From NCBI GenBank assembly GCA_030037705.1, contig JASHQE010000247.1, positions 54,326-118,325 on the forward strand: a DNA stretch of 64,000 bases. Direction: 5' to 3'. Below, piece after piece: positions 1 through 64,000 of this stretch. Under the pieces are notes generated by a model. That model was given only the letters and a program-made list of their open reading frames with translations, was not told where the DNA came from and searched no databases. A program made the translations under genes and the position numbers. The first letter of the stretch is position 1. Every line of letters starts with the position of its first letter. This stretch comes from Acidobacteriaceae bacterium (GTDB lineage Bacteria > Acidobacteriota > Terriglobia > Terriglobales > Acidobacteriaceae).

Positions 1-638
1 ATGCGTGCCGAAAAGTCTGCGCTTCCCAGCACCTTCCAAAGATGCGGAAGAAACGGCGCATCCCCGTACCAACAGAGCTCGCGCTCGTCCACACCGTCTT
101 TGAGTCCATAGCGGATGGCCGCGGCCGTGACCGGTGTTTGCGCTTGCGCAGCCGGAAGAAAGAGGCGTGGCCGGAACGGCAGAACCTGCCTGCCATCGCT
201 GCTGGTGCCCTCCGGAAACAACAGGATGGGAATGGAACCGGTGAAGCGCTCGCTGATCTCCGCAGCGGCCCGATCTGCACTCACGCGGCTGCTGCGGTCC
301 AGAAAGATGGTGCCGCCTGCGCGAGCAGCTCTACCGAAAAACGGCCATCTCTTCACCTCTATTTTGGAGACGAAGAAACAGGGCATCGCCGCGGAAAAGA
401 TGATGATGTCCAGATAGCTGAGGTGGTTCGAGACAACCATGCCGCTGACGGGCACTCGCCCCTCGACTTCAACACCAATACCCAGGCTCGCAAGAACGCC
501 GCGCGCAGCCGATCGCAGCCAGCGGGCGCGCTGTTCCAGCGAAAGCGGCCCACGCAACCGGATCAGCCAGAAGCGAAGCACGCAAGCGGCGAGAGCAAAT
601 CCCAGCGCTACAGCGCGCCGCGCGCGGCGTATTGTCAT
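1..638 (-). CDS. 1-acyl-sn-glycerol-3-phosphate acyltransferase (PlsC/OlsA-like), truncated at window edge
   Basis: Minus-strand translation from ATG at 638 reads ...GMVVSNHLSYLDIIIFSAAMPCFFVSKIEVKRWPFFGRAARAGGTIFLDR...FPEGTSSDG..., i.e. NHxSxxD and FPEGT acyltransferase motifs; ATGA overlap with the upstream gene. Confidence 0.85.
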   Translation of the reverse strand, partial: MTIRRARRAVALGFALAACVLRFWLIRLRGPLSLEQRARWLRSAARGVLASLGIGVEVEGRVPVSGMVVSNHLSYLDIIIFSAAMPCFFVSKIEVKRWPFFGRAARAGGTIFLDRSSRVSADRAAAEISERFTGSIPILLFPEGTSSDGRQVLPFRPRLFLPAAQAQTPVTAAAIRYGLKDGVDERELCWYGDAPFLPHLWKVLGSADFSAR

Positions 639-1636
639 TGCGTGAGAGGAGCCAGAAAGCGGTTGCGGGCTGCAGCGGAAAGTGACTGAAGATCGAGCAG
701 CGTGAGAAAGTCGATGGTGCGGAACTCGCGGTCCCAGGCTGGCGGAGCGGCAATCCGCGCACCGATGGCGATGTAAGTCTTGAGCAGCTTGGGAATCTTC
801 ACCGGAACCGGAGATGGAGGCGCGGCATTCTGTGACAAATGCTCAGGAAGGCCGGCCGACGGCCCCGGTTTCTCTTCAGGGCAGGAGTAGGCATCCGTCG
901 GTACAGTCGCGAACTCGGGCGAAACCCGGTACTGCTCAAGCTGCCGATACATCAGCCAACCCTCGGCGGGATCACAGGAGTTCAACGACGAACAACCGAG
1001 GAGATAGCGCAGCCCCATCTCATGCGCATACTGAGCAATGCCCCGCCACAACAAGGTCAGGACCTCCGGCGTGCGGTGCTCGCGGTCGATCGCAGCCCGG
1101 CCCAGTTCGAGAATGCCGGCACGAAGCGGCTCGTAAGGCGCAAGATCAAATTCTTGCCCGGAATAATAACCAAGATGGCGCATAGCCGTTGTGCCAGACT
1201 GCATACGATACGTGCCTACCACGCGCCGGCTCAGCTTATCTTCCACAATCAAATGCTCGCAAACTGAATCGAAACGATCCGTGTCCAGTCCGGTCTCGTA
1301 CGAGCTTTCCAGCCCCTCGCCCAGTTCGACGTTAAAAACCCTGAAGCGCAGGCGGCAGGCAGCCTCTACGTCCTCGCGCGTCCGGGCCAGGCGCAGCCGG
1401 TAGTCACCGACCTCAGCGCGGACATCAGGACCGGTTGTGACGGCAAAGGGGGGTGGGGCCACTGTAGGGAAAGCGATTTCCACCACGGGCGTAGAGTTGA
1501 GGGCAAGCCTCAAGGGAACTTTGAAGCGAACGCGCGGAATCACACAGGAAGTATGGCTGTGAAGTTGTAAACAGCGGGTCAAATTGGTGCAAAAACAGTG
1601 CAAATTTCTGATGAAGGAATCGGCTGAGCAGCACAC
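635..1636 (-). CDS. GNAT-like N-acyltransferase of OlsB/hemolysin family (ornithine-lipid type)
   Basis: YRLRLARTREDVEAACRLRFRVFNVELGEG...DxFDSVCEHLIVED...VVGTYRM pattern of OlsB-type acyltransferases; coupled to PlsC-like gene. True start probably downstream of 1636. Confidence 0.75.
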   Translation of the reverse strand: MCCSADSFIRNLHCFCTNLTRCLQLHSHTSCVIPRVRFKVPLRLALNSTPVVEIAFPTVAPPPFAVTTGPDVRAEVGDYRLRLARTREDVEAACRLRFRVFNVELGEGLESSYETGLDTDRFDSVCEHLIVEDKLSRRVVGTYRMQSGTTAMRHLGYYSGQEFDLAPYEPLRAGILELGRAAIDREHRTPEVLTLLWRGIAQYAHEMGLRYLLGCSSLNSCDPAEGWLMYRQLEQYRVSPEFATVPTDAYSCPEEKPGPSAGLPEHLSQNAAPPSPVPVKIPKLLKTYIAIGARIAAPPAWDREFRTIDFLTLLDLQSLSAAARNRFLAPLTQ

Positions 1637-1725
1637 TTATTTACGGGTTCCGTGCAAGGAAGCCGGCCTGTGGCCCCTGCGCGTATCCCCATGAATCTGC
1701 CTCGAAGGCCGCTATAAACTGGAGA

Positions 1726-2754
1726 TTGGGTAATGGAATGTTCAAATTCTTCGGTGGGAAAAAAGAGACGGATACGGCGGAAGCCGGGCAAGCCGCAAAT
1801 GGCGAACCGGCGCTGAGCGAGGCGCCTGCAGAGGAGCGCAAAACGGGCTTCTTCGAGCGTATGAGGCAAGCGGTCTCACGCACGCGTGAGTCCTTCGCCG
1901 CCAAGATCGCGGACATCTCCGCGATGACGCGCATCGTGGATGAAAGCGCGCTCGAAGAATTGGAAAGCGCGCTGCTCTCGAGCGACCTGGGCGTGCCCAC
2001 CACAATGGCGGTGCTCGATGCATTGCGCGACCGCGCCCGGTATCGCGCAATCGAGGACGGAGCTGAGCTGCGCGAGCTGCTCAAGACGCAGTTGCAGGGG
2101 CTTCTCGAAGCTCCGCAGCGTCCGATCCCCTCGCCCGTCGCGCCGCCCAAGATCACTTTCCTCGTCGGCGTTAACGGCACCGGCAAGACCACGAGCAGCG
2201 GCAAATTGGCGGCGTGGAGTCGCGCACAGGGACGCTCTGTTCTGTTATGTGCGGCCGATACTTTCAGAGCAGCAGCCATCGAGCAGCTTGAAGTGTGGGC
2301 CTCGCGTTCCGGCGTGGAGATGATCAAGACACGCCAAGGCGGTGATCCAGCGGCCGTGCTCTATGATGCCATTGCCGCGGCCAAAACCCGAGGCATTGAG
2401 GATCTGTATGTCGACACGGCCGGCCGCCTGCACACTAAATCGGGCCTGATGGATGAGCTCGACAAGATGCGGCGGACTGCCGCGCGCCTGATTCCCGGCG
2501 CTCCGCACGAAGTGCTGCTGGTAATGGACGCAACCACAGGACAAAATGGTCTGCAGCAGGCGCGGCTCTTCACCGAAGCAGCCGGCGTCACCGGCATCGT
2601 ACTCACCAAGCTCGACGGCACGGCCAAGGGCGGCATCGCCGTGGCCATCGCCCGCGAGCTGAGCCTGCCGGTGCGCTTCGTCGGTGTAGGCGAAAAGATG
2701 AATGATCTGCTGGAGTTTTCGGCTGCGGATTTTGTGGAGTCGTTGGTTGGATGA
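1726..2754 (+). CDS. ftsY: Signal recognition particle receptor FtsY
   Basis: SRP GTPase motifs [53 protein letters not shown]. Confidence 0.95.
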
Positions 2755-2808
2755 CGAAATGGATTTCATGCAAGCCGACGTAAGCATTTACAGTTTTTAT
2801 CTGCGGCC

Positions 2809-3957
2809 ATGAACAGCCCCTCCGAACGCGATACATACTGGATGCTGCGCGCGCTCGAGCTGGCCCGGCGCGGCATCGGCCTTTGCTCGCCGAATCCCGC
2901 CGTCGGCTGCGTCATCCTCGACCGGGCGGGCCAGGTGATCGGCGAGGGATGGCATGAGTACGATCTTGTGGACCATGCTGAAATCGACGCGCTCCGTGAA
3001 GCCAAAACTCATGCAGGCGACCGGCTCCGCGGCGGAACGGCCTACGTCACGTTGGAGCCATGTAATCACACCGGCCGCACGCCGCCGTGCACCGGCGCTT
3101 TGATCGATGCCGGGCTCGCCCGCGTCGTCGCTGCCACGGCCGATCCCAATCCGAATGTCGCCGGGCACGGCGCCGAGGCACTGCGTGCAGCGGGGATTCA
3201 GACGAGCTTCGGGACCTGCCAGGCGGAAGCGCGCCGGCTCAACGAAGGCTTTGCCCGTTGGAGCCAGCACAAGCGCCCGTTCGTATTGATGAAAGTCGCC
3301 ATGTCGCTCGACGGGCGCATCGCCCCTCCTGCCGGCCAGCATCCGCGGGGCGAGATTTACTGGATTACCAACGAGGCGGCCCGCGCCGCCGTGCAGCCGC
3401 TGCGCTGGCAGGCCGACGCGGCAATGGTCGGCGTGGATACAGTCGTCGAAGACGATCCCCTGCTCACCGACCGCAGCGGATTGCGCCGCCGCCGGCCGCT
3501 GCTCCGGATCGTGCTGGACTCGGCTTTGCGCATGCCGCCCGATGCCAAGATGGTCACAACCGCGCAGAATGACGTAGTGATCTTCACCGTATCGAACGAC
3601 GAGAAACGCGCGCATGAGCTGCGCCGGCGCGGCGTGCGTGTCGAAGTGTTGCCCGCAGAAGCGGGCCGTGTACCCCTCGGCAAAGTGTTGGACAAGCTCG
3701 GCGAAGAAGGCATCCTTACGCTGCTCACTGAGACCGGCACGCGCCTGAACACGGCTCTGCTCTCCGCCGGGCTGGTCGACCGCGTACATCTCTTCGTTTC
3801 ACCGCAGATCATGGGCTCGGATGCCGTGCCCGCCTTCCGCGGCATGGCGAACTTCGTGCAGATGCCCGATGTCGAGATCGAGCGCTACGGCAACGATCTG
3901 GGCTTGTGCTCGCTGCTCCGCGATCCGTGGCCGGAAAAAGCAGGGAACAGGGATTAG
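2809..3957 (+). CDS. ribD: Bifunctional diaminohydroxyphosphoribosylaminopyrimidine deaminase / 5-amino-6-(5-phosphoribosylamino)uracil reductase
   Basis: HAEIDAL...TAYVTLEPCNHTGRTPPC deaminase motif plus C-terminal reductase domain; followed by ribE. Confidence 0.95.
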   Translation: MNSPSERDTYWMLRALELARRGIGLCSPNPAVGCVILDRAGQVIGEGWHEYDLVDHAEIDALREAKTHAGDRLRGGTAYVTLEPCNHTGRTPPCTGALIDAGLARVVAATADPNPNVAGHGAEALRAAGIQTSFGTCQAEARRLNEGFARWSQHKRPFVLMKVAMSLDGRIAPPAGQHPRGEIYWITNEAARAAVQPLRWQADAAMVGVDTVVEDDPLLTDRSGLRRRRPLLRIVLDSALRMPPDAKMVTTAQNDVVIFTVSNDEKRAHELRRRGVRVEVLPAEAGRVPLGKVLDKLGEEGILTLLTETGTRLNTALLSAGLVDRVHLFVSPQIMGSDAVPAFRGMANFVQMPDVEIERYGNDLGLCSLLRDPWPEKAGNRD

Positions 3958-4055
3958 GGATCAGGTGGTGGGCCAGTCTATGGAGTAGACCGCAAGAATA
4001 CGTTTCGCCAGATAGCCCACTGGAATCATCATGGTTGCGTCTATCGCAAAGCTCT

Positions 4056-4100
4056 CCCTGTTCCCTGTTCCCTGTTCCCTGTTCCCTGTTCCCTGTTCCC
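4056..4100. repeat. 7-bp tandem repeat (CCCTGTT)x6.4
   Basis: Direct reading: ccctgttccctgttccctgttccctgttccctgttccctgttccc. Confidence 0.97.
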
Positions 4101-4114
4101 TTTAAAATCAAATC

Positions 4115-4801
4115 ATGTTCACCGGCATTATCGCGCAGACCGGAACGCTGGTCAGCCTGGAAAATCGTGGGGGTGTGCGCCGCATTACCATCGAAGCGCC
4201 CGGCATCGCCGCGCATCTGCGCGAGGGCGATTCTCTTGCAGTCTCAGGGGTCTGCCTCACCGCACTCGACGTGAATCCGACCTACTTTCACGCCGATTTG
4301 GCCCAGGAGACGCTGGACCGGACGTCGCTCGGCCTGCTCGCCCCCGGCGCCCAAGTCAATCTTGAACTGCCCACCGCGGCCGGAAGCCCGCTTGGCGGCC
4401 ACATTGTGCAGGGTCATGTGGATGGCTGCGGCGTCATTACCGCGCTCGATCCGGTGGTTCCCTCTACGCACCCGGATTTCAATCTCCGGATCACTGATTG
4501 GACGCTCAAAGTACGGGTTCCTGAAAGCACCCGGCAGTGGATGGTCCACAAAGGCTCAGTGGCCGTGGAGGGCATCAGCCTGACCGTCGCCGATTTTGAT
4601 GGTGCGGAAATCACCATCGCGATCCTGCCGCTTACCTACTGGCGCACCAACCTGCACACGCTCGTCGCGGGCGTGCCGGTCAACGTAGAGGCGGATGTAT
4701 TGATGAAGCTCGTCACAGCCCAAGTCCAGAATGCCCAGCCGGCCGGGAAGAAGCCCGAATTGGAACTCACTGCAGATTGGCTGGTGGCGAACGGATATTG
4801 A
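4115..4801 (+). CDS. ribE: Riboflavin synthase alpha chain
   Basis: MFTGIIAQTGTL...; duplicated lumazine-binding domains, GHIVQGHVDG, SVAVEGISLTV. Confidence 0.95.
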   Translation: MFTGIIAQTGTLVSLENRGGVRRITIEAPGIAAHLREGDSLAVSGVCLTALDVNPTYFHADLAQETLDRTSLGLLAPGAQVNLELPTAAGSPLGGHIVQGHVDGCGVITALDPVVPSTHPDFNLRITDWTLKVRVPESTRQWMVHKGSVAVEGISLTVADFDGAEITIAILPLTYWRTNLHTLVAGVPVNVEADVLMKLVTAQVQNAQPAGKKPELELTADWLVANGY

Positions 4802-4858
4802 ATAGCTCGCAGATTAAGAAAAAGCCGATTACGAAAGTCCTGCAGATCAAAAGAATGC

Positions 4859-4887
4859 TATAATTGACTGGTCATTTAGGCTGGTCA
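4859..4887 (+). promoter_or_regulatory. TATAAT -10-like element overlapping a CTGGTCA direct repeat (candidate autoregulated TA promoter)
   Basis: TATAAT at 4859-4864; CTGGTCA at 4868-4874 and 4881-4887, immediately upstream of the antitoxin ATG at 4893. Confidence 0.4.
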
Positions 4888-4892
4888 ATAAA

Positions 4893-5135
4893 ATGGAAAC
4901 CATTCAGGCTTCAGAAGCCAAAACACGATTTCTTAGCATCCTGGATGATGTTGAAAAGGGTGCAAGCGTCATCATCACCCGTCATGGCAAACCCGTGGCC
5001 CGTCTTGTTCCCGAAGCGGCGGCTGATGCAGAGCGAATTGAACGCGCTGCAAAGGCGATTTTAGAGATTCGCAAGCGAACCAAACCGGTCTCGCTCGAAG
5101 AAATCCTATCGGCGCGCGACGAAGGCCGCATGTAA
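4893..5135 (+). CDS. Type II toxin-antitoxin antitoxin, Phd/YefM family
   Basis: METIQASEAKTRFLSILDDVEKGASVIITRHGKPVARLVP is a Phd/YefM N-terminal signature; 2 bp from PIN gene. Confidence 0.9.
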   Translation: METIQASEAKTRFLSILDDVEKGASVIITRHGKPVARLVPEAAADAERIERAAKAILEIRKRTKPVSLEEILSARDEGRM

Positions 5136-5137
5136 CC

Positions 5138-5539
5138 ATGCGATTCATCCTGGATGCCTCCGTCACCATAGTCTGGGCTATGCGCGACGAAGCGCACGCG
5201 CTTGCCGATCTTGCGTTTTTGGAGCTCAAATCGGGATCTGCAATCGTCCCCGGGATCTGGTGGTATGAGATCAGAAACATTCTGGCGCTCAATGAACGTC
5301 GGGGGCGAATCGCGCCGGATGATTGCGTCCAATTTATCCGTGCGCTGGAGCAATTCAAGATCGAGATCGTTTTTCCGCAAGATAGCGCGCGGATGATGGA
5401 GCTTTGCCATAAATATGCGCTCTCCGTCTATGATGCAGCCTATTTGGCCATAGCCCAGCGAGAACAACTCCCTTTGGCAACTCTGGATAAGGCGCTCTCT
5501 GCGGCGGCCTCGGCTGAGAGAGTTCCGATTTTGGGCTGA
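5138..5539 (+). CDS. PIN-domain ribonuclease toxin (VapC-like)
   Basis: FILDASVTIVWAMRDE...YEIRNIL...YALSVYDAAYLAIAQREQLPLATLDKAL: PIN acidic residues. Confidence 0.9.
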   Translation: MRFILDASVTIVWAMRDEAHALADLAFLELKSGSAIVPGIWWYEIRNILALNERRGRIAPDDCVQFIRALEQFKIEIVFPQDSARMMELCHKYALSVYDAAYLAIAQREQLPLATLDKALSAAASAERVPILG

Positions 5540-5689
5540 AGGGCGCGCGGCGGTCTTCCGGCCTTTCATGCCGGCGAACGTTCGCACAAAGGCGCGCGTC
5601 TATCCCATTGCTGATCCTGTTACCCTTGAGCAGGAGCGATCTTAAAGCCCGGAGGGCGCCAGCGCGGCGCAGGACCGGTACCCGGAGCT

Positions 5690-6895
5690 ATGGCAGAGTT
5701 CGTCATCAAACTGGCCGATGAGCGCGGCCGGATGCAGGAGCAGGTGCAGACAGCGGCCACCGCCGAGGAGCTGCGCCAGCGCTTTACGCATGCCGGTTAT
5801 CACGTCTTCAGCGTGCGCGCGCGCGGCGGCGTTGCCGGCCTGGGCCGGCGCCGCAAGGTCAAGCTCGAACCCTTCCTGATCTTCAATCAGCAGTTCCTCA
5901 CTCTCATTCGCGCCGGCCTGCCCATTCTCGGCTCGCTGCAGATGCTCGGCAAAATCCAGAAGAACGCGCAGTTCGCCGCTCAATTGGATGATGTGGCCAA
6001 CCGCGTGAAAACCGGCGAAGCGCTTTCGGCAGCCTTCGAGACGCAGGGCGGCTTCCCGGTGATGTATACCACTACGCTGCTGGCCGGCGAGCGCTCGGGC
6101 AATCTGCAAGAAGTGCTGGAGCGCTATGTCAATTTCCAGAAGGTCACGCTCACCCTGCGCAAGAAACTCGTCGGTTCGCTCATCTATCCGGGAGTGCTGC
6201 TCACGCTGGTCTGCGGCCTGATGACATTTATGTTTACCGTCGTCGTGCCGCAGTTCGCGCAACTCTACGACCAGATGGGCAGCAAGCTGCCCACACTGAC
6301 CTTGACGCTTCTCGCCTTCGGCAAATGGATGCAGCACAACATTCTGTGGCTTGTCCTGGGCGCGCTGGCCGTGCTGATCGGGCTTTACCGCTTCTCGATC
6401 ACGGAACGCGGCCGTGACTTCGTGGACCGTGTCCGGGTGGGAATGCCAGTCTTCGGCAAGATCTGGCTCAAGTACCAGGTCGCTCTCTTTGCGCGCACGC
6501 TTTCCACGCTGCTTACCGGCGGCCTGCCATTGGTTCCTTCGCTTGAAACCGCGGCTCGGTCGATCTCGTCGCGAGGCGTTTCGAGGGCTGTCGGCTCCTC
6601 CATCACCACGGTGCGGGAAGGTAAGAGCCTGGCGGAATCGCTCGCCAAGACTACGGTCTTTCCGCAGCTCTCCACGGACATGATCACCGTCGGCGAGCAG
6701 ACCGGCGCGTTGCCGCAGATGCTCAACTCCGTGGCCGAGTTCTTCGAGGAGGACGTGGCCACTGCGCTGGCCGCGGCGCTGGCGCTCATCGAACCCGCCA
6801 TTCTCATCATCATGGGCGTGGTCGTGGTCTTCATTCTCATCTCGCTGTATCTGCCCATCTTCTCGTTGGGCCAGGCCGGCGGGGCAGCGGGGTAA
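5690..6895 (+). CDS. Type II secretion / type IV pilus inner-membrane platform protein (GspF/PilC family)
   Basis: Two GspF domains: FNQQFLTLIRAGLPILGSLQML, LLAGERSGNLQEVLERY, FARTLSTLLTGGLPLV, GEQTGALPQML. Confidence 0.92.
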   Translation: MAEFVIKLADERGRMQEQVQTAATAEELRQRFTHAGYHVFSVRARGGVAGLGRRRKVKLEPFLIFNQQFLTLIRAGLPILGSLQMLGKIQKNAQFAAQLDDVANRVKTGEALSAAFETQGGFPVMYTTTLLAGERSGNLQEVLERYVNFQKVTLTLRKKLVGSLIYPGVLLTLVCGLMTFMFTVVVPQFAQLYDQMGSKLPTLTLTLLAFGKWMQHNILWLVLGALAVLIGLYRFSITERGRDFVDRVRVGMPVFGKIWLKYQVALFARTLSTLLTGGLPLVPSLETAARSISSRGVSRAVGSSITTVREGKSLAESLAKTTVFPQLSTDMITVGEQTGALPQMLNSVAEFFEEDVATALAAALALIEPAILIIMGVVVVFILISLYLPIFSLGQAGGAAG

Positions 6896-6901
6896 ACCGA
6901 A

Positions 6902-8536
6902 ATGGCCGATGCCAATGTCATTACACTTCCGGTCCCGATGGCCGGCGACGAGCGCGGGCACGCTGAAGCGCTGGCGCGCCGGTATCACGCCGAGTTCGTC
7001 GATCTGAAGAACTTCAAGATCCAGCACGATCTGCTGCGCACCGTTCCTGTGGAGCTGATGTTCCGCTACAACTTCGTGCCCATCGAGCAGCGGCCGGATG
7101 CGCTGGTGATCGCCGTCAGCGATCCTTCGCGGCTCATGGTGCTCGACGAGATCGCCGGCCTGCTCGGCCAGCGCATCGAGCCGCGCGTGGCCACGCTCTC
7201 GCAGATCACCGACCTGCTCAAAAAAACCGAGCAGTCGCAGCGTGTCCTCGATGAAGCCAGCGAAGGATTGACCTTCGATGTGGTCACCGGCGAAGAGAAC
7301 TCCGACGAGAACATCTCCATCGAGAAGCTGACCAGCGAAGAAGACATCAGCCCGATTATCCGCCTGGTCGATACCACGATCTTCACCGCGCTCGAGCGCC
7401 GCGCCTCCGATATCCATATCGAGACGAATGACGATTCGGTGGTCGTCAAGTACCGCATCGACGGCGTGCTGCAAGCCGCCATGGCGCCGATTGCGCGCGA
7501 GCATCACTCCACCATCCTGAGCCGCATCAAGATCATGAGCGAGCTCGACATCGCCGAGCGCCGCGTGCCGCAGGATGGCCGTTTCCGCGTGCGCTATAAA
7601 GGCCGGCTCATCGACTTCCGCGTCTCCATCATGCCCACCGTGCATGGCGAAAACGCCGTGCTGCGCGTGCTCGACAAAGAATCGATGAGCGAGAAGTTCA
7701 AGAACCTTACGCTCGACGTGGTCGGATTCGCCGAAGAGGATCTGCGCCGCTTCCGCCGCTACATCCGCGAGCCGTACGGCATGGTGCTGGTCACGGGTCC
7801 CACCGGCTCCGGCAAAACCACCACGCTCTACGCCGCGCTCAACGAGATCAAGAGCGAAGAAGACAAGATCATCACCATCGAAGACCCGGTCGAGTACCAG
7901 ATCCGCGGCATCACGCAGATTCCGGTGAACGAAAAAAAGGGCCTCACCTTTGCCCGCGGCCTGCGCTCGATCCTGCGCCACGACCCGGACAAGATTCTCG
8001 TCGGCGAGATCCGCGACCAGGAGACGGCGCAGATCGCCATCAACTCCGCGCTCACCGGGCACCTGGTCTTCACGACCGTCCACGCCAACAACGTCGTCGA
8101 TGTGCTGGGCCGCTTCCTCAACATGGGCGTCGAAGCCTACAACTTCGTCTCCGCACTGAACTGCATTCTGGCGCAACGGCTCGTCCGCACCATCTGCGAA
8201 TACTGTGCCCACAAGGTCTACTATGACGACAAAGAGCTGGTTACCAGCGGCCTCGAGCTGGCCGAGTGGCGCGGCTTTCCCTTCCGCGAGGGTTCCGGCT
8301 GCATGGAGTGCGGCGGCACCGGCTATCGCGGCCGTACCGCGATTCACGAACTGCTCGACCTCACCGATCCCATTCGCGAACTGATTCTCGAAAAGAAGCC
8401 GACCTCCGAAGTACGCAAGCTGGCCCAGAAGGAAGGCATGACCTTTCTGCGCGAGTCGGCGCTCGACCGCGTGCGGCGCGGCTTGACCACGCTCAAGGAG
8501 ATCAACAAGGTCACGTTCATTGAGGCCGGGCGTTAA
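6902..8536 (+). CDS. Type II secretion / type IV pilus assembly ATPase (GspE/PilB family)
   Basis: Walker A GPTGSGKTTTLYAAL, Asp box, VGEIRDQETAQIAINSALTGHLVFTTVHAN; C..C zinc motif CEYC...CMECGGTGYRGR. Confidence 0.95.
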   Translation: MADANVITLPVPMAGDERGHAEALARRYHAEFVDLKNFKIQHDLLRTVPVELMFRYNFVPIEQRPDALVIAVSDPSRLMVLDEIAGLLGQRIEPRVATLSQITDLLKKTEQSQRVLDEASEGLTFDVVTGEENSDENISIEKLTSEEDISPIIRLVDTTIFTALERRASDIHIETNDDSVVVKYRIDGVLQAAMAPIAREHHSTILSRIKIMSELDIAERRVPQDGRFRVRYKGRLIDFRVSIMPTVHGENAVLRVLDKESMSEKFKNLTLDVVGFAEEDLRRFRRYIREPYGMVLVTGPTGSGKTTTLYAALNEIKSEEDKIITIEDPVEYQIRGITQIPVNEKKGLTFARGLRSILRHDPDKILVGEIRDQETAQIAINSALTGHLVFTTVHANNVVDVLGRFLNMGVEAYNFVSALNCILAQRLVRTICEYCAHKVYYDDKELVTSGLELAEWRGFPFREGSGCMECGGTGYRGRTAIHELLDLTDPIRELILEKKPTSEVRKLAQKEGMTFLRESALDRVRRGLTTLKEINKVTFIEAGR

Positions 8537-9498
8537 TGGCAAAGTTGCTGAACAAGGTACGAACCACTGCGCAGCCCGGCGCCAAGGCGATCTCGTCCGG
8601 AGGCCGTCCGCCAGTGGCTATCGAGATCTCCCCGGCGGGCGTACTTGCCGCCGCCCGTCCCGCTGCGGGCCGGCGCGACAAAACAGGAGCGCAAGATGCC
8701 CCCGTTTACGCATTCGCGTCTTTGCCGGCCGGAGCAGTGGTTCCCGGCATTGATGAGCCCAACCTGCGCGCGCCGGAACTCATAACCGAAGCGATCCGCT
8801 CCGCACTGGACCAGGTCTCTCCGCGTGCGCGTGCAATCACGCTGGTATTGCCGGATACGTTGGTCAGGGTATTTGTGCTCGACTTCGATTCCCTGCCTGC
8901 AAAAGCGGAAGAAGCTGTTCCGGTGGTTCGCTTCCGTCTGCGCAAGATGGTTCCCTTCGACGTGGAGCACGCCGGTGTGAGCTATCAGACGTTGTCGCAA
9001 AACAAGGCCGAGTGCAAGGTATTGACGGCGGTCATGCCGGGGCCGATCCTGGCCGAGTACGAGGCCGCTGTGCGCGCTGCCGGCTACGAGCCGGGCGCTG
9101 TGCTGCCTTCGAGCCTGGCAGCGCTGGAAATAACCGATCAGATGGAGGCGGTGCTGGCCGTCAATCTCAGCGGACAGGGGATGACTACGCTCATTGCCAC
9201 CGGGCAGGACCTGCTGCTCTACCGCATACTGGAATTGCCTTCGGGCATGGCCGAACGCGTCGCTGAGATGCAACGCGGCGTGGCCGTGGCTGCCGCCTAC
9301 TACGAAGATAAGCTGGGAGCGCCACCGCGCAGGCTGCACTACACGGGCAACTGGAATATCGACGAATTTGCCGAGTGGCTGCAACAACCGGAACTGACGG
9401 TCGTGGAGTTGGCGCCCCGGCCATTGAGTGGAATAATGACCCCGCTCGGCCAGGAAAGCATCGCCGGAGTTGCCGGCGCGCTGGCGGGAGCGAGTTAA
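8536..9498 (+). CDS. PilM-like actin-fold assembly protein
   Basis: Position between gspE and pilN-like gene; VRFRLRKMVPFDVEHAGVSYQ pattern of PilM/GspL cytoplasmic domain. Confidence 0.65.
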   Translation: MAKLLNKVRTTAQPGAKAISSGGRPPVAIEISPAGVLAAARPAAGRRDKTGAQDAPVYAFASLPAGAVVPGIDEPNLRAPELITEAIRSALDQVSPRARAITLVLPDTLVRVFVLDFDSLPAKAEEAVPVVRFRLRKMVPFDVEHAGVSYQTLSQNKAECKVLTAVMPGPILAEYEAAVRAAGYEPGAVLPSSLAALEITDQMEAVLAVNLSGQGMTTLIATGQDLLLYRILELPSGMAERVAEMQRGVAVAAAYYEDKLGAPPRRLHYTGNWNIDEFAEWLQQPELTVVELAPRPLSGIMTPLGQESIAGVAGALAGAS

Positions 9499-9502
9499 AA
9501 CA

Positions 9503-10318
9503 ATGCGGATTACGCTCAATCTTGCCACCCGCCCCTACGCCGATCTCGGGCCGGCCATGAAGCGGCTGCGCATTGCCATGGCCGCGCTAGCCATTGCTTC
9601 CCTTGGGCTGCTCCTGGGCTTGCACGCGCTGCACCAGAAGGCTGAAGCAGCCCGGGCACGCGAGCACTCGCTGGACGGGGCCATCGCCCGCATCACCGGT
9701 GAACGGGAGGGTTACCAGGCCATGATGCGCCGGCCAGAGAATGCGCAATTCATGAGCCAGGTAGCGATGCTGAACCAGATCTTCGACGAAAAGGCTTTTT
9801 CCTGGACGTTGGCGATGGAAAACCTCGAAACCGTTCTGCCCGCCGGTGTCGAGGTCACGCAGATCGAGCCAATCCGCGCCAAGAACGGCCAGACCACGCT
9901 GCACCTGCGTGTGCTGGGGCCCCACGATCTCTCCATCGATCTGGTGCGCAATCTGGAGCACTCGAAGCGCTTCATGCAGCCCCGCATCATCGGCGAAAAT
10001 GCGGAGTCGAGCAGCAACGGGCCTAACCGGCAGATGGAACCGGTGAGCGCATCGAACCGGTTTGAGTTCGATCTCCTGGCTGACTACATTCCGCCCACTC
10101 CCGAAGAGCGCGCTGCCGCCAAAAATGCCGCGAAGAAATCGGCAGCGAGCCAGGTAACGAGCCAGGATACCGGCAACCGGCCGGAGCCCGCACGACTCGT
10201 TCCCGGCTTCAGCCGGAGCTCAGGCCGGCCGCCCTATACCGGCATGGGCAATCGAACCCCGCTGCCCAGGCCCAATCCGCCGGGGACCTCCGCGCCTGCG
10301 CCCGGAGGTCCGCAATGA
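9503..10318 (+). CDS. PilN-like (fimbrial assembly) protein
   Basis: MRITLNLATRPYADLGPAMKRLRIAMAALAIASLGLLLGL: PilN N-terminus plus TM; ATG at 9503. Confidence 0.75.
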   Translation: MRITLNLATRPYADLGPAMKRLRIAMAALAIASLGLLLGLHALHQKAEAARAREHSLDGAIARITGEREGYQAMMRRPENAQFMSQVAMLNQIFDEKAFSWTLAMENLETVLPAGVEVTQIEPIRAKNGQTTLHLRVLGPHDLSIDLVRNLEHSKRFMQPRIIGENAESSSNGPNRQMEPVSASNRFEFDLLADYIPPTPEERAAAKNAAKKSAASQVTSQDTGNRPEPARLVPGFSRSSGRPPYTGMGNRTPLPRPNPPGTSAPAPGGPQ

Positions 10319-10953
10319 GCAACGAACGCACCTCCGTTTGGCGCGAGCGCCTTACCTCCATGCTCACCTGGCATTATGTCGGGTTCGCCATTCTGCTTGC
10401 GGTAACTGTCACACTGGCCGTCCGCCTGGGACTCGACTGGACCGCGATCGATAGCCGCGCCTCCGAGGTTTTGGCCGGGAAGCAGGTTGAGCTACGGGCG
10501 CTCGATCATCAGACCACGCCCCTGCGCGGCCTGGACAAGCGTGTTGAAAAGTCGCGCGCGCAGATGCAGACTTTTTTTGAAAAGCGCGTTCCGCCGAATT
10601 ACTCCTCTATCTCCAACCGCATTGGCGAAATCGAGGTTGCCTCCAACGTGCGGCTGACGCGCGTTCAGTACACGCAGGGCGTGCCCGGTTCCGATCTGAC
10701 GGAAATCTCCATGGATGCCTCGATTACCGGCGAGTATCCCGCTATTATGCGCTTTATTAACAGCCTGGAACGCGACCCGATCTTCTTCGTCATCAGGGCC
10801 ATGAATCTCACGGGACAGCAGGGCGGCCAGGTGAGCCTGCGGATGCGCGTCTCCACATGGCTGCGGCCAGCCGACGCCGAAGCCAGCGGATTGCCGTCGA
10901 CGCCGAGCACGGGCGCCAGCTCCGCTCAACCCGCTCCCGGGGAGGGCGAATAG
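10315..10953 (+). CDS. PilO/GspM-like protein
   Basis: Single N-terminal TM and coiled coil; ATGA overlap with PilN-like gene. Confidence 0.6.
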
Positions 10954-10955
10954 CC

Positions 10956-11576
10956 ATGGCCCTGCAGGTGGGAACCGAGAACAAGAAACAGGTTTATCTC
11001 GCGATCGTGTTGTTCGCGATTGTCCTCGGCGCGGGAGGCTACGAGCTCTACCAGAACTTTGCCGGGCCATCGGTTGCACCGCGGGTCGCGCTGTCCACGG
11101 CTCGAGCCGTGCGCACAAATGCGCCGGTCCCGGCGGGTCAGGAGCCGCAGAGTCAGGAGGCGCAGAAGCTGAGCAATGAAGGCATAGATCCCGCACTGCA
11201 CTTCGACCAGCTGGCGCAGAGTGAAGATGTGGAATACGCCGGAACGGGACGGAACATCTTCTCGGCCAGCTCCGCGCCCGTGTCCATCCCAACCCCGGTC
11301 AAGACCGCCCGGAATGGCGGTCCCACTGTAATTACGCCCCCGCCTCCACCTGCGCCGCCCAAACCGCCGGCCATCGATTTGCAATACTTCGGTTACAGTG
11401 AAGACCAGGGCAAGACGGTGAAGGCGTTCTTTGTCCACGGAGACGATATCTTTATGGCCACGACAGGCCAGATCGTCGATCACCGCTACAAAGTAGGCGC
11501 CATCAAGCCGGGCAGCGTGGAGATCACTGACATGGCGTACAACAACACGCAAACGCTGACGCTTATGGCATTCTGA
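10956..11576 (+). CDS. PilP/GspC-like protein with Pro-rich linker
   Basis: N-terminal [13 protein letters not shown] linker, C-terminal small beta domain ([35 protein letters not shown]). Confidence 0.55.
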
Positions 11577-11583
11577 GCAAACC

Positions 11584-12573
11584 ATGCAGATTTCCAGTCC
11601 CATCCCGCGCCGCTTGAAGCCTTCCGAAGAAGGCTATCTGCTGCTCGCGGTCATGTTCCTCATGGCTCTTCTCGTGCTTTCGCTCGCAGTGGCCGCTCCC
11701 ATTGTTGCCAAATCGATTCAGCGCGACCGCGAGGTAGAGACGATGGAGCGCGGTAAGCAATACATGCGCGCCATCCAGCTTTACTACCGCAAATTTCATG
11801 CCTACCCCCCGAATGAAGATGCGCTGGTCAAAACCAACGAGATCCGCTTTTTGCGCAAGCGCTATCTCGATCCGATCACCGGCAAGGACGATTGGAAGCC
11901 AGTTATGTTCGGGCAGAACAAGGCTCCCATCGCCATGGGGTTTTTCGGGCAGCCCTTGGCCACCGGCGGCGCGCTCGCCGGCATCGGCCCCAGCGGCGGC
12001 AACGGAGCGAACGGCACAAATGGCACGACCACAGGCAGCTTCTTCAATTCATCCGGAGGAAGCGGCTTCGGTTCTTCGCCGGGCAGCTCGATCTTCAACT
12101 CGTCCTCACCCAGCAATAGCCCGACCTCATCTCCCGGCTCGTCTGATGGCTCCAGCGGTTCCTCCACCGGTGGCACCGGCACAACAAGCGGCTCGAATAA
12201 CGGCACGGATGCAAACGGGAATTCTTCCACGGCCGGAAACACCGGAACCGGTTTGGCCGGTCAGACCTTTGGCGGCGCCGGCATCATCGGCTTCTCGCCC
12301 GCCAGCCCTAAGCAGTCCATCCTGATTTACAAGACCAAGGATCACTACAACGAATGGGAGTTTACCTACGATCCGATCATGGATATGAAGATGATGACCG
12401 GCGGAAACACCGGCACCATTGGCCAACCGGCAAGCACCACGACGGGGGCGTTCGGCATTCCAGGGATCACGTCCTCGGGTTCGAACACGACCGGCAGCTC
12501 GGGAACGAGCTCAAATCCTGACTCGGTAAACACGCCCGTGACGCCGCCGGAAACCTCAGCACCTCAGCAATAG
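11584..12573 (+). CDS. Type II secretion pseudopilin-like protein (GspG-like) with long Gly/Ser/Asn/Thr-rich insertion
   Basis: EEGYLLLAVMFLMALLVLSLAVAAP hydrophobic N-helix, then YYRKFHAYPPNEDAL...RYLDPITGKDDWKPV (GspG-like), then low-complexity GGNGANGTNGTTTG... region. Confidence 0.7.
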   Translation: MQISSPIPRRLKPSEEGYLLLAVMFLMALLVLSLAVAAPIVAKSIQRDREVETMERGKQYMRAIQLYYRKFHAYPPNEDALVKTNEIRFLRKRYLDPITGKDDWKPVMFGQNKAPIAMGFFGQPLATGGALAGIGPSGGNGANGTNGTTTGSFFNSSGGSGFGSSPGSSIFNSSSPSNSPTSSPGSSDGSSGSSTGGTGTTSGSNNGTDANGNSSTAGNTGTGLAGQTFGGAGIIGFSPASPKQSILIYKTKDHYNEWEFTYDPIMDMKMMTGGNTGTIGQPASTTTGAFGIPGITSSGSNTTGSSGTSSNPDSVNTPVTPPETSAPQQ

Positions 12574-12665
12574 AATGCGTGGGCCGGGCACCCAGGCACC
12601 CGGCTGCGGAGTTAAGCTATCGACCCATCGATCAACTTTCAGTTGCAGACCGATCATTCAAGCAC

Positions 12666-12960
12666 TGTCATGTTGAGCGGAGTTGCGAGCGTTTTTTGCT
12701 CGCAACGGAGTCGAAACATCTGTGGTTCATCTCGCAGCTCCACGGACAATACGCTCATCAAGATGTCAAAGTATCGTCATTTCCAGCCTTGAGCTTCGCC
12801 AAGAACAACCGCAGATCCTTCGACTCGTCGCCGCGGCGACTCGCTCAGGATGACAGTGCTCGGGTTGGGATTTGTGGTATCCCAGGTCTTCCGCCGCGGC
12901 GGACAGACCCTTCGACTACGCTCAGGGCAGGCTCTGGGGCGCCCATGTCGTGCTGAATCC
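12666..12960. repeat. Cluster of intergenic palindromic repeat fragments
   Basis: TTGCGAGC-GTTTTTT-GCTCGCAA hairpin (12683-12705), GTCGCCGCGGCGAC palindrome (12827-12840), and GTCATGTTGAGCGGAG / CTTCGACTCG..CTCAGGATGACA / CTTCGACTACGCTCAGG modules. Confidence 0.75.
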
Positions 12961-13001
12961 AAAGTCCACCAGATCTTGGGTTATCCGACGGGCCTGCGCG
13001 A

Positions 13002-13640
13002 TCAGAGGTGCAGCAATTCGTGTCCGCCGCGCTTGATCGAAGATAACGCCAGAGCAGAATTTGTATTGTTGCCCTGCGTGTTGTACATGGCAAATAAGAG
13101 CTGATAACCGCCGCTTTGCGCAGGCGTATAAGAAGCGGTGATCCATGGTATCGATCCGCCCGGAATCATTTGGCGGGACACTTGATCGAGCCGCTGCGGA
13201 CCGTATGTGAACCCGCCCAGAGGCACTGTGTTGCCGAGAAAAACGGCCGTCGGGGGTGCGAGCGTAACCCCGGCACTGACCGGCACGATATTGATGATGT
13301 TCTGATTTTGCGGGCCGGCCCATGCCGAAAACAACAACGCTATCTGTTGTCCATTCGCCACCAGATAGCATTGGCCTGCATCATAATGTGGCGCATCATT
13401 GCTCAGAAAGCTGAGCGTAACCTCCAAAACCTGAGTCGACCCCAACTGGATTGGAGATGAAATCGCAAAAGAGCCTGCCGAACACCCACCGGTCATGCCA
13501 CAATTCGTAACTCCGTAAGGAGCCAAAGCCGCGAACGGAATGTTGCCGCCGTCATCGAGGAAGAAAAATTCATGATCGCTAAAACCTGCGACAGCCGGCG
13601 AGATGCCGCCATGCCCACTGAGGGTCAAGCCAATGCCCAT
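13002..13640 (-). CDS. Hypothetical protein with Gly/Ser-rich beta-type composition
   Basis: Open frame MGIGLTLSGHGGISPAVAGFSDHEFFFLDDGG...; same strand as GH44; no family recognised. Confidence 0.5.
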   Translation of the reverse strand: MGIGLTLSGHGGISPAVAGFSDHEFFFLDDGGNIPFAALAPYGVTNCGMTGGCSAGSFAISSPIQLGSTQVLEVTLSFLSNDAPHYDAGQCYLVANGQQIALLFSAWAGPQNQNIINIVPVSAGVTLAPPTAVFLGNTVPLGGFTYGPQRLDQVSRQMIPGGSIPWITASYTPAQSGGYQLLFAMYNTQGNNTNSALALSSIKRGGHELLHL

Positions 13641-13725
13641 AGATACCTCCAGGAATCGTTCCTCAGTGTACACCTGCTCGAGAAAGCCCCGCATAGAAAG
13701 CAAGGAATCCTGAAGGCCGCAATGT

Positions 13726-16700
13726 TTATTGTGCGGTTTCCGTAAAGCTTGTCACGGAACCACCGAGAGCATATGGCGCCTGCGCCTGCACGTTCACCTG
13801 CTGCGCTGTGGCCGGCAATGTGAGCGTCACAGATGCGACACCGGAGGAATTCGTCACCGCAATGACGCTGGTTCCGCTCGTCGTGCCGTTGGAGAGCGAT
13901 CCGGCGTTGGTGGTGAAAAGAATGCTGGCTCCGGTCGCCACTCCGCCGGATTGGCCAGGATTGAGCGTAACCGTGAGCGGCTGTGCCAGCGCCTGGCCAA
14001 GAGCCCCTGTTTGCCCGCTTCCCGTTTGCGTCAACGTCGCCGGAGAGTTGCCAACGATGACCCATCCGCCTTCAGTCTGCGTCGCCGTTCCATCGCTTCC
14101 GGTAACGGTGAAGTGGCAGAATCCCGGGGTGGTTCCCGCATTGACTGTAATAGCTCCGGGTGCGCTAGGACTGAGTGCGGCTGTGGTCAAGGTAAGAGTG
14201 CCGCTGCAGGCGGACGCGCCCTCATAGCTGTCGAAGACTGCCGAAGAGAGAGTGACGTTGGCGCTTCCACTTGTAATCTGCGGATGCAGAGTGACCGTTC
14301 CGCCGGCCGCGACCATGATCGTATCGGGGTTCAGGTCCCAGTCGGAGACCGGTGCGCTGGCCAGTGCGCCTGTGATCACCAGCAATGTCGCCGTGTACGG
14401 GGCAAAGCTCTGCGTTGCGGTCCACGCTTGCGAAGACGAAGCCTGGATGGAACTCGAAGCCGTCGAAGCCAGCGTGTAACTGACGAACGAGGTCGCGTTG
14501 AAACCGGAGAGATCAAACTGCACCTGCGTGGTATTGTTGGGGTCCTTATTGAGCACCATTACGGTGAGAATGGTGCCGGTGGAATCGAGCGCCGCATAAC
14601 TGGAAAAGAGCGCCGGATTGCCGGTATTGATTGCCGAGACCGAAGTAGTGCCAAAGCCATGATGAGCGCCGTCATAGTTGGTGTAGAGCTTAAGCGCCTG
14701 GTAATTGGGATTCGTGGGAATCGGAGCCTCCCAGCGCGAGGCGAACGAGAGCCGCTCGCGGCCGAAGATGCCATAAGCGTCTGCATCGCCCAGTGCAGTC
14801 GAGAAATCGGATTCGCCCGCAAACGCGGCACTCCACTCTGTGAAGCTCATCGGCGTTCCGGGATAGATCATGTTGACGATGGCCCGCATACGGGGAATGC
14901 GGAAAGGAATCGTCTTGTTGGGCTGGATGTTGGTGGTCCAGATCTGGTCGATTGAGGTGGACGGGCTCACAAAGGTTGGGTCCCAGTAATCACGATAAAT
15001 ATTCACGGCCAAAGCCTGTAATTGCGTCTGGCTGAGGCCGCTGGTGGTCGCATCCGGGTAAGCGTGAAGATCGAAGACGTCGAGCGTGCGCGCGCCGTTG
15101 ATCTGATCATTCCAGTAAACCTGGTTGAGCCACCACGGCACAAAGTCCACGCCGCCATGCGCGTCCTTGTCATTGTCGTTGGCGCCGTTCCAGTAATACC
15201 ACCAGCAGCAGCTGACGGGACCGAAGCGAACCGCCGCTGGGTCCCACGTCTTGAGCTTGGCCGCTTCGGTCAGATACACGTTGGCCAGTTCATCGTAACC
15301 CGAGGGTGCGGGATGAACGTCGCGATGCGTGTTGCCCCAGATATCGACTTCGTTATCCATGTCGTAAAAATGGCAGGACGTGATCGTCGAATACGGAACT
15401 GCGCAGGTTCCATTGCCAAAAGCGGTGCTCAGCGCCGCAGCCCACGCGTTGCGATAGACGCACGTAGATGCCGTGCAGGACTGGGTTGAATCGTCGAGCA
15501 GCGGGAAATAAGCAGTAGTGACAGCATTGGTCGTCACCGGCACCGGCGTGTTGCAACTGGCGGGAGAACCGCCTGCCACCGTGCCATTGCCAGCGTCCGT
15601 GTTGTACTGATCCACTGAGCACTGGGCGCCGAACTGGGCCACGGAGAAACTCCAGTGGTAGTTGTCCGTTCCGCCCTGGGTGACTGAGGTCTCCGGACTC
15701 TGCGCCACCCAGGGCAGCATCACCATGGTCATGAGCGGATGACTTCCGGCGTTCTCCACGTCGGTGATGAACTGCGTCGAACTCGAATCATCTCCGTTGC
15801 TGAATCCCTCAGCCGCATAGTCTTCGTAATAGTAATCGTTGGCGGCGTTATCGGTGCCGAGCTGCCAGTTATACGTTGACGTGGCATCGCCACCCCAGCG
15901 CACCAGGGTCATGCCACTGTCAGTCACATGGGCGGCGTCCTTCGGATACGAACCACCGTAAATGAACGGGCTGATCGTGTGCCGGTTGGCAAGCACATCG
16001 ACGCTGACCGTAACGCCGCTGGAAGAAGCGCTGGTCACGGTGACCGAACCGGTTCCGGAAGCGCTGGCGTATGTGGACGAACTTGCCGAATCTGGCGTGT
16101 AGGTCGCCGTCAGCGTATCCGTGCCCACGGCAAGCGATCCAGCGGGAACGGTGATCGTTACACTGCCGCTCGTGAGCGTCGTCGATGCAGAAGCATAGCT
16201 GCCACTCGAAAGAAGGATAGATCCTGTCGGCGTTGGATTGCCGCTGCCGCCGCTCACGCTGATCGCTACGCTAAGCGATTGCGCAGTCGTGATGCTGGTG
16301 GATGAAGGCGTCACAGCGACCGTCGGTGTGATGAGCGCCGCACCCGCCGTTACCGCCACGGTTGCGGAAGCGCTGGCTGAGCCACCCCCGCCCGTACAGG
16401 TAAGAGTGTAAGAGGTTGTAGACGTTGGCGAAACACTCTGCGATCCGCTGGTGGCTTCGGTACCGCTCCAACCGCCGCTCGCAGTGCAGGAGGTAGCGTT
16501 TGTACTCGACCATGTCAGTGTCGAGATACCGCCACTCAGAATTGTCGTCGGGCTGGCGGTCAAGGTTACGGTCGGAGCGGTGCCTGAGCCGGTTACCGTC
16601 ACCGTGCTCGTTCCCGTAGCGCTGTTATAGATTGAGGAGCTTGCCGAGTCCGGCGTATACGTCGCCGTCAGCGTATCGGTGCCTAGAGCGAGTGAGCCGG

Positions 16701-17265
16701 CCGAAACCATGATCGTGGCGTTGCCAGCCGATAGCGTGGTTGCCGCGGACGTATAACTGCCGCTGGTCAGGACTATCGATCCGGTTGGCGTTGGATTGCC
16801 CGTCGCTCCGCTCACACTGACCGCCACGCTGAGCGACTGCGCCGTAGTGATGCTCCCGGGCGATGGCGTCACGGTTACCGTCGGCGTCATCAAAGTCTGC
16901 GCGGCATAGGCGGCTGTCACCGTCGTGCTGGCATTCAAGGTTACATTGCAGGTGACGGCACTGGAGCTGGTGCATCCCGTCCAGCCAGAGAAGGTGTTGC
17001 CGTTGGAAGTGGCCGGCGCGGTAAGTGTGACCGAGGCGCCCGCCACATATGTGCGGGTGAAGCTTGTGCTGCCGTTGCTTGCCCCGTTCAGGTCAGCGGG
17101 CGAAACACTGATGGAAACGCCGCTGGAGGGGGTGGTTGAATTGACCGTCAGCACGTAGTCGGCGCTGAGATGGGTCCCACCCATACACGCCGTCATCCAC
17201 AGGCACAGGCCGGCGCCAATTCCGGCCGCCAGCATCCAAATGAGCTTCTTCACTTCCTGCTCCAA
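13726..17265 (-). CDS. Secreted glycoside hydrolase family 44-type protein with N-terminal Ig-like (Big_3-like) repeats
   Basis: VSVDVLANRHTISPFIYGGSYPKDAAHV...VRWGGDATSTYNWQ; DNEVDIWGNTHRDVHP (acid/base); FTEWSAAFAGESDFSTALGDADAYGIFGRE (nucleophile), as in GH44. Confidence 0.85.
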   Translation of the reverse strand: MEQEVKKLIWMLAAGIGAGLCLWMTACMGGTHLSADYVLTVNSTTPSSGVSISVSPADLNGASNGSTSFTRTYVAGASVTLTAPATSNGNTFSGWTGCTSSSAVTCNVTLNASTTVTAAYAAQTLMTPTVTVTPSPGSITTAQSLSVAVSVSGATGNPTPTGSIVLTSGSYTSAATTLSAGNATIMVSAGSLALGTDTLTATYTPDSASSSIYNSATGTSTVTVTGSGTAPTVTLTASPTTILSGGISTLTWSSTNATSCTASGGWSGTEATSGSQSVSPTSTTSYTLTCTGGGGSASASATVAVTAGAALITPTVAVTPSSTSITTAQSLSVAISVSGGSGNPTPTGSILLSSGSYASASTTLTSGSVTITVPAGSLAVGTDTLTATYTPDSASSSTYASASGTGSVTVTSASSSGVTVSVDVLANRHTISPFIYGGSYPKDAAHVTDSGMTLVRWGGDATSTYNWQLGTDNAANDYYYEDYAAEGFSNGDDSSSTQFITDVENAGSHPLMTMVMLPWVAQSPETSVTQGGTDNYHWSFSVAQFGAQCSVDQYNTDAGNGTVAGGSPASCNTPVPVTTNAVTTAYFPLLDDSTQSCTASTCVYRNAWAAALSTAFGNGTCAVPYSTITSCHFYDMDNEVDIWGNTHRDVHPAPSGYDELANVYLTEAAKLKTWDPAAVRFGPVSCCWWYYWNGANDNDKDAHGGVDFVPWWLNQVYWNDQINGARTLDVFDLHAYPDATTSGLSQTQLQALAVNIYRDYWDPTFVSPSTSIDQIWTTNIQPNKTIPFRIPRMRAIVNMIYPGTPMSFTEWSAAFAGESDFSTALGDADAYGIFGRERLSFASRWEAPIPTNPNYQALKLYTNYDGAHHGFGTTSVSAINTGNPALFSSYAALDSTGTILTVMVLNKDPNNTTQVQFDLSGFNATSFVSYTLASTASSSIQASSSQAWTATQSFAPYTATLLVITGALASAPVSDWDLNPDTIMVAAGGTVTLHPQITSGSANVTLSSAVFDSYEGASACSGTLTLTTAALSPSAPGAITVNAGTTPGFCHFTVTGSDGTATQTEGGWVIVGNSPATLTQTGSGQTGALGQALAQPLTVTLNPGQSGGVATGASILFTTNAGSLSNGTTSGTSVIAVTNSSGVASVTLTLPATAQQVNVQAQAPYALGGSVTSFTETAQ

Positions 17266-17530
17266 CTGTGAAATGTGCGGTCCAAGGCAGGCAAACCTTC
17301 AAGTCCGGGCGCGCAGTTAGCTGGAGTCGGAAACGTCTCACGCGTTCTTTAATGTCTTGTCTTCATCCTAGCGCCTTCCTCACTCATAATTGAGCTCTCT
17401 AAGTGTTACGAAAGTACGTACCGGGTGCGACACGCATTCATTTGCCCAGGCATTGCGCCGATTCAGCCCGCACGAAAAGGTTCGACAGACACAACGGGCT
17501 GCAATTTTGATGAAAGGTGCAGCAGAAGTG

Positions 17531-18742
17531 TCATCGCGTTGACGGCACACAATCTGCCAATACCTCATCCTTTCCGTTCTCAAGCAAAACGGATTCACCC
17601 ATAGTGTTTGAAGGTGCGAGAAATCGTTCTTGCCCAGATACCCAGACGCGGGCCACGTCAGCATAACCCGAGCATGGATGGAAGGCAGCGAGATCGGCTT
17701 GTTTGCCGATTTCAATGCTGCCTATTTCTTTATCCAGGCCGAGATGCCGCGCTGGATTCAGCGTCAGCATATTGACCGCAGCCGAAGAGGTCATTCCGCT
17801 GTCCATCATACGCAAAACGCAGGCAAGCAGTGATGGAAAGTGATAATCGCTGCAGATGATGTCGACCAGACCCTCGGCCATAGCATCATGACAGGACAGA
17901 TTGCCGCAATGAGAGCCCCCTCGGTAATAGTTAGGCGCGCCCATGCACACCATCATGCCCAGTTCTTTGGCCTTGCGCGCCGCCTCGATGCTGCAAGGCA
18001 TCTCAGCAAGAGTGGCTCCACATGCAAAGGCTTCGATCACATGCTCTACGGTTGTATCATCATGGCTACCTAGAGGAATTCGGCCATTCACGCGAGCTTT
18101 GACCGTCATGCGATTGTTCACCTTGCCAGCTCGCGCAATACGCTCTTCCATACTCTTGCGCGCTTCTTCCATGGTGATGTTCTGCCGATTGACGCGTTGC
18201 TGGAGCAGCGCCTCGATGTCGCGGAACTGGCGCTGGCCGGGTGTATCGTCGTTAAACACAAGATTGGCAATGCTCTTGAGCTCGAGTAGCTGATCAAGGA
18301 TCTCCTCGACCGGCTCAAAGTTTGTGCTCCACCTGACGTGGATCAGATGGTGTGCGCGCAGCGTAGGCATCAATTCTTGGAATTTGCGTGCCAACGTCAG
18401 CCCGTCGCCGCGCCATGAGCCGGCATGACCTTCGCGTTCCTCCGAAATCCTCGCCGCACTACACACAGTGGTAAGCCCGCAGCTGAGGGCGCGCATATCC
18501 ATTACATGAAGAGCGAGTTCGAGAGGGATCTTCGCAGTCGGTCGCGGCGTGATTTCGCGTTCGAGATAGTCGGTATGAATATCGATCACTCCAGGAATCA
18601 GGAATGCTCCCCGCAGGTCAACGCCGTCGGCTACACGGCGCGGCAGAATATCGATGATGCGCTCGCCCTCCACGACAACCGTTCCATCGATTTCCTGATC
18701 CGGACAGACGATACGCGCATTCGTTAATATCGTTTCCTTCAT
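17531..18742 (-). CDS. phnM: PhnM-family amidohydrolase, divergent (lacks two conserved polar residues)
   Basis: IDIHTDYLEREITPRP, TPGQRQF, GSHDDTTVEHV, GAPNYYRGGSHCGNLS, CSDYHFPS; but RWS and NDD replace RxE and MDH. Confidence 0.85.
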   Translation of the reverse strand: MKETILTNARIVCPDQEIDGTVVVEGERIIDILPRRVADGVDLRGAFLIPGVIDIHTDYLEREITPRPTAKIPLELALHVMDMRALSCGLTTVCSAARISEEREGHAGSWRGDGLTLARKFQELMPTLRAHHLIHVRWSTNFEPVEEILDQLLELKSIANLVFNDDTPGQRQFRDIEALLQQRVNRQNITMEEARKSMEERIARAGKVNNRMTVKARVNGRIPLGSHDDTTVEHVIEAFACGATLAEMPCSIEAARKAKELGMMVCMGAPNYYRGGSHCGNLSCHDAMAEGLVDIICSDYHFPSLLACVLRMMDSGMTSSAAVNMLTLNPARHLGLDKEIGSIEIGKQADLAAFHPCSGYADVARVWVSGQERFLAPSNTMGESVLLENGKDEVLADCVPSTR

Positions 18743-18771
18743 CGGATGAAGCCTCCTGGGTTAGGCGTGTG

Positions 18772-19593
18772 TTATTTCGTCAGCATTGGCTGGGTAATGA
18801 TTGTTCGGCGTATCCAGTCAGAGATACGCTCCATCACGGTAATCATCACAACGATAAGCACGGTGTATAAGAGCACGTCTTTGAAGTGAAGCAAACCTTT
18901 GGCGACCTCAAGCTGGAAGCCAATACCACCACCCCCAAAGACGCCTAGCGGAACAGCGATTCGCAAGTTTTGATCGAAGGCATAGAACAGATTTGCAACA
19001 AACGAAGGCATTACCTGTGGCAGTACGGCATAGCGAATGGTTTGCAGCCGCGTGCTCCCGACGCTTTGAACCGACTCAAGGATGCCTTTTTCGGCGTGTT
19101 CGATTGAATCTGCAAAAAACTTCCCAAACATTCCCACGGAACTAAGGATCAGAGACAGCATTCCGGCAAAAGGTCCGATCCCAATCGCGATCAGCAACAC
19201 CAGAATGACGATCAGATGCGGGGCGGAACGACTCATAGCCAGTAGGGTCCGCGTCGACAGCCGCACCAGGGGATAAGGCGTGGTATTAGACGCAGCAAAG
19301 AATGCCAGAAGCAACGCGAGCGCTCCTCCGAAGGCCGTCGCCAGAAATGCAATTGATAAGGTTTCGACGAGTGAGATGAGAACCGAATCGTCCTTCCATA
19401 GCAAGGTGAAGTTCGGCGGCAGCATCTGGTTCAAAAGGTCGGCCAGGAACCGAAAGTCCACAAAGAAGCTGTCGGGGTTCACATCCAGGAACACAAAGAG
19501 CAAATATGTCCCTGCGATGATTGCAATCAGGAAAATGATCGTCCGGTGGAGTTTACGCGAGGGCAGCACCGCGGCTGGCACAGCGATGCTCAT
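18772..19593 (-). CDS. phnE: Phosphonate ABC transporter permease PhnE
   Basis: Multi-TM with EAA-like region; adjacent to phnC/phnD; Phn permease pattern (GIGPFAGMLSLILSSVGMFGKFFADSIE). Confidence 0.9.
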   Translation of the reverse strand: MSIAVPAAVLPSRKLHRTIIFLIAIIAGTYLLFVFLDVNPDSFFVDFRFLADLLNQMLPPNFTLLWKDDSVLISLVETLSIAFLATAFGGALALLLAFFAASNTTPYPLVRLSTRTLLAMSRSAPHLIVILVLLIAIGIGPFAGMLSLILSSVGMFGKFFADSIEHAEKGILESVQSVGSTRLQTIRYAVLPQVMPSFVANLFYAFDQNLRIAVPLGVFGGGGIGFQLEVAKGLLHFKDVLLYTVLIVVMITVMERISDWIRRTIITQPMLTK

Positions 19594-20429
19594 CGCAACG
19601 CCCCCTCGCGCAAAATACGCTCACGCAGAAAGTCGGAGACACGCTCGGTGCAGAAGACCAGAACGAGCGTAACAAGCGTGGCCATGCAGGCGGATCGATA
19701 ATCGGCCGCATCCATGTAGGTCTTCATCATGTACCCGATGCCGCCCGCGCCGACCGCGCCCAGCAGAATGCCCTCACGCACATTGAAGTCGAAACGAAAG
19801 AGCCCGTTGGCAAGCAGCGCGGGAAGAATCTGTGGAATGACGGCGTAGCGGATGACCTGCGAACGGGTCGCTCCAGTTCCTTCCACTGCCTCAAGCATGC
19901 GCGGCTCGATCTCTTCGATCGTGTCGGCGAGCAGCCTGGCCAGCATGCCCACACTGCCAAAGCAGAGCGCGATAAAGCCAGGAATCACGCCCAATCCAAA
20001 GATCGGGACAAAAAGAAGCATCTGAACAATTTCAGGCAGGCCGCGCTCCGTCGCAATGATGGCTCGCATGCCTAAACGCAGCGGCGGAGGCGTAAGGTTC
20101 GAAGAGGCAAGCAGCGCACAGGGAAGCGAGAGAAACATGCCCAAGATCGTGGCCGCCATTGCAATCGCCGTGGTCACGCCGACCGGGCGCAACAAACTGC
20201 CGAGGGCGCTCCAGTCGGGAGGGAAGAACATTCCCAGCAATGCAGGCAGCTTCTCCATGCCAGTGACGAACACTTTAAGGCTGACTCCACAGCGCCATGA
20301 AGTGAACGCGATGAGCGCAATGAGCAGGGCGATGATGACGGCTTGTCGGCCGCGCTGTCCCGCGATGCCTTTCTTCCACTCCAGAAACGGCAGTTCCCGT
20401 TGAAAGGGGATAGTGGTGGAGACACCCAT
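19590..20429 (-). CDS. phnE: Phosphonate ABC transporter permease PhnE (second)
   Basis: RGLPEIVQMLLFVPIFGLGVIPGFIALCFGSVGMLARLLADTIEEIEPRMLEAVEGTGATRSQVIRYAVIPQILP. Confidence 0.9.
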   Translation of the reverse strand: MGVSTTIPFQRELPFLEWKKGIAGQRGRQAVIIALLIALIAFTSWRCGVSLKVFVTGMEKLPALLGMFFPPDWSALGSLLRPVGVTTAIAMAATILGMFLSLPCALLASSNLTPPPLRLGMRAIIATERGLPEIVQMLLFVPIFGLGVIPGFIALCFGSVGMLARLLADTIEEIEPRMLEAVEGTGATRSQVIRYAVIPQILPALLANGLFRFDFNVREGILLGAVGAGGIGYMMKTYMDAADYRSACMATLVTLVLVFCTERVSDFLRERILREGALR

Positions 20430-21269
20430 TTAAATCGGAGCTCCCTGATGAAGTGCATGATGCAACTTGGGCTCGAAGAGAAATGGCTGTCCGTCTATCG
20501 GCGAATCAGAACCGGCGGTTTCACCCATTGCGCCGCCATAGATGGTTTCCAGTTGACGGGCAGAAATCCGTGCCGAGCCGTCGTAGACTTTCTTGCCTGT
20601 TCGAATGCCGATCACTCGCGTGCAGTAGCGAGCGACGATTTCGGGCTGATGAAACGCACCGATTACAGGTGTTTCGCGCGATAGCGGCTGCAGGATTGTC
20701 ATAATCGCTTCAGCATTTTTAGGATCGAGGCTGGAGATGGGCTCGTCGGCCAGGTAGACGAGCGGACGTTGATAGATGGCGCGTGCAATCGAAACCCGCT
20801 GCATCTCGCCGCCACTGAGTGAACCCGCAAGGCGAGCCGCGAAATCCGCCATTTTCACACGGTCCAGCGCAACCATCGCATCCCGCGCTTCTGAGTCCTT
20901 GAAGCCGAGCAGCCAACTCCGCACTGGACTGATTTGGCCCAGACGTCCGAGCATCACGTTCTCCAGAACTGTGAGGCGCTTTACCAGATTAGAGCCCTGG
21001 AAGATCAAGCCGATGTGCCGCCTGGCTTTGCGTAGCTCACTCACGCTGACATGCGTTGTGCAATAAACCCGATTGGACGGCCCAGTGAGCGTGACCTCAC
21101 CCTCGTTTGGCTGCGTCAATCCCACGATGCATCGCAGCGTGAGAGACTTGCCGGCCCCGCTCGATCCAAGTATCGATACGAACTCACCGCGACCGACGGA
21201 GAAGCTTACGTCATTGACGAGACGCTTTCCGTTCGGAAGCATGACGCGGATATTAGAAACCTGAAGCAT
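20430..21269 (-). CDS. phnC: Phosphonate ABC transporter ATP-binding protein
   Basis: Walker A GSSGAGKS, signature LSGGEMQRVSIARAI, Walker B LADEPISSLDP. Confidence 0.92.
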   Translation of the reverse strand: MLQVSNIRVMLPNGKRLVNDVSFSVGRGEFVSILGSSGAGKSLTLRCIVGLTQPNEGEVTLTGPSNRVYCTTHVSVSELRKARRHIGLIFQGSNLVKRLTVLENVMLGRLGQISPVRSWLLGFKDSEARDAMVALDRVKMADFAARLAGSLSGGEMQRVSIARAIYQRPLVYLADEPISSLDPKNAEAIMTILQPLSRETPVIGAFHQPEIVARYCTRVIGIRTGKKVYDGSARISARQLETIYGGAMGETAGSDSPIDGQPFLFEPKLHHALHQGAPI

Positions 21270-21275
21270 GGCAGT

Positions 21276-22208
21276 CTATTTCTCCACGAAATTGAAGTCC
21301 TTCACCTGCAGTGCGTATTTGCGCAGGCCGTCATAGGTCGCATCGTTCACAGCAATGTTTTTCGTCGCGGTTCCAAAGGTGCTGTAGGTTTTCTGTAAAT
21401 TGTCCCAAAGCGCCGGATCTTTGACAGGAATCTCCAGCAATGCAGCCTGAATTCGTTTCTTCAACTCCTCAGACAGCGATTTGCGCACAGCGGTCGGTCC
21501 ATCTGGTATCAGCTCGGAAGTCCAGATCACGCGCACATCGCCCGGCTCCAGCCTGTGTGTGGCAATCAACCGGTTCGGCGCTGTCTCCATGAAGGCGCTG
21601 GCATCTACTTTGTTCTCTTTAAGCGTCATGACTGCCGCAGGGTGAGTACCGGCAAAGACCACTTTTTTGAAATCTTTTTCGGGCTCGATTCCAGCGGAAA
21701 GAAGTCCGACACGGGGGTACAAATTCCCTGAAGTAGATGCAGGATCTGCAAAGGCAAACACTATATCTTGAGCGTGCGCCTTTAAGTCAGCCAGTGAATG
21801 ATAGGGGCTGTCCTTGGGAACGGCGATTACCGAGCGGTAGCCACCCAGCGATCCGTCAGCGTTGCCGCGCGAGACGATCGCCTCAGCGCCGGCCTTCTGG
21901 GATGCGATGATATAGGCCAGCGATCCAAAGGAAGCGATGTCCACTTTTTCCGCGCGCATGGCTTCGATGGTTGGCGCATATCCTTCCACGCGCACAACTT
22001 CGACCGGCATATTGAGCTCTTTCTGGAGATATGCGCGCATCAGGTCAGCGCGCATCGAGCCACTCTGCAACTGCTCAGATTGCGGCGAGAACGCGTAATG
22101 CAAAACTCTCGGTACGCCGCTGCTGGCGTCGACCGATTTACAACCGGTCAACGCCGGAACCAGCCACGTTGAGAAAAATAAAGCGCACCAACACCAGTGG
22201 CGTTTCAT
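21276..22208 (-). CDS. phnD: Phosphate/phosphonate-binding lipoprotein PhnD
   Basis: Lipobox LTGC; EGYAPTIEAMRAEKVDIASFGSLAYIIA, FADPASTSGNLYPRVGLLSAGIEPEKDFKKVVFAGTH: PhnD family. Confidence 0.92.
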   Translation of the reverse strand: MKRHWCWCALFFSTWLVPALTGCKSVDASSGVPRVLHYAFSPQSEQLQSGSMRADLMRAYLQKELNMPVEVVRVEGYAPTIEAMRAEKVDIASFGSLAYIIASQKAGAEAIVSRGNADGSLGGYRSVIAVPKDSPYHSLADLKAHAQDIVFAFADPASTSGNLYPRVGLLSAGIEPEKDFKKVVFAGTHPAAVMTLKENKVDASAFMETAPNRLIATHRLEPGDVRVIWTSELIPDGPTAVRKSLSEELKKRIQAALLEIPVKDPALWDNLQKTYSTFGTATKNIAVNDATYDGLRKYALQVKDFNFVEK

Positions 22209-22217
22209 AACTCCTCG

Positions 22218-22931
22218 CTACGCGTAGACAACTTCCTTGAGACGACCGTTTTCGAGATGAAGCGATCGGTCTGCCATTCTCGTCAACGTATGCTCATCGT
22301 GGGTGATGAGGATGATCGACGTACCATTCCGCTTGAGGTCGAGTAACATGTCGATTACGGCATCTTTTGTCTTCATGTCGAGTGAGGCAGTGGGTTCATC
22401 TACAAGCAAAAGCCGCGGACGCGCAATCATGGCGCGCGCAATGTTTACGCGCTGCTGTTCGCCGCCGCTGAAGGTCGCTGGATAAGCGTCCCACAGATCC
22501 TTAGGCAAGCTCAGTCGCTCCAAAATTTCGCTGGTAATGCGCCGTGCCTCATCAACCGAGCGTCCTCGGGCTGTAAGTGCAGAAGCAACTACATCGATAG
22601 CTGGCACGCGCGGAATCACCTGCAGGAATTGCGAGCAGTATGTCATCTCCTTCTTGCGAATGCGCAGAACTTCGTGCTCAGAGGCGCTCGTCAGATCGAG
22701 AATCCCGCCTGATTCTTCGTAATATTGAATTTGGCCTCTGCTCGCGAGATAGGTGCGATAGATGCATTTCATCAATGTCGATTTTCCGGAGCCGGTTTTG
22801 CCCGTGAGTCCAACAATCTCGCCCTCTTCAACATTGAAGGAGACCTGGCGCAATGCCTCGATTGCTTTTTCGTTGAGAATGTGGAGTTCGAATCGCTTCT
22901 CCAGATCCACGACTTCCAGTAGCTTCGTCAT
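22218..22931 (-). CDS. phnL: C-P lyase system ATPase PhnL
   Basis: GLTGKTGSGKSTLMKCIYRTYLASRGQI, FLQVIPRVPAIDVVA, SGGEQQRVNIARAMI, DEPTASLD. Confidence 0.93.
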   Translation of the reverse strand: MTKLLEVVDLEKRFELHILNEKAIEALRQVSFNVEEGEIVGLTGKTGSGKSTLMKCIYRTYLASRGQIQYYEESGGILDLTSASEHEVLRIRKKEMTYCSQFLQVIPRVPAIDVVASALTARGRSVDEARRITSEILERLSLPKDLWDAYPATFSGGEQQRVNIARAMIARPRLLLVDEPTASLDMKTKDAVIDMLLDLKRNGTSIILITHDEHTLTRMADRSLHLENGRLKEVVYA

Positions 22932-22976
22932 CGGCTCCTCTTATTCCGCGTGAAGTTATGTGTTCGCCCGCAGAGA

Positions 22977-23816
22977 TCAGAGCAACGAGCTCACCAGGAG
23001 CTGCGTATACCCATGTTGGGGATCCTGCAAAATCTGATCCGTCAGTCCGTGCTCTACAATCTGACCGTGCTTTAATACAATAGTGCGATCCGTCAACATG
23101 CGGATCACGCCAAGATCGTGCGAGACAACGATCATGGAAATTCCGAGCTCGTCCTGCAATCTGCGGATCAGGTCGAGAACCTTGGCCTGCACAGAAACAT
23201 CGAGACCGCTAGTCACCTCGTCAAGCAGGAGCAACGGTGGATTGTTCGCAATCGCCTTCGCAATCTGAACTCTCTGCTGCATACCACCGCTGAATCGCAC
23301 GGGCGATTCATCCATGCGCTTGATGGGAACCTCTGTGTGATTGAGCAGCTCGGTAGCGCGAATGCGGATATTGCCCACATGAAATACGCCGGCCATGAGA
23401 AGTTTTTCTGCAATATTGCCGCCCGAGGAGAAACGGAAGTTCAACCCGTCGCGCGGATTCTGATAAACCATGCCCATCAGATGATTGCGAATGTAGCGCT
23501 TCTTTTGGCTGGAAAGCTCGAACAAATTTACGCTACCGTCTTCGATGGGCCTGAAATTTACCTCGCCTGAGGTCGGATCGGAATCGAAGTAGAGCATCTG
23601 CACTAACGTGCTCTTTCCTGAGCCGCTTTCGCCTACGATACCAAGCACCTCGCCCGGATACAGATCGAAACTGATGTTGCTACAGGCAACAACAGCCCCC
23701 GTCTTCGGACAGATATTCGAGTTGAACTGCGGACCGGTCCGGTCGCAGACATCAGGTGTTACTTCGCCGAAGATTTTGGTCAAATTGCGAACGCGCAGTA
23801 ACCACTTTTCATCCAT
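22977..23816 (-). CDS. phnK: C-P lyase system ATPase PhnK with Cys-containing N-terminal insert
   Basis: SFDLYPGEVLGIVGESGSGKSTL, VYQNPRDGLNFRFSSGGNIAEKL, FSGGMQQRVQIAKAI, DEVTSGLDVSVQAKVLDL; insert VCDRTGPQFNSNICPKTGAVVAC. Confidence 0.93.
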   Translation of the reverse strand: MDEKWLLRVRNLTKIFGEVTPDVCDRTGPQFNSNICPKTGAVVACSNISFDLYPGEVLGIVGESGSGKSTLVQMLYFDSDPTSGEVNFRPIEDGSVNLFELSSQKKRYIRNHLMGMVYQNPRDGLNFRFSSGGNIAEKLLMAGVFHVGNIRIRATELLNHTEVPIKRMDESPVRFSGGMQQRVQIAKAIANNPPLLLLDEVTSGLDVSVQAKVLDLIRRLQDELGISMIVVSHDLGVIRMLTDRTIVLKHGQIVEHGLTDQILQDPQHGYTQLLVSSLL

Positions 23817-23831
23817 GGCACATCTCGAGTC

Positions 23832-24716
23832 CTATTCGGGATTTGTAAAGAGTCTTTGTGACGGACGCGGACCTTGCCGCACCTTATCAAGGAAGTTGCT
23901 ATCGTTGATGACCCAGAAGCGGCTGAAGTCCTCGGCGTAGATCTGATCCATGAAGGCCTTGTCCTGCCCTGAAGCCGAGCAGTGGACTCCAATAAACTCT
24001 TCCACCTTGAAACGGATATCGTCGAACTCGAGAGGTTCGACCCGCGTGAAAGGTGGAATCGCGTGAATACGCTTCTCGCGTCCTGCACCGAAAAGATAGA
24101 GGCAGCGGGCCATGCTCAGGTTGGGTACGTCCCAGCTCGGAATCGGCGAAGGTGTGGCGACATAGCGTCCGTTCACCAGAATTGGATGCCCAGCTCCATT
24201 GCGAAGTGTGCCACTGCGCACATAGGCTTCATACAGCGTTACCCAAATCTTCGCGTAATCGGCCTCGGCGTGCATGATCCGCGTCTTTGCCTCATGGCGT
24301 TCGACGCGGCGCAACACCTCAGGCTGCGGCACCTGCAGAACTAAAATCTGTTTCTCCGTCAGGATCTCTTCAGGAACACGATGGCGGCTCTGAATAATGG
24401 TCGCGGCCGCTGTATCGAAGGTGACCGCGCACTTTGCCATCTCCTTGATGAAAAGGCGTAGATTGCATGCGTTTACGCTCGCGTCGCTTCCCTGGTCGAT
24501 CACCTTCACCGTATCGTCTGGTCCAACCAGCGAGAGCGTCAGGTGCAGGCCACCCGTCCCCCAGCCGCGCGAAATAGGCATCTCCGGTGAGGCATAGGGA
24601 ACCTGGTAACCGGGAATGCAGACAGCCTTCAACGTCTTGCGACGAATCTCTTTTTTTGTGAACTCGTCAATGTAGGCGTAATTAAAGCTCTCTTGAAATC
24701 TGAGGTTCTCAATCAT
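23832..24716 (-). CDS. phnJ: PhnJ-family protein lacking three of four radical-SAM/C-P lyase cysteines
   Basis: FNYAYIDEFTKKEIRRKTLKAVCIPGYQVPYASPEMP..GWGTGGLHLT..VIDQGSDASVNA..RHRVPEEILTE..FQVP.PE.LR..E..E..TR.MHA..DY..VNGRYV..PSPIP..DVP.....LFGAGREKRI.A.PPFTRVE.L.FDD; C-terminus EEFIGVHCSASGQDKAFMDQIYAEDFSRFWVINDSNFLD. Confidence 0.93.
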   Translation of the reverse strand: MIENLRFQESFNYAYIDEFTKKEIRRKTLKAVCIPGYQVPYASPEMPISRGWGTGGLHLTLSLVGPDDTVKVIDQGSDASVNACNLRLFIKEMAKCAVTFDTAAATIIQSRHRVPEEILTEKQILVLQVPQPEVLRRVERHEAKTRIMHAEADYAKIWVTLYEAYVRSGTLRNGAGHPILVNGRYVATPSPIPSWDVPNLSMARCLYLFGAGREKRIHAIPPFTRVEPLEFDDIRFKVEEFIGVHCSASGQDKAFMDQIYAEDFSRFWVINDSNFLDKVRQGPRPSQRLFTNPE

Positions 24717-25875
24717 TGCCACCCTCCCCGGCGCCCGCACCCACGGCAACTTCTTTGCTGCGCTCCTGCTTCAATCGTGCAACCCGTCGCGCGCTCTCCA
24801 GGCCAGCTTGGAAGGTAACGTAGTGAGGCAGCTTGAGATGGTTGGTGAACCCGTAGGCCTCGATAACTTCCGTGTGATAGAGGACGAACTCCTGATTGTT
24901 GGCAGGGTTGTCGGGATTTGGACTGCGTAGCGCACTCTCGACCATACCCATGCAAATTCCCTTCGTCTCGTTTTGACCAAAGCAAAGCCCGTAGCCGATC
25001 GAAAGGGCTGCTCCCTCGCTGCGCTTCCCTCCTTGCCTCGCAGCGTCAGGCGATCGGCGCATCGAGCCACCGACCATCTCTGTCTCGGTGACCTTGATCT
25101 TGCCCACATAGCGTGTCCGTCCGCGCCTGTCAACGATCCGCACCGGAACCTCGCCGACGCGCAGCTCGCCCACTGTGCCATGCGATTCGCCGAACCCGCG
25201 CATAGTGCTGTATGCCATGCACATCAATGCGCCAGTCTCAGACCGGGCCAGCATCTGCAACACCGCCGAGCGAGGCACAGGAAATTTGATTGCCTCTCGT
25301 GTTACATCAAAAACACGCCGATCTTCATCAGGATTACCCTGCCTGCTCATTAAGCCTTCGTTCAAAAAAATGTCGATCACTTTCTTATATGTGGTCATCG
25401 CATGCAGCTTGCAGGGATCAATTGCATCGCGCAATCCCTCGATAAATTTTTCAATGGAACCAAGACTGGCTTGCAGCAGCGCAGGATTGAGCAGTCGAAA
25501 CGAGTAGTCGCGCGTTGGTCCAAGGATCTGACCTCCAGGTATCTCGCGGAAGGTTGATGAGATTCGCCGGTGCACAAACATCTCGCGCGTATTCAGCACC
25601 TCGGCAAAATAGCGGCGCTCCAGCGTGGCGCGATAAGCGCGTAGATGAAACGCGGCTTCAAATGAGTCACCCTCCACCTGCAGCAACGCCAATGCCGCGT
25701 GTGCAGGCGCATAGAGCGAGCCCTCGCCCATTGCGCGATCCACGGCCAGCCGCATCTGCGTGCGCGCCTGATCTACTTTGATGGGTTCCGTCTTGCCCTT
25801 CCAGCGGAAATAGTCCACCAGCCTGTTGGCGTTCTCGATTGCGTCCTGCCCGCCCTTGACCGCTACGTATCCCAT
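24709..25875 (-). CDS. phnI: PhnI (C-P lyase core complex, nucleosidase-like subunit)
   Basis: MGYVAVKGGQDAIENA..., GYGLCFGQNETKGICMGMVE, FVLYHTEVIEAYGFTNHLKLPHYVTFQAGL (zinc-site histidines retained). Confidence 0.93.
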   Translation of the reverse strand: MGYVAVKGGQDAIENANRLVDYFRWKGKTEPIKVDQARTQMRLAVDRAMGEGSLYAPAHAALALLQVEGDSFEAAFHLRAYRATLERRYFAEVLNTREMFVHRRISSTFREIPGGQILGPTRDYSFRLLNPALLQASLGSIEKFIEGLRDAIDPCKLHAMTTYKKVIDIFLNEGLMSRQGNPDEDRRVFDVTREAIKFPVPRSAVLQMLARSETGALMCMAYSTMRGFGESHGTVGELRVGEVPVRIVDRRGRTRYVGKIKVTETEMVGGSMRRSPDAARQGGKRSEGAALSIGYGLCFGQNETKGICMGMVESALRSPNPDNPANNQEFVLYHTEVIEAYGFTNHLKLPHYVTFQAGLESARRVARLKQERSKEVAVGAGAGEGGND

Positions 25876-25899
25876 CTCGCCCCCATCCCGGTTTGAACG

Positions 25900-26535
25900 T
25901 TACGACCACTCGGAGACCGGTTCCCATTTGACACGCGTCGTGCGCGGCAAAGCCATCACGCATGGACCGGCCGATAAACTGTCACAGGTGAAAAAAGAGT
26001 CCACACCCAATGGAAACTCGACATTGCGTTTCTGCAAAGCTTCAAAAAGCTCCACCGGTGCGCCTGACACAAAGACTGCTGCTTCGCTCTCGATCCCAGG
26101 GCCGGCTAATGTCAACCGCAAGCTGTCCGGCATAGGCGCCGGAGAAAGTGCCGCCACCTGCACGACGAGCGTCGCGCCCTGTTCCGGATAAGCCAGATTA
26201 CCTGTCCGTGCACGGTCGATCTCTTCAAACCGGCGCGCATCCGCGATCAATACAAAATCTGCTTGCTCTGCCGTCGCAGGTTTCGCCAGTGTTTCACGGC
26301 ACAGCAAATCCATGGCCTGCTCTGCGCTCTGCTCCAAATGAAATGAGCTGTCAGCGCTCATGAGAGTGAGGGCTATGAGTGTTGTGGCCCGGTTCAACGG
26401 TGCGGGAACCTCCATCAACACATCATCAAGCTGTCCAATCATGCCGGGCCGCGCGGTGCACTGCAGTAAAGTCCGATAGTGCTTCTGGCCGTCAAAGATT
26501 TGATCATAGGATTTGGCCATCGCCAGCGCACTCAT
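25900..26535 (-). CDS. phnH: PhnH (C-P lyase core complex subunit)
   Basis: YDQIFDGQKHYRTLLQCTARPGMIGQL; NLAYPEQGATLVVQV; operon position between phnG and phnI. Confidence 0.88.
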   Translation of the reverse strand: MSALAMAKSYDQIFDGQKHYRTLLQCTARPGMIGQLDDVLMEVPAPLNRATTLIALTLMSADSSFHLEQSAEQAMDLLCRETLAKPATAEQADFVLIADARRFEEIDRARTGNLAYPEQGATLVVQVAALSPAPMPDSLRLTLAGPGIESEAAVFVSGAPVELFEALQKRNVEFPLGVDSFFTCDSLSAGPCVMALPRTTRVKWEPVSEWS

Positions 26536-27026
26536 GCTTCCTCCATCAACTTGAAATCGACCTGTGTCTGGAGAATCAGGTCGAACTCGTCTTGATCCCG
26601 ACGCGCGACTATCTTGCTCTGTTCGCCGAGAAACGTCTCAACTTTGTCCGGAATTGCATTGCCAGAATGAAGCAGCGCATCTACAACAGCGATGGAATAG
26701 GCCCGAACCGGCTCATCTCCGAGGCAAAGTCCAAACCCTGGGTGACCGTCCACCAACACTTCGCATTCTGTGGTCAATGCCTCACCGAGATAGAATTTTT
26801 GCTGTTCGAGAGAATCTTCGGCCGGGATCATCGTGAGGCACACGGAAGGGTGTTTGCGAATCGATACCGTATAGAGTTGCTCCAACTGGGCGACCAGCAG
26901 TTTCAGGGGCTCCAATTCACACTCGCATAGCGTATAGTCGGAGCCTAGCTCAGCCGTGCTTAAATTTCGATGATTTGTCACGTCAACCATTTGCCGGGTT
27001 TGCCTTTCGCACGACAGAAGTAGCAT
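26532..27026 (-). CDS. phnG: PhnG (C-P lyase core complex subunit), divergent
   Basis: FYLGEALTTECEVLVDGHPGFGLCLGDEPVRAYSIAVVDALLH; first gene of phnGHIJKL order; overlaps phnH start. Confidence 0.8.
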   Translation of the reverse strand: MLLLSCERQTRQMVDVTNHRNLSTAELGSDYTLCECELEPLKLLVAQLEQLYTVSIRKHPSVCLTMIPAEDSLEQQKFYLGEALTTECEVLVDGHPGFGLCLGDEPVRAYSIAVVDALLHSGNAIPDKVETFLGEQSKIVARRDQDEFDLILQTQVDFKLMEEA

Positions 27027-27087
27027 TCTTGCCGATTGAAGTACGAGAGAAAACGGTCACCTGCGGAACGCAGCCGTGTTGAACTGG

Positions 27088-27099
27088 TGCGTATACGAA
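27088..27099 (-). promoter_or_regulatory. Candidate operator TTCGTATACGCA upstream of phnG
   Basis: Minus-strand reading TTCGTATACGCA; 62 bp upstream of phnG ATG. Confidence 0.5.
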
Positions 27100-27233
27100 C
27101 TTGTGGCAATCATGCCATAGGAAATTTTGAGAAATATTTAAAAGACGTGAAAAATGCATTTATATCTCAGAACCAATCTCGGCATTCATGCACGGCTCAC
27201 CACCCCATAAACTGAAATTTCATGTTCATATTA

Positions 27234-27245
27234 TTCGTATACGTA
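27234..27245 (+). promoter_or_regulatory. Candidate operator TTCGTATACGTA upstream of ABC exporter operon
   Basis: Direct reading; 5 bp upstream of ATG at 27251. Confidence 0.5.
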
Positions 27246-27250
27246 GTATT

Positions 27251-29077
27251 ATGGCTTTCGTGCGACAGGATGCCGCCAACCGATTCCTGCAGGACGAGGC
27301 CATCGTCCCGCTGCAAATTCGATCGAGATTCGTCTGGAATTACTTGAAGGCCTATCCGCGCCTGCTGATTCTCGGCGTTATCTGTCTCATTGGCCGTAAC
27401 GGAGTGGCGTTCGCAATTCCTCTGCTGATTCGCGCTGGAATCAACATTCTGACTTCTTCTCGGGGTAGCGCCGACACAGCCATGTCGTGGATTGCCATCG
27501 AGATTGTCGGCGTGGCTACCCTCAGTTCGGCTTTTCAAACTATGGCCCGTTTGAATGTCATCGGCATGTCGCGACACGTCGAGTATGAGATGCGGAAGGA
27601 TTTTCTCCGGCACCTGTTCCGGCTCGATGCTTCCTTCTGGGGACGAACGCGAACCGGTGACATCATGGCGTTGGCGACAAACGATCTTAATGCCGTCCGC
27701 ATGATGCTCGGCCCCGGCCTGATTTCCTTCTTTGAGGCCATGGTTCAACTTCCCGTTGCCGTCGTGGTCTTGGCCTCTTTTAACTGGCGGCTTACGCTCG
27801 CAGCATTGTTGCCTTCACCTTTGGCGGTGCTGGTGATGATCGTGTTCGGCAGGATTATTCGCCGGCGATTCGATCGAATTCAGGCACTGTTTTCCACAAT
27901 GAGTGCGGTTGTCCAGCAGACCATCGCAGGCGCTCGCGTTGTGCGCTCCTTCGTGCGCGAGAAGGCGGAGCAGAATCGCTTCGAGGAGATGAACCGCTCC
28001 TATGTTCGAGCAAACTGCATCCTGGGCGTCTACTCCAGTACCTTCGATCCTTTGCTGACTTTTATTACTGGCGCCTCTGTGCTTGTCGTTCTCTGGTACG
28101 GAGGATCGCTCGCGGTTGCGCATAAATTGCGCGTAGGCGATTTCGTGATGTTCACGACCTACATGGCTATGCTTGCACAGCCCATCTCCTCGCTAGGCAG
28201 AGTAGTCAATATGATGCAGCGCGGCATGGCCTCCGTGGCGCGTCTGCAACTGCTTTTCCTTGAATCTCCAGAGATTGAACCGGGAAATTGGCTTCATTCA
28301 GATGAAAACCCTCCCGAAACCGATCTCACATCGAGCGGCGCCATCTCTCTGCAAAATGTCAGCGTGTTTTACGGTTCATATGCCGCGTTGGATTCGATTG
28401 ACCTGAAAATCCCGGCTGGATCAACTCTGGCGATTTTGGGTGAGACCGGATCCGGCAAAAGCACTTTGGTCAAACTGATCACACGTATGATTGACCCAAG
28501 CCAGGGAAGCATCCAGGTCGACGGGGTCGACTGCCGCGCAATTCCATTGACTGCGCTGCGCTCGCTTGTCGGAGCTGTTCCTCAGGAAACGTTCCTGTTC
28601 AGCATCACACTTGCAGAAAACATTGCGCTGGGCGTCGATGCCGTATCAGAAAGCGAAATCAGGGGGGCAGCGACCATTGCCGGGCTCGATCCAGATTTGG
28701 AAGCTTTGCCTGAAGGCCTCAATACCATTGTCGGCGAACGAGGCATCATGCTCTCAGGAGGGCAAAAGCAGCGCATCGCCATCGCCCGCGCGGTCCTCAA
28801 GAATCCTCGCATCCTGGTACTGGATGACGCTTTGTCCAGCGTAGATTCTGTCACCGAGGAACGCATTCTTTGCCATCTCAAGAGCATCATGGCCGAGCGC
28901 ACCACAATCCTAGTGACACACCGAGTCACAACCGCGATGCACGCGGATTACATCATTGTTCTGAAGCATGGGCGGATTGTTGAAGAAGGCACCCACTCGA
29001 GTCTTGTAGCGAAGTGCGGACGTTACGCGCGTCTGGCGCGCCTGCAGGTTCTTGAAGAAGAATTGGAGGCCTTGTGA
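27251..29077 (+). CDS. ABC transporter, fused TMD-NBD half transporter (MdlA-like); degenerate Walker-B catalytic residue (LDDALSSVD)
   Basis: GETGSGKSTLVKL, LSGGQKQRIAIARA, LVLDDALSSVDS, six TM helices. ATG at 27251 preferred over 27188. Confidence 0.88.
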   Translation: MAFVRQDAANRFLQDEAIVPLQIRSRFVWNYLKAYPRLLILGVICLIGRNGVAFAIPLLIRAGINILTSSRGSADTAMSWIAIEIVGVATLSSAFQTMARLNVIGMSRHVEYEMRKDFLRHLFRLDASFWGRTRTGDIMALATNDLNAVRMMLGPGLISFFEAMVQLPVAVVVLASFNWRLTLAALLPSPLAVLVMIVFGRIIRRRFDRIQALFSTMSAVVQQTIAGARVVRSFVREKAEQNRFEEMNRSYVRANCILGVYSSTFDPLLTFITGASVLVVLWYGGSLAVAHKLRVGDFVMFTTYMAMLAQPISSLGRVVNMMQRGMASVARLQLLFLESPEIEPGNWLHSDENPPETDLTSSGAISLQNVSVFYGSYAALDSIDLKIPAGSTLAILGETGSGKSTLVKLITRMIDPSQGSIQVDGVDCRAIPLTALRSLVGAVPQETFLFSITLAENIALGVDAVSESEIRGAATIAGLDPDLEALPEGLNTIVGERGIMLSGGQKQRIAIARAVLKNPRILVLDDALSSVDSVTEERILCHLKSIMAERTTILVTHRVTTAMHADYIIVLKHGRIVEEGTHSSLVAKCGRYARLARLQVLEEELEAL

Positions 29078-31008
29078 GCACAATGGGATTTGGGTTGTAC
29101 GGCGGCGGCAGCCGAGGCCAATCCGGCGGAGCCAATCTGGAGGAGATCTCCGCCAAGGTTCGCGACTGGTATCTTCTCTCGCGGCTTCTGAAGTTGTTGC
29201 TGCCTTATTGGACCGGCATGTCGGCATCGCTCTTGTGCTCGCTCGCATCCACTTTATTGCAAGTTATCAATCCGCTGATTATATCGACAGCCATCGACTT
29301 TTATTTCCTGAAGCGCACACCCAAAGTGGAGTTTTTATCCGGACTGCTTCCGGCAAAATCCGCGCAGGGAATTGCATTGCTTTCGCTCCTGTATGGCGGC
29401 GGACTCATTTTGATCCTGTTAATTGATAGCGCGCAGAATTATCTCGCTCAGTGGACTGGCCAGATGGCAATGGCCGAGCTTCGCAGGCGGCTGTTCCAAC
29501 ATCTGCACCGGCTCCCGATCAGTTTTTACGATGTAACTCCTGCCGGCCGTCTGGTTACTCGCGTTACAACGGACATCGAGGCGCTGAACGATCTCTTTGC
29601 AAACGGAGTGGTCGCGCTGCTCGCTAATCTCGTTACCACGTTCTTCTTTCTCGGGATTCTGTTCTGGCTGAACTGGCGCATGACGCTGGTGCTCGCTGCG
29701 GTCATTCCGGTTTTTGTCGCACTCACCGCTTACTTTCGCCGGCTGATCACGCGCAGCCAGCAAAAAGTTCGCGTGCTTCTGGCAAGAATCAATGCATTTA
29801 TCGCCGAGCACTCGAATGGCATCTACGTCGTGCACCTCTTCAATCGTCAGCAGACCACGCTCGATGCTTTCGATACGATCAACCGCGAGTACATGGTAGC
29901 GTCAAAGGAGTGGGTCACTGCCAATGCGTGGTTTATGCCCTCAATCGGGTTGCTGGGTACAGTTTCTCAGGCGGGACTTCTTATCATCGGCACTTTTCTA
30001 CTTCATGGCGGAAGTTTATCTGTCGGCACGTTGGTCGCCTTCCTGATGTGGGGACCGCGCTACTTGCGCCCAATCCAGGACATCAGCGAACGCTACAGTG
30101 TATTGCAGACCAGTATTGTTTCCGCTGAAAAGGTCTTCGCTTTGCTCGACACGGAAGCGCCACTTGAAACTGCGGGATGCGGCCGCGCCAGTCTTGAAGG
30201 CCATGATATCGCGTTCGAAAATGTGTGGTTCGCCTATAAACCAGGACGCTGGGTGCTCAACGACGTCAGCTTTCATATTCGCAAGGGAGAGATGCTAGCG
30301 ATCGTTGGTCACACCGGCGCGGGTAAGACCACATTGACCAATCTCCTTCTGCGCTTTTATCGCCCTCAGCGCGGCTCCATCCGCATTGGCGGAGTCGACA
30401 TTTGGGACATGGAGGCCGCTGATTTGCGGCGGCAATTCGGCGTTGTTCTTCAAGACACCTACGTTCGCGAAGGAACAGTCCTTGACAACATCCGCTTTGG
30501 TTCCGATGTATTGACCCATGAGGATGCGCTGCACGCAGCCCGCCAGATAGGCCTCGACACAATCATGAAAGACCTTCCCGATGGACTGGAAACCTGGGTG
30601 CAAGAACGAGGCGACAATCTCTCTGCCGGGCAGAAACAGCTGATCGCATTTGCCCGTGCGCTGGCGCACGATCCTGACTATCTGTTGCTTGATGAGGCAA
30701 CGTCAAACATCGATCTCGAAACGGAGGCGAGGCTTCGAGCCGCAATGGGCAGGCTGCTCGAAGGCCGTACCTCCATTGTTATCGCACACCGTCTCTCGAC
30801 TGTGCTCACGGCCGATCGGATTATCGTCATGCACAGGGGCAAGCTGGCCGAAATAGGCAGCCATGAAAAGCTATTAGCAAAACGGGGGCTTTATTGGCGC
30901 CTCTTTCAGATACAGTTTGGTCATCAGGCTGGATTCGAAGAGCCGCTGGCGCCAAACGGTTCACATGAAACTGCCGGCAATGGTTATGTCTGGCAGGAAA
31001 CACAATAG
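29074..31008 (+). CDS. ABC transporter, fused TMD-NBD half transporter (MdlB-like), canonical Walker B
   Basis: GHTGAGKTTLTNLLLRFY, LSAGQKQLIAFARAL, LLLDEATSNIDLETE; overlaps previous gene (GTGAGC/ATG coupling). Confidence 0.88.
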   Translation: MSTMGFGLYGGGSRGQSGGANLEEISAKVRDWYLLSRLLKLLLPYWTGMSASLLCSLASTLLQVINPLIISTAIDFYFLKRTPKVEFLSGLLPAKSAQGIALLSLLYGGGLILILLIDSAQNYLAQWTGQMAMAELRRRLFQHLHRLPISFYDVTPAGRLVTRVTTDIEALNDLFANGVVALLANLVTTFFFLGILFWLNWRMTLVLAAVIPVFVALTAYFRRLITRSQQKVRVLLARINAFIAEHSNGIYVVHLFNRQQTTLDAFDTINREYMVASKEWVTANAWFMPSIGLLGTVSQAGLLIIGTFLLHGGSLSVGTLVAFLMWGPRYLRPIQDISERYSVLQTSIVSAEKVFALLDTEAPLETAGCGRASLEGHDIAFENVWFAYKPGRWVLNDVSFHIRKGEMLAIVGHTGAGKTTLTNLLLRFYRPQRGSIRIGGVDIWDMEAADLRRQFGVVLQDTYVREGTVLDNIRFGSDVLTHEDALHAARQIGLDTIMKDLPDGLETWVQERGDNLSAGQKQLIAFARALAHDPDYLLLDEATSNIDLETEARLRAAMGRLLEGRTSIVIAHRLSTVLTADRIIVMHRGKLAEIGSHEKLLAKRGLYWRLFQIQFGHQAGFEEPLAPNGSHETAGNGYVWQETQ

Positions 31009-31038
31009 TTGCAGTCACTTTTTCCGGAAGACAGAAAT

Positions 31039-31752
31039 ATGTCAGTACTCAATGGGAACACGCCGCGGTACGGGATTTATTTTTCTCCGCATCCCGGCTC
31101 TTTGTTGTATGAGCTCGGCACCCGTTGGCTCGGCCGCGATGCCATCACTGGAGAATCGCTTGAGCCTGGTCTGCCCGATCACCTGCATCAGGATGAGTGG
31201 CTGCGTGTGACAGAGAGCCCTCGCCGCTATGGATTTCATGCAACACTTAAACCTCCTTTCCGGCTCGCGGAAAACCTCCAATTAGAGGACCTGCAAACAG
31301 CGCTCCATGACTTTGCCGCAAAGCATGATCGCTTTGAGGCTCCGGCTCTAAAAATCGGATCCCTTGGGCATTTCCTTGCGCTTGCGCTTTCAGAACGCAG
31401 CGCCATATTTTCTCAGCTCGCAGCCGATTGCGTGACTGAACTCGATAAGTTTCGCGCACCCGCTACAGAAGAAGAACGAATCAAGCGCCTTCGCGATTCG
31501 CTTTCAGAGCGGGAACGGGAACACGTAATGCGATGGGGCTATCCGTATGTTCTCGATACCTGGAAGTTTCATATGTCGCTCACGGGATCGCTTCCTGTGT
31601 CCTCACTTCCACCTCTTGAAGAGCATCTGCAGAATCGGTTCGCACAAGTGCTTCATCGGCCCCTATTGGTTGATTCCGTTTGTATCTTTCACGAGCCCTA
31701 TCCCGGTGGTCCATTTCGCATCGTCGAACGGGCCCAGTTGAGGTCGTTGTGA
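31039..31752 (+). CDS. DUF1045 family protein (phosphonate-operon 2H phosphoesterase-like)
   Basis: RYGIYFSPHPGSLLYELGTRWLGRDA...RRYGFHATLKPPFRL...WGYPYVLDTWKFHMSLTG; two HxT/HxS motifs as in DUF1045/TIGR03223. Confidence 0.85.
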   Translation: MSVLNGNTPRYGIYFSPHPGSLLYELGTRWLGRDAITGESLEPGLPDHLHQDEWLRVTESPRRYGFHATLKPPFRLAENLQLEDLQTALHDFAAKHDRFEAPALKIGSLGHFLALALSERSAIFSQLAADCVTELDKFRAPATEEERIKRLRDSLSEREREHVMRWGYPYVLDTWKFHMSLTGSLPVSSLPPLEEHLQNRFAQVLHRPLLVDSVCIFHEPYPGGPFRIVERAQLRSL

Positions 31753-33161
31753 TGACGATGTCAATGATGACTGAAAATCCTTGGAAGCCTTGCGATCTTC
31801 GTGGAACCTATCCGGAGGCTGTTTCACACGCCCTTTTTCACGATATTGGCAGCGCCATCGGCACGATGCTTGCACCTCAATCGCGTGTAGTTGTGGCGGG
31901 CGACTTCCGGCTTAGTACGCCGGACTTGAAGCATGCTCTTTCTGATGGCTTGGTTCATGCTGGCATTCACGTTCTCGATGCGGGCCAATGCCCTACACCG
32001 CTCGCTTACTTTACCGCACAACAATTAGGCGCTGCTGCTGTGCTCATCGTTACAGCTTCGCATAATCCCGCTGCGCAGAATGGGCTCAAGCTAATGCTGG
32101 AATCCATGCCGACGACTCCACAGCAGTTGTCGGAGATCCGGGCGCTGGTGGAATCGGGGGCGTTTCGCTCCGGGCACGGCAAGATTGAGACGGTCGATTT
32201 GTTCCCGATTTATATGCGGACGACGTTGCAACGATGGGCACATCTGCATGGTGGCAAGCCCTGCCGAGTGGTTCTCGACGCCGGCAATGGTGCGTGGTCC
32301 GAGTTGGGTCCGATGATTTTCAAACAGCTTGGCTTTGACGCTGTCTGTATCTCGTGCGTTGCGGACGGAAACTTTCCGGACCGCTCTCCCGACTGTGCGC
32401 AAGCCGCAAATCTTGCCAGACTGTCTACTGCTGTGCGTGAGTGGCCGGATTCGATCGGCATTGCATGGGATGGCGATGGTGACCGCGTGGCTTTCATTGA
32501 TGAGACTGGAAGCTATGTCACGACCGATGAGATTGCAATTCTATTCGCAGAGGCCATGCTCACGGGCAGCGCATCCAAAGGGAATGCAGATGCGAAGATC
32601 GTTGTTGACGTGAAATGCTCTGATGTCGTGCGGCGCTCGATTCTCCGACAAAGCGGAACTCCCCTGCTGGAACGCACCGGCCATGCTTTCATGCGCGGCA
32701 GGATGGTTGCGGAGCAGGCGCTTCTCGGCCTTGATGCCTGCGGCCATTATTTCTTTCACGAATTGAACGGCGGCGATGACGGGCTTTTTTCCGCTTTTTA
32801 TCTCCTCAACTTTATGCAAAGCCGCGGCGGTTCTCTTGCGCAATTGCGCAGCACGCTACCGCGTATCTTGAGCACTCCGGAGATCCGTATTCCCGCCGTG
32901 CAGTTGCCTTGGGCAAAAGCGGCGGCGGCGTTGTGCTCCGCATTTCCTCACGCGAGCGTTATGGAGATTGATGGCCTTCGCCTGGTTATGGACGACGGCA
33001 TCGTTCTTGTGCGGGAGTCTGGCACGGAGCCGGTCATCTCGCTGCGCATGGAGGGCTTCGATGAAATGAGTTATGAACGGATCCTTGCCCGGTCTCTGCA
33101 ATGCTTGCCCGAGGCAGCATCCGTAATTCATCACGAATTGCTGAAAACAGGCGCAGAGTAA
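31752..33161 (+). CDS. Phosphohexomutase family protein (phosphomannomutase/phosphoglucomutase-like)
   Basis: VVVAGDFRLSTPDLKHAL, IVTASHNPAAQNGLKLM (catalytic Ser loop), GIAWDGDGDRVAFID (metal loop), GEL-like sugar loop HELNGGDDG. Confidence 0.88.
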   Translation: MTMSMMTENPWKPCDLRGTYPEAVSHALFHDIGSAIGTMLAPQSRVVVAGDFRLSTPDLKHALSDGLVHAGIHVLDAGQCPTPLAYFTAQQLGAAAVLIVTASHNPAAQNGLKLMLESMPTTPQQLSEIRALVESGAFRSGHGKIETVDLFPIYMRTTLQRWAHLHGGKPCRVVLDAGNGAWSELGPMIFKQLGFDAVCISCVADGNFPDRSPDCAQAANLARLSTAVREWPDSIGIAWDGDGDRVAFIDETGSYVTTDEIAILFAEAMLTGSASKGNADAKIVVDVKCSDVVRRSILRQSGTPLLERTGHAFMRGRMVAEQALLGLDACGHYFFHELNGGDDGLFSAFYLLNFMQSRGGSLAQLRSTLPRILSTPEIRIPAVQLPWAKAAAALCSAFPHASVMEIDGLRLVMDDGIVLVRESGTEPVISLRMEGFDEMSYERILARSLQCLPEAASVIHHELLKTGAE

Positions 33162-33190
33162 ATTCGAAAACAACCCTGGAGGAACAAACG

Positions 33191-33889
33191 ATGGCGACGA
33201 CAACACACGTTGGACTGATGGATACAGCGCCCGATTCGCCAGAGGCGCGGCAAAAACGCCAACCCCTTGGACTCGAACCGCGTATTGACCCCACGGCTCG
33301 CGTCCGCAATTCCGTACTCGGCATCTACACGTCGGTCGGTCCGCACACGACGATCAACGAATCGAATTTCGGCGATTATTCTTACGTCGTGCAAAACTGT
33401 AGCATCATTTGGGCTGATATCGGCAAGTTCTGTTCTATCGCGGCCAGTACCCGAATCAATCCCGGTAATCATCCGATGTGGCGTGCAGCTCTGCATCACT
33501 TTACTTATCGCAGCACGTCTTACGGATTTGACGTCGAAGATGATTCCGAATTCTTTGATTGGCGCAAGGCCCACAGAGTGACGCTAGGAAATGACGTTTG
33601 GATTGGTCATGGCTCGACCATTCTTCCCGGAGTCACAATCGGCACCGGAGCAGGTATCGGCGCTGGCGCAGTAGTTTCAAAAGACGTGCCGCCTTTCGCG
33701 ATTGTCGGCGGCGTGCCCGCTAAACTCATCCGTTTTCGTTTCGACGATAAAGTGCAGGAAGGCCTCATGAACCTTGCATGGTGGGATTGGCCGCGCGAAA
33801 AGCTCGAGATCGCGTTGCCCGATTTCCGCAAGCTCAGCGCAGAAGAGTTTATCGAAAAATATGCAGGAACGACCGCGACCGCCTCTTAG
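33191..33889 (+). CDS. Phosphonate-cluster hexapeptide-repeat transferase (TIGR03308-like)
   Basis: IDPTARVRNSVLGIYTSVGPHTTINESNFGDYSYVVQNCSIIWADIGKFCSIAASTRINPGNHPMWRAALHHFTYRS...GNDVWIGHGSTILPGVTIGTGAGIGAGAVVSKDVPPFAIVGGVPAKLIRFRF. Confidence 0.88.
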   Translation: MATTTHVGLMDTAPDSPEARQKRQPLGLEPRIDPTARVRNSVLGIYTSVGPHTTINESNFGDYSYVVQNCSIIWADIGKFCSIAASTRINPGNHPMWRAALHHFTYRSTSYGFDVEDDSEFFDWRKAHRVTLGNDVWIGHGSTILPGVTIGTGAGIGAGAVVSKDVPPFAIVGGVPAKLIRFRFDDKVQEGLMNLAWWDWPREKLEIALPDFRKLSAEEFIEKYAGTTATAS

Positions 33890-33914
33890 ACTGCAGTCAT
33901 AGAAGGCATCGCAG

Positions 33915-34517
33915 TCATACAGCCAATGCATTCAGGTATTCAGCATGAATCTCCTGGGCGCGAAATACACTGAAGAACGGAGCTCCAAGAGCGGCCGACT
34001 CCACTGCGGGTCGGCCGCATGCTTCTTCCCGTTCCACTAAGCAAATGACGCCGATAACGCGCATACCTGCACCTTGTGCCGCGTGAATTGCAGTGATAAG
34101 CGACGCCCCCGTAGTACAGGCATCGTCTACGATCACAACCGGCGCATCTGCCTCGCAAAAGCCTTCAATCTTTCTGCCTGTTCCATGGGTCTTCGCTTCT
34201 TTTCGCACTAGAAATCCGTCGATAACATTCACATTGGATGAAGCGCTCGCACGCCATGCGCTCGCCGATGCAACATTGCTTACGACAGGGTCTGCACCCA
34301 ACGTCAGGCCGCCCACCGCACACGGAGACAGTTGATGTTCACGCATCAGGTCGAGAATCACCAGGCCCGCAAGCCGCCCGCCTCGACCACACAGCGTAGT
34401 TGTACGGCAATCGATATAGTAATTGCTGGAACCACCGGCAGAGAGTCGTGTCTCTTCAAGGTGAAACGATCTTTGCGCCAGTATTTTGCGAAGTGCGGCT
34501 TTATGAGCAGAAACCAT
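33915..34517 (-). CDS. pyrE: Orotate phosphoribosyltransferase-like protein
   Basis: FLVRKEAKTHGTGRKIEG and PRPP-binding VVIVDDACTTGASLITAI motifs of OPRT. Confidence 0.85.
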   Translation of the reverse strand: MVSAHKAALRKILAQRSFHLEETRLSAGGSSNYYIDCRTTTLCGRGGRLAGLVILDLMREHQLSPCAVGGLTLGADPVVSNVASASAWRASASSNVNVIDGFLVRKEAKTHGTGRKIEGFCEADAPVVIVDDACTTGASLITAIHAAQGAGMRVIGVICLVEREEACGRPAVESAALGAPFFSVFRAQEIHAEYLNALAV

Positions 34518-34628
34518 TGTTGCAACCTCGATCAGAGATGTTCTTAGAGGTAACTGAGTTCAATGAGAAAGGACATAAAGACCATCCTATCCATGACGGA
34601 TCGCCGCCCTGACGCATAACTGCGCATA

Positions 34629-35774
34629 TCACGCAACGCGGTTGCCTTCGCGCCAAACCATCACCGCTAGAGGAAAGCCGCGAGCTTTTCGTACACGCAC
34701 CAGGTCTGCGCGCTTGCCAACCTCGATGCTGCCGCGGTCCTCCAAACCAATCATGTTGGCTGGCGCCAGACTTGCCATGTTCACCGCGTCCGGCAGCGCC
34801 ATGCCAATCTCCTCGTGCAATAGAAACAAGCCGTGCAACATGCTTGCTGGCGCATAGTCAGACGCAAGCGCATCGAGCAACCCGTGCCTGACAAGATCCA
34901 CTGCCGAAACGTTACCGGAATGCGATCGTCCTAATACGAGATTGGGCGCGCCGGCCACGATCTTCATTCCTTTTTCGCGCGCCGCTTGAGCGGCAGCCAG
35001 CGTTGTGGGAAATTCCGAGATGCCAATCCCTTCTATGTGGGCTTGCTCCACATGTTCCACGGTCGTGTCATCATGGCTGGCAAGCGCAACTCCCTGCCCC
35101 TCAACCATCGAAATCACCTTGGCGCGATTCGGTCCGGAGAATCGTTGATGTCGATCTTGCGCAGTGGCTACAAATTCGTCAATCTCTTCCTGTGTGAGAT
35201 GAAAATCTTTCTTCTCCATGGCGATATACTTCTCGAGATCTCTCCACTGCCTCTGCCCTGGCGTATGGTCCATCACGGAGACGAGGCGCAGGCTCGGCTC
35301 CGGATAGACTGTGGCGAACATCTCTGGCATTTCTTCCTTTGATATTTCGGCGCGATAATGAAGAAAGTGGTCTCCGCGAAACAGGCGGCTTTGCCGGCAA
35401 GCGTCCATCTCTGCAATTGTCTTCTTCACTGTCTCGAAACTGCGCGATCCCAAGCTGGTCATGCCGATGCAGAGAGAATCGCAGATGGTTGTGATACCGG
35501 CGGAGACCATCTGGGCGTCATGCGCCAGCAATGCAGCCATCACAGGCCAGTCAGCATTGTTTCTTGGCCTGACGTGACGTTCAAAATTGTCGGTGTGCAA
35601 GTCAATTAGACCGGGAAGGAGATAGTCTCCTTCGAGATCGATCACTGAAGTGGAATGAAACGACCCGCTATGAATTCCGGCAATCGTTCCATCTTCAACA
35701 TGTACTGCTCCTTCCACAACTCCTAAAGGAGTTACGATCTTTGCATTCGTCAAAGACAGTTCAACTAACGCCAC
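34629..35774 (-). CDS. phnM: PhnM, alpha-D-ribose 1-methylphosphonate 5-triphosphate diphosphatase (canonical motifs)
   Basis: IDLHTDNFERHVRPRNN, HYRAE, VMDHTPGQRQW, ALASHDDTTVEHV, GAPNLVLGRSHSGNVSA, ASDYAPAS. Confidence 0.93.
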   Translation of the reverse strand: MALVELSLTNAKIVTPLGVVEGAVHVEDGTIAGIHSGSFHSTSVIDLEGDYLLPGLIDLHTDNFERHVRPRNNADWPVMAALLAHDAQMVSAGITTICDSLCIGMTSLGSRSFETVKKTIAEMDACRQSRLFRGDHFLHYRAEISKEEMPEMFATVYPEPSLRLVSVMDHTPGQRQWRDLEKYIAMEKKDFHLTQEEIDEFVATAQDRHQRFSGPNRAKVISMVEGQGVALASHDDTTVEHVEQAHIEGIGISEFPTTLAAAQAAREKGMKIVAGAPNLVLGRSHSGNVSAVDLVRHGLLDALASDYAPASMLHGLFLLHEEIGMALPDAVNMASLAPANMIGLEDRGSIEVGKRADLVRVRKARGFPLAVMVWREGNRVA

Positions 35775-35867
35775 AGTGCCCTCAATCTCCGATTATGCGT
35801 GAGCAGTATGAATAGCAGAAAAAAGTGCTGGCGGCTTATTCAACCGCCAGCATGGGAGAGCAACTGC

Positions 35868-38800
35868 TCAAAAGGTGATGCGTGCGCTGATCTGTGCAAT
35901 GCGTGGATTATTCGTCTGCGTGTGAGGGTTATAGCTGAAGTTCGCATCCGTCACGCCGACATCCGGACTTCCGAAGACTACTGTATTCAGTGCGTTCAGC
36001 GCCTCGAAACGGAAGGTAGCACTCATGCGCTCGTTGATCCGGGTCTTTTTCTCAACGAGCCCATCAAGCTCAGAAAAAGCGGGCAGCCTGACATCGGACA
36101 GATATCTTGGCGTATTCCCAAAGGAAAACTCCCCTGTCTCCACAAACGCAGCCGGATTGAAGCTGGATAGCTCACCGGTGGTTGGATTGACCACCTTATG
36201 CGTGATGCTTTGGCCGGAAACGAGCGTCGGACGCATCACGTTTGAACTGGAGCTTCCGCCGGTGTAAAGAGTGCTGCCTAATAGTGCGGGCGATGTGAGT
36301 TGAATCGGCTGGCCCGTGTTGTACTGGAAAGTTCCGCCGAACTCCCATCCTCCACCTAGATAGCTAAAAAAACCATGGTTGAGGAAAGGTTTGTTGGGGC
36401 CGAAGGGTAGCTCATATACAGAGCTCACCCGCAGAACGTGCGTTTGGTCCAGGTCGGCAATGGATCGCTCGCACTTTAAGCATCCAATATCTTGAATGCT
36501 TGCTGCTGTGCCGCCATCCTGGACACTTCCTGTCGAACTGGTCTCGCCGACGTCATCCATGTTCTTGCTGTACGTGTAGCCCAAAAGCATAGAAAACCCC
36601 TGCGCCATGCGGTGCTCCACCGTCAACTGACCAGCCTCGTAGCTCGAGTGCCCCCATCCGACGTTGAGCGCTTCAAATGTCAGGAACTGCGGATAAGGCC
36701 TTTCGAGGATTCCGGCTTCTATGGTGGATTTGCTCAGCGGCGAACTGGAATCCGTGATGATGTTATAGAAGGGATTGGGCACGACCGTGGTCAGAGCGCT
36801 TCCTGTAGCCAATTGAGCATCAGAAAGCTGATCGAGCTGTATTGCTCCTAGTAAATGAACACCGCTGCTGCCTGCGTATGCCATGGTCACCACAAAGTTT
36901 TCGGGCAGCACGCGCTGCACATCGAGCGACCAGTTCTCCTGGTAAGCGTCACTCTGTTCACGCAAATTCCCCGAGATGCTTTGTCCGAGTTCGATGCTTA
37001 GAGGACCACTGCCAGTGTTGTTTCCCGGTAAGGGAGACGGATCGTTGCCGTAGGGGGCCGGAAGCCCACTGGGGAATGGATTCGAAAGACTGTAAAGTGG
37101 ACTGTACCCGTTCGCCGCCGCATCAATCGACGTTGACTTCCGCGTGTAGCCGAAGGAAGCAGGATTGGTGCCCCATGTAGCAGTCGGATGATAAAAGATG
37201 CCAAAGCCGCCGTGAAAGACCGTGTTCTTGTTGAGCGCATAGCTGAGCCCAAACCGCGGGTCGAAGTGCAGCTTACCGGGAATTTGTAACGTGCGGCCCT
37301 CCCCGCTCAGCCCTACGATTCCCACGCCGCCAACAAGATTCGGAATAGAAGGGACCTGAGAAGCAATAGCCGACGCATCTGTCGTATCGAGATAACTCAA
37401 CTCGTTGCCCGATGCGACATCTGCTCCCTCCAGACTGTAACGCAGGCCAAAAGTCACGGTCAGCTTATGCGTCAGCTTTGCTGTGTCCTCGGCATAGACG
37501 GCGTAATACTGATGCCTGAAGTTCACCTTCGGTGCGTAACCGCTGGTCACGGTCGCCTGGCCCAGCAGCAGTTCTGCGATCGCGTTGCCAGTCGTTCCGG
37601 TGGGAGAGTTTGCATACGGTCCGCCCGTGAACGTTTTGGAAGTGTTGATGGTCAGCAGTTGCGGATCCCAGAGCTGATCCGGATAGCGCCTCAGGTCTGC
37701 GCCGAATTTTAAAGTGTGAATCCCCTTGAGCCATGAGAGAGAAGCTGCGTATTGGTACACCGAGTTGGGATTGCGTTCGTAGGGCTCCGAATTGCCAATC
37801 TCTCCGAGTTGGTTGGTTGTTGCCTCTACCTGCGGGGTAAAAGTTGAGGTAATGCCCGGAGCCGCCGATGCCGGGATGCCGAACGGCGCTGTCCCCAGGG
37901 GATTTACCGAGCCGCGGTGCGATTCCATGTGCGCCCAGGAGAGATGATGATCAAAGATCAGGTTCGGCGCTAGGATCCATGTGTGATCGACCATGATATT
38001 GTCGCCGGGAATATGGTTGTTGGAGTTTTGCGGTGTAAGGCTCTGCTGCCCGAAGACGGCGCCGTAAAAGATGTAGTTGTTAAAGTTATCGTCATGGAAA
38101 AAAATGCTCTGCTTATCTGAGAATTTGTGGTCGATTCGAATGTCGTAACTATAATTGTGATCGACGCTAGGAGCGTCTGAGAAGAAGTTGTTCTCATCGC
38201 TGCCGCTCACGCCCGACTGGTTGGGCGCTGGATATTTGGCCAGCAACGCCTGGGCTATCGGATTAAGCCGGCTCGGAGGGATTACATTTGCTTCGCCGTT
38301 ATAGGAAATCTGGCAGCGGTAATACCCTGCCTTACTCGCAGTGAAGGTTTGGCCATTCGGGCATGTGTAGGTACCGCCTGCCGCGACTGAAACAGTCGTG
38401 CTTGGATCGTAGATTGTCTGCAGCGTGCCATTCGTGTTCAAAGTTTTTGAGAAGTCGCCTGTCTTCTCAAGTGCCGTAGGAACTGTGGTCGTAAATCCCG
38501 CGCCAGGAGTGCTGTCGAGCAGTTCTTCATAGCTGCCGAAAAAGAACGTCTTATTCCGGCCATGGTAGAACTTGGGAATCACCACAGGGCCGCCTAACTG
38601 CGCTCCAAACTGGTTCCTCTCAAAGGAAGGCTTGGCTTGACCCGCGGCATTGGCGTTATAGCCATTGGCATCCATCACATCGCTGCGGTAGTACTCCCAC
38701 GCGCCGCCATGCAGATCGTTTGTGCCCGAGCGGATACTGTAGCTCTCGACGCCGCCGCCGGTATGCCCGAACTCCGGAGCATACGGCGAGGTATAAGTAC

Positions 38801-39485
38801 GGAATTCCTCCACAGCATCGAGGCCAGGAATGGCGCCAGCCGCGTGGGTGTCGTAGAAAACCGTATCGGCGGCGCCATCGATCAAAATTTCAGATTCGCC
38901 GGCCTTCGTTCCATTGATGTAAAAAGTGTTTGTCGTGCTTTGCGAGGAGGCATTCGTTCCCGCAGTCAGTAAATTGCTTTGCGTCACGCCGGGACTGAAG
39001 TTCGTCAGTTGCAGAGGATTTCGAATATCCAGCGGGATATTCGATACCAATGCCGTTTCTGTCACAATACCTCGATCTGCATTCTCGGTATTGATCTCCG
39101 GCGCATCCGCCGTAACCGAGACAGATTGGCTCACAGAGCCGACCGTCAGCACTGCGTTTTCAACTTTCGTCTCGCCCACTTCCAGAACAATGTTGGATTC
39201 GGTCCATGATCCGTAACCGGAAGCAGTGACTGTAATTTGATAGTGCCCCGGCGCCACGGGCGGAAGAATGAAGTTACCGTCTGCGCCGCTGGCAGTCATG
39301 AATTTAACTTGTGTGGATGGCCTGAGCAGAGTAATATCGGCGCCCTTTACCGCAGCTCCGCTGGCATCAGTCACTTGGCCGCTGACAGTTGCGCTCTGCG
39401 CAAAGATTTGTGTGCTACAATAACTGGCCAACAGAATCATGCCTGCGTAAACATAAGTTTGCGTTCGGCCGAATAAGGATCGCAT
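35868..39485 (-). CDS. TonB-dependent receptor with N-terminal carboxypeptidase-regulatory-like domain (Oar-like)
   Basis: Signal peptide then SATVSGQVTDASGAAVKGADITLLRPST; large beta-barrel ORF ending in RITF (aromatic C-terminus). Start chosen at ATG 39485. Confidence 0.9.
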   Translation of the reverse strand: MRSLFGRTQTYVYAGMILLASYCSTQIFAQSATVSGQVTDASGAAVKGADITLLRPSTQVKFMTASGADGNFILPPVAPGHYQITVTASGYGSWTESNIVLEVGETKVENAVLTVGSVSQSVSVTADAPEINTENADRGIVTETALVSNIPLDIRNPLQLTNFSPGVTQSNLLTAGTNASSQSTTNTFYINGTKAGESEILIDGAADTVFYDTHAAGAIPGLDAVEEFRTYTSPYAPEFGHTGGGVESYSIRSGTNDLHGGAWEYYRSDVMDANGYNANAAGQAKPSFERNQFGAQLGGPVVIPKFYHGRNKTFFFGSYEELLDSTPGAGFTTTVPTALEKTGDFSKTLNTNGTLQTIYDPSTTVSVAAGGTYTCPNGQTFTASKAGYYRCQISYNGEANVIPPSRLNPIAQALLAKYPAPNQSGVSGSDENNFFSDAPSVDHNYSYDIRIDHKFSDKQSIFFHDDNFNNYIFYGAVFGQQSLTPQNSNNHIPGDNIMVDHTWILAPNLIFDHHLSWAHMESHRGSVNPLGTAPFGIPASAAPGITSTFTPQVEATTNQLGEIGNSEPYERNPNSVYQYAASLSWLKGIHTLKFGADLRRYPDQLWDPQLLTINTSKTFTGGPYANSPTGTTGNAIAELLLGQATVTSGYAPKVNFRHQYYAVYAEDTAKLTHKLTVTFGLRYSLEGADVASGNELSYLDTTDASAIASQVPSIPNLVGGVGIVGLSGEGRTLQIPGKLHFDPRFGLSYALNKNTVFHGGFGIFYHPTATWGTNPASFGYTRKSTSIDAAANGYSPLYSLSNPFPSGLPAPYGNDPSPLPGNNTGSGPLSIELGQSISGNLREQSDAYQENWSLDVQRVLPENFVVTMAYAGSSGVHLLGAIQLDQLSDAQLATGSALTTVVPNPFYNIITDSSSPLSKSTIEAGILERPYPQFLTFEALNVGWGHSSYEAGQLTVEHRMAQGFSMLLGYTYSKNMDDVGETSSTGSVQDGGTAASIQDIGCLKCERSIADLDQTHVLRVSSVYELPFGPNKPFLNHGFFSYLGGGWEFGGTFQYNTGQPIQLTSPALLGSTLYTGGSSSSNVMRPTLVSGQSITHKVVNPTTGELSSFNPAAFVETGEFSFGNTPRYLSDVRLPAFSELDGLVEKKTRINERMSATFRFEALNALNTVVFGSPDVGVTDANFSYNPHTQTNNPRIAQISARITF

Positions 39486-39625
39486 TGGGTAGCTCCTTCC
39501 TCGTGAGGATGCTGGATTGCGCCGGTGGACAAGCGAGCGAATTGACAATCGCCTGAGTCTGCTGAGACAGCCATTGAATCCCGTGAACCGGCCACATCCG
39601 CCAGCGATCTGAGCGCGGTTATCCC

Positions 39626-39723
39626 GGACTTTTGAAGACGCGGCCATACATGCGCACCTCGAAAACCGTTTCCGCCTTGGGCTTACATGCGCCGGTTCTT
39701 GTAAAGAGCGATAGCAAAAGTCC
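39626..39723 (-). other. Candidate structured 5' leader of TonB receptor mRNA
   Basis: Perfect 9-bp inverted repeat GGACTTTTG (39626-39634)/CAAAAGTCC (39715-39723) within the ~295-nt leader; two GCGCATGTA copies inside. Confidence 0.3.
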
Positions 39724-39780
39724 AATTGAGCGCAGTGTACGCGGGCAAATGTTGCGATGAGGTAACGGCAAAATGAAAAG

Positions 39781-39792
39781 TTCGTATACGAA
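39781..39792. promoter_or_regulatory. Candidate operator TTCGTATACGAA (perfect palindrome) between TonB receptor and MarR genes
   Basis: Direct reading; same 10-nt core as sites at 27088 and 27234. Confidence 0.55.
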
Positions 39793-40029
39793 ATAGTGGA
39801 GGTTTCGGTGCCGCTCCTCTGATCCTCTGCTATACTTCTTTATGCGTATTTCACACAGGTTTTTCGGGCCTATAATCAAAGGCCTTCAATAGTTTGACAG
39901 CTGCCGCGAAGCTGCGGATTATGGCGCACTTTTCCTTACGATTCTGCCGTGCAGCATGATTCTTCATGTACGATTTGTTTCAGATTTTCCTCAGCTGGAT
40001 CTCAGTGATCAAGGTGCGGTGGAAAAGTC

Positions 40030-40689
40030 ATGTCGCAAAATGAGGATCGGATGAAAGCGGAGCTTGCTGCTTTGCAGCCCGCGGATGGGACCATGCATGT
40101 GGTGCGCAGACTGCGCCGTGCTTTTTTGTCCATCTGCCGGTGCGGCGATGTCATGTTCAGTCCCTACCGTTTGACCACGGAACAATACGCGCTGATGCGC
40201 GCCGTGCAACGTGATCCGGGAATTCGTCAAGTAGATCTAACAGACCGCATCTTCGCTGAGCCCAATACAGTCACAGCCATGGTCTCGCTGCTCGAACGGC
40301 GCGGCATTCTTCGCCGCAGGCCCAGCCCTTCTGATCGCCGGGCAAGGCTGTTGTTTCTAACCACGCATGGCCAGGCGGTCATGAAACGGCTGTCAGACGA
40401 TTGGGAGCCCATGCGCGCTTTGTTGCGCAAGTGTTTTTCCGGTGAGGCTGGCCAGGAAGCGCTGGAGATTCTCGACGCCGTGTACTCTGAGATGACGCGC
40501 GAGCGGGAAAATCTTCTTCGAAAAGCAACTGCAGACCATAGGATCGAGCTGGACCTCCAGGAAATGGAGGATGAAGAGTTGCGAACGGCTTCCCGCATTG
40601 GCCGCGGCAAATCGAGTCAAAGCAGCGTCTCGCGTCCACGGTCGCCTAAGCAAGCAAAGTCTCGCGCAAAGGCTAAATCGGAAGCATAA
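40030..40689 (+). CDS. MarR family transcriptional regulator with basic C-terminal tail
   Basis: TTEQYALMRAVQRDPGIRQVDLTDRIFAEPNTVTAMVSLLERRGILRRRPSPSDRRARLLFLTTHGQ: MarR wHTH and wing. Confidence 0.9.
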   Translation: MSQNEDRMKAELAALQPADGTMHVVRRLRRAFLSICRCGDVMFSPYRLTTEQYALMRAVQRDPGIRQVDLTDRIFAEPNTVTAMVSLLERRGILRRRPSPSDRRARLLFLTTHGQAVMKRLSDDWEPMRALLRKCFSGEAGQEALEILDAVYSEMTRERENLLRKATADHRIELDLQEMEDEELRTASRIGRGKSSQSSVSRPRSPKQAKSRAKAKSEA

Positions 40690-40701
40690 TCACTGAAGCA
40701 A

Positions 40702-40736
40702 TTCTCTCGACAAAAAAATTTGTGAGAAGACTTTTT
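40702..40736 (+). terminator. Possible Rho-independent terminator downstream of marR
   Basis: TTCTC(tcg)ACAAA-aaaa-TTTGTGAGAA imperfect stem followed by gacTTTTTT. Confidence 0.35.
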
Positions 40737-40753
40737 TGACATTATTTTGACAT
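40734..40753. promoter_or_regulatory. Candidate Pho-box-like direct repeat TTTTGACAT-ta-TTTTGACAT
   Basis: Exact 9-mer repeated with 11-bp period, 48 bp upstream of EEP hydrolase ATG. Confidence 0.4.
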
Positions 40754-40801
40754 CCGCATTCTATCGTCAGCGGTACTTCACTGCCGTGGGGTCACGAGAC
40801 G

Positions 40802-41620
40802 ATGACGATTCCTGAACCTCTCCGAATCATGACCTTCAACGTTCGCCAAATGGATGGCGATGACGGTGCACAGTCATGGGAACACCGCAAAGACATCTTG
40901 GCTGAGGTAATCCGGATGCACCGTCCTGCCCTTGTCGGCACTCAGGAAATCTTCCCCGAACAAGCTAAATTCATCCTTGATCGGATTCCTGAGCTGGATT
41001 GCTTCGGCCGTGGCCGTTTCGGCGATGATCGCGACAAGCATAATAAGATCTTCTTCGAGCGGAGTCGATTCTCGCTTTTAGAATCCGGGGAGGTATGGTT
41101 TTCTCGAACCCCGTCTATTCCCGGTTCGAGTGATTGGGATATTCCCAGGCCGCGCATGGTCACGTGGGGCAGACTACTTGATGAAAATGGCGGAGAGATT
41201 CTCGTCTTGAACACGCATCTGCCGTATGGCCGAGCCAGTGACGAGGCTCGCCGCGAATCGGCCCGCCTCGTTCTGCAGCAGATCGCTGCGCTGCCTCAGC
41301 ATCTTCCGCTTTTCCTCGTGGGCGACTTCAATTCATCTCCCGACGGAGAGGTCTATAACCTGCTTACTGACTCATTATCCGATGCGTGGAAAACTGCGCA
41401 GCGTACAACTGGTCCGGAAAGCACCGTGCATGGATTCGGCAGAATTACCGGACGCAGAATCGATTGGATTCTGCATCAGAATGCAGGCCACACTCTCTCT
41501 GCCGAAACCATCACGCATACCGCGAACGGGCTCTATCCCTCGGATCATTATCCCGTGATGGCAACATTCCAACTCGGTCCATCGTCGCGCGTAGCGGAAT
41601 CTGTCACTGCTGGCGAATAA
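40802..41620 (+). CDS. Endonuclease/exonuclease/phosphatase (EEP) superfamily hydrolase
   Basis: MTFNVRQ, GTQEIFPEQ, VLNTHLPYG, LVGDFNSSPDGE, RRIDWILH, SDHYPVMATF. Confidence 0.9.
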   Translation: MTIPEPLRIMTFNVRQMDGDDGAQSWEHRKDILAEVIRMHRPALVGTQEIFPEQAKFILDRIPELDCFGRGRFGDDRDKHNKIFFERSRFSLLESGEVWFSRTPSIPGSSDWDIPRPRMVTWGRLLDENGGEILVLNTHLPYGRASDEARRESARLVLQQIAALPQHLPLFLVGDFNSSPDGEVYNLLTDSLSDAWKTAQRTTGPESTVHGFGRITGRRIDWILHQNAGHTLSAETITHTANGLYPSDHYPVMATFQLGPSSRVAESVTAGE

Positions 41621-41660
41621 ACCCGGCCAGGTTGATTTGCAATGAATCTCTATCGATCCT

Positions 41661-42332
41661 TTAATCGGCGCTGCCCTGATCACGCGCCGCACTTACCATG
41701 GCCAGAAATCGGCCCGCTAACTCGTGAATGCGATCGTCTTGGCGATGAAGAAGAGCTTCTTTGGGTAATAACTCCCCGCCTACGCCAACGGCGCTTGCTC
41801 CGGCAAGGATATAATCGAAAGCCGTCAACTGATTCACGCCCCCGGTAACAATGAGCGGAATTTGGGGAAGCGGAACCTTCAAAGCGCGCACATAGTGAGT
41901 ACCGCCCGCTGTAGCAGCAGGAAATATCTTGACGAAATCCGAACCTGCCTTCCACGCGGCGATAACCTCTGTGGCAGTCAGTGCTCCCGGAAAGACCACA
42001 ATACCCGCCTGCTTCGCACACTCAACTACTTCTGGGACAAATCCGGGACTGGTAATGAATCGCGCCCCTGCGGCAATACAACGAAGTGCCGACTCTGTAT
42101 CCAACACCGTTCCCGCGCCCACAATCATATCCGGATATCGCTGCGCAAGATTCCGAATCACTTCCGGCGCTGGCGGTAAGGTCAACGTGACTTCTACGAT
42201 CGGAATTCCCGCCGCGTAAAGAGTTTCGGCAGCGTAAAGCGCGTGTTCCGCCAGTCTGACGCGTGCACATGGAATGACTCCGATTTCGATAATTCGCGCG
42301 CGAACCTCTTTGCTCTCCATCCATCCTCCCAA
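41661..42332 (-). CDS. eda: 2-dehydro-3-deoxy-phosphogluconate/4-hydroxy-2-oxoglutarate aldolase (KDPG aldolase)
   Basis: GIPIVEVTLT, VGAGTVLD, GARFITSPGFVPEV, FPGALTATEVIAAWKAGSDFVKIFPA. Confidence 0.88.
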   Translation of the reverse strand: MGGWMESKEVRARIIEIGVIPCARVRLAEHALYAAETLYAAGIPIVEVTLTLPPAPEVIRNLAQRYPDMIVGAGTVLDTESALRCIAAGARFITSPGFVPEVVECAKQAGIVVFPGALTATEVIAAWKAGSDFVKIFPAATAGGTHYVRALKVPLPQIPLIVTGGVNQLTAFDYILAGASAVGVGGELLPKEALLHRQDDRIHELAGRFLAMVSAARDQGSAD

Positions 42333-42425
42333 TATTGGTGATTCCGGTGTATCTGCACGTAGGATTACGTTCCGTCGTTTTGGCGATGCGCCATCTCCGG
42401 CGCGCGCATAGCATGGAGAAGCGGT

Positions 42426-42590
42426 TCACTTCGGCCGGAAATTGTCATATACCTCAAGCGCAATGGAGCCCATCACGGCCAGAATACAGGCAGCTATGAG
42501 CGCAAGCCCAAAGCCGTCAAGCGCTTTGAAGATCCACAACGCAGATGGCTGCCTGCGAGGATGACGGACGATCTTTGCTCCCGTTCGCAT
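42426..42590 (-). CDS. Small single-TM hypothetical protein
   Basis: MRTGAKIVRHPRRQPSALWIFKALDGFGLALIAACILAVMGSIALEVYDNFRPK; immediately downstream of RND gene. Confidence 0.4.
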   Translation of the reverse strand: MRTGAKIVRHPRRQPSALWIFKALDGFGLALIAACILAVMGSIALEVYDNFRPK

Positions 42591-42624
42591 CTCAATAAAA
42601 TCTCTTGGCTTCTCGCTGCCTGAT

Positions 42625-45600
42625 TTACTCGGTCGCCCATTCCGATTCCGGAGCGGGTAAAACATCGTGCTTGCCGGCGATCCATACATAGAGCGTGGGC
42701 AAAAGGAAGATGCTCATAAACAGGTCGGTGACAAGCCCACCCACGATCACGATGGCAAATGGCCGCTGCGAGTCGGAGCCGATGGCGTGCGAAAGAGCGG
42801 CAGGAATCAGCCCCAGCGTTGCAACCAGCATCGTGATCATGATGGGGCGTAGCCGCAGCACGGCACCGTGTACAGCAGCATCTTTGATGGTGTAGCCGTG
42901 CGCCCGGAGCTGGTTGATGTATTCAAGCATGATGACGCCCGTCTGGACCGACACGCCAAACAGGGCCAGCATGCCGATGGCCGCCGACACGCTGAAGTTG
43001 GTATGCGTGAAGAGGAGCGCCAACAAGCCGCCCACGCGGGCCAGCAACACGTTGAGCATAATCAGCGCGGCCCATTTGAAGGAGCGGAACATGGTGTAGA
43101 GGATCATAAAGATGAGCATGATGGTAATCGGCGTAATGATGGCCAGCCGCGCATCGGCGCGCTGCTTGCTCTTGTATTCGCCGGCCCAGTCCAGGTGGTA
43201 GCCGCGCGGCAGTGGGACTTGTTCGTTGACCCGCTTGATGGCTTCCTCTACTGTCGATCCAAGATCGCGTCCGCGGACGCTGTACTTGATGGCGATATAA
43301 CGCTGCTCGCCCTCGCGGTAAATCTCTTCGGCGCCATCGTCGGTGTTCTCCTTTGTCAATTGAGCCAGCGAGACGTGCTCACCGGAAGGCGACAGCAGCC
43401 GGATCTTTTCGATCGCTTCTTGGGTATTGCGATATTGCTGTTGATAGCGGAGAACCACGTCATACTGCGCCTCGCCCTGGAGGAACTCACTGACCACATT
43501 GCCGCCCACCGCGGTCTGGATGGCATCCTGTACGTCGGCCACGTTAATGCCCCAACGCGCGCAAGCGGCCCGGTCGACCGTAAAGGTCAAATTAGGCTGG
43601 CCGAGAATGCGAAAGAGCCCGAGATCGGCCACACCGGGAATCTGACTCATCACATTGACAATTTGATTGCCTTTGTCTTCCAGCGTGTGCAGGTCGTCGC
43701 CGAAGACCTTCACCGAAAGCTCGCCTTTGACTCCAGACACGGCTTCTTCCATGTTGTCTTCGATGGGCTGAGAAAAGCCCCAGATCACGCCGGGAATCTT
43801 CTCTAGGTCCTTGTTCATGGCTTCGATCAGCTTATCTTTGTTCTGATGGAACTCTGGCCGCCACTGCTCCTTCGGTAAGAGGTTGATGTTGTACTCGGTA
43901 TTGAAGAAACCCGTCCAGTCGGTGCCGTCATCGGGACGGCCGATCTGATCGACGACATCGGTGACCTCCGGGTAAGAGGCCATGATATGGCGAGCCTCCG
44001 TGGAAATCCGCAGGCTCTCATCAGGACCAGTGGAAGGCGCCAGCGAGCCACGCGCCCAGATGGCGCCCTCATCCAGGTGGGGCAGGAATTCGGAGCCGAT
44101 GACACCGCTGAAGGCTAGATACAGGGTGAGCGCGAAGCTGGCTACGGCAACTCCAACAGTGAGCCAACGCTTGTCGATTGCCCAGCTCAGAGCGGTGCGA
44201 TAATGCTCCCTCAGCCACTCCATGAGCGGGTTCTTCCATTCCCTCACCTCTTTGCGGAAGAAAAGACTGGCAAGTACAGGAGCGATGATCATCGAAAACA
44301 TCAGCGCGCCCGCGAGCGCAAAGGCGACCGTCCACGCCATCGGCCTGAAGAGCTTTCCTTCGACGGCTTGCAGCGTATAGATGGGCATGTAAGCCGTAAT
44401 AATGATCAGAATGGCGAAGAAGACGGGACGCTGCACCTCGTGCGCGGCGGTGGTGATCATCTGGAAGGCCGTCTTCCCTTGGCCATTTGCCTGGTTATTA
44501 TGGCTGAGATGGCGAATGATGTTCTCCACCATTACGACAGCGCCGTCTACCACCATGCCGAAGTCGAGCGCGCCCAGCGAAAGCAGGTTCGCGGGAATGT
44601 GACTGAGGTCAAGACAAGTCGCGGCAAACAGCAGAGCGAATGGGATAGTGCAAGCAACAATGAAGGCGCCGCGAACGTTACCGAGGAAGACGAACAGGAT
44701 GATAATGACGAGAACGATTCCCTCAGTCAGGTTATGCAGCACAGTGTGCGTCGTGAAATGGACGAGGTCGGAGCGATCGAGAAAGGGAACAACCTTGACG
44801 CCCTTGGGCAGGATCTGATTATTGAGTTGCTCGGTTTTCGCCTCGATGCCCTTGAGGGCCGGGTCGGCGTCGTCACCCTTCTGCAAGAGCACCGTGCCCT
44901 CGACCACATCAGGCTCGTCGATAATCCTGTTCGTCTTCGGATCGCGCCACGCTTTGCTGATCTGGCCAAGGCGTATCTTCGGTCCTTGATCGACTATCGC
45001 AATATCCTTGATGCGAATCGGCGCGCCATTCACTTCAGTGACGACCGTGCTCTCAATGTCCTGGACCGTAGTGAAGAGGCCCTGTGCCTGCACGTTGATC
45101 TGCTGCGGACCTGCCTGAATGAAACTCCCGCCTGCGTTGGTGTTGTTCAGGCTAAGCTGGCTTTCGATCTGCGAGAGACTCAAGCCATACTCGATAAGCT
45201 TGTTTGGGTCGAGACGAATCTGATACTCCTTGGTCAGACCGCCGAATGTCGCCTGATCCACAACATGCGGAACATTCTTATACTGCTTCTGCAGCACCCA
45301 GTCGGCGATGGATTTCATCTCCATCACGTCATACTGAGGATTGGTGCTCTCCAGCGTGTACCAGTAGATCTGGCCTGCGGGGCTCCAGTCGGTCTGCAGC
45401 TGCGGCACCAGATTGGCGGGCAGCGTAACCATGCTCATGCGCTCGAGAACCCGCTCGCGATTCCAGCTATTGTTCGATGCATCGTTAAAGTTCATCATCA
45501 GGCTGGAGATGCCGGCGAGAGTGAACGAACGCAGGTTGTCCAATTGCGGAAGGCCGGCCATCGAGATCTCGAGTGGCACGGTCACCTGTTTCTCAATGTC

Positions 45601-45777
45601 TTCGGCCGAGTGGCCCGGCCACTGCGTGATGATATTCACATAGTTGTTGGCGACATCGGGATAGGCGTCGATGGGCAGATTTTTGAAGGAGACGATGCCC
45701 CAAAGAAGCAGGAAGACCGCGATTCCAAGAACCAGGATCCTGTTTTTCAGAGCAAAATCGACCAGTGCCTTAATCAT
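42625..45777 (-). CDS. Heavy-metal-efflux type RND transporter (CzcA/CusA family)
   Basis: MIKALVDFALKNRILVLGIAVFLLLWGIVSFKNLPIDAYPDVANNYVNIITQWPGHSAEDIEKQVT; GALDFGMVVDGAVVMVENI. Confidence 0.93.
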   Translation of the reverse strand: MIKALVDFALKNRILVLGIAVFLLLWGIVSFKNLPIDAYPDVANNYVNIITQWPGHSAEDIEKQVTVPLEISMAGLPQLDNLRSFTLAGISSLMMNFNDASNNSWNRERVLERMSMVTLPANLVPQLQTDWSPAGQIYWYTLESTNPQYDVMEMKSIADWVLQKQYKNVPHVVDQATFGGLTKEYQIRLDPNKLIEYGLSLSQIESQLSLNNTNAGGSFIQAGPQQINVQAQGLFTTVQDIESTVVTEVNGAPIRIKDIAIVDQGPKIRLGQISKAWRDPKTNRIIDEPDVVEGTVLLQKGDDADPALKGIEAKTEQLNNQILPKGVKVVPFLDRSDLVHFTTHTVLHNLTEGIVLVIIILFVFLGNVRGAFIVACTIPFALLFAATCLDLSHIPANLLSLGALDFGMVVDGAVVMVENIIRHLSHNNQANGQGKTAFQMITTAAHEVQRPVFFAILIIITAYMPIYTLQAVEGKLFRPMAWTVAFALAGALMFSMIIAPVLASLFFRKEVREWKNPLMEWLREHYRTALSWAIDKRWLTVGVAVASFALTLYLAFSGVIGSEFLPHLDEGAIWARGSLAPSTGPDESLRISTEARHIMASYPEVTDVVDQIGRPDDGTDWTGFFNTEYNINLLPKEQWRPEFHQNKDKLIEAMNKDLEKIPGVIWGFSQPIEDNMEEAVSGVKGELSVKVFGDDLHTLEDKGNQIVNVMSQIPGVADLGLFRILGQPNLTFTVDRAACARWGINVADVQDAIQTAVGGNVVSEFLQGEAQYDVVLRYQQQYRNTQEAIEKIRLLSPSGEHVSLAQLTKENTDDGAEEIYREGEQRYIAIKYSVRGRDLGSTVEEAIKRVNEQVPLPRGYHLDWAGEYKSKQRADARLAIITPITIMLIFMILYTMFRSFKWAALIMLNVLLARVGGLLALLFTHTNFSVSAAIGMLALFGVSVQTGVIMLEYINQLRAHGYTIKDAAVHGAVLRLRPIMITMLVATLGLIPAALSHAIGSDSQRPFAIVIVGGLVTDLFMSIFLLPTLYVWIAGKHDVLPAPESEWATE

Positions 45778-46940
45778 TGCGCCTCCAGGGTCGTCTCAAG
45801 CTGAAGCACGTTGGAAACAACATCCTGTCCGCTCTGAATGCCGGCGAGGATCTCCTGTTTGTCGCCGACCATATCGCCGGCCTTGACCTCGACACGGCGG
45901 AATTTATTATCTGGTGCTGGAACGAAGACCCAGTCGCGGTCGTGCAGGTGGAGCACTGCCGGTGCGGGCACGAGTGCGAAGTGCTGCTTCTGGAGGCTCT
46001 GGAAGGTAGCGGCAACGAACATGCCAAGCTTCATGATCCCGGGATTCGGAACCTCAATACGCACCTTGGCCGTGCGGATCTGGGGATCGAGCACGGGACC
46101 GATGTCCGATATGCGGCCGGTGATGGGCCTGTCGGGATAGGCGTTGAGCTTGATTTTCGCCTCCTGGCCGAGGGCCAGTTTGGGAATGTCATTCTCGTAC
46201 ACATCGCAGATGACCCAGACACTGCTCAGGTCGGCGACCGTGAAGGCAGTCGCCGAACCGGAGAAGGTAACACCGGCAGCCGCAGCCTGGGTAACGAACT
46301 GTTGCACGATCACTCCATCGATGGGCGAATAGACCGACACAATGGGGGAGGGATGGTCCTTGTCGATCCCGAGGGTATCGAGCTGCTCCTCGGCAGACTT
46401 CAGATCGGCCAGCGAGTCGTTCTCCGCATCTTCAGCCTGCTCCAGCATGCTTTGCGAGATCGCGCCATGTTCATACAGGTCTTTGGTACGCACATAGGCT
46501 TTGTTGTTCATGATCTCGTCGTTGCGCGCCTTGAGATAAACATCGAAGGCGTTGGAACTGTCGGGGCTCTGAATCTTGAGCAGCAGTTGGCCCTTCTTGA
46601 CATAGTCGTCGAGCCGCGCCTTGATATCGACCACGCGACCACTGGCCAGAGAGATGACCGGAATTTCACGCGCAATATCGGGGAATACTGTTCCGGTGAC
46701 GTTGAGCTCCGCTGGCGCGTCATAAGACTCGGCCTTGACCAGCGGGAAGAGCTCGGGCTTGTCGACCGATACAAGGCCCATGTCGCCGCGCTCCACAACA
46801 GGCAGCACTGGGGTGCTGGGCGTACCCTCTTCCTTCTTACAGGCGGTCAAAGCAGTGCACAGAGCAATGGACAGAGCGAATACCGTCGCGGCTACTGGCC
46901 GAATCTTTATGGGATGGATGGGCATCGTGCTTCCAGTCAT
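45774..46940 (-). CDS. RND efflux periplasmic adaptor (CzcB/CusB-like)
   Basis: GRVVDIKARLDDYVKKGQLLLKIQSPD, IVSVYSPIDGVIVQQFVTQAAAAGV; overlaps RND gene. Confidence 0.9.
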   Translation of the reverse strand: MTGSTMPIHPIKIRPVAATVFALSIALCTALTACKKEEGTPSTPVLPVVERGDMGLVSVDKPELFPLVKAESYDAPAELNVTGTVFPDIAREIPVISLASGRVVDIKARLDDYVKKGQLLLKIQSPDSSNAFDVYLKARNDEIMNNKAYVRTKDLYEHGAISQSMLEQAEDAENDSLADLKSAEEQLDTLGIDKDHPSPIVSVYSPIDGVIVQQFVTQAAAAGVTFSGSATAFTVADLSSVWVICDVYENDIPKLALGQEAKIKLNAYPDRPITGRISDIGPVLDPQIRTAKVRIEVPNPGIMKLGMFVAATFQSLQKQHFALVPAPAVLHLHDRDWVFVPAPDNKFRRVEVKAGDMVGDKQEILAGIQSGQDVVSNVLQLETTLEAQ

Positions 46941-48226
46941 GGGATCACCTCGCGTCCGACAGCAAGATTGAGTTGACCGGCCGCCGTCAGATAGGCGCCG
47001 AGTAATTGGGCATACGCCAGTTGCACCTGGCGGTAGTCGCTCTGTGCATTGAGAAAATCCATCAGTGACGCGCCGCCGTGGAAATAGGCGTAGCTGACCG
47101 TGTCGCGCACCCGCAGGGCCTGATCGTTGTACTTCGCTTTGTAAGGCTTCAGCAGGGCGATGTTACTGCGCACCAGCTCATAGGCCGTGTCCACGTCACT
47201 GAACACCTGCGCCCGCGCCGCCTCGCTGGCCTGCTGAGCGCGGTCGATGTCGATCAGCGTGCGCTTCTTCTCGCCCTGGTTGCGGTCGAAGATGCGTAAC
47301 GGTACGGTCACGCTCACGCCCAGCGTCTGAATACCGTTCGGGTTGTTATTGGACGAATTGTAGGTGTACCACGCGGCCAACGTGGGATCGGTCGAGCCAT
47401 TCGAGATTGCCAGCTTGTGATTGGTGTCCGATTGTTCGACCGTCTGCAGAGCGGCCTGCAGATCTGGCCGCGCAGCAAGAGCCGCATCGCGGTAGGTGTC
47501 CAGCGTCTGCAGGCTGTCGCTGAAATCAAACGGGCCGGTAACGTCGAACTGGTCCACTGGAGTGCGGTCATCGAGCATTTGCAGAAGCTGGATCTTGGCA
47601 GTTCGCAAGTTTACGATTGCCGTTTCAATCTCCGACTCGTACTGAACCCGCTGCAGTTCAATGCGGTCCAGGTCGATCTGGCCGATGTCGCCGGCCTTGA
47701 AGCGGTCCCGGCTGATGTCGATGATGTGGTCGTAATACTCAAGGTCTGCCTTCGCCAGGTCGAGCACAAATTTTGCCTGCAGTGTGGCGACAAATTGCGT
47801 CCGCAGCGCGAAGACCATGTTGCGTTCCAGGTCTTCATGCTGCGACTGCGTGATGCGCGTGCCCTCCTGCGCGCTCTCCAAACGCAACTCGCGCTTATGC
47901 TCGCGCTCGTGCAGATAGCTCACATTGGGTTGCTCGTAGGTTCCTCTGACAGGAGCCCACGTCCCATCGTGCGGCGCAATCTGGGTCCCGTCGGCCAGCA
48001 TGGTGAACTGCGGATTCGGACGAAGATACGCAGTAATCTCCTCAGCCTTCATCTCGTCGACGTTGTCGGCGTCTGCCTTCAACGCAGGGTTATTGGCCTC
48101 GAACTTTGCCTTCGCCTGATCCCAGGTAAGGCCCTGCTGCGCGATCACCGGTACGCTCCAGGCCAATAGAAACAAAGCAAAGGCGGGGCCGTTCGCTGCC
48201 CTGCTGCCAGCCTTTCGGTTGTGCAT
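46937..48226 (-). CDS. TolC-family outer membrane efflux protein (CzcC/CusC-like)
   Basis: TolC-type repeats FKAGDIGQIDLDRIELQRVQYESEIETAIVNLRTAKIQL; signal peptide; operon with RND. Confidence 0.88.
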   Translation of the reverse strand: MHNRKAGSRAANGPAFALFLLAWSVPVIAQQGLTWDQAKAKFEANNPALKADADNVDEMKAEEITAYLRPNPQFTMLADGTQIAPHDGTWAPVRGTYEQPNVSYLHEREHKRELRLESAQEGTRITQSQHEDLERNMVFALRTQFVATLQAKFVLDLAKADLEYYDHIIDISRDRFKAGDIGQIDLDRIELQRVQYESEIETAIVNLRTAKIQLLQMLDDRTPVDQFDVTGPFDFSDSLQTLDTYRDAALAARPDLQAALQTVEQSDTNHKLAISNGSTDPTLAAWYTYNSSNNNPNGIQTLGVSVTVPLRIFDRNQGEKKRTLIDIDRAQQASEAARAQVFSDVDTAYELVRSNIALLKPYKAKYNDQALRVRDTVSYAYFHGGASLMDFLNAQSDYRQVQLAYAQLLGAYLTAAGQLNLAVGREVIP

Positions 48227-48341
48227 TTTTGGATCTCCGGTCAAGTCCACACATCTGTCAGGAAAATTGATGAGCTCGGGATTCTCGATGAGAGTTGATC
48301 GAGGAAACAGCTTGAGAATAGAAGAGAAAATGATTTACAAG

Positions 48342-48400
48342 AGGCTATCTTTAGGGTGATGCAAGCTATCGACAGGTCATCAACAGGCTATCTTTCGGGT
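48342..48400. promoter_or_regulatory. Three phased GCTATC-containing direct repeats
   Basis: GCTATC at 48344, 48365, 48387 (21 and 22 bp spacing); outer copies AGGCTATCTTT(A/C)GGGT 15/16 identical. Confidence 0.45.
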
Positions 48401-48509
48401 AATTCAGAATATTCCTTATAAATTGCAGAGAATTCATATATGAGTTCTATACAAAGTCTATATGCGCACTTTATGAGTGGAATGTCAATAGCGTCTACAA
48501 TCAATGTAA

Positions 48510-49961
48510 TTGTTTTTGCGGGTTCGAGAATTGTTGCGGATGAGCATAGATGCGGTATTGTTTCAAGGCAGCAGGCGAGTAATCCTGCTCACGTCTGCCA
48601 TTCTCATTGCTCTGATTGCGCTTGTAGACTGGCGCGTAATCGGGCAGATTCCGCTTGGGTTCCTGTACCTCATTCCGATGGCTATGGTCGGAAGTGTGGA
48701 GGGCGGCATCTCGATTGCGGGAGCCGCCGTTCTGTGCACAGTCCTGGCCGAACGATTCAGCGATCTTGAGTGGAACCTCCGGACAGGCGCTTCGCGCGAT
48801 CTTCTATATTTTGCCGCCTTTGTGGGTACGGGCCTGTTCATCCGTGAGGTCAACAATAATCGGCGCGCGGCTCTCGAGAATCTTCATGAGATAGAACGTG
48901 AGCGCGACGCTCGTCGAGACGCCGAAGAGCAGTTGAAAGTTTTGTTTGAGAGCAGCCCCGTCGCAATTGTTACTGCTGATGCCAGCGGGCACGTGCTGAT
49001 GGCGAACGAAGCTGCTCACCGGATGCTGGAAGTCGCTCAGGGAGAGCTGACTGGAAAGCTCATTCATCGATATCTTCCTGCCCTGACAAACATCATCATG
49101 CATGATGCATCTTTACAGTTCCTTCGCGCGGTGATGCAGGCGCGCGGCCAACGCGAGGGCGGAGAAACATTCCTCGCAGATATCTGTTTTTCCACTTATC
49201 AGACCAACGCTGGAACGCGCCTGGCAGCAATGGTTTTAGATACTTCGGAAGATCTTCGTGCGCACGAAGTGGCTGGGATGCATCAGCTCCTTGAAGGCTC
49301 CCGAATCGCGGTCAGTGCGCTCTCTCACGAAATACGCAATGTATGCGGAGCCATCGCGGTCGTGCATCAGAATCTTAAGCGCGCAAACTCTCTTGTCGGG
49401 AACAAAGATTTTGAGGCGTTGGGCAGCCTTGTCATAGCCCTCGAGCGGATCGCGAGCGTCAACCTGCGTCAATCCGCCAGTCAGGCCACCGAAGTGGACC
49501 TCACCGTTCTCTTGGATGAGCTGAAGATTGTGGTTGCGCCTTCTCTCGATGATGAGGGCATCGAGTCCCACTGGAGCATTGAATCGGGCCTGCCGCTGGT
49601 GTGGGCGGACCGGTCAAGCCTCATGCAGGTATTTCTCAATCTGATCTCAAACAGCACAAGAGCGCTCTCCAGAAGAGATCATCGCAGGCTTTCTCTTTCC
49701 GCCAGAAGTGAAGGCAATCAGGTATACGTGGAAGTCGCCGATAACGGCGGAGGCGTCATCCGGCCTGAGCATCTCTTTCGCCCGTTCCAATCCGGAGCCG
49801 AAGCGACTGGTCTTGGCCTTTATATGTCACGCGCCTTCATGCGCTCCTTCGGCGGCGAGCTACGCTATGTGGCTCTCGCTGACGGTGCCTGCTTTATAGT
49901 GGAGATGTTACAGGCGAGTGAAGCGGGCCAGGAACTGCAATGCATGAAATCCGCATATTAA
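48510..49961 (+). CDS. Membrane-anchored PAS sensor histidine kinase
   Basis: N-terminal TM region, PAS-like (FESSPVAIVTADASGHVLMANEAAHRML), ALSHEIRNVCGAIAVV H-box, VADNGGGV / GLGLYMSRAFMRSFGG HATPase. Confidence 0.88.
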   Translation: MFLRVRELLRMSIDAVLFQGSRRVILLTSAILIALIALVDWRVIGQIPLGFLYLIPMAMVGSVEGGISIAGAAVLCTVLAERFSDLEWNLRTGASRDLLYFAAFVGTGLFIREVNNNRRAALENLHEIERERDARRDAEEQLKVLFESSPVAIVTADASGHVLMANEAAHRMLEVAQGELTGKLIHRYLPALTNIIMHDASLQFLRAVMQARGQREGGETFLADICFSTYQTNAGTRLAAMVLDTSEDLRAHEVAGMHQLLEGSRIAVSALSHEIRNVCGAIAVVHQNLKRANSLVGNKDFEALGSLVIALERIASVNLRQSASQATEVDLTVLLDELKIVVAPSLDDEGIESHWSIESGLPLVWADRSSLMQVFLNLISNSTRALSRRDHRRLSLSARSEGNQVYVEVADNGGGVIRPEHLFRPFQSGAEATGLGLYMSRAFMRSFGGELRYVALADGACFIVEMLQASEAGQELQCMKSAY

Positions 49962-50599
49962 TGGTAGATGATCATAGCTTGTTTCGGGAGAGTCTCAGCA
50001 GGCTCCTGCAAACTTCTGCCGAATTTCAGGTGGTAGGAGAGTGCACAAACGTGGCAGACGCACTTGCCACGGTCGTACGCACTCAACCGGATGTTGTCTT
50101 GCTTGATTATGATCTTGGAGCGGAACAAGGGACAGGCTTGCTGACTGCTCTGAAGCAGCGCCATATGGACGCCAAGGTTCTCATGGTCACGGCGGGAATG
50201 TCCGATGTAGCGACGCGTTTCATGATGGAGGCTGGGGCTTCCGGGATTTTCCTTAAGCACAGCAGCCTCGACCAACTGTTATCTGCGATTCATCACGTGG
50301 CGAATGGGGAGATTTGGCTTGATGCTGGCGTGGTGCGTTCCCTTGTCGGTGCCCCAAATGCTCCCGCAGAGAATTTCGAACGAGCGCGTCCTCTCACGGC
50401 TCGCCAAAACGAGGTGATGAGAGGAGTTTTGGACGGTCTCACGAATAAGGAGATCGCCCTGAACCTCAAAGTATCTGAGAGTTCAGTCAAGGCGGTCATC
50501 CAGGAGCTGTTCCAAAAAGCTGGAGTCAGAACCCGTAGCCAGCTTGTGCGGATTGCAATCGAAAAACATTCCTCCGACTGGCTGAAGCCGCAAACATAA
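49940..50599 (+). CDS. NarL/LuxR-type response regulator
   Basis: RILMVDDHSLFRESLSRLL receiver; LTARQNEVMRGVLDGLTNKEIALNLKVSESSVKAVIQELFQKAGVRTRSQLVRIA LuxR HTH; overlaps HK. Confidence 0.92.
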   Translation: MHEIRILMVDDHSLFRESLSRLLQTSAEFQVVGECTNVADALATVVRTQPDVVLLDYDLGAEQGTGLLTALKQRHMDAKVLMVTAGMSDVATRFMMEAGASGIFLKHSSLDQLLSAIHHVANGEIWLDAGVVRSLVGAPNAPAENFERARPLTARQNEVMRGVLDGLTNKEIALNLKVSESSVKAVIQELFQKAGVRTRSQLVRIAIEKHSSDWLKPQT

Positions 50600-50658
50600 G
50601 GTTGACCACCAACGATTGCACCACACCGTCGAGTTCCTACTGAAACAGAACGATTTAT

Positions 50659-50739
50659 AGCAGTTCCCGAATGGGTGTAGACCAAAAGCACGCCACTCTA
50701 CACGACTTTTAAAAAGTCAACATGAATTCGGGAACTGCT
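50659..50739. mobile_element. 81-bp MITE-like palindromic element
   Basis: Perfect 14-bp terminal inverted repeat AGCAGTTCCCGAAT/ATTCGGGAACTGCT; internal hairpins GTGTAGA..TCTACAC and GACTTTTaAAAAGTC. Confidence 0.6.
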
Positions 50740-50777
50740 CTAAAGCGCTGTTGGTGCTGCCGCATATCACGGAACAA

Positions 50778-52967
50778 TTAGCGCCCGATGACGACAGCGA
50801 GTTCATGCGGGGGGATCGTAACTCGGACAGGTAAAGTCGCTGGCCGATCTACATGAAAAGGAGTCGCCACGATAACATCGCCGGTTACATCTTCGAGATT
50901 AATCGCAGCGGATTCCGGATCATTGCCAAAGTTTATAACTACGCATGCGCGCCCACCATCGCTGGAATTGAGTGCCTTGAAGACGGAATACCGTATATCC
51001 GCATCTCCGTGCACCGTTGCCCCCATGGTGTCGTTGAAGCGCCCATAGAAGAGCAGATCAGCATACTGCTTGCGGATTCGAATCAGTTCGCTCACGTAGC
51101 GCGTGAGGGGACGGGTAAGCGGTTCATCTACCGAATCGTTATAGTGCCGGGGCGCAAGATCCCATACCAGACCGTAGCGCATCCCATTATTCATGGGATT
51201 GAAGTCGCCGGGGCTCTCCCCGAAGATCGTTGCTGTCCATTCCGGGAATGTGTAACGAAAGACGGTGGACCCCATATCGATTTGCCCCATGCGCATGTAA
51301 GAGACATCGATATACGGTAGCGCGCGATCGAACCAGATCTCCGAGGCGAGAGAGAATTTCGGATCGATAGCCCGTGCCTTAGCCATTAGCTCTTGAAAGG
51401 TTTGGAGCAGCCCATCGACAAGAGATTTGTCCGGCGAGACGAGCAAGTCCGGATTGAAATCCAGCTCTCCCAGGATGTTCGTCTTGTCAAACTGAATTCC
51501 CTCCGCACCATCGCGTACAAGTTGAAGGTATTGGTTCATCAGGTACTCTCGGTACGCAGGATGCGATGGGCTCACGAGCGTCATATTCGATCGCGTCAGG
51601 CCCGCGCGAGCGCTGATCGTTCCCTCGCCCCATCCATTCAAATGCCAATCCGGCGCCCAGCGCCCAGCGACAGCATATTGCTTTAAGGTCTTATGGAAGA
51701 TCGACGTGGCCGTATCAGCAAACTGAATATTGGAAAAGATGAGTGGGTGAACACCAAGAGCGCGTACATCGGCAAGCGCCTTCTTGAACTCTGTCGGAGT
51801 TCCCATGCGTGGATCGGGGGTATATTGCGGATACCCGCGATCAATTCCGCCTATATTCCATCCAAGAATTTCAAACGTCGTAATTCCGTATTTCTTTGCG
51901 TCCGCTGCCAGCTTGGGCAGTTCGTCGAAACGATGAACGACGACATCTTCACTGTTCGACAGAATGATGGATTGCCATGCATTCTCCTGCCGCAACCAGC
52001 TTTTGGGGCGTTCAATATTGAAGTACTTGTCAAACCATGAGCGGTAAATTCCGCTGGCGGTGTGCCAGTCTCCGCCGTGTACTTGTAAAGCGACCGGCCC
52101 TGCTCTGAACGTTCCCCTGCTCAGATACGGCATATCGACCCATCCGGTCGTGATGCCGATCGGCTCTCCTTGCGCTTCAGCCGCCGACGGCCAGCTATCG
52201 CCGACGGTTGCGCTCTTTCCGAACGGCCGCATCTCGACCTCGAGCAAAGTCAGGCGCGTTTCAGGGTCCTGGTCAGCATAGTAATAGCCCAGATCAGCCT
52301 TTGGGTTGTATACATCCATCCAGCCCATCGACATGTTGCCTGGATACGTGAATGCCGCTGCATCATAACGGATACCTAAATTGCCGCCGCCATATCCGCC
52401 GCCATGAAACCGGGTAAACAGATCCGGCGCGAGATTTACATTTGCACCAGGAATGATAGAAGCCGTATCGAGCCGCTCTCCGATTCCCTGCTGGCCTCCG
52501 ACGATCCCGTACATCACTTCAGCCAGTTTTCTCTCGGTCGGGTTGTCCACTTCGATCGAGAACAGAACCTGCCCATCAGTCACCTGGATCCGATATCGCA
52601 CCGTGATGGGTACAGTCTCCCGCTCATTATGAAGCGAGTCGTAGACGCACAAGACGCCATCGGGCATTCCTTGAATATGGCTGATCTTCTGATCCCGGCT
52701 GTTGAAATAATCCGCCTCATAACCAGTTCGTGGCACCAGAATCCGGAAGTTCTCACCCAGACGAGGTTCTCGAATTATTTCAAGATCCGGATTCTTCCAA
52801 TGCAGCCCAACCAGATCTCCGCTCTGCTCAGATAGGCGCAGCGTAGCGGTGGGTGTCTCAACGATGCGAACCTGAGCGGATACGGAAAAGGCGATTGCGA
52901 AAAGGCCGACCAGAAAGCAGAAACGGACGAGAACAATAAGAGGAAATTTCATCAAGTCACTCGGCAC
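50778..52967 (-). CDS. Secreted glycosidase-like protein (DUF6259-like, TIM barrel)
   Basis: Signal peptide; RLSEQSGDLVGLHWKNP N-domain; FEILGWNIGGIDRGYPQYTPDPRMGT, GAEGIQFDKTNILGEL barrel motifs. Confidence 0.65.
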   Translation of the reverse strand: MPSDLMKFPLIVLVRFCFLVGLFAIAFSVSAQVRIVETPTATLRLSEQSGDLVGLHWKNPDLEIIREPRLGENFRILVPRTGYEADYFNSRDQKISHIQGMPDGVLCVYDSLHNERETVPITVRYRIQVTDGQVLFSIEVDNPTERKLAEVMYGIVGGQQGIGERLDTASIIPGANVNLAPDLFTRFHGGGYGGGNLGIRYDAAAFTYPGNMSMGWMDVYNPKADLGYYYADQDPETRLTLLEVEMRPFGKSATVGDSWPSAAEAQGEPIGITTGWVDMPYLSRGTFRAGPVALQVHGGDWHTASGIYRSWFDKYFNIERPKSWLRQENAWQSIILSNSEDVVVHRFDELPKLAADAKKYGITTFEILGWNIGGIDRGYPQYTPDPRMGTPTEFKKALADVRALGVHPLIFSNIQFADTATSIFHKTLKQYAVAGRWAPDWHLNGWGEGTISARAGLTRSNMTLVSPSHPAYREYLMNQYLQLVRDGAEGIQFDKTNILGELDFNPDLLVSPDKSLVDGLLQTFQELMAKARAIDPKFSLASEIWFDRALPYIDVSYMRMGQIDMGSTVFRYTFPEWTATIFGESPGDFNPMNNGMRYGLVWDLAPRHYNDSVDEPLTRPLTRYVSELIRIRKQYADLLFYGRFNDTMGATVHGDADIRYSVFKALNSSDGGRACVVINFGNDPESAAINLEDVTGDVIVATPFHVDRPATLPVRVTIPPHELAVVIGR

Positions 52968-53114
52968 ACAATTATTATGCAGTGACTATTTTTATATCAG
53001 AGACCGGTCCCCGAAAAGAGGGTTCAGCTTGATAAAGAATTTTTGAGCATCGCCCATGTGCTGCGTGAAGGAGAGCCACATCCGGCTCAACCACGCGAGG
53101 ACGTGTAACCGGCT

Positions 53115-54500
53115 TCAGCCCCCCACACAGGCCTCGGGCGGTCGAAACCGATAAGCAATCACCTTGGGATCATCGTACCCGCCTGGCAGAGAGGTGATCT
53201 GAAAGAGCGCTTCGAAAGGAGCTACCCTGGTACCCGGCTTTTGCCCAATAGCCCGGAGCAACATTTCGAGGCGCTGCGGATCGGTGACCAGATCTCCGGC
53301 TGCTTGCGTAGCCTGTGTATTCAATCCCTCGACAAGAACCGTCAGGCCGTGGTCACCGCATCCTTTTAAGAGGGCAACCACTCCATAGCTCGTGTATGTT
53401 TTTTCTTCAGTTTTCTGCGTATCATACGCTGAGGGAATCGCAAATACCTGTCCCTCGCGAGCTTGGGGAGAGCGATTTCGGAATAATGGCGCTCCGGATT
53501 GTGGATCCTGATCCAATTGAAAGTTGAGGCTCGGTTCATAAATTGCAACCCAAGGGTTCGAGCGATGGCTCCCAATCAGAACCACGTTGCCCTGGTGAAA
53601 GAACTGAGAGTCGGCATCTCTTGCGAACTGCGGCGTCTCTTGGCCGCTGAATTCTGCGGCCAGAGTAGCTAAATGGACCGATAAAGCCATATCGGCCGGC
53701 GTGGTAACCCGCCGCATCACCACATTAAAAATCTGATTGCCCTGTACATCGAGATATTTCCGATTCAAATAGTCTCCCAGATCTAGAGCTTTACCGTTCA
53801 GATCCTGCCACAGGGCAAAGCTGGTGTCTGCGTAGACGACCTTGAGCTCTTCATTCGGTTTTTCGAAAAACTGTCCCCAAAAATCGCGTATCGCGCCGGC
53901 CGGCTGCGCAAAGGCGGGCCGGGATTCGCTCTTCACCACATAGCGGGTTACGGTCGCCGAACTCACAAGAGCCGCCAGAACTGCCGCTGCAAACAGGAGC
54001 CAATATCGTCCTGACGGCTTGGGGGCGTGCCCTGCGGAGGATTCCATCGCTGCTGGCTGCACCGGAAGTAATTCCTCCGGAGGCTGCATCTTAGGAAGAG
54101 GCTCCACTGATCTTGCAGCCTGTCGTAGCACGAATTCTGGAGCATAGGCGCCCCGCGGAATCCGGATAACGACCGGTTCCTTGGCTCCTTCTGAGGCAAA
54201 ATACCTGTCGAGCCGCCCTCGAAGTTCGTGCGCGCGTACCCGAACGATGTTGTCTTCGGAGGGATCATAGCTCGGTTTGCGGCCGAGCACCTCCGTCCCA
54301 ATGGTCTGTTCCTTCAGTTTGTCAGCAAGGCCTTGGATGGCGTGGTCCGTAATATAGAGCAAAAAAGCGCATAAAGCTGGAGAACGGCGAAAAATCTCGC
54401 TGTTGACCACCCGCTGGACCAGTTCCCGTTTCTGCTCGGACGAGAGCGAGGCACTCCCTTCCTGCTCTTGCGCCGCCGGCAATGAAGCAATTTCCTGCAC
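53115..54500 (-). CDS. Winged-helix DNA-binding, single-TM regulator
   Basis: LVQRVVNSEIFRRSPALCAFLLYITDHAIQG..LKEQTIGTEVLGRKPSYDPSEDNIVRVRAHELRGRLDRYF; TM YWLLFAAAVLAALVSSATVT. Confidence 0.7.
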   Translation of the reverse strand: MQEIASLPAAQEQEGSASLSSEQKRELVQRVVNSEIFRRSPALCAFLLYITDHAIQGLADKLKEQTIGTEVLGRKPSYDPSEDNIVRVRAHELRGRLDRYFASEGAKEPVVIRIPRGAYAPEFVLRQAARSVEPLPKMQPPEELLPVQPAAMESSAGHAPKPSGRYWLLFAAAVLAALVSSATVTRYVVKSESRPAFAQPAGAIRDFWGQFFEKPNEELKVVYADTSFALWQDLNGKALDLGDYLNRKYLDVQGNQIFNVVMRRVTTPADMALSVHLATLAAEFSGQETPQFARDADSQFFHQGNVVLIGSHRSNPWVAIYEPSLNFQLDQDPQSGAPLFRNRSPQAREGQVFAIPSAYDTQKTEEKTYTSYGVVALLKGCGDHGLTVLVEGLNTQATQAAGDLVTDPQRLEMLLRAIGQKPGTRVAPFEALFQITSLPGGYDDPKVIAYRFRPPEACVGG

Positions 54501-55245
54501 GGCGGCCCATTTTACGGTAAAGAGTTAACGGTTGCCAAGCACAAAGAGCGCCTGATTAGAAACCGGTCCCGCAATCGAGCGGCTTTGACTGACGCTTTGA
54601 GCCCATTTGGGAGGGATACAAGATCAAACTCTTGTCGGAATACAGGGCGGATAGAGGAGTTTGTACTCCCATTTTGCCCGCTCCCGAGCTTTCCTGTGCC
54701 TCTCCCTTGCCATACTTACGAACTTTGGTCTACTCTAGCCCCATGCATCGATGTCGCTAACACCGCCCTGGTGCGAGCTTCGATGCAGTCACGCGCTTGA
54801 TTTCGCGCACCTCCGATGCTGAAGCAGTTCGTTGCTACCTCCAAAATCCAGTGCTGTGAGTCCGTGTGTGCGGTCTTGGATCACAGGAATCCGTATATTA
54901 CGGGTGCAATTGAGCAGGCACGCGTATTCCGTCGGCGCCGTTGGACCATGTCAGCGCGATGAGGCGGCCCATCGATCATGAAAGCGATCGAATTGCCTGA
55001 AGTGCCGAAGATTGGTCTCTTGAACGCACCTTGGACTGCGCAACTTATCTCAATCGATTATTTAACCGTTAGTTCACTTCACAAGCATGTGCAGCAGGCA
55101 TGAGCCTTGTTGCGGACAAAAAGAGCTGTCCAAGTCTCTTGTCCAGGCGTTGCTCTCTTCCACGGATTTGCTTTCGTGGAAAAGAGTAACCGGTATCTCG
55201 CGCTCAGAGGAGCCTGATCTCTGAGGCGAAACACTTGAAAGATCC

Positions 55246-58200
55246 ATGCTCAAGGAGGCATGTGCAATGAACGGCGAGAAATTGGTAGTTCGTAAACCAA
55301 GAAATCTTTTGGTAATCTTCTGCGTTGGATTCATGATCTTTTCTTGCGGCCAGGTCTTTGCCCAGGCAGGTATTGACATGGGCAGCGTCACCGGCACCAT
55401 TAAGGACCCGACCGGGGCCGTGGTGCAGAAAGCGCAGTGCACATTGACGGATGTGGATACCGGCGTATCGCAAGACGCCATTTCCACAACAGCCGGCGCC
55501 TATGTGTTCTCGCTGGTTCCAGTAGGCGCCTATTCGCTCAAAATCGTGGCTCCGGGATTTAAGGATTATGTGCTCAATGGCATCGTGGTTCACCTTGGAA
55601 CCACCGATACGGAAGACGTGACGCTGCAACTGGGCACGGTATCGCAGGAGGTGAAGGTCACCTCAGCCGCGCCGCTTCTGCAGGCGCAGGATGCCTCTCT
55701 GGGCATGACCATCGACAGCACAGCAGCGACGGAACTGCCGATCTTCGGCGGCTCGGGTGGACGCAGTTTCATGCAGTTGACCAACATTGTCCCGGGAGTC
55801 CAGTGGGCAAGCAACAATAGCAGCGCCAATACAGGCACATTCCTGATCAATGGGGTGCAAAGCGGTCAGGTCGACGTCCGCCTGAACGGTGTTGACGACA
55901 ACGCAGAAGTCTTCGGCGGCATTACCATTCCACCTGTCCCCGACGCCATCCAGGAAATGAAGGTCGAGACGGGTAACAACAGCGCTGATATGGGCGAGTT
56001 CTATGGAACCGTCGTGAACGTCGTCACCAAGGCGGGAACCAACCAATTCAAGGGGACCGTATGGGAGTACAACGAAAACGATATGTACAACGCCAACGAC
56101 TACTTCAACAAGCGCAGCGAAATCCTGGCCGGCCATCCGAACCGGCCGGGCCGGTACAAGGAAAATTCGTTTGGCGGTGTATTCGGCGGACCGGTAATCC
56201 TGCCGGGCTACAACGGCCACGGCAAAACTTTCTTCACGGTCGACGTTCAGCGAACCGATTACTCGGCGGTCGACCAATACACGCAAACGGTCCCGACCGC
56301 GAACATGCAGAGCAGCGATTTCACAAACCTGGCCGACACGCTCACGCTGAACTATCAGACAACCGGCAATCCTATCAACTCCATGAAAGAGGACGCACTG
56401 GGTCGCTGGTTCCAGGTAGGCATGATGCTCGACCCGGCCACGACGCGCGCGGTTCCTTGTGGCTCGCCGGATCCCATCACCGGTCTGCCGACCAATTGCA
56501 ATGTTGGATATACCCAGACGATCAACGGCGTGAAATCAGCCATCGTCCGCGATCCGTTTCTGAGCGGTGCCGCAGGGTGCCCCAGCTTGGCGGGAACGCT
56601 CTATTTCAACTCCTCCTATAACAACCCCAACGGTCTGGCCGCTCCCAGTTACCCGGCTAGCTGCTTCAACCAGCTTCCGTCTGGCCGGCTCGACCCGAAT
56701 GCCGTCGCTCTTCTCGCACTCTTTCCGAAACCCGATCAACAAAGCGCGACCAGCTTGACCTACAACAACAACTACTACATTGCCGCGCCGCAGCCGACCG
56801 ATACGACACAGTACGACATCAGGATCGACCATAAGATCAACGACAAGGACTCCCTGCTCGGCACGTTCAGCCACTATATCCAGACTAGTCCTGGCGCAGC
56901 TCCGTTCCCCGGAATTCTGGAAGGCGGCACAACGGGAAGCGCCTTTGCCGGCCAAAACCCAACCTATATGTTTGCGATTGCCGAGACCCACGTCTTCAAT
57001 CCCAGCCTGATTAACGAATTCCGGTTTGGCGTGGAGCATAACCTCAGCCTGCGTCTCGATGTAGACAACATCGACAACACAGCGGGCATTCCCGCTCAGT
57101 ATGGAATCCAGGGCATCCCGCAAACTGGCCAGGGCGCCCTGGGCAACGGAGGACTTCCCGACTTCAGCATCAACAGCGGCATTTCCGGCTTCGGTTCGCG
57201 CCAGAACATCACCAATCAAACCGTTGGGGCCTGGCAGTACTCCGACAATCTGACCAAGGTGGCCGGCAAGCACGAGTGGAAGTTCGGCGGCGAGTGGTTG
57301 TGGACCTATGGAAACATCGCCCAGTTGCCTAACTCAAGAGGCAACTTCGGCTATGGTGGATTCGCCAACGTGCCCAACTCCGGCGATAACAATGGAGCAA
57401 TGGCAGATTTCCTCTTGACGCCTATTGCCGCCAATTCCACATACGCGGCTGCGGGCGGGCTCAGCACGTCGGTGAATGAAATCGGCGGAGTCTCCAGCTA
57501 CACCGGCAACAACTACAATCTTTCCACCTATGGCGCTCCCTATCTTGCCTTCTACGGGATGGATGATTGGAAAGTTACTCCCAACTTTACGGCCGCCCTC
57601 GGGCTTCGTTACGAGTACTTTGGGCCTTACTATGCGCAGGGCGGCCAGGAAGCCAATCTCTGGATGGGCGGAGGCGGCAACACTGCAAATGGCACAGCCT
57701 TCTACGTTGCACACGATGGCTGCGCCACGACCATGTCACCCTTCTTCAGAGGGGTGCTTGCGTACGACAACATTCCGATCATCTGCCAGTCCAACAACGC
57801 AGCCAACAAGACGCCCAAGGCCAACTGGGGTCCGCACGTGGGTTTCGCCTACCGCGTAACGCCAAGGATCGTGGTCCGCGCCGGCGCCGCAATTCAATAC
57901 GGCGGATTCGGCTCCATCGGCTACAGCGGCACGCTGGGCACCAACTATCCGTTCCGGTTTACGGCTCAGAACAGCGGCTCCAGCAACGCCTACACGCCTA
58001 ATCTGATCGGAGCGGTCAATGCAACCACGGGTCTGGCCCAGACCACGGCGACCATGGAAAACACCTTCGGCCTCATCAACCTGACCAATCCCGACAGCGG
58101 ATATCTGCCGTTGGGTGCAATCGCGCTCTATGGCAAGCAGTACAACTTCCACGAGCCGCATGTGAAAACCCTCACCGCCGCCGTGCAGTGGCAGTTCACC

Positions 58201-59277
58201 AATCACGACTCGGTCCAGGCCACCTACGTCGGCAACATCGGCCAGAACCTCGAGAGCGGCGATCCCTACAACAACGCTCCGAATCAGTTGCTGCCTCCGA
58301 ATGCGCAGACTGTAACCATCGGTCCGCAAACCGGCTCATGCGCCCCCTATTGCGCAAGCGGTTATGTGCCCTTCCCCAACCTGAACGCGTTGACTGGTCC
58401 GATGGAAACCACCGAACAGGTAAGTAACTATCAATCAGGCGAGGCGGAGTATCAGCATCAGTTTGCGCATGGTTTCAATATGGACGCAAACTACACCTTC
58501 GCCCGTTGCTGGTCCGATGCGCAAGGCGGCCAGCAGAACTCAGGCGGCCCAGCCAACGGCCGCGCTCCGTGGGTGACCGGCTACCGCTACGATTACACCC
58601 GCTGCGAAAACCTCGCGGCTCAGGTCTTCAAGCTGTCAGGCGAATACAACCTGCCCTTTGGCAGAGGATCGTATCTAGCCTCGAATGCCAATGGATGGGA
58701 AGATGCAATCATCGGCGGCTGGAAGATCGATCCCGTCTGGATCGCGTCCAGCGGCGATCTTGCCAACATCAGTTGCCAAGGCACAAACGGCCAAGGCGCA
58801 AACCCCGCCTTCACCGGACCATGGTTCGATACCAACAAGACGGCTTTTGCCTGTTTCGCGCCTCTCGTGCCCGGAGTGAATCCATACGGAGCGGGATCGA
58901 AGGATCAGCCCCGCACTCGCGTCACCGGCTACTGGAATTCGTCGGCATTAACCGCACCTCAGAATGCTGTCCAAACTATCGGACAGTCCGACTGGTCTCC
59001 GCTCGGCGCGAGAGGCGACCAGATCTACGGCCCCGGCTGGTACGATGTGGACTTTTCCATCCACAAGCAGTTCGCGACCGGAGAAGGCACCAAGTTGGAG
59101 ATTGCGGCCATGGCGATCAACTCTTTCAACCACGTGCAGTTAAACAATCCAGGCACCAGCAACTACACCACACCCGGAACCGAATCGCTGACCGGCGGCT
59201 TTGGCACCATTACCGGCGACAAACTGAACAACGGCGAAGGCCGCATCTGGCAGTTCGTCGGCAAATTCTTCTTCTAA
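55246..59277 (+). CDS. TonB-dependent receptor with carboxypeptidase-regulatory-like domain (Oar-like)
   Basis: DMGSVTGTIKDPTGAVVQKAQCTLTDVDTGV; plug/barrel; C-terminal WQFVGKFFF. Confidence 0.92.
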   Translation: MLKEACAMNGEKLVVRKPRNLLVIFCVGFMIFSCGQVFAQAGIDMGSVTGTIKDPTGAVVQKAQCTLTDVDTGVSQDAISTTAGAYVFSLVPVGAYSLKIVAPGFKDYVLNGIVVHLGTTDTEDVTLQLGTVSQEVKVTSAAPLLQAQDASLGMTIDSTAATELPIFGGSGGRSFMQLTNIVPGVQWASNNSSANTGTFLINGVQSGQVDVRLNGVDDNAEVFGGITIPPVPDAIQEMKVETGNNSADMGEFYGTVVNVVTKAGTNQFKGTVWEYNENDMYNANDYFNKRSEILAGHPNRPGRYKENSFGGVFGGPVILPGYNGHGKTFFTVDVQRTDYSAVDQYTQTVPTANMQSSDFTNLADTLTLNYQTTGNPINSMKEDALGRWFQVGMMLDPATTRAVPCGSPDPITGLPTNCNVGYTQTINGVKSAIVRDPFLSGAAGCPSLAGTLYFNSSYNNPNGLAAPSYPASCFNQLPSGRLDPNAVALLALFPKPDQQSATSLTYNNNYYIAAPQPTDTTQYDIRIDHKINDKDSLLGTFSHYIQTSPGAAPFPGILEGGTTGSAFAGQNPTYMFAIAETHVFNPSLINEFRFGVEHNLSLRLDVDNIDNTAGIPAQYGIQGIPQTGQGALGNGGLPDFSINSGISGFGSRQNITNQTVGAWQYSDNLTKVAGKHEWKFGGEWLWTYGNIAQLPNSRGNFGYGGFANVPNSGDNNGAMADFLLTPIAANSTYAAAGGLSTSVNEIGGVSSYTGNNYNLSTYGAPYLAFYGMDDWKVTPNFTAALGLRYEYFGPYYAQGGQEANLWMGGGGNTANGTAFYVAHDGCATTMSPFFRGVLAYDNIPIICQSNNAANKTPKANWGPHVGFAYRVTPRIVVRAGAAIQYGGFGSIGYSGTLGTNYPFRFTAQNSGSSNAYTPNLIGAVNATTGLAQTTATMENTFGLINLTNPDSGYLPLGAIALYGKQYNFHEPHVKTLTAAVQWQFTNHDSVQATYVGNIGQNLESGDPYNNAPNQLLPPNAQTVTIGPQTGSCAPYCASGYVPFPNLNALTGPMETTEQVSNYQSGEAEYQHQFAHGFNMDANYTFARCWSDAQGGQQNSGGPANGRAPWVTGYRYDYTRCENLAAQVFKLSGEYNLPFGRGSYLASNANGWEDAIIGGWKIDPVWIASSGDLANISCQGTNGQGANPAFTGPWFDTNKTAFACFAPLVPGVNPYGAGSKDQPRTRVTGYWNSSALTAPQNAVQTIGQSDWSPLGARGDQIYGPGWYDVDFSIHKQFATGEGTKLEIAAMAINSFNHVQLNNPGTSNYTTPGTESLTGGFGTITGDKLNNGEGRIWQFVGKFFF

Positions 59278-59370
59278 AAACTCTCACTCCAAAGCACAAC
59301 TTTGGGCCAACAGGATCTGCGATGAAGATCGAACCGATCTTCATCGCGGTTCTGTCCCGAGGGGGAAGCC

Positions 59371-60990
59371 TTGACGGGCAGGATATCGAGCCTCATTTGT
59401 CTTTTTTGCTTTCTGGCAAGCTGTGCATGTTCGCAAGCGCCGATCACAATCACGGTTGATACATCCACTCATGAATTTGCAATTCCCGCAGATTTTATCG
59501 GGTTAGGCTTCGAGACCAAAAGCGTGGCGCCGAATACGTATGGAGTATCCGGATACTTCTTTTCTCCGAAAAATACGCAGCTCATCACGCTTTTCCGCAA
59601 CATCGGCATCAAAAGCATCCGCGTAGGCGGTGGAACGGTCGATGGCTCGGGACGTGACGAGCATTGCGTCACGCCTATTCCAACCTATAAAGATATTGAC
59701 AACCTGTTTGAGTTTGCCCGCGCAGCGGGCGTAAAGGTGATCTATTCATTCCGCCTGTTGAACCTGGCTTCCTGCGCCGATCCGAATCTTCCAGTTGCCG
59801 ATGCAAAGATTGCTCGATATATCTGGAATAAGTACCGCGCCAACCTCGATAGTTTTTCCATCGGCAACGAACCGGATGTGCGTTCATACCACACTCGGCC
59901 CGGTCAGATGGTGGACCCGGCGATCGAGGAAACAACAGCCGGCGTACCCGGAACCGCTTATCCCTCTTACTTTGCCGATTGGCGGCATTTCGAGAGCGTC
60001 ATTCACGCTATGGTGCCACAGGCCAAATTTTCCGGCCCTGACACAGCCGTCTCTGACCTCAGCAGCTTCACGCCGAATCCATCGAGCGGAGTATCCTGGA
60101 CAGAACAATTTGCGATCGATCTGAAGGGTTCCGGCATTCTGGCCGAAGCGCTTCAGCATCACTACGTCTGGGGAAGTCCGGGAAACACCACCGCAGAAGA
60201 AGCCATGAATGACATGCTTTCTTCCGCCTGGGACGACGATACCGCGGTCGGTACCCAGCCGGCCAATAACGGTGGCACGGCGTCCTTTCATCCGTATCCG
60301 TTCGTGTACGCGAAGATCCTCGCGCCGCTTGTCGCTTATGGTGTTCCCTATCGAATGACTGAAGCCAACGACTGTCTTCACGGCGTTCCCGGCGCGAGCA
60401 ATGGTTTTGCCGCAGCCTTATGGGCGTTGGATTACATGCATTGGTGGGCCGCACATCACATGGCGGGCGTGAATTTTCATAACAATCCATGGCTGCCGAC
60501 CGACACGATTGTTCCCGATCCCAATCCCTGCAGAGCCTCGGGCTGCACGAATTACACGGTAACCCCAAAGGCCTATGGCATGAAGGCCTTCGCTCTTGGC
60601 AGCCGCGGCTATGTTGAGCCAATCGAGATTTCCAACCCCGGCAAGATCAATCTGACTGCATATGCTGTGGGAACAAAAAATGATCTCTACATCACCATCA
60701 TCAATCGTACGCACACCGGAACTCACGATGCAACGGATGCGGCAGTGTCCATCCAGACTGCGGGATTCAAATCAGCGCGTGCAGCTTACATTGTCCTCGC
60801 GGGCGGTGAACCCGGAAACGCTGCGGCGATGACAGCAACTCTGGGCGGGGCTTCCATTCTCAACAACGCACCATGGGATGGCAGATGGACACCTTTGCGT
60901 CTTATGGCTGATGGCAAGCTTTCGCTAACTGTGCAAAGCACTACTGCGGTCATCGTAAAAATTCATGCAACTGAGTCAGAACGTCCGTAA
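59371..60990 (+). CDS. Secreted glycoside hydrolase family 79-like protein
   Basis: Lipoprotein/signal N-terminus; FIGLGFETKSV, IKSIRVGGGTVDG, DSFSIGNEPDVRSYH, YRMTEANDCLHGVPGASNGFAAALWALDYM. Confidence 0.75.
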   Translation: MTGRISSLICLFCFLASCACSQAPITITVDTSTHEFAIPADFIGLGFETKSVAPNTYGVSGYFFSPKNTQLITLFRNIGIKSIRVGGGTVDGSGRDEHCVTPIPTYKDIDNLFEFARAAGVKVIYSFRLLNLASCADPNLPVADAKIARYIWNKYRANLDSFSIGNEPDVRSYHTRPGQMVDPAIEETTAGVPGTAYPSYFADWRHFESVIHAMVPQAKFSGPDTAVSDLSSFTPNPSSGVSWTEQFAIDLKGSGILAEALQHHYVWGSPGNTTAEEAMNDMLSSAWDDDTAVGTQPANNGGTASFHPYPFVYAKILAPLVAYGVPYRMTEANDCLHGVPGASNGFAAALWALDYMHWWAAHHMAGVNFHNNPWLPTDTIVPDPNPCRASGCTNYTVTPKAYGMKAFALGSRGYVEPIEISNPGKINLTAYAVGTKNDLYITIINRTHTGTHDATDAAVSIQTAGFKSARAAYIVLAGGEPGNAAAMTATLGGASILNNAPWDGRWTPLRLMADGKLSLTVQSTTAVIVKIHATESERP

Positions 60991-61028
60991 GCACTGCAAC
61001 GACTTTACAAAAAGGGTCGCACGAATCG

Positions 61029-61355
61029 GGTAGTGGGTCAGTTTGAAGGGGACGGCTTTAGCCCGTTTTGAAGGGGCACGGCTTTAGCCGTGCCGTAAAC
61101 AGATCAAAATATGCGCGGGCTTTAGGTAGTGTCTGATGAATCACGGAGCGAGAGGTTTTGTAACAGGGCATGGCTTCATCGGGGTCCCCAGCAAGGGATT
61201 TGCTTGCTGGGGTGAATAGCCATGCCGAAAAGGGCCAAAATTCGAAGGGGTTTTAACCCCTGAGAGATGCTCTTTGTCCGGCAAACAGATGTTCTCCGAT
61301 TCGTCAGACACTGCCTAGCCCCTGAGGAATGGTTTACGCAAACTGACCCACTACC
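61029..61355. mobile_element. Composite intergenic palindromic element (327 bp) with nested MITE-like element
   Basis: Perfect 17-bp TIR GGTAGTGGGTCAGTTTG/CAAACTGACCCACTACC; inner imperfect TIR TAGGTAGTGTCTGATGAATC/GATTCGTCAGACACTGCCTA; hairpins at 61075-61094 and 61186-61212. Confidence 0.7.
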
Positions 61356-61557
61356 AGGCTTCGTGACATCTGAGCAGTTTGACAGATGGGTGCGCCCACA
61401 GGATATGACTCACCCGCTCGGATAAAACAGCTTTACAAGCTGACAAGGCGGATCTGTCACGAAATTTTTCTGCATTCAATAAACCTTCGCTCAACGAAAG
61501 TGGCATTTAAGGACGCCCGCTTGCCGGATTTTTGGCATAACCACTACGATTTCTCAC

Positions 61558-63024
61558 ATGGCAACCATTTCTTCAGGAATCTTTCCGGTTATATGCATCG
61601 ACCGAAATACGGGAATCCCGCTGCATCGTCAGGTTTACACTGGTTTTCGCGAAGCCATCCTGCGCGGCGAACTTGGTCCCGGACAGAAAGTTCCATCTAG
61701 CCGTGCTCTCGCAGCGGAACTCGAAATCTCGCGCTTTCCCATCCTCGATGCGTATGCGCAGCTTCATGCTGAGGGATATCTCGAAAGCCGCGTGGGCGCC
61801 GGCACGTTTGTATCTGCGGCTTTAACCAATCTTCCCACAAACAACACCGCGCCTGTTGAGGAATCCGAGGGAGCGCGCCGTGTGTCGCAAGGTTCTGCGC
61901 GGTTTCCTCGTTATCATGCTGCGCCATGGCGCAATGGCTGGGGCGCTTTCAGTGTCCATCAACCAGCATTCGATCAGTTTCCGTTCGAGACCTGGTCAAA
62001 GCTTGTGGCACATCATAGCCGTGCGCCGCGAGCCCACGGTATGCGCAATATAGACCCACTCGGTCTTATGCCTCTTCGTGATGCCATCTGTTCTTACCTG
62101 CGCACGGCCCGTGCGGTACACTGCGATTCCAGTCAGATCATGGTCGTGTCCGGTTCGCAGCAGGCATTGGATATCACGGCCCGCGTTTTGCTTGACCGGA
62201 AAGATAGCGCATGGATTGAAGAGCCTTGTTATCCTCTCGCACGGTCCATTCTTCTAGGGTATGGGTGCCGTATTGTGCCCGTTCCTGTTGATCAGGAGGG
62301 CCTGGATGTCAATGCCGGAATTAAGCGCGCTCGCAATGCGCGCGCCGCTTTCGTTACGCCGTCTCACCATTATCCGCTCGGCGTCACGATGAGCGCACCA
62401 CGCCGGCTGCAGCTGCTCGATTGGGCGCGAAAAGCCTCTGCCTGGATTGTCGAAGACGACTACGATAGTGAATTCCGCTTCGAAAGCATGCCTATCCCGT
62501 CGCTTCAGGGATTCGATTCGGCCGCACGTGTTATCTATATAGGCACCTTCAGTAAAGTCCTCTTCCCCTCGCTGCGTCTGGGTTATATCGTCATTCCTCC
62601 AGACCTGGTCGATCATTTCACAGCCGTTCGATATGCAATGGACATCTTCCCTTCTTATCTTTTCCAGGAAGTGCTAACCGATTTCATGGGTGCAGGTCAC
62701 TTTGCGCGGCATATCCGCCGTATGCGGGCTCTCTATAAAACCCGCCGTACTGCGCTCGTCGAGAGCCTTCATTCGGAATTTGGCGATCTTTTAGAGATTC
62801 ACGGAGCCAAGGCCGGCATGCACCTTTCCATCACTTTGCCCGATGACTATCGTGACGTTGAGATCGCCATGCGCGCCGCGAAGGAAAACCTGTGGCTATG
62901 GCCGCTTTCCCCTTGCTGGTCGGGCATCCACCCGCGTCAGGGATTTATTCTCGGTTTCGGCAACATCGCGGAGGAGAAAATGCAGTCTGCAGTCCGGCAT
63001 CTTCGCCGAATTCTTGCGCTCTGA
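61558..63024 (+). CDS. MocR/PdxR-type GntR-aminotransferase regulator
   Basis: N-terminal GntR wHTH (HRQVYTGFREAILRGELGPGQKVPSSRALAAELEISRFPILDAYAQLHAEGYLESRVGAGTFV) fused to class I aminotransferase (EDDYDSEFRFES, IYIGTFSKVLFPSLRLGY). Confidence 0.92.
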   Translation: MATISSGIFPVICIDRNTGIPLHRQVYTGFREAILRGELGPGQKVPSSRALAAELEISRFPILDAYAQLHAEGYLESRVGAGTFVSAALTNLPTNNTAPVEESEGARRVSQGSARFPRYHAAPWRNGWGAFSVHQPAFDQFPFETWSKLVAHHSRAPRAHGMRNIDPLGLMPLRDAICSYLRTARAVHCDSSQIMVVSGSQQALDITARVLLDRKDSAWIEEPCYPLARSILLGYGCRIVPVPVDQEGLDVNAGIKRARNARAAFVTPSHHYPLGVTMSAPRRLQLLDWARKASAWIVEDDYDSEFRFESMPIPSLQGFDSAARVIYIGTFSKVLFPSLRLGYIVIPPDLVDHFTAVRYAMDIFPSYLFQEVLTDFMGAGHFARHIRRMRALYKTRRTALVESLHSEFGDLLEIHGAKAGMHLSITLPDDYRDVEIAMRAAKENLWLWPLSPCWSGIHPRQGFILGFGNIAEEKMQSAVRHLRRILAL

Positions 63025-63038
63025 GTGCTCAGCGTGTT

Positions 63039-63869
63039 TCAAGAACCGGAAAACTGTTTAGGACGCGTAACTGTCTGCTCCGCGACTCCCAACACGTGCC
63101 CATTGTGTTTATCTGCCAGAAATACCACTAACCGCATCGGCCCGGTCGCACCCTTGCCCTCATCGAACGGTAGTTTCAGCGTCAACGCGCGCCCATCTTC
63201 GCTTCCAGAGCCCATCTCCTTGAGCACGCGCACAACAGCAACGTTGCGCAGTGTCTTTCCCGCATTTTCGCCGCTCTTGACCGACGTCTCAGTTGCATCT
63301 TCAGCCAACGCCGCCATCAGCGTCTGCTTCGACTTGCCCGCCGCGCTGTTTCCGCAGCGAATCATGAACCTAACCTCATCCCCAGCCCATGCCACGCCGT
63401 CAATCGTCAGCTCTTCCTTGGGATTGGCCGCCGCAGCCAGCACCGCCTGCGCCAGCTTGCGCCCATCATTACCCACCATCTGCACTGCGCCGTCCACCAC
63501 CACTTGCGGCGTATAAACGTCGTTCAGTCCAAATTTGTCTTCATACCACTTCTGCCGATCGGTAACGGCATCCAGCGCGTATGGATCATGCCAGCCCTCA
63601 TGATCCCAGTACGTTACATGCTCGCTCAGCACAATCGCCTGCGCGCCTGGAATCGGCTGTAATGCATCGAGCTTCGCCAGCAGCGCGTCTGCAGGCGGGC
63701 AGCTTGAGCAGCCCTCCGAAGTGAACAGCTCCACCAATACCGGCCGCCGTGAACCACTCTGCGCTTCCACAGCAGCCACATCTTGCCGTGGAGACCAGCC
63801 CGCAGCCATAACCACTGCAACTGCGCCCAGCATCGCGCCAAGCCACCAGCCCGAACTTCGATTCCCCAT
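63039..63869 (-). CDS. DUF1223 family secreted thioredoxin-fold-like protein
   Basis: VLVELFTSEGCSSCPPADALLAKLDAL...LSEHVTYWDHEGWHDPYA...RQKWYEDKFGLNDVYTPQVVVDG. Confidence 0.88.
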   Translation of the reverse strand: MGNRSSGWWLGAMLGAVAVVMAAGWSPRQDVAAVEAQSGSRRPVLVELFTSEGCSSCPPADALLAKLDALQPIPGAQAIVLSEHVTYWDHEGWHDPYALDAVTDRQKWYEDKFGLNDVYTPQVVVDGAVQMVGNDGRKLAQAVLAAAANPKEELTIDGVAWAGDEVRFMIRCGNSAAGKSKQTLMAALAEDATETSVKSGENAGKTLRNVAVVRVLKEMGSGSEDGRALTLKLPFDEGKGATGPMRLVVFLADKHNGHVLGVAEQTVTRPKQFSGS

Positions 63870-64000
63870 CTCCCTACCGCCTGTTGCTCAAATAGATTGC
63901 ACTGCGCGAGGCAAAGTTGCATCCTGGTCGCTGGTGTACGATTCTTGCGATTTGTTGATCGAATCGGCAACGACCCAGGTTGCTGACGCCAATGCAACAC

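Follow-up and report, generated by a model that had tools for sequence, protein, structure and literature searches.

The closest described counterpart of the locus presented here is the C-P lyase system of E. coli. In its PhnGHIJKL core complex (PDB 4xb6, 7z15-7z19), PhnJ provides the radical residue Gly32 and a putative Fe4S4 site made of Cys241, Cys244, Cys266 and Cys272, PhnI binds Zn through His328 and His333, and PhnJ His108 touches the bound cyclic phosphate (PMC9947105). The radical glycine lies 30 A from the iron-sulfur site in this complex, and how the chemistry is linked to the zinc site formed with PhnI has yet to be established (PMC9947105). The four cysteines have been used as a confirming feature of PhnJ in a 2025 paper (PMC11978286). 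E. coli PhnM (b4095), finally, is the alpha-D-ribose 1-methylphosphonate 5-triphosphate diphosphatase.

The window, by which we mean the whole analysed stretch of 64,000 nucleotides of Acidobacteriaceae DNA, contains a phn operon (Table 1) with the same six core genes in the same order as in E. coli. Equivalents of PhnI His219, His328 and His333 and of PhnJ Gly32 and His108 are common to both systems, and with the complete phnGHIJKL set and the PhnI zinc histidines the operon qualifies as a C-P lyase system. Unlike in E. coli, however, three of the four cluster cysteines of PhnJ (PMC9947105) are replaced (Cys244 by Ser, Cys266 by Ile and Cys272 by Leu). As such, the protein would be recognised as a C-P lyase component by Gly32 and His108 and would fail to be recognised by the cysteines, of which the Cys241 equivalent alone is kept.

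Table 1. Features of the phn region, in coordinates of the window.
Feature	Position	Strand	Basis
PhnM2, 403 aa, divergent PhnM paralogue, final gene of the phn operon	17531..18742	minus	TIGR02318, NF011984, tree
Asp299 codon, retained	17846..17848	minus	invariant in PhnM2 and canonical PhnM
His227 codon, retained	18062..18064	minus	invariant in PhnM2 and canonical PhnM
Asp166 codon (E. coli His165 position; directly past barrel strand 4)	18245..18247	minus	alignment, model
Ser139 codon (aligned with E. coli Glu138; at the end of barrel strand 3)	18326..18328	minus	alignment, model
His56-Thr57-Asp58 codons, retained (end of barrel strand 1)	18569..18577	minus	conservation
phnE2 (18772-19593) and phnE1 (19590-20429), phosphonate ABC permeases	18772..20429	minus	TIGR01097, above cut-off
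phnC, transporter ATPase	20430..21269	minus	TIGR02315 best match, 234.5 bits (cut-off 266.1)
phnD, binding protein	21276..22208	minus	TIGR01098, above cut-off
phnL, core-complex ATPase	22218..22931	minus	TIGR02324, above cut-off
phnK, core-complex ATPase	22977..23816	minus	TIGR02323 best match, 242.3 bits (cut-off 302.85)
PhnJ, Cys-less variant	23832..24749	minus	PF06007, 390 bits; alignment to E. coli PhnJ
phnI (24709-25875), phnH (25900-26535), phnG (26532-27026)	24709..27026	minus	PF05861, TIGR03292, PF06754
Pair of ABC exporter half-transporters, transcribed divergently to the phn operon	27188..31008	plus	PF00664 and PF00005 (first gene), synteny
DUF1045/TIGR03223 phosphonate metabolism protein	31009..31752	plus	253.1 bits (cut-off 248.95)
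Phosphohexomutase-family protein	31680..33161	plus	PF02878-PF02880, PF00408
TIGR03308 phn-associated hexapeptide transferase	33101..33889	plus	294.6 bits (cut-off 201.65)
PyrE-like phosphoribosyltransferase	33915..34517	minus	PF00156; TIGR00336, 90 bits, under cut-off
PhnM1, canonical PhnM	34629..35774	minus	TIGR02318, 447 bits (cut-off 390.55); NF011984, 507.5 bits (cut-off 260)

The last gene of the operon has an intact reading frame, and its product, termed PhnM2 here, scores 294.5 bits with the equivalog model NF011984, above the cut-off of 260, and 327.3 bits with TIGR02318, below the cut-off of 390.55. A PF01979 match of 58 bits, together with the structure model and Foldseek, places it in the amidohydrolase superfamily (TIM barrel plus beta-sandwich). 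Over 370 aligned residues it is 33% identical to PhnM of E. coli K-12 (NC_000913), which is encoded in an operon of matching type, and both proteins agree in the HTD, SHDD, E-x-P and SDY motifs. The sequence-only reading had described an exchange of Glu by Ser and of His by Asp, and the alignment reproduces motifs, spacing and substitutions exactly: R136-C137-E138-(26)-H165 of E. coli corresponds without gaps to R137-W138-S139-(26)-D166. It agrees just as well with the accompanying statement that the remaining metal-site motifs (HTD, SHDD, SDY) are kept, as H55/D57, H229, E249 and D301 of E. coli are all found again as H56/D58, H227, E247 and D299. PhnM2 thus carries the HxD, SHDD and SDY barrel-mouth motifs by which a PhnM is recognised; it lacks the combination of Glu or Asp at the end of strand 3 with His past strand 4, and differs from E. 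coli PhnM also in belonging to a separate clade with invariant residues of its own.

The suggestion that the PhnM of this cluster had been compromised was incomplete, since a canonical PhnM encoded 16 kb from the PhnM2 gene had been overlooked. TIGR02318 yields two PhnM proteins in the genome of the window, namely PhnM2 (327 bits) and this PhnM1 (447 bits; match at G000:C321:88960-90078, inside the gene listed in Table 1), which carries every canonical motif (DLHTDN, HYRAEI, VMDHTPGQRQ, ASHDDT and ASDYAP). The cluster therefore retains PhnM, and what the operon encodes is a paralogue of it, hence the name PhnM2. Both paralogues share family and genome, but PhnM1 is not the sister of PhnM2 and groups with the PhnM proteins of E. 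coli and Shimia in the tree. A recent duplication of PhnM1 was rejected as the origin of PhnM2 on account of this grouping and of the long stem of PhnM2 (1.24 changes per column).

Among 48 canonical PhnM sequences, the Glu138 position is always occupied by an acidic residue (32 E, 16 D) and the His165 position always by His, and the equivalents of His227, Glu247 and Asp299 are likewise invariant. All ten members of the PhnM2 clade have S or D at the first and D or N at the second position, i.e. Ser+Asp in Acidobacteriaceae and Asp+Asn in Opitutales, with Asp+Asp in one member of the latter. The substitutions go beyond chance (48 canonical PhnM versus 10 PhnM2). However, Asp at the Glu site, found in six of the ten, also occurs in many canonical, mainly actinobacterial, PhnM proteins; it is the replacement of His alone that is clade-wide, and the change at the Glu site is not. 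A carboxylate is present at one of the two altered sites in all ten sequences, a pattern that consists of two lineages plus one variant and hence of few independent events.

Where these two positions reside in the fold can be judged from AlphaFold2 models of PhnM2 (pLDDT 90.1) and of the canonical Shimia PhnM (pLDDT 93.4). In the former, one strand (131-139) ends at S139 and another (158-164) is directly followed by D165-D166, and in the latter E143 and H170 occupy the equivalent places. According to DSSP, the strands concerned are barrel strands 3 and 4; both positions lie at their C-terminal ends and thereby face the catalytic side. This is the barrel face on which the metals of amidohydrolases sit, and it is hence plausible from the models that Ser139 and Asp166 occupy metal-ligand sites. 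The placement at the metal site proposed in the sequence-only reading is consequently borne out as far as the catalytic face and the fixation of both residues in canonical PhnM are concerned, but the strands involved are strands 3 and 4 and not strand 5. A search of the PDB by sequence returned no PhnM structure. Foldseek matched the PhnM2 model to NagA deacetylases, prolidase-like proteins and imidazolonepropionase amidohydrolases (E down to 7e-18, TM about 0.6), which are alike in fold at an identity of about 16%; a profile alignment to E. coli NagA gave E-values of 4e-6 to 5e-5 at 16-22% identity and was gapped through the barrel. Human AMDHD2, a member of the NagA family, functions with a single Zn (PMC8970586).

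Relatives of PhnM2 were gathered via a PhnJ search of genome contigs and by whole-genome searches. The resulting ten sequences, four from Acidobacteriaceae and six from Opitutales, group together in a single clade (support 100/100), and the PhnM1 proteins of Opitutales are placed elsewhere in the PhnM tree, apart from that of the window. In both groups, PhnM2 is the final gene after G-H-I-J-K-L(-D-C-E-E), the operons comprise PhnGHIJKL and PhnM2 together with a transporter in most cases, and PhnM1 is found in the neighbourhood or elsewhere in the genome. Searches of 394 Verrucomicrobiota genomes and of 329 genomes of the window's order gave matches of at least 49% identity solely from genomes with a known PhnM2-type operon; judging from contig numbers and coordinates, one of the entries (G1601) is apparently the same assembly as another (G474). 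A pair of exporter half-transporter genes adjoins the PhnM2-type operon in both phyla (L002, L003, L004, L071, L090, L092), with 74-75% identity within Acidobacteriaceae and 32-37% to Opitutales, and genes resembling TonB-dependent receptors are likewise found close to phn genes in the two phyla (window 35868-39725; L043 767-4255; L089 4267-7404). Nocardia puris (L011:15154) encodes, beside a canonical PhnM, an additional, very divergent PhnM-like protein in which MIETTLRRSR replaces the DHTPGQGQ motif.

All ten PhnM2 proteins agree in the remaining residues of the barrel mouth, and at 15 positions (e.g. W138, N141, N160, V162, M248 and F302) they share a residue that is seldom found in canonical PhnM, where position 162 is Ser and position 248 is Phe in 45 of 45 sequences each. 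Several of these 15 positions flank the altered sites. Pairs of Acidobacteriaceae PhnM2 genes show pN values of 0.12-0.19 and pS values of 0.62-0.75, the comparison being confined to pN versus pS because the synonymous rate was saturated in most cases, and PhnM2 is under purifying selection. Of the corresponding PhnJ values, that for the window and L003 was disregarded as out of frame. The clade, its own invariant residues, the low pN relative to pS and the distribution together argue for remodelling under selection rather than decay, and remodelling also fits better because in the Opitutales proteins the Glu site carries Asp and the His site either Asn or Asp. A sequencing or assembly artefact was rejected, as changes at the same sites occur in ten genomes, including two entries that are 98-99% complete.

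Each of 59 aligned PhnJ sequences either has all four cysteines or lacks Cys244, Cys266 and Cys272 together, and all 59, the Cys-less ones included, have Gly32 and His108. The Cys-less form accounts for 28 of 58 sequences from four phyla and occupies one side of a branch with 95/83 support; its sources are Acidobacteriaceae (including the window), Opitutales, Deinococcota and Anaerolineae (L004-L007, L036-L046, L051-L067). The sequence-only reading had regarded the change in PhnM as a parallel to the loss in PhnJ. This does not hold in general: in 12 of 12 readable Deinococcota and Chloroflexota loci with Cys-less PhnJ, PhnM is canonical and keeps Glu and His, and the loss of the PhnJ cluster therefore does not force a change in PhnM. 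Overall, PhnM2 is best described as a derived paralogue of PhnM that belongs to a putatively cluster-free C-P lyase lineage. In one Opitutales genome (G481; L047 / L072), PhnJ reads through one in-frame TAG, representing either a pseudogene or an assembly error. Opitutales further encode a second PhnI (L089:7486-8700 in G476; L124-L130), and each of its 7 copies has other residues in place of the two zinc histidines (Ser for His328; Ala, Asn, Gly or Ser for His333); in G476 it shares a cluster with the canonical PhnM1 and a PhnN-like gene.

What, then, could be the function of PhnM2? To our mind, the reading that accounts best for these data, with a probability of about 0.5, is that PhnM2 represents a hydrolase with an altered and probably single-metal site that serves the Cys-less PhnGHIJKL complex of Acidobacteriaceae and Opitutales. 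It would be an anciently diverged PhnM paralogue travelling with this complex, and its centre would have kept His56/Asp58, of which both are invariant across all PhnM2 and complete canonical PhnM sequences, as well as His227 and Asp299, with the strand-3/strand-4 pair being rebuilt as Ser+Asp, Asp+Asn or, once, Asp+Asp. PhnI would still join the phosphorus compound to the nucleotide at its conserved zinc site, PhnM1 and/or PhnM2 would trim the nucleotide-coupled compound, and bond cleavage, if there is any in the Cys-less lineage, would not proceed via the SAM/Fe-S route. The substrate of PhnM2 may be a ribosyl 5-triphosphate or a related intermediate delivered by its own complex, and PhnM1, where present, would perform the standard diphosphate release. 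Catalytic activity, metal number and substrate are inferences in this proposal. The combination of Ser139 and Asp166 in Acidobacteriaceae could even abolish metal binding altogether.

PhnM1 accompanies PhnM2 in nine of the ten genomes, although it is split over two reading frames in G481, and PhnM2 therefore need not be a diphosphatase. In line with this, one could imagine that PhnM2 is a neofunctionalised amidohydrolase which does not act on a triphosphate at all and strips the phosphonate or its product of a group, for instance an acyl group, leaving all diphosphate release to PhnM1. The invariant residues beside the altered positions, the hexapeptide transferase gene in the cluster and the deacetylases as nearest solved folds to the model would be consistent with such a role, even though the last point is weak given that any amidohydrolase has these fold neighbours. 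However, one Acidobacteriaceae genome (G412, 99% complete) has GHIJKL and PhnM2 as its sole PhnM; a search of this genome found no PhnM1 and no DUF1045, and no phnCDE is present within the stretch read. PhnM2 must hence provide any PhnM step in this organism, and we regard the neofunctionalised enzyme as a serious but clearly less probable alternative. The G412 operon region (L043 5991-14473) adjoins genes for a PhnW-like aminotransferase (L043 5991-7190, assigned by inspection of the sequence alone) and a ketopantoate-reductase-like protein. With regard to the substrate class, a phosphonate transporter and the PhnW-like aminotransferase gene near the G412 operon point to phosphonates.

Somewhat less probable still is that PhnM2 has lost catalysis and serves the Cys-less complex as a scaffold or as a regulatory subunit. 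Both canonical positions are altered in Acidobacteriaceae and an intact paralogue is present in the genome, which speaks for such a role, but the invariance of the other barrel-mouth residues in all ten sequences would be unusual for a dead enzyme, and G412 has no further PhnM. That the operon is simply decaying, with PhnM2 and PhnJ on their way to pseudogenes, is very improbable: ligand-type residues are indeed gone from two proteins of one operon, but the reading frames are intact with the PhnJ of G481 as the single exception, related changes affect the same sites in ten genomes from two phyla, pN is low versus pS, and PhnJ Gly32/His108 and the PhnI zinc histidines are retained.

Beyond the role as an altered-metal-site hydrolase that we favour for PhnM2, a more far-reaching and so far tentative scenario can be envisaged. 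In the four phyla, there may exist a C-P lyase-like lineage devoid of the [4Fe-4S]/SAM radical machinery that would cleave P-C (or other P-X) bonds at the PhnI/PhnJ zinc site, and to which Acidobacteriaceae and Opitutales would have recruited a re-metalled PhnM2 with a new role. In the open-access papers searched, neither a Cys-less PhnJ nor a PhnM changed in this way was found to be reported, and novelty is provisional to that extent. Surveys of metagenomes are likely to tally such genes as ordinary C-P lyase and consequently as a source of methane. Complexes that have Gly32, His108 and the zinc histidines, lack the cluster cysteines and are accompanied by a PhnM altered at its putative metal site would offer a direct genetic and structural way to find out what in the textbook C-P lyase mechanism is required.
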